Assembly: GCA_018266765.1 (NCBI GenBank)
Contig: JAFDZU010000047.1
Span: forward strand, 16,058 to 51,269
Direction: 5' to 3'
Length of the DNA: 35,212 nt
From: Bacteroidota bacterium
Lineage (GTDB): Bacteria; Bacteroidota; Ignavibacteria; Kapaibacteriales; UBA961
The notes beneath the pieces are model-generated. The model saw nothing but the letters and a program-made list of their open reading frames with translations. It searched no databases and had not been told where the DNA came from. The position numbers and the translations under genes were made by a program. Of the stretch, positions 1 through 35,212 are shown in pieces (positions within the stretch are counted from its first letter, which is position 1; every line of letters starts with the position of its first letter).

Positions 1-71
1 GCGAGTGTACAAGCTCTACCAAAGCCGCTTGATGCACCAAGAATTAAAGCATATTTACGTTCAGATTTCAT
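1..71 (-). CDS. SDR-family NAD(P)-dependent oxidoreductase, N-terminus only
   Basis: The first 23 codons of a leftward gene that runs off the left edge. The peptide begins MKSERKYALILGASSGFGRA, which contains the glycine-rich nucleotide-binding turn (GASSGFG) that follows beta-strand 1 of short-chain dehydrogenases/reductases. The ATG lies at 71-69. A purine-rich GGGAGA about nine bases upstream could serve as ribosome binding site. Family assignment rests on this motif alone. Substrate cannot be guessed from so short a piece. Confidence 0.7.
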   Translation of the reverse strand, partial: MKSERKYALILGASSGFGRACTL

Positions 72-486
72 AACTACATTTCTCCCGATATTAATAATTT
101 GTGGCTGATTGTTTGAGTACAAAATTAGGAAAGAAACAACTAAGTCCGACTATTAAAAGTCTTGAACAAATGCGAACTAGCAATTTTTACCTTTTATAGA
201 CTTTGTTTTTTGGTTATATATATTGTTTATTCTCTCGAAATTTATTCTACATAAAACATCGTTGAATTCAATGTCAAGTATATGGGTTAAAGTTTATTAG
301 GATACCATCAAAGAAATTCAACTTTAAAGTAAGTAAATATGTGGATTTTCAATTTTCAATAATTTACGTTAATTTGCAATTACACTCGTCATAATAAACA
401 GCATTTAACAAACTCAATAACGGCTGTTTTTTCAAAATACATCACGGTGAAAACTAAATTTTTTTTCAACAATATATCTCTATATT
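72..486. other. Divergent intergenic region, no gene seen
   Basis: This AT-rich stretch separates the leftward SDR gene from the rightward BI-1 gene. On the minus strand, 120-127 reads TAATTTTG, a match to the Bacteroidota -7 box (TAnnTTTG), about 49 bases before the SDR start. The -33 position there is not convincing. I found no open frame, strong hairpin or RNA gene. The promoter of the BI-1 gene is probably in here but I could not place it. Confidence 0.5.
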
Positions 487-1182
487 ATGAATATTCAACA
501 CTTGACACAAGAAGAAATTAGAATTGAGCAAGCTAATTTTATTAATAATGTTTACAGCTGGATGACAGGCGCATTGCTCCTTACCGGATTAATTGCTCTT
601 TGGGTATCATCAACTCCCGAAGTTATTGAATTTATCTTTGGCAATCGGATAGTTTTCTACGGATTACTTATAGCTGAATTTGGGTGCGTCAGTTATTTAG
701 TTTCTGTCATTGGAAAAATTTCATCGAATACAGCAATTGCTGTATTTCTTGGGTATGCTGCACTCAATGGACTGACGTTAGCCAGTATTTTCTATGTTTT
801 TACGAGTGAATCAATTTCAACCACTTTTTTTGTAACCGCAGGAACCTTCGGGGTTATGAGCGCATACGGATATTTCACAAAAAGCGACTTAACTACTTTT
901 AGAAATTTAGCATTTATGGGGCTTATCGGATTAATTATTGCATCAGTTGTCAATTACTTTTTTCAGAATGAAATGCTTTATTGGCTAACGACGTATGCAG
1001 GTATATTAATTTTTGTTGGACTGACTGCCTACGATACTCAAAAAATCAAAGAAATGAATATAATCGGTAATCAATATACTGAAGAAGACAGCAAAGAAGC
1101 AATTTTGGGTGCACTGACACTTTATCTCGATTTTATCAATCTCTTTCTATTTTTATTGAGAATTTTTGGAAGAAGAAAATGA
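487..1182 (+). CDS. Bax inhibitor-1 / YccA family membrane protein
   Basis: A 231-residue protein with about seven hydrophobic segments, the size and topology of bacterial BI-1 (TMBIM) proteins. The N-terminal block VYSWMTGALLLTGLIA (residues 22-37), the AYDTQ motif (181-185) and the LYLDFINLFLFLLRIFG block at the end (212-228) are family hallmarks. Asp183 and Asp215 lie in the motifs that hold the pH-sensing Asp pair of Bacillus YetJ, so a Ca2+ leak activity is possible by family analogy. In bacteria the wider role is often quality control of membrane proteins (YccA with FtsH). The gene is alone, with no clear Shine-Dalgarno. Family call is firm; physiological role is inference. Confidence 0.92.
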   Translation: MNIQHLTQEEIRIEQANFINNVYSWMTGALLLTGLIALWVSSTPEVIEFIFGNRIVFYGLLIAEFGCVSYLVSVIGKISSNTAIAVFLGYAALNGLTLASIFYVFTSESISTTFFVTAGTFGVMSAYGYFTKSDLTTFRNLAFMGLIGLIIASVVNYFFQNEMLYWLTTYAGILIFVGLTAYDTQKIKEMNIIGNQYTEEDSKEAILGALTLYLDFINLFLFLLRIFGRRK

Positions 1183-1311
1183 CCCAACCTTCATTCTCAA
1201 TAAATAGATATAGTATTTACTTACAGTTCTTTTATTGACTTTATATTTGAATTTATTGGCATTAAATTATTGCTTATATATCAAATAGTAATTCAGATTC
1301 GTAGCTTCTAT

Positions 1312-1342
1312 TTCGTTTATTGATAAAAAAGCCGTATTTTTG
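1312..1342 (+). promoter_or_regulatory. Bacteroidota-type promoter of rpoZ
   Basis: A TTCG (-33-like, 1312-1315), a 19-base spacer and TATTTTTG (1335-1342, a perfect TAnnTTTG -7 box) preceded by CCG. Transcription would start near 1346, leaving a leader of about 38 bases. The leader has a plausible ribosome site, GAAAGGA, at 1372-1378. The extended form CCGTAnTTTTG recurs before the FkbM and glutaryl-CoA dehydrogenase genes in this window. Confidence 0.55.
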
Positions 1343-1383
1343 CGCCAGAATTTTAATACTATTCTTTCGTTGAAAGGAAATAC

Positions 1384-1692
1384 ATGAGCAGCACCTATAT
1401 TGTTAATCCCGTTGAAGTTCGCATGGTCGAATCTGCCAAAGGGAGTATCTATCAATCCATCGTGGCGATGGGTTTTCGTTCTCGTCAAATTAACGACCAA
1501 ATCAAATATCAGCTCACACGCCGTATGGAACACGTGGAAAATGATGCTGATGAGTCAGAAGGTCCGAATTATGATAAACTTGCAATTAGTCGTGAGTTTG
1601 ATGTTCTCCCAAAACCGACATTTCAAGCAATGAAGGAAATAAGCACAGGTCAACTGACGTATCGCTTGCCTGATGCTAAAGATATACGATAG
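1384..1692 (+). CDS. rpoZ: DNA-directed RNA polymerase subunit omega (Rpb6-like)
   Basis: A 102-residue protein. SIYQSIVAMGFRSRQIN (residues 21-37) matches the omega/Rpb6 core helix that cradles the beta-prime C-terminus, and FDVLPKPTFQAMKEISTGQL follows the arrangement of the Bacteroidota/Chlorobi omega subunit, where the tail is divergent from E. coli RpoZ. Omega supports assembly of core RNA polymerase. The gene sits immediately before coaBC, a neighbour pair well known in Bacteroidota, which strengthens the call. It has its own -7/-33 promoter and is followed by a strong intrinsic terminator, so it may be transcribed partly alone. The frame on the opposite strand is a shadow. Confidence 0.85.
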   Translation: MSSTYIVNPVEVRMVESAKGSIYQSIVAMGFRSRQINDQIKYQLTRRMEHVENDADESEGPNYDKLAISREFDVLPKPTFQAMKEISTGQLTYRLPDAKDIR

Positions 1693-1733
1693 TTAGACTT
1701 CGTTTAAGCGTACTTCATCTGAAAACCTAAATC

Positions 1734-1764
1734 AAGCCATTGAGCACCGCTTAATGGCTTTTTT
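1734..1764 (+). terminator. Intrinsic terminator after rpoZ
   Basis: A 12-base-pair stem (1734-1745 with 1749-1760, AAGCCATT outer arm, one G-T pair) closes a three-base loop (ACC) and runs into six T (1759-1764). It lies 42 bases after the rpoZ stop and only about 24 bases before coaBC, so it should limit read-through into coaBC. Confidence 0.85.
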
Positions 1765-1787
1765 ATTAGCATACTTTTATTGTGAAT

Positions 1788-3254
1788 ATGTTACAAGGAA
1801 AAAAAATAATCATTGGTATAAGTGGAAGCATTTCAGCGTATAAGTCACCGATGCTCGTTCGTGAACTTATTAAGTCGGGTGCGGAAGTTCGTGTAGTGAT
1901 GACACCATCGGCATCAAAATTTATTTCACCTCTTGTGCTGACTAACCTATCTAAGAATCAAGTTATTATCGAAATGTTTGACGAAAAAGTCCAGTTTGGT
2001 GGTTCATGGCATATTCATTTAGCAACATGGTGCGACGCAATGATAATTGCCCCTGCATCTGCGACTACACTTTCACGGCTTGCTAATGGTAATTTCGATA
2101 CAGCACTTTCAGTAGTTGCCTCCGCTCTGCCACGCTCTACTCCGCTTGTGGTTGCACCGGCAATGGATTCTGATATGTGGCAACATCCCGCTGTTCTTAG
2201 AAATGTAATCCAGCTTGAACGTGATGGAGTTACGATAGTACCTCCCGCCGAAGGCGAACTTGCAAGTGGACTTTATGGCGTTGGGCGACTTCCTGAAATG
2301 GATGTTTTGCTCAATTCTCTTCGTTTTGCTTTAGGTGCTAAATCTCCGTCGGCTGGACAGAATGGAACGACTGATTCAGGTGGTTTTCATTCTCAACTTC
2401 AAGATTTTCAGAATTTTAGTGATGAATATCAAAGTTTAATAAATGGAACTGACACTCAGAATGAAAAAATTACCATCACAGAATCATTAAATCATCCACT
2501 AATTTCAATTGAGGATGCTATTGAAAAAGATACTTGGACAGTTGAATTAGAATTTCAAAAACTTAAAGATTCACTCGGACACACATCAAAAAGTAAACTC
2601 GAAGGTAAAACAATTCTTATAACTGCTGGCCCGACGTATGAAAAAATTGATGACGTTCGATTTATTGGCAATTTTTCTTCGGGTAAAATGGGGTTTGCGC
2701 TCGCAACAGAAGCTGTAAAATCAGGAGCAAATGTTTTATTAGTTGCAGGTCCGGTTTCACTTCCTACTCCAAATGGTGTTTTGAGAATTGATGTGCAATC
2801 GGCTTCTGAAATGTATGACGCTGTTATGCAACATTTTTATAAATCAGATGTTGCAATTCTTGCAGCGGCTGTTGCTGATTATTCGCCTACTAAGAAAGTT
2901 TCAGGAAAAATGAAGAAAAAAGACGTTGGTGATAAATTAAAACTCGAACTTCACTCCACAAAAGATATTTTGGCTTCACTCGGAGCAGTCAAAACGAATC
3001 ATCAAGTACTTGTAGGTTTTGCTCTCGAAGCAACTAATGAAATTGAAAATGCACGCAAGAAACTAACTTCGAAAAACTGTGATTTGATAATTCTTAATTC
3101 TGCTAACAAACCACAAAGCGGGTTCGGTGGTGATGATAATACCATAACAATAATTTCTGCCGAAAAAGAAGAAGCTTTCCCACCTATGACTAAAAATGCT
3201 TGTGCGGCAATAATTTTAGAACATATTTCTCTTCAATTACACGATGGAGAATAG
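1788..3254 (+). CDS. coaBC: Bifunctional phosphopantothenoylcysteine decarboxylase / phosphopantothenate-cysteine ligase
   Basis: Catalyses two steps of coenzyme A synthesis: ligation of cysteine to 4'-phosphopantothenate (CoaB) and decarboxylation of the product (CoaC, FMN-dependent). The CoaC half (about 1-180) has GISGSISAYK (10-19), the catalytic-His block HIHLATW (75-81) and the PAMDSDMW loop (124-131). The CoaB half (about 272-488) has ITAGPTYEKIDDVRFIGN, AAAVADYSP and the LHSTKDIL lysine motif. Two oddities: the Asn of the usual PxMNxxMW loop is Asp127 and the active-site Cys of ACGxxGxGRM is Ser160; both may be normal for this phylum. The linker between the halves (about 183-270) is unusually long and polar. 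I chose ATG 1788; GTG 1782 in frame is an alternative. The last 11 bases overlap the RNase H gene. Confidence 0.93.
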   Translation: MLQGKKIIIGISGSISAYKSPMLVRELIKSGAEVRVVMTPSASKFISPLVLTNLSKNQVIIEMFDEKVQFGGSWHIHLATWCDAMIIAPASATTLSRLANGNFDTALSVVASALPRSTPLVVAPAMDSDMWQHPAVLRNVIQLERDGVTIVPPAEGELASGLYGVGRLPEMDVLLNSLRFALGAKSPSAGQNGTTDSGGFHSQLQDFQNFSDEYQSLINGTDTQNEKITITESLNHPLISIEDAIEKDTWTVELEFQKLKDSLGHTSKSKLEGKTILITAGPTYEKIDDVRFIGNFSSGKMGFALATEAVKSGANVLLVAGPVSLPTPNGVLRIDVQSASEMYDAVMQHFYKSDVAILAAAVADYSPTKKVSGKMKKKDVGDKLKLELHSTKDILASLGAVKTNHQVLVGFALEATNEIENARKKLTSKNCDLIILNSANKPQSGFGGDDNTITIISAEKEEAFPPMTKNACAAIILEHISLQLHDGE

Positions 3255-3951
3255 CCCTTTCGAGTCAGAACTTCGCACAAAAGCCGAAGAATTTATATCT
3301 GCATTACCCGACGAATTTTCAGGTGTACTCATTGAAACTTCGTTTCGACAATATCATGTAAAAATTTCTATTAGTGTAAGCGGAAATGAACTTGGTAAGG
3401 TTTCGCTGTATTATGCACCCACAAAAAAATCTTTTACATTAAAAAATGCGGGACTTGCAGATGATATATTTTCAAAAATAGAAGCAATATTTTCGGGTAA
3501 CTTTCAAACAAAAAATGAACTTACATCAGCAACTACACAATCAAACGACATAGTACATATTTATGTGGACGGTTCTTTTATACGAGGTAAAGTAGGTTAT
3601 GGGCTGATTATTCTTCAGAATAACAAGGTTGTCGGAGAATTTTTTGGCTCGGTTGAGAATGAAGAATATGTGGCAACACGCCAAGTTGCAGGCGAACTTT
3701 TTGCAATGGGGAAAGCAGTACAATGGTGTAAGATTAATAAAATTAACAACATAACTGTGTTCTATGATTATCTTGGAATTGAGTGTTGGGTAACGGGCAA
3801 ATGGAAGGCAAAACTTCCGCTTACACAACGATACGCACAGTTTGTTCGCTCAAGTGGAATTAAAATTCGATGGCAAAAAGTAGCAGCACACACGGGAAAT
3901 TTCTGGAATGAACGAGCAGATGAACTTGCCAAACAAGGTGCGATGAGCTGA
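3244..3951 (+). CDS. RNase HI-like protein with extra N-terminal domain
   Basis: Residues about 104-233 form an RNase H fold with all catalytic carboxylates: Asp109 (YVDGS), Glu151 (AGELFAMGKA), Asp175 (FYDYLGI) and Asp226 (NERADELAK), plus His216 (AAHTGN). The H-to-last-Asp spacing is the same as in E. coli RNase HI. It would cut the RNA strand of RNA-DNA hybrids such as R-loops or primers. The first 100 residues are a separate small domain with alternating hydrophobic strands (GVLIETSFRQYHVKISISVS, 27-46) that I do not recognise; it is not the viroplasmin-type hybrid-binding domain by eye. The start overlaps the coaBC stop, so the two are probably translationally coupled in an operon that continues to lnt. 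Confidence 0.85.
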   Translation: MENSPFESELRTKAEEFISALPDEFSGVLIETSFRQYHVKISISVSGNELGKVSLYYAPTKKSFTLKNAGLADDIFSKIEAIFSGNFQTKNELTSATTQSNDIVHIYVDGSFIRGKVGYGLIILQNNKVVGEFFGSVENEEYVATRQVAGELFAMGKAVQWCKINKINNITVFYDYLGIECWVTGKWKAKLPLTQRYAQFVRSSGIKIRWQKVAAHTGNFWNERADELAKQGAMS

Positions 3952-3991
3952 TGGTATTTTGTAACTTTCGGGTTAATTTTGTGTAACTCAA

Positions 3992-5692
3992 GTGATAAAA
4001 ACGACAATCAAATTTACAACATTCAGAACCACAATATCTCATCATATACTTATGGCACTTTACGGATTAGTTTTCATCGGCGGTTTGATGCTTGCCGCAG
4101 GATTTGCACCTCTCGAACTTTCAATTTTCTCAATGGTAGGATTTCTTCCACTTCTTTACGCGCTCGAACACTCAAAATCTCGAAAACATACTTTATCAAT
4201 TTTATATGTTTTTTTCTTCGCGTTTCACGGTCTTGGCAATTGGTGGGTGAGCAGTTGGCAACCCAATGCTGACCCGTATCTTATGGCTTCGGGAATTGCT
4301 CTCTGGCTCGGACATCCATTCTTTTTTATGGTTCCTTTTGTTGGATATCGGTTTATCCGACGAAAATTTGGACTTACAACAGCACTTTGGTTATTTCCTT
4401 TTTTGTGGATAGCGTTTGAATGGCTCCATAGTTTGTCTGATGTGGCGTATCCTTGGCTTTCGCTTGGTTATACCCAAATGCACTTCCTTAATTTAGCTCA
4501 AATTGCTGATATTACAGGTGTATGGGGAGTTTCTTTTATTGTTATTCTAATTAATTCAATCATTGCTTTTTGGCTCTTCAAATATCGCGGAATGATTCCT
4601 TCTTTTACTCCTCAAACTTGGAAACATGTAGTCTCATGGGGAGCTATCTCAATTCTCGCTGTACTTATAGTTCCGTTTTTCTACGGTCAAAATCAAAGTG
4701 CATATTATTCCGGCAAACATTCAATTACTTCACAAGCTATAACAGTCGGGGTAATTCAACCGAATATTGACCCTTGGCAAAAATGGGAAAATGACTCATA
4801 TCGCCAAGTAGAAATCCATCAACAAATCCAAGATTCACTTCTTAGAACACAACCTATTGACCTACTTATTTGGAGTGAAACGGCAATCCCATATCTTGGA
4901 ATGAATGTAAGTAGTGAGCATAATTTCAGTTTTCTTCAACGAAGTCTTATTCCAACTCATACTGCTCTTCTAACAGGATTCTCCGAAATTGTTACGTTTC
5001 CACCTTCTCCAAATTTACCGGCAATGGCAAAACCATTACGCGGTACTAACAACTATTATGCGGCAAATAACTCAGCAATTCTTTTACTACCTGATACTTC
5101 GAAACATGAATTCCCTATTCACCGCAAAATGCGTCTAACGCCCTTTGCAGAATATATTCCATTTGTAGAGGAATTTCCATTTTTAGTGAAATGGCTCGAA
5201 TGGGGTGTAGGAATTTCAAATTGGATGAAAGGCACAGTCCAAAAACCTTTACCGCTAACATTTACAAATAACAATAAGTATGGTAGTGGTGAAGCACGAA
5301 TCGGATGTACAATTTGTATTGAATCAATTTTCCCTGATTTTGTACGGAACTATTCGGTACAAGGTGCTAATATGCTTGTAGTTATAACAAATGATGCTTG
5401 GTATAATCATACATTCGGGCCATCACAACATTATGAAATAGCGGCAATGAGGGCAATAGAAAATCGGCGTTCAGTTGCACGATGCGCTAACACGGGAATA
5501 TCAGGATTTATCAGACCTTCGGGTGAATCGTATTCAGAAGCACCATCATATAAAGCATGTGGATTGGCACAAACAATTGAACTTTTATATCATAAAACAA
5601 TGTATGTTCGATTGGGTGATTGGTTACCGGAACTTGCATTTGGCGTCTCATTTTTTACAATTCTCATCGGATTTGTGAGAAAGAAGAAGTAA
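3992..5692 (+). CDS. lnt: Apolipoprotein N-acyltransferase
   Basis: Adds the third acyl chain to the N-terminal cysteine of lipoproteins, the last step of lipoprotein maturation in the inner membrane. The first 230 residues carry several membrane spans with the Lnt landmarks FAPLELSIFSMVGFLPLL, FEWL and AYPWLSLGYTQ; about 250-520 is the nitrilase-like domain facing the periplasm, and a last span lies at 548-562. The catalytic triad is visible as Glu296 (WSETAIP), Lys379 (HRKMRLTPFAEY) and Cys442 (CIES). SVARCANTGISGFI (494-507) is a family signature. The start given is GTG 3992; ATG 4052 (residue 21) would shorten the cytoplasmic tail and is an equally good choice, as neither has a clear ribosome site. 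It lies 40 bases after the RNase H gene. Confidence 0.93.
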   Translation: MIKTTIKFTTFRTTISHHILMALYGLVFIGGLMLAAGFAPLELSIFSMVGFLPLLYALEHSKSRKHTLSILYVFFFAFHGLGNWWVSSWQPNADPYLMASGIALWLGHPFFFMVPFVGYRFIRRKFGLTTALWLFPFLWIAFEWLHSLSDVAYPWLSLGYTQMHFLNLAQIADITGVWGVSFIVILINSIIAFWLFKYRGMIPSFTPQTWKHVVSWGAISILAVLIVPFFYGQNQSAYYSGKHSITSQAITVGVIQPNIDPWQKWENDSYRQVEIHQQIQDSLLRTQPIDLLIWSETAIPYLGMNVSSEHNFSFLQRSLIPTHTALLTGFSEIVTFPPSPNLPAMAKPLRGTNNYYAANNSAILLLPDTSKHEFPIHRKMRLTPFAEYIPFVEEFPFLVKWLEWGVGISNWMKGTVQKPLPLTFTNNNKYGSGEARIGCTICIESIFPDFVRNYSVQGANMLVVITNDAWYNHTFGPSQHYEIAAMRAIENRRSVARCANTGISGFIRPSGESYSEAPSYKACGLAQTIELLYHKTMYVRLGDWLPELAFGVSFFTILIGFVRKKK

Positions 5693-5826
5693 CAAGGTTT
5701 ATTCAACACTATTGTGAATACTTTGCATTTTATAGTTCTTATCTTATATTATTTACAATAATCTTTCAGATATGGCGTTTGCGTTAATAGTTTGCAAAGT
5801 AAATCACAACTTTTAGAAAATTTCAT

Positions 5827-5857
5827 TTTGCAAATTTGCCTAACCATACTATATTTG
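5827..5857 (+). promoter_or_regulatory. Perfect Bacteroidota promoter giving a near-leaderless mRNA
   Basis: TTTG (5827-5830), exactly 19 bases, then TATATTTG (5850-5857). Both boxes match the Bacteroidota sigma-A consensus. The start codon of the next gene is at 5862, so the expected transcription start falls at or next to the ATG. A perfect 10-base palindrome GCAAATTTGC (5830-5839) overlaps the end of the -33 box and could be an operator or chance. Confidence 0.7.
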
Positions 5858-5861
5858 TGCT

Positions 5862-6287
5862 ATGAGAATTAAAACAATCATAATCGCCCTTCTGATTTCT
5901 TGCACTTCTTTGTTCGCTGCAGAAATTTCGCTCGACTATCTAACAGCAAAATCTGATGGCAAAACAATTACAGTAGAATGGAAATCCACAACCGAACGCG
6001 GAATTGCACGGTATGAAGTAGAACGCGCTTCGAGTGATCAGCAATACCGTTATGTCGCGTCAGTTGATGCGACAGGTGCTTCAAGTTTGTATCATTATAC
6101 AGACGAAGATGCTTTTATGAAACAATCAGGTGAAACACCTTCAATAACCCAACTTACGAAATATTCTTATCGTTTGAAATACATTGGAAGCGATAATTCG
6201 ACAAGCTATTCCAATTCAGTTAGCGTAGCCCATAATGTAAGCGGAGTTCGCAGAACTTGGGGTATGATTAAAGAAATGTTTCGCTGA
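5862..6287 (+). CDS. Small exported fibronectin-III-like protein
   Basis: A 141-residue protein with a clear signal peptide (basic MRIK, hydrophobic 5-16, likely cleavage after SLFA at residue 19). The mature part looks like one fibronectin type III-like beta-sandwich: KTITVEWKSTTERGIARYEVERAS (34-57) is the usual strand B-C pattern and YSYRLKYIGSDNSTSYSNSVSV near the end gives strands F-G. It lacks a T9SS tail and a lipobox, so it is probably periplasmic or released. It is followed by RTWGMIKEMF, which is not part of the fold. Its promoter abuts the ATG (see preceding entry). An 11-bp terminator lies 33 bases downstream, inside the next gene. Function unknown; partner of the following secreted protease is only a guess from position. 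Confidence 0.75.
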   Translation: MRIKTIIIALLISCTSLFAAEISLDYLTAKSDGKTITVEWKSTTERGIARYEVERASSDQQYRYVASVDATGASSLYHYTDEDAFMKQSGETPSITQLTKYSYRLKYIGSDNSTSYSNSVSVAHNVSGVRRTWGMIKEMFR

Positions 6288-6303
6288 AAAACTCCACTTC
6301 ACA

Positions 6304-7950
6304 ATGAATATTACTTTTTCAAAGGCAATTGTTTGTTCAATTGCCTTTTTTTCGGTTCTAACTTTTCAGATGTTTGCTGCTCAGGATGAAATCACCTCAA
6401 AATGCGGTACATATACTCCTGAAACAATATCTCGTTTTCAGGCAATAACTCAAGGGAAAACTATCACAGCTGACCGTCCAACACTTCAAACTTCTCATTC
6501 CTCACCGACCGGTAAATTTCTGATTCATTATGACACAACGGGAATAAATGCGGTATCACTTACAGATATAGACAAAAATGGCGTTCCGGATTGGGTGGAT
6601 TCCACAGAGATTTATCTTGAATATGCTTATCAAATTGAAGTTTCCGAGATGGGTTTCCCTCCACCTCCTTCGGATGGTAATGCAGGTGGTACACCTCAAT
6701 ATGATTTTTATATTCAAGACCTTTCAACATTCAATACTTACGGAATTTATGGTATAACATTTCCCGAATCAAGTGTTAGCGGTGGGAGTTTTCCTCGTTA
6801 TACAAGTTTCATTCTCTTAGATAATAATTTCAGCAAAACGGACATTCGCACTAATGGCAAACCTGTTTTTAATACTTATGGTTATGATGCTTTAAAAGTA
6901 ACGACAGCACATGAATTACATCATGCGATTCAAATGGGAGTCTATGGCGTTCCTACTCAATCACTTGATGCATCAGTAAACGAAATGACAAGTACGTGGA
7001 TGGAATATCGTGTTCATCCTGATATGGTTGATTATGTATTTTATCTTAATCCATTTTTTACTCAAAATGGAAATTACTCTTTCGGTAGAAGCGATCCTGA
7101 TTATGGATACCGATATGCAATCGTTCTGGAGTATTTCCATAGTTTATATGGCGATATGTTTATCAAGAGAATTTGGGAAATTATCGGTACAGGTGCGACT
7201 CCCTACCAAGCTATCGAGAATGCTTGCATTGAAAGAAATACAACACTTGCTGAAGCGTGGTGCAAATTTATGCCATGGATGTATCACACCGGAAAAAGAG
7301 CAATTCAAGGTAAATATTTCACAAAAAGTTCCACGTTCCCTGAACTCTCAATTATTCGTCAAGGGGTTTATTCTCCACCTTCTTTTACTACTACAAATTC
7401 TATTCGTCCATATGAAATTCAATTTACACAATGTAGATTACCCGCAGAAATCGCAAGTTCTACACCCGATACTGTTGATTTTATCATAACTTATCCGAGC
7501 ACAACAGATATTATTAATCATTACGACCGTCCGGGAGATTATACTCTTACTTGTTCAACTGAAGCATTGCCGTATTTGATTGAAGGTACTCGATTTAAAT
7601 GGAATATTACTTCACAAAATCCCGAAATCTGCCAGAATCATATTCTTACAAACGGATTTTCAGCGGCAACGAGTGAATTTGTCTATCCTAATCCTTTTCA
7701 TGTGGACACTGATGTTTCTCTTTACTTCCCAATTCCAACCAATGCTAATTATAATGATAAAATTATCCTTACTATTTATACTCTTGAATGGCAATCAATT
7801 TTTTCAGGTGAAATACCGGCTAACATTTATCAAAATAAACGTTTAGTACAGTGGACTCCGGATATCCATCTTCTTCCTTCTGGTGTGTATCTTTATACAT
7901 TGGATATACGAGATGTAACAACACTCGGGAAATTTACTGTCATTAGATAA
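6304..7950 (+). CDS. Secreted metalloprotease (MXAN_6640-like) with T9SS sorting tail
   Basis: A 548-residue secreted protein. Residues 1-26 form a signal peptide (cleavage near MFAA-Q). TTAHELHHAIQMG (200-212) contains the HExxH zinc motif (His203, Glu204, His207), and EMTSTWMEY downstream is a likely source of further ligands. DIDKNGVPDWVDS (88-100) and DFYIQDL (134-140) are typical of the putative metalloproteases called MXAN_6640 family. The last 80 residues (FVYPNPFHVDTDVSL through GVYLYTLDIRD) are a type-A T9SS C-terminal domain, which directs passage across the outer membrane and is normally cleaved. The signal-peptide codons contain a perfect intrinsic terminator hairpin at 6321-6352, an odd overlap described in the findings. 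Proteolytic activity is inferred from the motif. Confidence 0.82.
   Translation: MNITFSKAIVCSIAFFSVLTFQMFAAQDEITSKCGTYTPETISRFQAITQGKTITADRPTLQTSHSSPTGKFLIHYDTTGINAVSLTDIDKNGVPDWVDSTEIYLEYAYQIEVSEMGFPPPPSDGNAGGTPQYDFYIQDLSTFNTYGIYGITFPESSVSGGSFPRYTSFILLDNNFSKTDIRTNGKPVFNTYGYDALKVTTAHELHHAIQMGVYGVPTQSLDASVNEMTSTWMEYRVHPDMVDYVFYLNPFFTQNGNYSFGRSDPDYGYRYAIVLEYFHSLYGDMFIKRIWEIIGTGATPYQAIENACIERNTTLAEAWCKFMPWMYHTGKRAIQGKYFTKSSTFPELSIIRQGVYSPPSFTTTNSIRPYEIQFTQCRLPAEIASSTPDTVDFIITYPSTTDIINHYDRPGDYTLTCSTEALPYLIEGTRFKWNITSQNPEICQNHILTNGFSAATSEFVYPNPFHVDTDVSLYFPIPTNANYNDKIILTIYTLEWQSIFSGEIPANIYQNKRLVQWTPDIHLLPSGVYLYTLDIRDVTTLGKFTVIR
6321..6352 (+). terminator. Perfect 11-bp terminator hairpin inside signal-peptide codons
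   Basis: AAAGGCAATTG (6321-6331) pairs exactly with 6338-6348 across a six-base loop and continues into seven T (6346-6352). It lies 33 bases after the stop of the Fn3-like gene and covers codons 6 to 17 of the metalloprotease. It could end transcription of the upstream gene, attenuate the protease gene, or both. Confidence 0.75.
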
Positions 7951-8086
7951 CATGTTGTATAATAAGATAGTTCGTTTTATTATTTAAAATTCTTATCATT
8001 ATAATTCTACTGCTGGTGTAACCTTTTCTTTGTGTACCACACTTCCATAGTACTTGAGCAGATAAAACATTAATTCTAAACAATAC

Positions 8087-8644
8087 ATGAGCATCAATGA
8101 AACGAAACAAGACCGTTTTCTCCGTCTGCTTGCTCCGGTGCAAGAGTCGCTCGAACGTTTTGCATTGTTTCTTACTCGCAATCGTGAAGATGCCCGTGAC
8201 CTCGTCAGTGAAACGCTTCTTCATGCTTATTCAAAACTCGAATCATTACGCGATGAAATAACATTCCAGAGTTTTATTTTTACAATTGCACGAAGAACAT
8301 TTTATAATCTCAAGTCGAGAACTCGCAGGTTTGAACATATTGAACACAATGAAATAGACGAACTTTTTTGTGGAGGTGGAATTGCTCCCGATGTTGCGAT
8401 TGATGTTCAATTTCTTTACAAAGCTCTGGATTCACTATCAGACGTTCAACGAGAAGCAGTAATAATGGCAGAAATCATGGGATTCTCTCACAAGGAAATT
8501 CAAAAAATTCAAGGTGGAACAGTAACCGGAGTTAAAGTTCGCATTTACCGTGCAAAAAAACAATTAGCTAAAATTCTTGGTGCTGGGATAAAGCCCGACT
8601 CCCTTTCAGAAGAAGTAATCGAAGGAGCATTAAACTATGAATAA
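8087..8644 (+). CDS. ECF-type RNA polymerase sigma factor
   Basis: A 185-residue sigma-70 family protein with only regions 2 and 4. Region 2 spans about 18-85: FALFLTRNREDARDLVSETLLHAY matches the core-binding and -10 melting helices, followed by FQSFIFTIARRTFYNLK. Region 4 spans about 120-175, with LDSLSDVQREAVIMAEIMGFSHKEI and the recognition helix around VTGVKVRIYRAKKQLAKIL. Spacer sequence between them is short, as in ECF factors. Its last eight bases overlap the next gene, a one-pass membrane protein, which is the usual arrangement for a sigma and its anti-sigma. The signal it answers to is discussed under findings. No autoregulatory promoter motif could be fixed from a single copy. Confidence 0.88.
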   Translation: MSINETKQDRFLRLLAPVQESLERFALFLTRNREDARDLVSETLLHAYSKLESLRDEITFQSFIFTIARRTFYNLKSRTRRFEHIEHNEIDELFCGGGIAPDVAIDVQFLYKALDSLSDVQREAVIMAEIMGFSHKEIQKIQGGTVTGVKVRIYRAKKQLAKILGAGIKPDSLSEEVIEGALNYE

Positions 8645-9779
8645 TAATCTACAATCGTATTTCGATTCTGTCAAAAATGTCAGGAATAAACAGTCGCTTC
8701 TTAATAACGACGAGATTATTTCTTTGGTTGAAAAGAATGCACCAACAACTTCACTCAATGCGCCTAACAAATCCCTTGCTTTGTTAATGTCAGTAGCCTC
8801 AATTATTACAATAGTAGGAGCACTTGCAGTAGTCAAATACTCTTATTCCCCAACAACTTCAGTTATTACTCATTTAAAATCAGAGACCAATACTTCAAAC
8901 AAAACAAATCCGATTTCAGATAACATTAATACAGAACCAATCGAACAAAATAATGTAACAGTTGAAACTCCATTACAACCGCATAAACAATTTAAGAGCA
9001 AACAATTATCTCAAAACCAAACAAGCAATAAATTAAGCCCCGTATCTGCACAAGTACCCACAATAATAACACGAAAAACTACAGAGCACAAAGATATCGA
9101 AGGACTTAAAGTTATTGAATTATCTGAAGATGAAGCATTCGTACTTGCAGCGTATTATCCCAAATTATATACATGGCTCAACAAAAATTATTCTGCAACT
9201 GATACATGTGATATTACACTTACTCCTGTTTCAACGATGCAGGATAACACCATTTCCGAACTTCATTCGGTAGTTTTTCTTAAAATTAGACGTGAGAATC
9301 AAGAACAAAATCCTAAATCTGAAGAATTTATTTTATGGTTTACACCAACAATAGAGTTTGCAGATGCACTTCCCGAACGATATAAACTACCCTTTCAAAA
9401 AGAGTTAAATGTACGAGATCAAGTTGTTACAAATTGTGTGCCCGCCGAACGTGCTTGCAAAACTATGAAAGGAAGCTCTCCTTTTTTTGATTTATGTCGT
9501 CGTGAATCAGGCGCTCTTTCGTCTGTCACTATTTCTCCAAATCCTGCTTCGGAATCGGCAGAATGTACGTTCTTGCTCCAATCTGAGCGAGATATTTATA
9601 TTTCACTCCATGAAGTTTCAGGGCGTTTTGTAAAAACAATGATTCATAACGAACCAAAATCTGCGGGTGAACAAAAGGTTCCACTCTTATTACAGGGAAT
9701 TCCTGCAGGTGCATATTTAGTGGCAATTAGTACTAGTCGTGGCGAACAAGCCGTTATTCAATTGATAATTCAACAATGA
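8637..9779 (+). CDS. Single-pass membrane protein with T9SS-like C-terminal domain; candidate anti-sigma factor
   Basis: A 380-residue protein whose start overlaps the ECF sigma stop by eight bases. Residues 1-45 are cytoplasmic and polar, 46-66 form one hydrophobic span (LALLMSVASIITIVGALAVV), 70-150 is a Ser/Thr/Asn/Gln-rich low-complexity stalk, and 155-290 is a folded-looking region with four cysteines (191, 267, 274, 287). Residues 297-380 (VTISPNPASESAECTF, HEVSGRFVKTM, GIPAGAYLVAI) match the T9SS type-A C-terminal sorting domain. I see no zinc-binding HxxxCxxC anti-sigma motif, so the anti-sigma role is inferred from position and topology. The combination of an internal anchor with a secretion tail is unusual. 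Confidence 0.68.
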   Translation: MNNNLQSYFDSVKNVRNKQSLLNNDEIISLVEKNAPTTSLNAPNKSLALLMSVASIITIVGALAVVKYSYSPTTSVITHLKSETNTSNKTNPISDNINTEPIEQNNVTVETPLQPHKQFKSKQLSQNQTSNKLSPVSAQVPTIITRKTTEHKDIEGLKVIELSEDEAFVLAAYYPKLYTWLNKNYSATDTCDITLTPVSTMQDNTISELHSVVFLKIRRENQEQNPKSEEFILWFTPTIEFADALPERYKLPFQKELNVRDQVVTNCVPAERACKTMKGSSPFFDLCRRESGALSSVTISPNPASESAECTFLLQSERDIYISLHEVSGRFVKTMIHNEPKSAGEQKVPLLLQGIPAGAYLVAISTSRGEQAVIQLIIQQ

Positions 9780-9856
9780 TATGTAATCTAATTGATTTTT
9801 TGATATTAAATCAGTTACAGTCAGTTTATTTTATTCATATAACTTATAATACTTAC

Positions 9857-10972
9857 ATGAAATCCTTTATTTATATTACTATTCTCTTTTTCGCAATAGC
9901 TTCAACTATTATGACTGCCCAACCTAAAATCCAAATCGTTGGTGGTGATACCCATGATTGGGGCAAAGTAAAAGCTAAAGATTCTCCATTGAAAACAGTT
10001 GTTCGATTAAAAAACATTGGGAATGAAATTCTGAAAATTACGGATGTGCATCCGGGTTGTGGCTGTACAAAAACTGCCGAACTTGATAAAAAAGAATTAA
10101 AGCCGGGTGAAATTGCTTCTACAGAAATATCACTGAATTTTGGTGCGGCAAGCGGCCCATTAACTAAATCCGTTACCATTACAAGTAATGATCCTACTAA
10201 TCCTTCAGCGAACTTGATACTTAAAGCAGATGTCATACGAGATATTAATCTCATTCCAACATCTTTTTTTACATTTAGTGATATGGTAGTCGGCAAACTT
10301 GCTACTGCATCACTTACACTTCAAAATAACTCAACCGAGGATATTACAATTACCGGAGTAAGTGCGTTAAATGGGGCATCCCTTAATCTTAAAAAAGGTA
10401 CAATCCTTAAAAAGGGTTCAAAACTTGAAGTTATTGCCTCGATAACACCAAAAGTAAAAGGATATTATTCAACTTCTTGTAGAATTGAAACTTCACATCC
10501 TGATTATTCGGCAATGGAAATTCCTGCTTATGGAAATATTAGAGATGAAAATGAATCTGTATCTATTCCACATAATCCTCCATCTCTTCCAATAGTAAGT
10601 AATGAAAATGCGGGGACAACTACCGGAACCGGTGTTGCTGTTTATAATAACTCCGAAATACCTTCCCAAGCTTTGGAGGTTAAACCATCGAGTTTATTTA
10701 CATTTACAAATTTATCAGTCGGAAAACTAGCAAAAGCTTCAATTACTCTCCATAATACTTCTAAAAAAGATGTTATACTAGATAATGTAACGACTTCTAA
10801 TGGTCTTATTGTAAATATCAAGAAAGGAACAGTAATTAAACGTGGTGCAAAAAAAGTTGTTATCGGTTCTATTACACCTACTACAAAAGGAAAAATCAAT
10901 GCAATTGCACAAGTTCATGCGGCTAATAATGCAGCAAATCTTCTGCTTGTAGCTGTTGGTGAGGTGAAATGA
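9857..10972 (+). CDS. Exported DUF1573 protein with two C-terminal repeat domains
   Basis: I start this at ATG 9857 (371 residues) because it opens directly into a signal peptide (MKSFIYITILFFAIASTIMTA, cleavage near residue 21); the upstream frame extension to 9776 encodes no sensible N-terminus. Residues 24-128 are a DUF1573 Ig-like domain with THDWGKVKA and the conserved HPGCGCTKT (65-73). Two further related beta domains follow, at about 135-230 and 277-371, each with FTFxxxxVGKLA...NGxxxNxKKGTxxK. They are internal repeats of each other. DUF1573 proteins are common exported proteins of Bacteroidota with no agreed function. The next gene is a shorter paralogue. Confidence 0.82.
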   Translation: MKSFIYITILFFAIASTIMTAQPKIQIVGGDTHDWGKVKAKDSPLKTVVRLKNIGNEILKITDVHPGCGCTKTAELDKKELKPGEIASTEISLNFGAASGPLTKSVTITSNDPTNPSANLILKADVIRDINLIPTSFFTFSDMVVGKLATASLTLQNNSTEDITITGVSALNGASLNLKKGTILKKGSKLEVIASITPKVKGYYSTSCRIETSHPDYSAMEIPAYGNIRDENESVSIPHNPPSLPIVSNENAGTTTGTGVAVYNNSEIPSQALEVKPSSLFTFTNLSVGKLAKASITLHNTSKKDVILDNVTTSNGLIVNIKKGTVIKRGAKKVVIGSITPTTKGKINAIAQVHAANNAANLLLVAVGEVK

Positions 10973-11075
10973 TTATAGTAATAAACTGTATTTTTGAGAT
11001 TTTTTATTTTCTTAAATACTTCATAATTTTCTCGTTTTATTTTTATTTTTTTAATTAATTTATAGGATTACTCTT

Positions 11076-11798
11076 ATGAAAAATGTCAGTCTCTTTGCTG
11101 TTTTATTTTTAACAGCGGCTTCGATTGCCTTTGCGCAACCAAAAATTGAAATTGTTGGCGGTGATACACACGATTGGGGAAAAGTAAAAGCAAAGGATTC
11201 TCCCTTAAAAACTGTCGTAAAGATTAAGAACATCGGTGACCAAGTATTAAATATCACTGATGTACACCCTGGGTGTGGGTGTACAAAAACTGCCGACCTT
11301 GATAAAAAGGAATTACAACCGGGAGAAATCGCTTCAACTGAAATTTCATTAAATTTAGGAGCGTCAAGCGGCCCAATCACAAAATCAGTCTCGATTACAA
11401 GTAATGATCCAACTTCTCCCAGCAAAGTTCTTATGCTCAAAGCAGATATTACTCGTGATATTAACATTACTCCTTCTCCGTATTTTGCATTTTCAGGGTT
11501 AACGATTGGAATGCCTGCTACAGCTACTGTGCATCTCCAAAACAACTCTCAAGAAGATGTTACTATCGGTGAGATAACAACAACCAACGGACTTATACTG
11601 AATATAGCAAAAGGAACGGTTATCAAAAAAGGAACTGAAATTGAAGTAACTGCTAATACTGTTCCAAAAGAAAAAGGGTATTTCACAGCAACGTGCAAAA
11701 TAAACACGTCAAACACAGATTATCCGACAATTGACCTAACTGCGTATGGTGATGTTAAGGAAGCAACAGTAGCAACTCCTACTCCAAATAAAAAATAA
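11076..11798 (+). CDS. Exported DUF1573 protein, tandem paralogue
   Basis: A 240-residue protein with a signal peptide (MKNVSLFAVLFLTAASIAFA, cleavage after residue 20), one DUF1573 domain (21-125, with HPGCGCTKT) and one copy of the C-terminal beta domain found twice in its neighbour. By eye the mature DUF1573 domains of the two proteins are about four-fifths identical, while their codons differ at many silent positions. That points to an old duplication kept under strong protein-level constraint. The tail (ATVATPTPNKK) is short and low-complexity, with no sorting domain. It ends 17 bases from the stop of the convergent M1 peptidase gene. Confidence 0.82.
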   Translation: MKNVSLFAVLFLTAASIAFAQPKIEIVGGDTHDWGKVKAKDSPLKTVVKIKNIGDQVLNITDVHPGCGCTKTADLDKKELQPGEIASTEISLNLGASSGPITKSVSITSNDPTSPSKVLMLKADITRDINITPSPYFAFSGLTIGMPATATVHLQNNSQEDVTIGEITTTNGLILNIAKGTVIKKGTEIEVTANTVPKEKGYFTATCKINTSNTDYPTIDLTAYGDVKEATVATPTPNKK

Positions 11799-11815
11799 TA
11801 AAAGTAGGTAGATTT

Positions 11816-13768
11816 TTATTTGATTATTGATAATTGAGTTGAATATGCTCCGTAAGGCAATACAACTGTTACAGTGTATTTTCCGGACACTAACTCTTTT
11901 GTATCATATAAGTAAGTATTATCGCCGAATTTTGTGGACAAAGTTTTTGTTATTAGGGTTTCTCCCAATGAATTGACAACAGTCATCATTGCAGAACATT
12001 CGCCCGATGAGACAAGAACAACTTGCATTTCAGAACTGGCCGGATTGGGAATTATTCTCAACTCCGGCTGTTCTTTTTCTTGGCCGGATTCATCTACAGA
12101 TGTAATTTTTGTTGTTTGAAGCAATGCACGAAGTGTTGGTCCTTGGTTAATTACCATTGAAGTAAATCCCAGAGTATTATCTACTGTAAATGTTCCTTCT
12201 TTACCAACCAAATTAAAAACTTTTGTGGTGAGAATTTCACTACCTTTCAAAAATGTTATCTCAATTGGAACATTTACAAAAAATTCATTGCTTGCTTGTA
12301 CTTGCTTTACCATAACTGTTGTTCCTGCCGTTGTGGAACTCGGGAAATAATCAACATTTAATTCAGGCCAACCCTTTTTATACACCCACTGATTAAAAAA
12401 CCACGACAAATCATGTCCTGAAACTTCTTCAAATGTTTTTTTAAAAAGTTCTGTGGTTGCTGTCGAATATTTATATCGTTCGAGATACAATTTTATCGCT
12501 TTAAAAAAAAGTGAATCTCCCAATTCATACCGCAACATCCCCAATACAACTGCACCTTTGCTGTATATCGTTACAGGATAATTACTGCTTGGCTTAGCTC
12601 GCGGGAAATCGTATAATGAGAATACACCTTCAGTTTTTGCTTGTGAGAAATAATCTTTCATTTTATATTCTTGAGAGGCAATATATCCTTTTGTTCCACC
12701 CAATTCTTCTGCCCACAACGTTTCGCAAAATGTTGCGGGTGATTCGGTTAGCCATACATGACGAAAATCTTCGGGACTGACGGCATCGCCAAACCATTGA
12801 TGTGCAAGTTCATGCGCCGCAGTAGAATTGATAGTGTCTTTTCGTTGAGATAAAAAAGTAGGAAACGAAATCATGGTTTCATGTTCCATTGCACCTGTTG
12901 GTGTATTGACATATCCAACCTTTTCAAAAGGATATTTCCCAAATAGTTTCTCAAACGTACTCACCATACGTGGCAACAGTTTGAAAGAAACACGAGTTGA
13001 AGCTGTATCTGTCAGTCGAGAATAGACTACCATCGGAAGTTCAGGACTTCCAAAGGATAATGGAACATAAGAATCCACGGCAAACGTATATAAATAAGTA
13101 GCGCAAGGAACTTCATGCCGCCAATCATAAATTGTTGTATCACCACGCACTTCGTTTGTTCCTATTCCAATACTTGCTACAGTTTTTCCGTTTTTAACTT
13201 TAAATCGTGCATGGAACGTTGCTTTGTCAGACGGATGGTCATAGCACGGTAACCAATGCCGTGTAGTTGAAACGTAATTAGCTACAAAGCCAACACCTAA
13301 AGCGTATAATGTTCCACTTTGGGAAGTAACTCCTCCGCACCAACTTGATGAGCCGCCTGTTTCACACGTCATTTTTCCACTGTAATAAATTTTAACGAAG
13401 GATGTATCACTTTTGTTTACGGTGAAGGGTGCGGTCACACAATATGAGGTATATAACGAATTTGGGTCTGTGTGTAGTTCAAACGTCGTTTTGGTAGAAT
13501 TAAAAAAAACCGAATCTACCGTAAGCCCTTGTAAATGAAAATAGAAACATTCGCCGGATGGTTTATCGCTCACCCATATAAGAGTAGTTGTGCAAATGCC
13601 TGTCATATCCGTTGCAGGCGCGCTCATGAGGTTTAAATCTGCATCATAATGAATGACATCAAATGGCTGTTTAATCGTAAAAACAGGCGAAGAAGGTTCG
13701 GTAATCAGAGCTTTTTGTGAATATAAAGTAGCCGAGCTGATTAAGAAAAGAAGTATGAATATTTTCAT
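11816..13768 (-). CDS. Secreted M1-family aminopeptidase with T9SS sorting tail
   Basis: A 650-residue exported zinc aminopeptidase. The signal peptide is residues 1-17 (cleavage near LYSQ). The exopeptidase motif is GAMEH (292-296; His where many members have Asn). The zinc site is HELAH (319-323) followed after exactly 18 residues by Glu342, the M1 HEXXH-X18-E pattern. RHWLPCYDHPSDKATF (170-185) is also typical of the family. Residues about 570-650 (LRIIPNPASSEMQV to SGKYTVTVVLP) are a T9SS type-A sorting domain, so the enzyme should reach the cell surface or medium and trim peptides there. Several extra cysteine pairs in the N-terminal half suit an extracellular enzyme. It starts 51 bases after the FkbM gene and may share its transcript. 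Confidence 0.9.
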   Translation of the reverse strand: MKIFILLFLISSATLYSQKALITEPSSPVFTIKQPFDVIHYDADLNLMSAPATDMTGICTTTLIWVSDKPSGECFYFHLQGLTVDSVFFNSTKTTFELHTDPNSLYTSYCVTAPFTVNKSDTSFVKIYYSGKMTCETGGSSSWCGGVTSQSGTLYALGVGFVANYVSTTRHWLPCYDHPSDKATFHARFKVKNGKTVASIGIGTNEVRGDTTIYDWRHEVPCATYLYTFAVDSYVPLSFGSPELPMVVYSRLTDTASTRVSFKLLPRMVSTFEKLFGKYPFEKVGYVNTPTGAMEHETMISFPTFLSQRKDTINSTAAHELAHQWFGDAVSPEDFRHVWLTESPATFCETLWAEELGGTKGYIASQEYKMKDYFSQAKTEGVFSLYDFPRAKPSSNYPVTIYSKGAVVLGMLRYELGDSLFFKAIKLYLERYKYSTATTELFKKTFEEVSGHDLSWFFNQWVYKKGWPELNVDYFPSSTTAGTTVMVKQVQASNEFFVNVPIEITFLKGSEILTTKVFNLVGKEGTFTVDNTLGFTSMVINQGPTLRALLQTTKITSVDESGQEKEQPELRIIPNPASSEMQVVLVSSGECSAMMTVVNSLGETLITKTLSTKFGDNTYLYDTKELVSGKYTVTVVLPYGAYSTQLSIIK

Positions 13769-13819
13769 AGTAGAAGTTTAGTAGATTTTTGTAGTCACTT
13801 CGAAATCATGGTAGTAACA

Positions 13820-14455
13820 TTACATCAACCGTAATGCACGTTTTACCTTCTCTTTTAAAGATAAATTAAATATAGGAGGTTTCATATAAACAGTATCCGA
13901 ACCGTCATAATACCAAATCTCATAGCCCTGAGATTTCATCCATTCTTTAATTTCCCGTAAAAAAGGATTCACATAATGTTTTGTTCCTGTTTCAATTGAA
14001 ATTACCATCGGACGACTTATCATATTTTTAAGAACATACCAATCACATCCTTCGGTGTCTATACTCAGAATATCAATTGTGCCATCATCAATTTCATCGA
14101 ATAGCACTGCTTGGACTGTAAACGTATTAGCTTTATTAATATCGAACTTATCATTGGCAAGTGCAGGTGACATCGGTACTTCCCGAACGAATGTGGATGC
14201 TTCTGCTTTGCAGAATTCAAGTGCTTTATTCTCAAAATAAACAGCATTTTCCACTATGCGAACATTACAATTTTTTTTAAAAAATGCTTTAAGCTTTTCA
14301 TTCGTTTCTGGGTCTGCTTCTACGAGAGTTGAACGAATTTCGTCACGTATAAACCCAAGTATATTCGAGGTTTCCGGCAGATAAACACCGACCTCACAAA
14401 CATGAGAAGCAACGATATTTTTTTCCTTACAGCGCAAATACAGTGTGTCGTTCAT
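13820..14455 (-). CDS. FkbM-family methyltransferase
   Basis: A 211-residue SAM-dependent methyltransferase. CEVGVYLPETS (20-30) is motif I, LVEADPE (44-50) the acidic ribose-binding motif, and IDILSIDTEGCDWYVLKNM (128-146) the FkbM signature. Family members O-methylate sugars or other polar small molecules, often in surface polysaccharide pathways; the substrate here cannot be told. The protein is compact and lacks any N-terminal extension. It has a minus-strand promoter of the form used elsewhere in this window (14515-14545). The M1 peptidase follows after 51 bases on the same strand, but a shared pathway is not evident. Confidence 0.82.
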   Translation of the reverse strand: MNDTLYLRCKEKNIVASHVCEVGVYLPETSNILGFIRDEIRSTLVEADPETNEKLKAFFKKNCNVRIVENAVYFENKALEFCKAEASTFVREVPMSPALANDKFDINKANTFTVQAVLFDEIDDGTIDILSIDTEGCDWYVLKNMISRPMVISIETGTKHYVNPFLREIKEWMKSQGYEIWYYDGSDTVYMKPPIFNLSLKEKVKRALRLM

Positions 14456-14950
14456 CTCATTCCATTTTGTTGTTAATTGATATTCTCAACTGCTTTTCGG
14501 TTATACAATTGCCACAAAACTACGGAAATTCACCACATAAAGGAACAAACCTTTGCTGAGTGTTGTTCTTGATTAAGATTATTTGTAGTTTTGCCTTTGA
14601 GAAAGGTATTTTTCACTAAAGTATATTAGCTTCCTAAATAATTTCACTATATCTGTTGCACAACTATAAATATAAATCTAGGGATTTTTTGACAAACAGA
14701 TACTTGGAGCTTATAAAAACATCAACAAGATTTCATATCAATCTAAATTATTACTCTATAAATAATATGGTTATGCAACAAGTCTACTGTTCTCAAGTTG
14801 AGTATTACTTTAATTAATAGCGAATACTACGACATAAAAATTTAATTTTTTGCAGAAAGAAATGATACAGATTGAATTACAATGAGCTTGAATATATGCT
14901 AAATCCCCGCAATTAATTAATAATTCAACTGTCTAATATTATATTCAAAT
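14456..14950. other. Divergent intergenic region before the defence genes
   Basis: About 495 AT-rich bases between the leftward FkbM gene and the rightward helicase. It contains the FkbM promoter at the left end and a terminator-like hairpin on the + strand at 14592-14613 (TGCCTTT, loop GAG, then AAAGGTA and five T). That hairpin has no + strand gene upstream to serve, so it may be an insulating or relict element. I could not place the helicase promoter and see no open frame. Confidence 0.5.
14515..14545 (-). promoter_or_regulatory. Bacteroidota-type promoter of the FkbM gene
   Basis: Read on the minus strand: TTCC (14545-14542), 19 bases, then TAGTTTTG (14522-14515), with the -7 box preceded by CCG. 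It lies about 60 bases before the FkbM start. Spacing and the CCG prefix match the rpoZ and glutaryl-CoA dehydrogenase promoters in this window. Confidence 0.5.
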
Positions 14951-17900
14951 ATGTCAACAAAGTTTTTTACTAATAGCGAAGAGAACACCCTTATCAAGAA
15001 ATTTGAAGGGATTTTTACATACAATCCCAATATACAATACTTTGACGCATTAGTAGGTTACTTTAGGGCATCAGGTTATTTTCGTATTAGACCATTTTTA
15101 GACAAAGTTCCAATCATTAGAATTTTGGTTGGCATCAACATTGACAAAATGCTTGCAGATGCACAAAGGGAAGGACTTGAGTTTTTCAAGAATCACGAAA
15201 AGACAAAAGAGGATTTCATAAAGAAAATACAAGAGGACATTGAAAAAGCCAATTACGACAAGGACACGGAAAAAGGAATCTTGCAATTCATTGACGACTT
15301 GATTGAAAAGAAAATTCAAATCAAAGCTCATCCTGAAAAAAAAATTCACGCCAAAGTTTATATTTTACGACCAGAGCCATTTAACGAACATACTCCTGCA
15401 ACAGCAATTACAGGTTCATCAAACTTGACAGACGCTGGACTTGGTGGCGGTAATTTTTACAATTATGAATTCAATGTGCAACTTACCGAATATCCTGATG
15501 TGAAATTTGCGACAGAAGAATTTGAAAAATTGTGGGCTGAATCTGTGGACATTCTGCCAGTTGACATTCAGAACATCAAAAAGGAAACGTACCTGAATGA
15601 AGAAGTAACGCCTTTTGAACTATATATAAAACTCCTAACAGAATACTTCGGAAAGAACATTGATTACGACCCTGATTCAATAAGCGACTTACCGCAAAAT
15701 TTCAAAAAACTATCTTATCAAGTTGATGCCGTAAATGAAGGTTTCAATATGCTTTTAAAACACAACGGATTTTTATTGGCTGATGTTGTGGGTTTAGGCA
15801 AAACCGTAATTGCCGCAATGGTGGCGAAAAAGTTTTTGATGCAAAACGGTAGGGACAACACCAAAATATTAATCGTGTATCCGCCAGCAGTGGAGAAGAA
15901 CTGGAAAGACACATTCAAAGATTTTCAACTTGACAAATACACCAAGTTCATTACTAACGGTAGTCTTGAAAAAATACTAAATGGTCATCAAGATTACTGG
16001 AATAAAGAAGAATATGATTTAGTAATTGTTGATGAAGCTCATAAATTTAGAAATTATACCACTGGCGTGTTTCAGCATTTACAATTGATTTGCAAAAGCC
16101 CAAGAGCAAATAAAGGGCAAATTGACGGCTCGCAGAAAAAAGTAATTTTAGTTTCGGCAACGCCTTTGAACAACAGACCTGACGACATTTTCTATCAAAT
16201 TCAAATGTTTCAGGATGCAAGACAATCAACTTTGCCAATAACTAACCTTACCTCATTCTTTGCTCCATTGATGGAGCAATACAAAACGCTAAAGCGTTTT
16301 GACGAATTAGATGTAAACAAGCTAAGAACCATTTACGGTAAAATTCGCAAGAATGTAATTGAACCAATTACCATTCGCAGAACACGAACAGACCTTGAAA
16401 ATATTCCTGAATACAAAATTGACTTAGACGAACAAGGCATCAAGTTCCCGAAAGTTGACCCACCTAAAAAAGTGGAATACCTGATGGACGAAAAACTGAA
16501 TGAACTTTTTCATAAAACTGTTTTCTATCTCACTGACGAAGACAAGCTAAAATACAGCCGTTACCAAGCCATTGCAGGACTGAAACAAGAAATTCAAGAC
16601 AAGTATTATGAAAATGCGGAAACGGTTTCTAAATCGTTGGCATTTATAATGAAAACCCAATTGATAAAGCGATTGGAAAGTAGTTTCTATGCTTTCAAAA
16701 AATCATTGAGCAATTTTCAAATTGCTACCGACAGAATGATTGAAATGTTTGAAAATGATAAAGTGTTTATTGCTCCCGACACCAATATAAATAAATTGCT
16801 TAATGATGGTTGGTCACAGGAAGATATTGAATCCTACATCGAAAAACTAAGCGAAGAAAATCCTAAAAACCAAACTTTCAAAGGTGCTGACTTTAACGAA
16901 GGATTTATTGAAAGTTTAAAAAAGGATTCTAAACTTTTGAAGGAATTAATAAAAGGTTGGAATGCGATTAAGAATGACCCAAAGATGGATGTTTTCATTG
17001 CTCAACTCAGCAAACAATTCCTAAACAAGAAAACCAATGTAGAAGGCAAATTAGTCATCTTCTCCGAATCAAAAGACACCGTTGACTATTTGGCAAAGGC
17101 ATTAGAAGATGCCGGAAGAAAAGATGTATTGGTTATTTCTGCCGCCAACAGAAAACAAATGTATGACACAATAGTAACCAACTTTGATGCAAACTGGGCT
17201 ACCGACAAACAAGTGAATGATTACAACATCATCATCACCACCGAAGTATTGGCAGAAGGTGTGAACTTGCACCGTTCCAATGTAGTTATTCACTACGATA
17301 CGCCTTGGAACTCAACTAAATTAATGCAACGGATTGGACGTGTAAATCGTATTGGAACAAAAGCAAGTGCTATTTACAACTATGTCTTTTATCCTTCGGC
17401 ACAAGGCGATTCGCAAATCCAATTAAATAAAACCGCCTTTATGAAAATACAGGCGTTTCACACAGCTTTTGGCGAAGACAATCAGGTGTTTTCTATCGAG
17501 GAAATTTTAGATGAAGTTAAACTCTTTAGCGGAACATACAAGGAAGAAGAAGATGAACGATTAAAATTTTTATACTTCTTACGCCACTTCAAAAAAGCAA
17601 ACCGAGCTTGGTTCGACAAGATTAAAAAACTGCCTTTGAAATCAAGAGTAGGTCGAGATTCAGCCAACATAATCAAACCCGAACTGCAAAATGGAACAGC
17701 TGCATTTTTAAAGACCGATAAAAAGTTTGAATTCTATTGGATTGACAGCAATAATCAGCCAAAAGAAATCACACCTATTGAAGCATTTAAAATATTTGAA
17801 GCCAACCAAAAGGAAAAAAATGTTGCATTGATAGAAACACACCACGAACACGTAAACAAAGCATTGGAACATTTTGAAACGCTTGAACATAAAATTGCAC

Positions 17901-18223
17901 AATCGCAAACTGACCCCGAAGCTTTGGGCGGTGTAGCACAAAGAGCAAAAAAATTCTTGTCCGTCTTAGTGAAGTATCCGCAAGTAACTGAAAAGCAAAA
18001 AGAAAACATTAAAAAAATTATCGTGCTGATTGATATTGGTAAATACACTAACTTACCTACTGAAATTGACCGTTTGCAAAAAAAGAAGGTAAACCTGAAT
18101 ATTGCTTTAGCCGAAATTGATAAAATTGCGGTACAATACAATATAGATTTAAGTAATGCTCAAAAAGGCAAAAAAAGCAAAGTTGAAAAACCTGTATTAA
18201 TTATTTCAGAATCCTTTGAATAA
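14951..18223 (+). CDS. PLD-nuclease / SNF2-type helicase fusion protein
   Basis: A 1090-residue protein. Residues about 1-200 form a phospholipase-D-like domain with one catalytic HxK motif (IHAKVYI, His133/Lys135) and GSSNLTDAGL (155-164). A superfamily 2 helicase of the SNF2 type follows: Walker A in DVVGLGKT (278-285), DEAH (361-364), SATPLNN (402-408), then after a long alpha-helical insert the second RecA lobe with LVIFSESKDTVDYL, EVLAEGVNLHR and QRIGRVNRIGT (from 793). A single PLD motif suggests it works as a dimer. Such fusions occur in defence and restriction loci, where they move along and cut DNA. The gene starts a tight operon: the DUF1016 gene begins two bases after its stop. Confidence 0.88.
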   Translation: MSTKFFTNSEENTLIKKFEGIFTYNPNIQYFDALVGYFRASGYFRIRPFLDKVPIIRILVGINIDKMLADAQREGLEFFKNHEKTKEDFIKKIQEDIEKANYDKDTEKGILQFIDDLIEKKIQIKAHPEKKIHAKVYILRPEPFNEHTPATAITGSSNLTDAGLGGGNFYNYEFNVQLTEYPDVKFATEEFEKLWAESVDILPVDIQNIKKETYLNEEVTPFELYIKLLTEYFGKNIDYDPDSISDLPQNFKKLSYQVDAVNEGFNMLLKHNGFLLADVVGLGKTVIAAMVAKKFLMQNGRDNTKILIVYPPAVEKNWKDTFKDFQLDKYTKFITNGSLEKILNGHQDYWNKEEYDLVIVDEAHKFRNYTTGVFQHLQLICKSPRANKGQIDGSQKKVILVSATPLNNRPDDIFYQIQMFQDARQSTLPITNLTSFFAPLMEQYKTLKRFDELDVNKLRTIYGKIRKNVIEPITIRRTRTDLENIPEYKIDLDEQGIKFPKVDPPKKVEYLMDEKLNELFHKTVFYLTDEDKLKYSRYQAIAGLKQEIQDKYYENAETVSKSLAFIMKTQLIKRLESSFYAFKKSLSNFQIATDRMIEMFENDKVFIAPDTNINKLLNDGWSQEDIESYIEKLSEENPKNQTFKGADFNEGFIESLKKDSKLLKELIKGWNAIKNDPKMDVFIAQLSKQFLNKKTNVEGKLVIFSESKDTVDYLAKALEDAGRKDVLVISAANRKQMYDTIVTNFDANWATDKQVNDYNIIITTEVLAEGVNLHRSNVVIHYDTPWNSTKLMQRIGRVNRIGTKASAIYNYVFYPSAQGDSQIQLNKTAFMKIQAFHTAFGEDNQVFSIEEILDEVKLFSGTYKEEEDERLKFLYFLRHFKKANRAWFDKIKKLPLKSRVGRDSANIIKPELQNGTAAFLKTDKKFEFYWIDSNNQPKEITPIEAFKIFEANQKEKNVALIETHHEHVNKALEHFETLEHKIAQSQTDPEALGGVAQRAKKFLSVLVKYPQVTEKQKENIKKIIVLIDIGKYTNLPTEIDRLQKKKVNLNIALAEIDKIAVQYNIDLSNAQKGKKSKVEKPVLIISESFE

Positions 18224-18225
18224 GT

Positions 18226-19257
18226 ATGAACGTAGAGATTTCTCAACATCATTTTATAGCAGATATAAAGCGTAAAGTAAGGCAAGCTCAATACGAAGCT
18301 TTAAAAGTTGTAAACACACAACTCATTAATTTATATTGGGAAATTGGAAAATCTATAGCTGAAAAACAATCAGAAAATTGGGGCAAAGTTATTGTACCTA
18401 CCTTATCAAAAGAATTGCAAAATGAATTTCCCGGTATTGGTGGTTTTTCTGTTGGCAATTTATGGCTGATGGCTCAATTTTATACTGAATATCAGTCTGT
18501 TGAATTTCTCGTACCACTGGTACGAGAAATTAGTTGGAGTAAGCATATTACTATTTTAAAAAAATGCAAAAACAACCAAGAACGCCAATTTTACATCCTC
18601 TCTACAAAAAAATTCGGGTGGACTAAAAATGTGTTGATTCATCAAATTGACAACCAAACATTCCAAAAATACCTGCTCAATCAAACCAATTTTGAAAAGA
18701 CACTCCACGAAAACATCAGAAACCAAGCTCATTTAGCAGTAAAAGATGAATATACTTTCGAATTTCTAAACCTTTCGGACGAACATTCTGAAAGCGAATT
18801 AGAGCAAGCACTCATTCAAAATATACGGGCATTTCTTTTAGAACTTGGGCACAATTATACTTTTGTGGGTAATCAATACAAAATAACAGTAAGTGATAAA
18901 GAATACTTTATTGACTTACTGTTATACCACCGCCAATTGCAATCTCTTATTGCTATTGAATTAAAAATTGGCGAATTTTTACCCGAGTACAAAGGTAAAA
19001 TGGAATTTTATCTTTCTCTACTAAATGACACTGTAAAACTTCCCCACGAAAACGAAGCCATTGGTATTATTATTTGCAAAAGTAAAGACAGGACTATTGT
19101 TGAATATTCTCTTAAATCAAGCACAATGCCTATTGGTGTGGCGACTTACAATACCTCCACTATTTTACCTAAAGAATATAAAAACCTGTTGCCAAGCAGT
19201 GCTGAAATTTCCGATAAAATCAATCAATATTTTAGTATAAAAACAATTGAACTATGA
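18226..19257 (+). CDS. DUF1016 / YhcG-family PDDEXK nuclease
   Basis: A 343-residue protein with the two parts of this family: an N-terminal helical domain (about 10-160; LINLYWEIGKSIAEKQ, FGWTKNVLIHQID, LLNQTNF) and a C-terminal PDDEXK nuclease domain with Asp230 (YFIDLLLYH) and the Glu245-x-Lys247 pair (IELKIGEF). Family members accompany many restriction-modification and other defence loci. It sits two bases after the helicase stop and overlaps the methylase start by four bases (ATGA), so all three are likely one translation-coupled unit. The coding sequence contains a perfect 14-bp inverted repeat at 18503-18531. Family call is firm; its exact job within this trio is not known. Confidence 0.9.
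   Translation: MNVEISQHHFIADIKRKVRQAQYEALKVVNTQLINLYWEIGKSIAEKQSENWGKVIVPTLSKELQNEFPGIGGFSVGNLWLMAQFYTEYQSVEFLVPLVREISWSKHITILKKCKNNQERQFYILSTKKFGWTKNVLIHQIDNQTFQKYLLNQTNFEKTLHENIRNQAHLAVKDEYTFEFLNLSDEHSESELEQALIQNIRAFLLELGHNYTFVGNQYKITVSDKEYFIDLLLYHRQLQSLIAIELKIGEFLPEYKGKMEFYLSLLNDTVKLPHENEAIGIIICKSKDRTIVEYSLKSSTMPIGVATYNTSTILPKEYKNLLPSSAEISDKINQYFSIKTIEL
18503..18531. repeat. Perfect 14-bp inverted repeat inside the DUF1016 gene
   Basis: AATTTCTCGTACCA (18503-18516) and its exact reverse complement (18518-18531) flank one central base. It encodes the residues EFLVPLVREI. The arms are far longer than expected by chance in coding sequence. It could be a protein-binding site, an mRNA hairpin, or a small palindromic insertion tolerated in frame. 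Confidence 0.9.
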
Positions 19258-20840
19258 CATACGAACAAATTCACAACCTATTTAAGCAACGCTACAACCA
19301 AAACAATTGGAAACAATTTCTGGGTGGAGCATTTGCCGATCCTCAGTTGCTGGCAACTCCCGAAATACTTATGGGTATTGACAGCAATGTTGCCTCACAA
19401 GTACAAAAATTGGGATACATAAATCTCGACGAAAACGGCTTTAAACGCCAAATTGCCGTGTATGAAGTTACCTTGGCACAAGGCATAATTTTAGAACGTA
19501 ACCGTGTTGGTCTCCGAAATTTGCTTCGCAAATACTGGAAAGATATGGATGCCGCTTTTATTGCCTATCATAGACCTGAAACTCCCAATTGGCGTTTCAC
19601 TTATGTGTCGGAATCACCTGGATTTGTTGACAAAAAACAGGTAAAAATCGAAACCGAACCAAAACGCTACACGTATGTTTTGGGTGAAGGCGAAAGCACT
19701 CGAACAGCCGCCGAACGCTTTACAGCAATAGCCGCCAAAGGCAGTAAGGCAACTTTAGATGATGTAAAAGATGCCTTCTCGGTAGAAAAACTTTCCAAAG
19801 CATTTTTTGACGAATACAAAAAACACTATGATATTTTTTGCGATTTTATGGTCTCTAAGCCAAGCATTCGCCAAACTATATTCAACGGTGACGAAAAAGG
19901 AATTCGTGATTTCAATAAAAAACTTTTAGGGCGAATTGTATTCCTATATTTCATTCAGAAAAAAGGGTGGCTCGGTGTGCCGGTAAATGAAGATTGGGGC
20001 AAAGGCGATTTTAATTTCCTTACCCAACAGTTTGAAAACTTTAGAAATAAAGACCTTTTCTATCAATCATTTTTATCGCCTTTGTTTTTTGAAACTCTCA
20101 ACCTAAAAAGAGAAAACGATATTGCTTCCTTTCTCAACAATCAAACAAATCCTGAAAATCACAGTACAAACAATTTAAAAATTCCCTATTTGAATGGTGG
20201 TTTATTTGAAGAAGAAGACAAAAAGCACCGCAACCTAATTTTTCCTGCCAATCTATTCAAAAATCTATTCGACTTTTTTAATCAATACAACTTTACCATT
20301 TACGAAGACGACCCTAACGACCATACAGTAGCGGTTGACCCCGAAATGCTGGGACATATATTTGAAAACTTACTCGAAGACAACAAAGACAAAGGTGCAT
20401 TCTACACGCCGAAAGAGATTGTACATTATATGTGTCAGGAAAGTTTGATTGAATATCTTACCACATGGTTTGAGAATAAAGGATATGAAATTGTTGGATT
20501 TACGAGCTTGGGAAACCAAAACGAACCGGAACTTTATCCTATCAATGACAATAGAAATGGACAGTTGCTCATTGAAGTAAAACTTGAAGAAAATACCAAA
20601 AAAATTGACCGCAGTTTGATTGAAAAACTACTGAAAAAAAAATTGGACGATGACGACAAAAAACTTGTCACGTTACATTCTGCCGAATTCCATAATGCCT
20701 TAGATACAGTGAAAATATGCGACCCTGCCATTGGCTCGGGAGCTTTCCCTATGGGATTGCTCCACGAAATATTTACCGCAAACAAACTCTGCACACCTTT
20801 GAACACGGCAACACCAAAACCTTTGACGCTTCGGCTGTAA
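19254..20840 (+). CDS. Eco57I-class DNA methylase, N-terminal part (cut short by frameshift)
   Basis: The first 510 or so residues of a type IIG-like adenine methylase. RQIAVYEVTLAQGIILERNR, PKRYTYVLGEGESTRTAAERF, MLGHIFENLLEDNKDKGAFYTPKEI and the SAM motif I CDPAIGSGAFP (489-499) are typical of the Eco57I-like methylases of Bacteroidota. After LHEIFTAN (ending near 20783) the frame turns to nonsense and stops at 20840. Adding one A in the GCAAAC at 20778-20783 restores a continuous product into the next frame (TAKQTLHTFEHGN), for a full protein of about 1072 residues. Either a recent inactivating deletion or a sequencing error; the break is in a run of only three A, so not an obvious phase switch. 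Starts inside the DUF1016 stop. Confidence 0.85.
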   Translation: MTYEQIHNLFKQRYNQNNWKQFLGGAFADPQLLATPEILMGIDSNVASQVQKLGYINLDENGFKRQIAVYEVTLAQGIILERNRVGLRNLLRKYWKDMDAAFIAYHRPETPNWRFTYVSESPGFVDKKQVKIETEPKRYTYVLGEGESTRTAAERFTAIAAKGSKATLDDVKDAFSVEKLSKAFFDEYKKHYDIFCDFMVSKPSIRQTIFNGDEKGIRDFNKKLLGRIVFLYFIQKKGWLGVPVNEDWGKGDFNFLTQQFENFRNKDLFYQSFLSPLFFETLNLKRENDIASFLNNQTNPENHSTNNLKIPYLNGGLFEEEDKKHRNLIFPANLFKNLFDFFNQYNFTIYEDDPNDHTVAVDPEMLGHIFENLLEDNKDKGAFYTPKEIVHYMCQESLIEYLTTWFENKGYEIVGFTSLGNQNEPELYPINDNRNGQLLIEVKLEENTKKIDRSLIEKLLKKKLDDDDKKLVTLHSAEFHNALDTVKICDPAIGSGAFPMGLLHEIFTANKLCTPLNTATPKPLTLRL

Positions 20841-22471
20841 AACTCAATATAATTCAAAACAGCATCTACGGTGTGGATATTGAACGCGGTGCGGTGGATA
20901 TTGCTCGATTGCGGTTTTGGTTGAGCTTGATTGTAGATGAAGAAAAACCGAAGGCACTCCCCAACCTCGATTATAAAATTGTAGTAGGCAATAGCTTAGT
21001 AAGCAAACTCGGCGATGATATTATTGATATTGATTGGAATGTAGATACCACAAAATCCGGTGCATTTGCTCAGAAATATTTAGAAGAAAGCAAAGTTGTG
21101 CTAACTCAAATAAGTAAAGAACAAAAAGAGTTTTTTAACCCGGAAAGCGACAAAAAGAAACTGGCAGAAGATATTCGAAAACTGAAAATTGACTTGCTGA
21201 TTTCACAATTGGAGATGATGGTGAATACCAAAGGTATTGAAAAACAACCAGTTGGAACAGGAAAAACTACAGCTAAACAAACTGAAATATACCTCCAAAC
21301 TATGGGGTGGAAAAACTCTATCAAAGACTTACAAAAACTCAAAAACAAACCCGAAGCTCCGCTTCATTTTTTTGATTGGAAATTGGATTTTCCTGAAGTT
21401 ATGAATGAACAAGTTACAACCAATGTTGGGTTTGATATTGTCATTGGAAATCCACCTTATGGAGCAAAATTTCCTCAAGAAGATAAAATATTTTTCAGAA
21501 ATAGATTTAAAAGTGCCATAACTATTTCTGGAGTTCAAAAGGGATCCTTCGACACATATTCATTATTCATTGAGAAAGGGTTCCAATTATTAATATCAAA
21601 AGGTTTTCTCATGAAAATTGTGCCTATTTCTGTCTGTTCTGGAGATTCAATGACCGCATTGCACAATTTCCTACTTGTTAACTGTGGCGTAATAAAATTC
21701 TCATCATACTCGGATAGACCTCAACAAATTTTTTCAAGTGCAGCGCAAGCTGTTAGTATATTCAGTTTCAAAAAAGATTTTACAGTTAATAAATATATTT
21801 ATTCAACTAAGATGTATCGTAAAGACGCAACAACTTCAATTAAAGAGATTGTTGATAATCTTCGATTCACTAACTCTAAAGGATTTGAATTAGTTGGACG
21901 TTTTGCTAAGATTAGTTTAGATATCGAAAAAGCTATACTAAATAAAATATTTAAGTCATCATCAAGTATAGGTAAACTGTTAAAAAGTAAAGGCGTTAAG
22001 ATATATTATAGAATGGCTGGCGGACGATATTACAAAGTGATTACTGATTATCCAGCTAATCTTTCTTCTGAAAAACATTTGGTCTTTGATAAAAAAATTG
22101 CAAAGTGTTTAGGCGCATTTTTGAGCAGCAACCTATTATGGTGGTATAATCAAGTTTACACCAGCTATCCGAATTGGAAAGCATACGAAATAGAATCATT
22201 TCCTATTCCATTAGATGCATTAGATAATGAAAAAATTGAACAATTAGAGAAGATTTTTTCTGAATATTTAAAAGACATAGAAAAGAATGCAAATGTTAGA
22301 GAAACGGAAAAGTATGCAAATATTGATTCTTTTAAAGAGTATAAAATTGGAAGATCCAAACATTTGATTGATAAAATTGATGATATAATTGGACCTCTTT
22401 ACGGATTGACGAAGGATGAAATCCATTTTATTAAGAAGTATGAGATTAATTATAGACTTCAAGAAGAATAG
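20717..22471 (+). pseudogene. Eco57I-class DNA methylase, C-terminal part (frameshifted continuation)
   Basis: Continues the methylase in another frame. Genuine homology begins near 20783 (KQTLHTFEHGNTKTFDAS); the codons from 20717 to there are out-of-frame readings of motif I. It carries NSIYGVDIERGAVDIARLRFWLSL and the catalytic motif IV, NPPY (21449-21460), then the target-recognition region and the usual end, LIDKIDDIIGPLYGLTKDEIHF. No stop codons have accumulated over 560 codons, so the break is recent or artefactual. Sequence after about 21450 looks more AT-rich and differently coded than the front half, which fits a recombined recognition domain. A second, orphan C-terminal tail follows directly. 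I mark it as a pseudogene only because of the frameshift. Confidence 0.8.
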
Positions 22472-22575
22472 AAATCGACAACTTAGTTTACAAACTTTAC
22501 GAACTCACGTATGACGAAGTAAAAGTAATAGACCCGGAATTTAGTTTAACCGAAGCGGAATACGAAACGATGTAA
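22456..22575 (+). pseudogene. Orphan C-terminal tail of a second methylase allele
   Basis: A short open stretch with no start codon, in a different frame from the methylase stop. It encodes EIDNLVYKLYELTYDEVKVI followed by DPEFSLTEAEYETM and a stop. That is the standard closing segment of Eco57I-like methylases, equivalent to IDKIDDIIGPLYGLTKDEIH at the end of the intact gene. It looks like what remained of the former C-terminus after a new recognition domain with its own end was recombined in. A one-base deletion near 22469 fusing both tails is the alternative, but would give an unusual double tail. Confidence 0.75.
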
Positions 22576-22612
22576 ACAGACTGTTCTTATTTTCTCACTA
22601 ACTACATATTCT

Positions 22613-23857
22613 TTACCATTCCGATGCTGTAGAAGCAGTCACAGCCGGCTCAGGTGGAGCGGACATTGGCGGCATACCGAGCAATCCAAAGATTGCATTT
22701 CGGTCATTCGGGTCGAAAACAAGTTCGTTCAGAAGTTGAGGCAAGGGCATATCACCCCACGAGATTGCTCTTTTGATAAGATACGGAACAGGACTATGCG
22801 GTTCATTCTTTAGAAGGAAATCAGCGGCTTCATTAAGTCGTCTGTAAGCATCTTCACGCGTTCTTACTGTATTGGACATATTTTGCATAATTTTCCTTTC
22901 TGTTTCCTGCACACGAATCGGTGCTGTGGCTTGTTTCACAGCATTTTTAGGAGATTCATGCGCAGTATAAAGAGATGAATTGTCATCAGAAATACCTGAT
23001 TCTTCATAATATTCAGTTTCGTCTTCTGTAATTTCTTCTACTTCAATTTCGGGTTCGGGAACGATAAGTTCGGCGGCACGTTCTTTGAGAATATCACTGG
23101 TAAATCGTTCAATTTTACCGATAACATCGCGGAAAAGTTTAAAACTTGGCGATTGTTTTCCGCATTTTTCATCAAGGAATTTCTCAAAATCAGACAGTGT
23201 TTGCTGAATATGACCGAGTATTTGACTAAGATTTGTATAATACTCAATTGGAGTATTGAGCATACTCTCACGATATTTTTCACGAGTAAGCCGATTTTCT
23301 AATTCCTCGGGTTCGATTGAAAAAGGGTTTTTTCGCAATGTATTTTCGAGTGTAAGTACGCTTTCCCAATCAATAAAATTATAAGAAGGAATATCTCGAG
23401 AACGTGGCTTTGTACACTGAATACTTTTGGGTTTGTGAAATAGCTTTTCATTGAGCCATTGAAGTGGTGCAGTTCGATATTCGACATCATGTTCTTCGAG
23501 AGCCGGATATAACGTATCCCAATATTTATAACAAAGTTCGGACGCAAGAGTAATTCCATTGTCAATTCCCTCGAATCCACGGATATTCATCCATGATTCA
23601 AAGAGCCAAATAGCAATTTGAAGGTCTTTGGATTTGGTAAGCAATGCTTCGGAACATAGTTTTTGAGTGAGCGTCCAGTCAGCTTTTTTAAGAGATTTTT
23701 GCCAAACCCCTTGGTCAAGTGTTGGATCGTCCTCGCGGCGTGCCTCTTGGATATTATCATAAATTGCTTCGTAGCGTAACCATTCACCTGTTGGGTTATC
23801 CTCCGAAATAGGTTCGAGGAATGGTTCAATTACAGCAGAAACAGTAGAATTTTCCAT
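22613..23857 (-). CDS. tssA: Type VI secretion system protein TssA (ImpA family)
   Basis: A 414-residue protein. The N-terminal ImpA domain (about 10-140) has the signature PISEDNPTGEWLRYEAIYD and QEARREDDPTL. Residues about 270-320 are an acidic linker (PEPEIEVEEITEDETEYYEE). The C-terminal block EPHSPVPYLIKRAISWGDMP (352-371) is the short-form TssA end. TssA primes baseplate assembly and helps polymerise the tail tube and sheath. It is the last gene of the leftward tssL-tssM-tssA set, 32 bases after tssM, and ends 37 bases from the defence-island remnant on the other strand. Confidence 0.93.
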   Translation of the reverse strand: MENSTVSAVIEPFLEPISEDNPTGEWLRYEAIYDNIQEARREDDPTLDQGVWQKSLKKADWTLTQKLCSEALLTKSKDLQIAIWLFESWMNIRGFEGIDNGITLASELCYKYWDTLYPALEEHDVEYRTAPLQWLNEKLFHKPKSIQCTKPRSRDIPSYNFIDWESVLTLENTLRKNPFSIEPEELENRLTREKYRESMLNTPIEYYTNLSQILGHIQQTLSDFEKFLDEKCGKQSPSFKLFRDVIGKIERFTSDILKERAAELIVPEPEIEVEEITEDETEYYEESGISDDNSSLYTAHESPKNAVKQATAPIRVQETERKIMQNMSNTVRTREDAYRRLNEAADFLLKNEPHSPVPYLIKRAISWGDMPLPQLLNELVFDPNDRNAIFGLLGMPPMSAPPEPAVTASTASEW

Positions 23858-23889
23858 ATTAATTTACTAATATAAGTTCATAGTATCAT

Positions 23890-26800
23890 TCAAGGTTTAG
23901 GCGGTTCGGGTATTAGCTTCGGAGCAGAAGCCGGAAATATCGGAAGAGCCAATCCCATTTTCTTTTCGGGAGAAAATAGATTCAGCTTTATAAATATTTT
24001 GGCTACCGATGGAAGTGCTGCACTTCCGCCTGAAGTTGTCGGAACAGCAAATGCAAGAATATTTTGATTCGAGAGATTATCAATATCATCATCTTCCGGT
24101 GTATGCACTCTATGTTCTTGAATAAATTGTACTAACGACCAAGGATTTGCAAATTCAAACACCGCAATTTTTGCCTCAGATTCAACATGATAATTTGCAT
24201 TCGGAACAGAAGGTTGCGTTGGGAAATTTGGAGCATCTTTAGCCCATCGAAGTGCTAATTTAACAGGACTTCTCCAGAACCATCTTCCTTTACGTTCAGC
24301 ATCACGATTGGTAATTCGAGTATTTCCGAGAGTTAACGCCCATTCTATAATTTGTTCACCGCCGGCATCTTCATTTCTATTCGCTCTGAATTCTACATCT
24401 GCATCATAGCTCAGCACAGGATTTTTTTGCTCACTCGCCAAAAATCCATTAAAGAACTTGCGAACACCTTCTATTGTACTGATAAAACGCGCCACATCTC
24501 TACGAGAATCGCTTGTATAATAGTTGTTTTGGCGGATTGCGTCTTTGCCGTTTCCAAATCGTTCGTAGTATTTATAGAATTCACGTACTTCTTCAGGATC
24601 TGCATTATACGATTCTTGCGACATTACAAATCCTGCCGGAACAAATGGATATTTCCCTGATAGATGTTGATTAAAATAATCTTGCATTGATTTATAATTT
24701 GCAATTGCTTCTCTATCGGCAAGCTCTTGAGCACGACGATAAATCGTTCTTTTCATATCTCTTAATTTTTCAGAGAAGTAATCATTATCACTTTTTGAAA
24801 GAGACTTAACTGAAGTTTTAGCAACAAAATTATCAATTGAAATGCTGTCGATGTCAATGAGGATAAAGTTCTCTAATGCAGTAAGTGAACTTCCCGGAAT
24901 CTTATTATCGTAATAGTCAATATGAGTTAGAATTTTCGACCATTTATCATAATACGAACTGCCATCTCCATTACTCCGAACAGATGGATTTTTCAAGAAA
25001 CTAAGAAGTGGCTTGGCATTATAAGCAAAGAGTTTTACTAATCGTTGTTGTGCTATCACAAAATCGTTCAAATCACCTTCTTGACGTGCATCGAATACTA
25101 CATTTGAGAGTGTTCGTCCGCGCCCTGTCCATGCTTGAATTTTACTGTCTTCTATAGTATAAATTCTCTTGCTTTCAAGCTGACCGTCTATCGTACCGAG
25201 AAGTATGTTTGCTTGTGAAATCAAGTCATCGGCGAGCCACTTTTTGGCACTAACCATTCTTTTTTGTTCAAAAGTCGTGAGCAATTTGATAAGTATTCCC
25301 GAAGCATCACGGAAATTATCAATTTCATTTTTAACGCTTTCCTCTGTTCCAATCGAATATGCACCATTAGCAAACTGTGACTGAACTATACGATTGCGTG
25401 CATCAGTTTCAATTTGATACATTGCAATATTTTGGATAGGCAATTGCAGAGCAAGAGGAAATTTCGGTAATTCTTTATTTACAAATTGTGTTGAAATCTC
25501 GATTCGATTGCTTACTTCTTCTAATAATGGAACATTCCAACTGATATTAGCAACACCGAGAGCTAAATTTGGTGCCGGAGCTGTTCTCATAAAATCTTGA
25601 CCAAGCAAGTTTTCAAGAAGTGTTCTGAGTGCTTTTACTTCCTTGGAAAGTGTTATTTTTTTGTCTGCCGCCGTAAAAATTAAATCGTTATATGCAGTTT
25701 TTTGTGCCAGCAAATTATTTTTAAGCTGTTGAAAATCAGCATCAGCATTTTCACTAAATCGTTTTGCCTCTGAAATATCAATAAATTGTGAGTGAGCAAG
25801 TGTTTCTGTGATTTTGGAGTATTTAGGTCCTAGGTTAAGTGCATCAGCAGTTATCCAACTGATTTCGGGACGTGCAAGTGCAGTTTCGAGTTCCCCCAGA
25901 ATATCATAAAGCCGAAGTGTAATCAATCCGTCTTTTTGCTGACTTTGTCCACTTGTACTAAAGTTTCTGATTGCATCAGTTAGCTCACGTATTTTTGCAC
26001 AGCGCATTATGAGCGGATTACTGCTAAATGTACTCGAAAAAAACTTAAGTGATAATTGGTCGAGTTTTGCTTGTGCGGCTTTCTGATAGTCAAGGGGATT
26101 AAAAAGTTCTGCCTTCGCTTGTATAACAGCTTTAGAAAAATAATATGCTTGGTCACTTCCGAATGAAGTTGATAAATCTATTTTAAATAGATACTTAATC
26201 AAATCATTCACATAACTTAAATCACCTTGTCCTACTTTACTTAAATTATTATAATCGGTACAATTCTTTTCAAGGAGTGAAAGTTCATCAATATAATTTT
26301 TAAGTGCTATGAAAGCCGGGAACTGGTCGACTCTTTGTATTGGTTGAAGATTTTCAGCATTATCCTCTGAATTCGATGAATTGTCTGTAATCAGTGGAGT
26401 GCCGAAGAACGATAAATTCGGTGCATTTGAGCCGGTCTTTTTAGTTAAGAGAAACACCTCGTTTGCTCGCTTATCTAATCCATATCGTAAAACTCTTAAT
26501 ATAAATTTATCATACTTTTGAGTCATACATTCAGTTATTTTACCGTGAATCGGACTGAACCACGAACTCGGAATAAAAAACGATGAAAGACGCTTACCAT
26601 CATTCGTATTAGCATAATTAAGAAAAGCATTCACTACTGACTCGTTGATTTCGGATTTATCGGGAAGTACGGGGCTTATTGGCTTTGGCATTCCCGAAGG
26701 TAAACTGTTTGACACTGTTATTTCAGTTTCAGATAGCACCTTAATAAACGGATACAGAATATTTTTACGTTCATCGAGATTATTATAACCAAAGTACATC

Positions 26801-28080
26801 CCTAATCCCCACGTAACAGCTACAATTCCAAGTATTACTTGAGTAATAAGAATAGTTCTATTACGCGAAATTGCTACTTTCGTTATCGGGCGAGCAATAT
26901 TAAATTCAGGGAATATTTTTTTCTCGAATAAATCTTTGAGAAAAAATGGAATAGCAGTTCCTGAAGTATTGTAAGCAGGAGCTGCTAACATTTCAGGTGA
27001 CATCATCGCTGCGATTTCGGGATGAGGTTGTGTGGATGGAGTACCGTCACCCGTAAAATACACTCCTCTAAAAAACAGCGGTTCATGATAAACACTTTGT
27101 TTGAATAAATCTGACAAATATTCTTGTAATGGAAGTACCATCTGCTCAAATTCAGATGCAAACATGAATAATTCATCTGGACTATCTATCATCTTTTGAG
27201 TAGAAAAGACTTCGATTTGGGTTTCGTATAATTTACCTGAAATTGATGTAAATGCCTCTTCGACCCAGCGTGGAGTATAGGCAGTTTCGAGAGAATATGG
27301 ATTCGACCAGCCAAATATCTGATCATGATATTGTTGCGGCAATGAACTTGCAAGAGTTCTAAATCCGCTAATAGCATCGCATTTAGTAACAACAACATAC
27401 ACAGGCACACATAATCCTAAGATTACTTGTGCTTGCATCAGTTTCTTGTAAATAGCATCTGCTTTGACATGCAACATTTCTCTAATGTCTTCGATTGGAG
27501 CAAGAAGGTCGGTCGCGGGGATAGTCAGAACAATCCCATCTATCGGGCGTTCCGGACGGTGTTTTTGGAGCAGTCGGAGAAGTGATTTCCACAATCGCTC
27601 GTCAGTCGGGACACCATCTTTACGAAGAATTGCACCACCGTCTATATCGAGCATCAAACCTTTATCGTAATAATACCAATCACAGACGGATTTATTCCCG
27701 GGCTTGGATTCAGATTTACCGAGCGTCAAATCTAACCCGACATTATCTAACATTGTAGTTTTGCCTGAGTTTGATTCGCCAATTGCAAGAAGCCATGGAA
27801 CTTGATATCGCCAATTACGTCCACTTGTTTCAGATTTCAGCATCCGAATAGCTTGTCTGAATGACCGTGCTAAATTAGTAGAAAGAATCTTTTGTGAAGC
27901 AATTGCTTCTTTTTTTGCTTTTTTTGCTGAAACTATCTCATTTGTCGCCTCTGCTTGACGTTGCTTTTTCTTAGCAGCCACTATCAGAACCACAACGTAT
28001 ATCACTAATATCAGAATCAACACACCGATAACAATAAGTATCAGTGGTAAATACGGCAAAAGTGAATTAATTATTTCCAT
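23890..28080 (-). CDS. tssM: Type VI secretion system membrane subunit TssM (IcmF family)
   Basis: A 1396-residue inner-membrane protein. One long hydrophobic span lies at 10-36 and another at 409-431. Between them is the cytoplasmic NTPase-like domain with Walker A GESNSGKT (101-108), LMLDIDGG (142-149) and the NKxD-like TKCD (232-235). FFRGVYFTG and PFFLKDLFEKKIFPE (378-392) are IcmF signatures. The remaining 960 residues are periplasmic and would contact TssJ and the outer membrane. It is longer than the 1100-1200 residues of typical TssM; the Walker A is intact. With TssL it forms the membrane complex that anchors the contractile tail. It lies 54 bases after tssL. Confidence 0.94.
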   Translation of the reverse strand: MEIINSLLPYLPLILIVIGVLILILVIYVVVLIVAAKKKQRQAEATNEIVSAKKAKKEAIASQKILSTNLARSFRQAIRMLKSETSGRNWRYQVPWLLAIGESNSGKTTMLDNVGLDLTLGKSESKPGNKSVCDWYYYDKGLMLDIDGGAILRKDGVPTDERLWKSLLRLLQKHRPERPIDGIVLTIPATDLLAPIEDIREMLHVKADAIYKKLMQAQVILGLCVPVYVVVTKCDAISGFRTLASSLPQQYHDQIFGWSNPYSLETAYTPRWVEEAFTSISGKLYETQIEVFSTQKMIDSPDELFMFASEFEQMVLPLQEYLSDLFKQSVYHEPLFFRGVYFTGDGTPSTQPHPEIAAMMSPEMLAAPAYNTSGTAIPFFLKDLFEKKIFPEFNIARPITKVAISRNRTILITQVILGIVAVTWGLGMYFGYNNLDERKNILYPFIKVLSETEITVSNSLPSGMPKPISPVLPDKSEINESVVNAFLNYANTNDGKRLSSFFIPSSWFSPIHGKITECMTQKYDKFILRVLRYGLDKRANEVFLLTKKTGSNAPNLSFFGTPLITDNSSNSEDNAENLQPIQRVDQFPAFIALKNYIDELSLLEKNCTDYNNLSKVGQGDLSYVNDLIKYLFKIDLSTSFGSDQAYYFSKAVIQAKAELFNPLDYQKAAQAKLDQLSLKFFSSTFSSNPLIMRCAKIRELTDAIRNFSTSGQSQQKDGLITLRLYDILGELETALARPEISWITADALNLGPKYSKITETLAHSQFIDISEAKRFSENADADFQQLKNNLLAQKTAYNDLIFTAADKKITLSKEVKALRTLLENLLGQDFMRTAPAPNLALGVANISWNVPLLEEVSNRIEISTQFVNKELPKFPLALQLPIQNIAMYQIETDARNRIVQSQFANGAYSIGTEESVKNEIDNFRDASGILIKLLTTFEQKRMVSAKKWLADDLISQANILLGTIDGQLESKRIYTIEDSKIQAWTGRGRTLSNVVFDARQEGDLNDFVIAQQRLVKLFAYNAKPLLSFLKNPSVRSNGDGSSYYDKWSKILTHIDYYDNKIPGSSLTALENFILIDIDSISIDNFVAKTSVKSLSKSDNDYFSEKLRDMKRTIYRRAQELADREAIANYKSMQDYFNQHLSGKYPFVPAGFVMSQESYNADPEEVREFYKYYERFGNGKDAIRQNNYYTSDSRRDVARFISTIEGVRKFFNGFLASEQKNPVLSYDADVEFRANRNEDAGGEQIIEWALTLGNTRITNRDAERKGRWFWRSPVKLALRWAKDAPNFPTQPSVPNANYHVESEAKIAVFEFANPWSLVQFIQEHRVHTPEDDDIDNLSNQNILAFAVPTTSGGSAALPSVAKIFIKLNLFSPEKKMGLALPIFPASAPKLIPEPPKP

Positions 28081-28134
28081 AGTAACAGCTTTTTAAATAA
28101 TATAAATATTTAATTATTTAATATTAAAATTAAA

Positions 28135-28911
28135 TTAATGAAATCCAAGAATAGAAGTTATTATGGGATAAAAATCCCCCGTAATATCCATCCATAATAA
28201 ATGAGAAATAATATAATAAACAACGACAGTTCCGGTGGCAATTAGAAACCATTTTTTAGGGTTAGGGAGACGTTTGCCTGTTCCTTTAGTCACTGTATTT
28301 TCATACGTTGAAGGAAATATTTGTTTTGATTCTTGTAGTAATTCCGGGTCTCTTCGAAATATAAAAGTAAATAATTGCTGTTTATATTTTTCGAGAGATG
28401 CAATGTCGTCGTGCCCGCGAAATTTACCTTGAAAACCAAGCGATAAAGCCATAAAATAAACAGATGCAAGCTCTACACTCATTGCGTCACGTGATTGCAT
28501 AAGGTTATCTAATCTGCGGAAAAACTCTTCACCTGCTATATGAGATTGAAAAAAGTAAGATTCAAGCAGTTTTTCATTCCACTGTTCTTTACCTTCCCAC
28601 GATAAAGTAAGAAATACTTCGTCGGCGAGAGCGGCCATTACATACATTGTTTCTTTGTATATACTTACGCTATAATCATTTCCGCTTCGACTTGCGGCTG
28701 AAGCTTGATGTTCTAAATTAAATACTAAATTCTGCCATATCGAATTTACCATTGAAGATGTGGTTGGTTGGCTGTCGGTTCCTACCATGCTTTGGAATTT
28801 AAGCACACCCGCGGAAGCAGTTCGTTTTAAACGAATAACCTCACGGTAGAAATCACGAAATTGTCGTAACAAAAATGAACTACTATGAACTGAAGAAGTA
28901 GACTGCTGCAC
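28135..28911 (-). CDS. tssL: Type VI secretion system protein TssL (DotU family)
   Basis: A 258-residue tail-anchored inner-membrane protein. The DotU domain (about 12-190) has FRDFYREVIRLK, ALADEVFLTLSW (94-105), WNEKLLESYFFQSHIAGEEFF and GFQGKFRG (159-166). One hydrophobic span at 220-241 leaves a short periplasmic end with no OmpA peptidoglycan-binding domain, so anchoring must come from another subunit. The start is GTG at 28911, with a G-rich stretch five bases upstream; there is no better ATG before the conserved domain. It is the first gene of the leftward T6SS set. tssK, which often precedes tssL, is not here. Confidence 0.93.
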   Translation of the reverse strand: MQQSTSSVHSSSFLLRQFRDFYREVIRLKRTASAGVLKFQSMVGTDSQPTTSSMVNSIWQNLVFNLEHQASAASRSGNDYSVSIYKETMYVMAALADEVFLTLSWEGKEQWNEKLLESYFFQSHIAGEEFFRRLDNLMQSRDAMSVELASVYFMALSLGFQGKFRGHDDIASLEKYKQQLFTFIFRRDPELLQESKQIFPSTYENTVTKGTGKRLPNPKKWFLIATGTVVVYYIISHLLWMDITGDFYPIITSILGFH

Positions 28912-29137
28912 GAATTCCCCCCGGATAATAACAACAAGCTTTAAAATTTACTATTTATAATCCATGAAAACCCACAACAATAATGCCAAAAATTGCCCTT
29001 AAGAAACATAGATTTTCATTTAAAGTTAATACATAAAACTATTTTTTATCTGTTCTTTGATATTCTTCCATAAAAATAGCATATTTACTTTCAATATAAA
29101 CATTATTTAAACATTATTTCATAATTATCAATATGTT

Positions 29138-29524
29138 ATGCAATCTACTGTAGTGAATTTCGCACTTGTGGCACTTGGAGGGGCATTTGGTTCTGCTGCT
29201 CGATATGGTGTTGCAATTGTTTTTTCTCGGTACGGATTTCAATTCCCGATGGGAACATTTATTGTTAACATTCTTGGCTGTCTAATTTTAGGGGTAATTA
29301 GTCAATTTGCAGTTAAGAATCAGTTTTTATCACCTGAAGTTCGATTATTAATAGCGGCTGGATTTTGCGGTGGATTTACTACTTTCTCCACCTTTATGCT
29401 TGAAATTTCAAATTTACTCGAATATCATAAAATAATAACTGCGGCACTATACGTGGGAGCAAGTACAGTCGGTGGATTGTTCGCAGTATTTGCAGGAATT
29501 TGGATTGCAAAAGCTTTGACATGA
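29138..29524 (+). CDS. fluC: Fluoride channel FluC (CrcB)
   Basis: A 128-residue four-span membrane protein. GGAFGSAARY (14-23), GTFIVNILGC (39-48) and GFCGGFTTFSTF (75-86) are the FluC signatures, including the central TTFSTF that binds Na+ and lines the fluoride path with phenylalanines. It forms a dual-topology dimer that lets F- leave the cell. A single gene is consistent with a homodimer. It shares ATGA with the next gene, an MFS transporter. I looked for a fluoride riboswitch in the 226 bases upstream and saw none. Confidence 0.95.
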   Translation: MQSTVVNFALVALGGAFGSAARYGVAIVFSRYGFQFPMGTFIVNILGCLILGVISQFAVKNQFLSPEVRLLIAAGFCGGFTTFSTFMLEISNLLEYHKIITAALYVGASTVGGLFAVFAGIWIAKALT

Positions 29525-30702
29525 AAATAATTACACGAACTATCCTTTTGCTCTCTATAGTCAGTTTATTAACTGATATTTCCAGTGAAATGCTGTATCC
29601 GATAATGCCGGTTTATCTTCAATCACTGGGATTTTCTGCCCTACTCATCGGAATTCTTGAAGGAATTGCCGAAGCAACTGCCGGACTATCTAAAGGTTAT
29701 TTCGGTAAATTATCCGACTCGTACCAACGGCGACTTCCTTTTGTTCAATTTGGCTATGGAATGAGCGCTCTTTCCAAGCTTTTGCTTGGATTATTTACCT
29801 CTATAGGTTGGGTGTTTGCCGCTCGAACTCTCGACAGACTCGGTAAAGGTGTTCGTACAAGTTCACGCGATGCACTTCTATCATCCGAGACCACTCCCGA
29901 ACACAAAGCAAGAGTATTCGGTTTCCATCGAAGTGCCGATACTATTGGAGCGGCAATCGGCCCGATTGTTGCATTAATTTTTCTCTATTATTACCCTGCC
30001 CACTACTCTGCTCTCTTTATAATTGCATTTATTCCCGCTGTATTGGGAGTAATATTTACAACATTTATTAAAGAGAAACAAACGATAAAACCACCCAAAT
30101 CTCATTCTTTTACAAATATTTTTTCATTTTTTCAATACTGGAAAATAGCTCCAAAAGAATTCCGTTCAATTGTTTTTGGATTAATTATCTTTGCTATTAT
30201 CAATAGTTCAGACCTATTTATTTTATTAATTATTAAATACCGAGGAGCTACTGATATTCAGGTAATTCAAGCATATATTCTTTACAATTTAATTTTCGCA
30301 TTATCTGCTTATCCACTTGGAATTATTGCAGATAAAATAGGAATAAAAAGAATGTTTACCTTTGGAATAGGAATATTTGCTTTCGTTTATTTTGCAATGG
30401 CTATAACAACAGATTATACGCTGATTTGTATAATACTTGCATTATATGGAATATATGCCGCTTCTACCGAAGGTATAAGTAAGGCATGGATTACGAATGT
30501 TGTTCCCAAAGAACAAGCGGCAACCGCAATTGGCTTTACAAATGGTTTTAGTAGTCTCGCTTCATTGGTTTCGGGAACACTTGCAGGGTTATTATGGAGT
30601 ATATTTTCGCCGGAAATACCTTTTTATGTTTCTGCTTGTGGTGCTGTCGTTGTGCTGCTCTACTTTCTCATTCGTTTTAAATCTATTAAAAGAATTGCTT
30701 AA
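29521..30702 (+). CDS. Major facilitator superfamily transporter
   Basis: A 393-residue protein with about twelve hydrophobic spans. The start at 29521 overlaps the fluC stop (ATGA); the in-frame ATG at 29500 lies inside fluC and is less likely. SLLTDISSEMLYPIMPVYL (first span), DRLGKGVRTSSRDALLSSE (loop between spans, the motif A-like signature DRxGKGxRTxxRDAL) and FGFHRSADTIGAAIGP place it in a common MFS branch whose substrates are mostly unknown; some relatives are annotated as metal or drug exporters. Translational coupling to a fluoride channel suggests a linked function, but the sequence does not name a substrate. It converges on the HvfC-like gene 32 bases away. Confidence 0.85.
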   Translation: MKIITRTILLLSIVSLLTDISSEMLYPIMPVYLQSLGFSALLIGILEGIAEATAGLSKGYFGKLSDSYQRRLPFVQFGYGMSALSKLLLGLFTSIGWVFAARTLDRLGKGVRTSSRDALLSSETTPEHKARVFGFHRSADTIGAAIGPIVALIFLYYYPAHYSALFIIAFIPAVLGVIFTTFIKEKQTIKPPKSHSFTNIFSFFQYWKIAPKEFRSIVFGLIIFAIINSSDLFILLIIKYRGATDIQVIQAYILYNLIFALSAYPLGIIADKIGIKRMFTFGIGIFAFVYFAMAITTDYTLICIILALYGIYAASTEGISKAWITNVVPKEQAATAIGFTNGFSSLASLVSGTLAGLLWSIFSPEIPFYVSACGAVVVLLYFLIRFKSIKRIA

Positions 30703-30734
30703 TTTTTCCTTCTAACTATACTATATTTTTAGAT

Positions 30735-31583
30735 TTACTCACCAATTTCAATTGCTTGAAAGAAACCGTGCTCAATCCAACTTTGAAACCATTCTGATAT
30801 TTTGGGTTGAATTGATGTTATTTCATCAGGGAATTGTTCAGCAATTAATTCAAGAGATTCTCCAAGTGTTTTTCCTGAAATTAGAGATTTAAGAACTACG
30901 AATGAAGAATGTTCGAGCGTCATTCTCCATGTTTGATATTCATACCGAAATACAACGATAAATTCCTTCTTGCGACGAATGGTTTTTGGTGTAGGTTTGT
31001 TTGAAATGAGATAATTCAAATATGAATTAGCCGGAAATTCATGGCTTAGAAGCTCAATTCCCACAATTGGAATTAATTTCACATCAGCCCATTTTTCATT
31101 AGGAACGGAAGTAATTGATTCAAAAGAAAGTACCGGTGATTCTTCAACGTCCATGAGCCGACTGATAGTATATTCTAAACGAGCTAATTCCACCAAAAAC
31201 TCACGTTTTTGAAGAGTCAATGTTTCTAAGAATTCAGGAAAATGAGCACCTGCCACATTTAATGTATAACTTTTAGACGGGTGTTTTTTAAAATAACTAC
31301 GAGAAATTTCTTCAAACTGTTCATCGCCAAGAAAATGCTTAACTGCTTCGTAATCACTTGCAAGTGCGTCTTCGAGACGAGCGAAATACGCATATTGATA
31401 TGCTTGCATCCGTTCTTTTGGTGTCAGGTACTTAGATGGTAGAACAATTGATTCGGCAATTTCCGTTGGTAGTATTGCAGTCGCTTCGGGTGAAGTCCAC
31501 GCATCATCATAACTCCCCGGGAAGGAAATTACTGCTTTCATCCACTGTTGGAACTGTTCGAGAGTTAGGTTCGGCTGTTGCAT
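30735..31583 (-). CDS. HvfC/BufC-like (DUF2063) protein
   Basis: A 282-residue protein from ATG 31583 (MQQPNLTLEQFQQWM); a longer frame to 31619 exists but adds an unlikely N-terminus. The N-terminal domain has LTPKERMQAYQYAYFARLED, LASDYEAVKHFLGDEQFEEI and SYTLNVAGAHFPEFL, the DUF2063 (putative DNA-binding, HvfC) pattern. In known cases this family partners a DUF692 (MNIO) iron enzyme, HvfB/BufB, and presents a cysteine-rich precursor peptide to it for modification. No DUF692 gene or small Cys-rich peptide is in this window, so it is either an orphan or its partners are elsewhere. The second half (about 170-282) is a less conserved domain. Confidence 0.75.
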   Translation of the reverse strand: MQQPNLTLEQFQQWMKAVISFPGSYDDAWTSPEATAILPTEIAESIVLPSKYLTPKERMQAYQYAYFARLEDALASDYEAVKHFLGDEQFEEISRSYFKKHPSKSYTLNVAGAHFPEFLETLTLQKREFLVELARLEYTISRLMDVEESPVLSFESITSVPNEKWADVKLIPIVGIELLSHEFPANSYLNYLISNKPTPKTIRRKKEFIVVFRYEYQTWRMTLEHSSFVVLKSLISGKTLGESLELIAEQFPDEITSIQPKISEWFQSWIEHGFFQAIEIGE

Positions 31584-31698
31584 AAAATTCAAGTTAAATA
31601 TATTCCTTACTACAAGCATGCCTTTATTATTTGTTGACTATCACCACAACTTACTAAATCTAAATATTATTTGCAACCAAAAGCAAACATCTTATTCA

Positions 31699-32451
31699 TT
31701 ATTTAAACATACAAGTCTTAATTGCACCAGCTACTTCTTCAAACTCAACTCTGCGTCCAGCCGCTTGACTTAAGTTTGCGCTATGAGCAATAATTGTAGA
31801 ACGAATTTGCTCTGAATGTGTCGAACTATGCTTACTGACATCAGCAAGTTGCTCGCCTCCTTCACCCAATAAAATAGAACCATGCTGAAGTAAAACGTTC
31901 CCCAAAACCCGTTGAGCACTTCCTACTACTTTACGACCTTCACAGATAATTTCATACCGAGCAGAACTTGCAAAACAAGCAACCGTTTGCTGTGGCTTTT
32001 CTTTATACAATTCGCGAAAATTCGGTTGAGATTTCTCAAAATCTAATGACGGAGCTATCGTTTGCAATCCCAAAAGCAATCTCTCGTGTGTAATACGATA
32101 CCATTCTTGCGACGTATTATTTCCAATCGGTGCAACAATAGAATAGGTCAGTTCATCGGCATGAAGCACTGCCCTTCCACCGGTTGCCCTGCGAACAAGG
32201 TCAAATCCTTTTTTTTCTAATTCAACAAGGTCAATATCACTTTCTCTTTGATTAGCTCCAAGCGAAACTGCCCACGGTTTCCAACCATATACTCTCAGCA
32301 TTGGAAGTGCACCACCACTTGCAACAAGTCGCACTCTGTCTTCATCAAACCGCATATTCTCACCTCCTGTAGAATAGCCGGAATGAACCCATTCTATTGG
32401 ACTTGAGAATAAATCACGAATAATCGGCGAATCAAGAATTTCAGTTTGCAT
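31699..32451 (-). CDS. Lipoyl-pathway acyltransferase, LipM / LplA family
   Basis: A 250-residue protein of the biotin/lipoate protein ligase fold. RRATGGRAVLHADELTYSIV (87-106) is the ligand-binding strand and loop, and GRKVVGSAQ (172-180) holds the invariant Lys174. Cys159 in TVACFASSARYEI aligns with the catalytic Cys of LipM-type octanoyltransferases, which LplA ligases lack, and there is no C-terminal LplA accessory domain. I therefore favour octanoyl transfer from acyl carrier protein to GcvH or dehydrogenase subunits over ATP-dependent lipoate ligation. It follows the glutaryl-CoA dehydrogenase gene on the same strand, separated by a terminator. Confidence 0.78.
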   Translation of the reverse strand: MQTEILDSPIIRDLFSSPIEWVHSGYSTGGENMRFDEDRVRLVASGGALPMLRVYGWKPWAVSLGANQRESDIDLVELEKKGFDLVRRATGGRAVLHADELTYSIVAPIGNNTSQEWYRITHERLLLGLQTIAPSLDFEKSQPNFRELYKEKPQQTVACFASSARYEIICEGRKVVGSAQRVLGNVLLQHGSILLGEGGEQLADVSKHSSTHSEQIRSTIIAHSANLSQAAGRRVEFEEVAGAIKTCMFK

Positions 32452-32478
32452 AATGAGTATTGACTGCTATTGATACAC

Positions 32479-32505
32479 AAAAAGGGCAGGAATCCCCGCC
32501 CTTTT
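32479..32505 (-). terminator. Intrinsic terminator after the glutaryl-CoA dehydrogenase gene
   Basis: On the minus strand AAAAGGGC (32505-32498) pairs with GCCCTTTT (32487-32480), extended by two G-C pairs across one mismatch, and ends in five T (32483-32479). It lies 30 bases past the dehydrogenase stop and before the LipM-like gene, so the two are probably separate units. Confidence 0.8.
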
Positions 32506-32534
32506 CATAAGGTTTACTTCATTTTTTAATTCAA

Positions 32535-33698
32535 TTATTTGAATGCTTGAATACCTGTTATATCTGCTCCGAGGATGAGCGTATGAATATCATGCGTCCC
32601 TTCATAAGTTCTTACTGATTCAAGATTTGCAGAATGACGCATAATCGGATATTCGTCCAAAATTCCGTTTGCTCCATGAATATCCCGTGCTATTCTTGCA
32701 GCACGAATTGCAATATCCACATTATTTCTCTTGGCAAGTGACACTTGATTCGGATTCATTTTGCCGGCATCTTTGAGTCGTCCGAGATGATAACAGAGCA
32801 ACTGACCTTTTGTTATTTCATTGAGCATCCACACTAATTTTTCTTGAACAAGTTGGAAACTTGCTATCGGTTTATCGAATTGAATCCGTGATTTTGCATA
32901 ATTAAGCGAAGAATCATACACGCCGATTGCAGCGCCGATTGCTCCCCATGAAATTCCATACCGAGCTTGAGTAAGACATGACAGTGGCCCGCGTAATCCC
33001 TTCACATCTAATTTGTTACCTTCAGGAATTTCTACGTCTTGGAATATAAGTTCGCTTGTTACAGAAGCACGAAGAGAATGTTTGCCTTTCATTTCGGGAG
33101 CGGAAAATCCTTTCATTCCTTTTTCTACCAAAAACCCACAGATTTCACCGTCTAACTTTGCCCAAACTACCGCAACATCAGCGAGTGAACCGTTTGTAAT
33201 CCACATTTTCGCGCCATTAAGCAAATAACCGCCGTCTATTTTTTTTGCATTGGTTATCATTCCATTGGGGTTTGAACCAAAATCCGGCTCGGTAAGTCCA
33301 AAACATCCGATTGCTGTTCCACCAGCTAATTTTGGAAGCCATTTCTTGCGGATTTCTTCACTGCCATAGGTATAAATCGGATACATCACCAGCGAACTCT
33401 GCACACTTGCAAAACTGCGAACGCCCGAATCGCCGCGCTCAAGCTCTTGCATTGCAAGACCATAACACACATTATTCATTCCGGCACAACCATATTCTTG
33501 AGGTAAGGTAATTCCAAATACTCCCAAATCAGCAAGTTTGCCGACTAAATCCATCGGAAAAGTACCTGCTTGATAATGTTTCTCGATAATTGGAAGAACT
33601 TCGTGATCTACAAAATCCGATACTGTTTCGCGTACTAATTTTTCTTCTTCGGTCAGAAGGTCATAAACATTATAATAATCTACCGGTTGAAAAGCCAT
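32535..33698 (-). CDS. Glutaryl-CoA dehydrogenase (acyl-CoA dehydrogenase family)
   Basis: A 387-residue FAD enzyme. RSFASVQSSLVMYPI, CFGLTEPDFGSNPNGM, RYGISWGAIGAA and RIQFDKPIASFQLVQEKL are closer to glutaryl-CoA dehydrogenase than to straight-chain acyl-CoA dehydrogenases, and the catalytic base is Glu366 in YEGTHDIHTLILG at the end. It oxidises and decarboxylates glutaryl-CoA to crotonyl-CoA in lysine and tryptophan breakdown, passing electrons to electron-transfer flavoprotein. The ATG at 33698 has AGGA eight bases upstream, and a Bacteroidota promoter lies about 50 bases before it. No other lysine-degradation gene is in view. Confidence 0.9.
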   Translation of the reverse strand: MAFQPVDYYNVYDLLTEEEKLVRETVSDFVDHEVLPIIEKHYQAGTFPMDLVGKLADLGVFGITLPQEYGCAGMNNVCYGLAMQELERGDSGVRSFASVQSSLVMYPIYTYGSEEIRKKWLPKLAGGTAIGCFGLTEPDFGSNPNGMITNAKKIDGGYLLNGAKMWITNGSLADVAVVWAKLDGEICGFLVEKGMKGFSAPEMKGKHSLRASVTSELIFQDVEIPEGNKLDVKGLRGPLSCLTQARYGISWGAIGAAIGVYDSSLNYAKSRIQFDKPIASFQLVQEKLVWMLNEITKGQLLCYHLGRLKDAGKMNPNQVSLAKRNNVDIAIRAARIARDIHGANGILDEYPIMRHSANLESVRTYEGTHDIHTLILGADITGIQAFK

Positions 33699-33749
33699 GT
33701 TGTAATCCTGATATTAATGAATTGATGCGATGTTTTTGTATTCTTTCCA

Positions 33750-33780
33750 CAAAATTACGGAAAATCGGTGCGGTATGAAA
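33750..33780 (-). promoter_or_regulatory. Bacteroidota-type promoter of glutaryl-CoA dehydrogenase
   Basis: Read on the minus strand: TTTC (33780-33777), 19 bases, then TAATTTTG (33757-33750), a perfect TAnnTTTG -7 box preceded by CCG. The leader to the ATG at 33698 would be about 48 bases. Confidence 0.55.
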
Positions 33781-33875
33781 ACGAAGCTCTAAAATCTCAT
33801 ACTTTCTTGTTGCGGTTTATGGAGATTATCCGTAATTTCGCTGAAATAAAATGATGGGAAATTGAAATTAAAAAG

Positions 33876-33921
33876 AAACTTCCTCCTATTTGTGAATTTT
33901 TGTATGGTTGAGGAAGTTTTT
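33876..33921 (+). promoter_or_regulatory. 10-bp perfect inverted repeat in the cupin gene leader
   Basis: AAACTTCCTC (33876-33885) pairs exactly with 33910-33919 across 24 bases, followed by further T up to 33921. It could act as an attenuator or weak terminator for transcripts entering the cupin gene, or as an operator. The loop is long for a strong terminator. Confidence 0.45.
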
Positions 33922-34029
33922 GAAGAAATTGTTTTCTATAAGAAATTTATTTGTTATAATTCCACGAAAGTGTGACTTTAAAACGAAAGTGGAATAACTA
34001 TTTTTTTTCTAAATTAAATTAACATAATA

Positions 34030-34581
34030 ATGAAATTTACTCTACCCCACACTATTGAAAGTGGCCTTGGTGAAAAAATAATTTTCAAAGAAATCATTAA
34101 AGAACCAGATGGTAACAAAGTAATAATTGAAGGGCACTGCAAACCGAAAGCCGGACCAACTATGCATGTTCATTTTAAGCAAGATGAAGCAATAACTGTA
34201 GTTAAAGGCAGAATGGGTTGTCAAATTTTAGGACAAGAACCTGTGTATTATTCAGTCGGACAGACGGCTACTTTTCTAAGAAATGTTCCGCATCGCTTTT
34301 GGAATTCAGGTGACGATGAACTTGTAGTAAGCGGTTGGGTTAAACCTGTAAATAGCATTATATTCTTTTTGACAGCTTTATATGCTGCACAAAAAAAGTC
34401 GGGAAGCGGGAGACCAGAGATGTTTGATGCATCCTATTTAATGACAAGATATAAGCATGAATATGATATGCCTGAACTCCCTTCTTTTGTCAAAAAGGTT
34501 ATTATGCCGACAATCTATCTATTTGGGCGACTGTTCGGCAAGTACAAAAAATTTGATGGTGCCCCTGAGCCATTAAAATAG
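34030..34581 (+). CDS. Cupin-domain protein
   Basis: A 183-residue protein. The first cupin motif is visible as GPTMHVHFKQDEAITVVKG (42-60) with metal ligands His46, His48 and Glu53, and the second as NVPHRFWNSG (85-94) with His88, so a single mononuclear metal site is likely. Residues 106-122 (VNSIIFFLTALYAAQKK) are hydrophobic and the C-terminal 60 residues add helices not found in the smallest cupins. Function cannot be named; such proteins range from sugar-binding sensors to dioxygenases. It is preceded by an unusual leader with repeats, and no gene follows it in the window. Confidence 0.8.
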   Translation: MKFTLPHTIESGLGEKIIFKEIIKEPDGNKVIIEGHCKPKAGPTMHVHFKQDEAITVVKGRMGCQILGQEPVYYSVGQTATFLRNVPHRFWNSGDDELVVSGWVKPVNSIIFFLTALYAAQKKSGSGRPEMFDASYLMTRYKHEYDMPELPSFVKKVIMPTIYLFGRLFGKYKKFDGAPEPLK

Positions 34582-35212
34582 AAAACATCCTTTAACATGA
34601 AAATGCACAAGTAAAAAAAAAGTCTATAATCTAGAACAAACTTTGATGTAGACTTGAACAAATGTATCTTCGAGAAAAAAGTAGTATGAACCCATGACAT
34701 CGGTTTGGAAATATGGCGGTTGAAGTGTTTCTATTCCCGTCAAGGCAGGAATTATAACAGCCCTTCAACAATAATCTAACTAAAAATCTATATCACGAGA
34801 ACAACACCTTTAGAGCCCCGTCAGGGGTGAAATATTGGTAGAAAACAAAGCCATCGCTTCACTTCCAAGAGTTCCGTCAGGAACGTAATATCGCTTATGA
34901 TATATATTCTGCCACTACGTGGCTTGATCAAGACCGAGACATGATTTTCTACCGATATATTCCCTACGGGAAATAAGAAATATATGATGATTATATTTCT
35001 ACAAACAGTGCGCTCGTGACGGAGCTTGAATAATTCCGTAGGAATGTTCTGTTTGTAGTTGAGTGGCGTAGAACCAAAGACTTTAATTCCGTAGGAATGA
35101 CCTAATTATCAGTCACGGAAGAAAAAATACAATCCATTCCACCCAAAAAATCCTATAGACCTATTAAAAGTCAGTTAGTAACAACTAACCCGACGGGAAA
35201 AAATAATCTTTT
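34582..35212. other. Gene-free region at the right end
   Basis: No protein-coding frame is supported. The first 100 bases contain a weak inverted repeat (AAGTCTA at 34620-34626 with TAGACTT at 34649-34655) next to a nine-A run; on the minus strand this would look like a terminator for a gene beyond the right edge. The rest is the palindromic repeat cluster given separately. Confidence 0.55.
34719..35098. repeat. Cluster of eight short palindromes with a GT(C)A core
   Basis: Palindromes at 34733-34752, 34816-34827 (CCCC-GTCA-GGGG), 34871-34884 (GTTCC-GTCA-GGAAC), 34911-34923 (GCCAC-TAC-GTGGC), 34960-34972 (TTCCC-TAC-GGGAA), 35012-35025 (GCTC-GTGACG-GAGC), 35033-35045 and 35086-35098 (both ATTCC-GTA-GGAAT). 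Arms differ but stay complementary; loops are GT(C)A in one orientation or T(G)AC in the other. Longer inverted arms enclose some of them: GTTGAAG 34719-34725 with 34763-34769, GGTAGAAAA 34837-34845 with 34945-34953, and CTACAAACAG 34999-35008 with 35049-35058. This is most likely a pile-up of a dispersed intergenic repeat family. Confidence 0.8.

Follow-up and report, generated by a model that had tools for sequence, protein, structure and literature searches.

What may a T9SS sorting domain do at the end of a protein that occupies the place of an anti-sigma factor? The question is raised by two genes within the 35,212-nucleotide stretch of DNA analysed here (the window), where the ORF of a sigma factor and the following ORF overlap by 8 nt (Table 1), and where the original prediction saw a sigma/anti-sigma-like gene pair whose sigma factor could be set free once the T9SS is jammed. 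The product of the first gene contains sigma-70 regions 2 and 4 only (Pfam Sigma70_r2, residues 20-81, 1e-10; Sigma70_r4_2, residues 110-160, 1.7e-12; both above cut-off), which is the domain content of the ECF class, and ECF sigmas SigH, RpoE, and CnrH are found among its PDB relatives. The second product combines the general attributes of membrane anti-sigma factors, i.e., partnership with an ECF sigma gene and one membrane helix of N-in orientation; its binding to the sigma factor, judged from gene position and pairing, is likely. Upstream of the sigma gene on the same strand (6304-7950), a MXAN_6640-type putative metalloprotease with a weak match to a sorting tail is encoded.

Table 1. Features of the sigma/anti-sigma-like locus (positions in the window; residue numbers refer to the putative anti-sigma factor)
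Feature	Position	Strand	Basis
Predicted ECF promoter of the sigma operon, TGTAACC-N16-CACTTCC	8017..8046	+	Family motif, 21.3 bits, best in window
ECF sigma factor, 185 aa	8087..8644	+	Sigma-70 regions 2 and 4 recognised by Pfam over cut-off; ECF sigmas among PDB relatives
Putative membrane anti-sigma factor with T9SS type A CTD, 380 aa	8637..9779	+	
Residues 1-44, cytoplasmic, presumed sigma-binding part, predicted helices 4-15 and 24-33	8637..8768	+	AlphaFold2 model, positive-inside rule
Residues 45-68, membrane helix	8769..8840	+	Hydrophobicity, model, charges
Residues 69-158, disordered periplasmic linker	8841..9110	+	pLDDT <50 over most
Residues 159-290, small mixed domain with LxLSxxE and LPERY motifs, family-conserved	9111..9506	+	Conservation, model
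Residues 291-380, type A T9SS CTD sandwich	9507..9776	+	Pfam/TIGR, relatives, model, structure matches, alignment
DUF1573 protein with signal peptide, possible operon member	9857..10972	+	Start 9857 rather than 9776
Second DUF1573 protein, possible operon member	11076..11798	+	

The search of 60 relatives showed that the conserved part of the putative anti-sigma factor exceeds the CTD, extending from approximately residue 205 to the end, and the profile of this domain plus CTD collected 92 distinct proteins scoring at least 77 bits from assembled genomes, many of them MAGs. For 85 of the 92 homologues an ECF sigma gene is located upstream on the same strand; a 4-nt overlap is the commonest arrangement, and in a few cases the distance is larger, as at L040 (1.0 kb) and at L049 (1.9 kb, with a masked stretch). 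Four of the remaining seven are truncated by contig ends, one (L021) has a frame-disrupted sigma gene found only by tblastn, and two (L054 and L115) are sigma-less and encode soluble proteins with a signal peptide. Since pairing recurs at 85 loci it is not a matter of chance, and none of 12 plain CTD cargos, inspected likewise, has a sigma gene beside it. The predicted pair thus proved to be genuine, its absence from related genomes is excluded, and the observation is confirmed as real rather than a one-off. Comparison of distance matrices for sigma and anti-sigma proteins over 83 loci gave a rho of 0.47 versus a permutation maximum of 0.18, which shows their co-inheritance, partly reflecting shared ancestry. 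At one locus (L030:2768-5287) sigma and anti-sigma-like parts are combined in one open frame of 840 aa with an inserted PPIC rotamase, for which an assembly error is possible because the fusion occurs in a single genome only; it lends indirect support to binding of the sigma factor. The family is present in 52 of 123 genomes of the order (E 1e-19), often in several copies per genome, and in 60 of 391 genomes of the class sample, including three families outside the order; the named matches belong to Candidatus Kapaibacterium and "Ignavibacteria" MAGs. Among 245 genomes of another Bacteroidota class, searched, as everything beyond the class, by the family profile only, so that layouts with an unrelated ectodomain could have escaped, the only match was the CTD of a 3,120-aa protein.

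In the AlphaFold2 model of the window protein, two short helices and the membrane helix are followed by an extended disordered region, then by a mixed domain, and finally by a sandwich of seven strands. The pLDDT of the N-terminal part (residues 1-44) is about 57-84, and the single hydrophobic segment (residues 48-66) falls within the modelled helix 45-68. On average 3.0 Lys and Arg residues precede this helix versus 1.2 behind it, and the N-terminal side is net more positive in 72 of 82 family members. Charges therefore favour the N-in topology, placing the C-terminal domain in the periplasm as was proposed, and exclude its cytoplasmic location, the alternative specified beforehand. Both gene pairing and this topology can be regarded as well supported. 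The zinc motif HxxxCxxC was encountered in none of the 82 members, in agreement with its predicted absence, while the predicted lack of a signal peptide holds in the sense that there is no cleavable one: a signal-peptidase-like AxA is present in only one of 82, and helix 45-68 lies behind an N-terminus of 44 residues. On these grounds, together with charge distribution, the possibility that the membrane helix itself serves as a signal peptide was rejected. Linkers across the family are rich in S, T, N, A, P, and Q, and in both structure searches the matches were filled by the CTD sandwich rather than by the domain preceding it. Additional domains occur in some members (TonB_C in four, PPIC rotamase in L030), and the anti-sigma-like protein L104:2150-4483 has two Por_Secre_tail matches, apparently representing a duplicated sensor-CTD module.

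Attribution of the C-terminal part to T9SS sorting domains deserves closer consideration, as the CTD of the window copy falls just under the curated cut-offs (23.2 versus 27 bits for Pfam and 21.6 versus 23 for TIGR04183). The weak score is a peculiarity of this copy because 16 of 17 aligned relatives match Por_Secre_tail (PF18962, TIGR04183), the best with 7e-13. The sandwich modelled at about 291-380 (294-378), with pLDDT mostly above 90, is close to the CTD of T. forsythia mirolase (8qb1; Z 11.3, 1.9 A over 77 residues) and to PorU (6za2; Z 11.1, 1.8 A over 87 residues) and also matches NucA in the translocon (8glk), so that the type A CTD anticipated at the end of the protein was recovered by relatives and structures alike. 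Fold alone is nevertheless no proof of T9SS function, since unrelated Ig-like folds match the sandwich at similar Z. This ambiguity suits another explanation, according to which the protein is an ordinary membrane anti-sigma factor, and its CTD only a structural or ligand-binding Ig-like domain, a relic of an exported ancestor resembling the soluble homologues and no longer recognised by the T9SS. Its merits can be weighed on the alignment of 83 family CTDs with 58 cargo CTDs, the latter taken from the 30 top CTD loci of the window's genome and from neighbours in the fetched loci, so that frequencies are rough. The landmarks PNP, G, and GxY are common to both sets. At the motif E column cargos have Lys in 27 and Arg in 7 of 58 sequences, whereas the family has Arg in 68 and Lys in 8 of 83; the conserved CTD lysine has a role in export of type A cargo and contact with PorV (PMC10202324, PMC10994853). 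Replacement of the cargo basic pair by Gln-Arg in motif E, and Gln with no basic residue at this place in the window copy, favour a domain retired from sorting, as does the fact that every T9SS effector known so far has a Sec signal peptide (PMC10202324). On the other side, the domain is kept at the extreme C-terminus with its type A landmarks in 83 sequences, basic residues at the motif E column are more frequent in the family (76 of 83) than in cargo (34 of 58), and among the lineages searched the family occurs only in T9SS-bearing ones. A purely structural role looks unlikely to us. In addition, Glu in "GE" distinguishes 67 of 83 family CTDs from cargo (6 of 58), and Arg in the third strand is present in 63 of 83; by these sequence features the family CTDs are a distinct subclass of the T9SS type A CTD, and may help to find out which features render a CTD exportable.

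Upstream of the sigma genes the family motif TGNAACYTTT-N13-CWCTTMC was found, exceeding 13 bits at 60 of 84 loci (maximum 10 for shuffled sequences), a count somewhat flattered because the matrix was fitted on those loci. In the window's genome the strict form of the motif has two sites, both at sigma/anti-sigma pairs (none for the reversed control), and none precedes T9SS genes; as the strict pattern was written from those two sites, this shows their uniqueness rather than the absence of other targets. In 11 other genomes, the regulon search with one mismatch gave counts similar to the reversed-pattern control in several cases, so that only exact and sigma-adjacent sites were used, and most exact sites likewise precede sigma genes. 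Two exact sites in G051 (L170 and L180) have no sigma gene found beside them, implying that some genomes may have further targets; the L180 site precedes a gene with a signal peptide. With strict sites at two pairs only, the detectable output is the operon itself and not the T9SS.

These data bear directly on the originally proposed role, in which cargo and the anchored CTD compete for the translocon or sortase, and a jam releases the sigma factor as an export-stress response. Speaking for it are the intact CTD on an inner-membrane protein, the presence of the T9SS throughout the order except for one genome, and the precedent of P. gingivalis, where PorA, a protein with a type A CTD, contributes to the control of T9SS genes via PorXY-SigP (PMC7712824). 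However, neither of the two strict sites lies at a T9SS gene; genes adjoining the pairs encode exported proteins with DUF1573, VIT domains, or BNR repeats rather than T9SS machinery or quality-control factors; the window copy has no basic residue in motif E; the family is missing from many genomes of the order that bear a T9SS (71 of 123); and the window's genome has a PorX-like receiver-PglZ protein besides. Release of sigma by a jammed T9SS was thus not borne out, and we regard it as highly improbable, while promoters and neighbours speak for a module of local action rather than for a response of the whole T9SS. The same genome encodes SprA, PorU, and five PorV-family proteins over cut-off, the latter perhaps dedicated to different CTD subclasses; its CTD matches number about 150. 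One more weak C-terminal T9SS tail belongs to a Peptidase M1 protein encoded in the window on the minus strand (11816-13768).

As for the neighbours themselves, DUF1573 genes follow the pair also at L022 and L122 (Pfam-confirmed) and, by sequence likeness, at L024, L025, L128, L141, and L149; VIT genes come after eight of the pairs and after the two soluble homologues without sigma, all Pfam-confirmed except L052, a near-copy of L051; and outer-membrane barrels or TonB plugs are encoded in some neighbours (L027, L034). At 35 of 85 loci there is no next downstream gene on the same strand, hence the neighbour is not always the target. The soluble homologues (L054:2582-3475 and L115:1491-2357) comprise the ectodomain with a signal peptide and a CTD of the family type, each followed by the VIT-domain gene. 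Their composition and location lend some credit to a scheme whereby a protease cuts the ectodomain, freeing the sigma factor and allowing the CTD-bearing part to be exported by the T9SS as a surface protein, perhaps together with a VIT partner, and the disordered linker adjoining the membrane helix agrees with it too. But neither a protease nor a conserved cleavage site was identified, and cleavage followed by export seems to us an improbable scenario.

Farther along the window, three adjacent type VI secretion genes are located on the minus strand (22613-28911), encoding ImpA_N (TssA), IcmF-related (TssM), and DotU (TssL) proteins. The region 14951-22471 contains a SNF2/PLD-like helicase, a DUF1016/YhcG nuclease, and an Eco57I methylase (20717-22471), which overlaps the preceding frame 19254-20840 having no Pfam match; the whole resembles a cluster for restriction or defence, in which the methylase may be split.

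In the reading that we prefer, the sigma factor and its membrane anti-sigma factor form an autoregulated module, and the tethered ectodomain, tipped with the CTD, would sense either the T9SS or a partner that is exported. The two N-terminal helices would hold the sigma factor at the inner membrane, and the long flexible linker would let the ectodomain reach across the periplasm. There the sorting-type CTD may dock either on the T9SS, with SprA/PorV or a different PorV-family shuttle as the point of contact, or on a partner that is exported or lies in the outer membrane and is often the product of the neighbouring gene (VIT, DUF1573, or BNR). A changed contact would then free the sigma factor via conformational change, pulling, or proteolysis, and the freed sigma might transcribe its own operon and the adjacent gene. 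Contact with the T9SS and direction of the signal are what we infer here; motif E of the window copy without its basic residue and the lack of the Sec signal peptide typical of known effectors count against the scheme, and the entire chain seems to us to come close to an even chance without reaching it. Another reading, in which the transmembrane anti-sigma factor acts as a tethered T9SS substrate or decoy, and the sigma factor is freed when the secretion machine of the outer membrane docks or pulls the sorting domain and so signals occupancy or force, is put forward tentatively, as rather doubtful. If true, a single protein would link inner-membrane sigma control to outer-membrane T9SS sorting, two processes that are not known to meet there, and since the family is large, multi-copy, and has a recognisable promoter, the idea is testable by ordinary genetics and reporter assays.

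Separate constituents of such a device have been described, namely CTD-linked regulation via PorA and the two-helix anti-sigma class, and the novelty would reside in an anti-sigma-like protein that ends in a CTD, for which no description was found in the literature searched, a partial coverage with most subscription journals outside. Anti-sigma factors of class I (ASDI) possess a four-helix N-terminal domain, and a separate class is formed by two-helix anti-sigmas, such as CnrY, two helices of which bind its sigma (PMC7406223). The model of the window protein has two helices before the membrane helix, with modest confidence, which does not correspond to ASDI, whereas the two predicted helices ahead of a single membrane helix, which may contact the sigma factor, recall CnrY in their arrangement. 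CnrY is not known to have a large ectodomain or a CTD. As in the PorA/PorXY-SigP system of Porphyromonas gingivalis, one regulatory pathway would include an ECF sigma together with a protein bearing a type A CTD, but PorA is a surface protein acting via a two-component system, while in the family it is the putative anti-sigma factor itself that carries the CTD, and no T9SS gene has the promoter. Like T9SS type A cargo, the family protein carries a complete C-terminal CTD of the same fold with the PNP/G/GxY landmarks; unlike cargo, it has no cleavable Sec signal peptide, is held by a membrane helix, and shows a different motif E, in the window copy without the lysine, along with the added Glu and Arg signature. 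The FecI-FecR-FecA system resembles it in uniting an ECF sigma with a regulator that spans the inner membrane once and could use its periplasmic part to read a partner that is exported or lies in the outer membrane, in acting locally, and in the outer-membrane barrels or TonB plugs of some neighbours. It is distinguished from FecR by the absence of a match to the FecR domain (Pfam, E 0.01) in 17 members, by neighbours of the VIT, DUF1573, or BNR type instead of a classical TonB-dependent receptor, and by the T9SS CTD with which the family proteins end.
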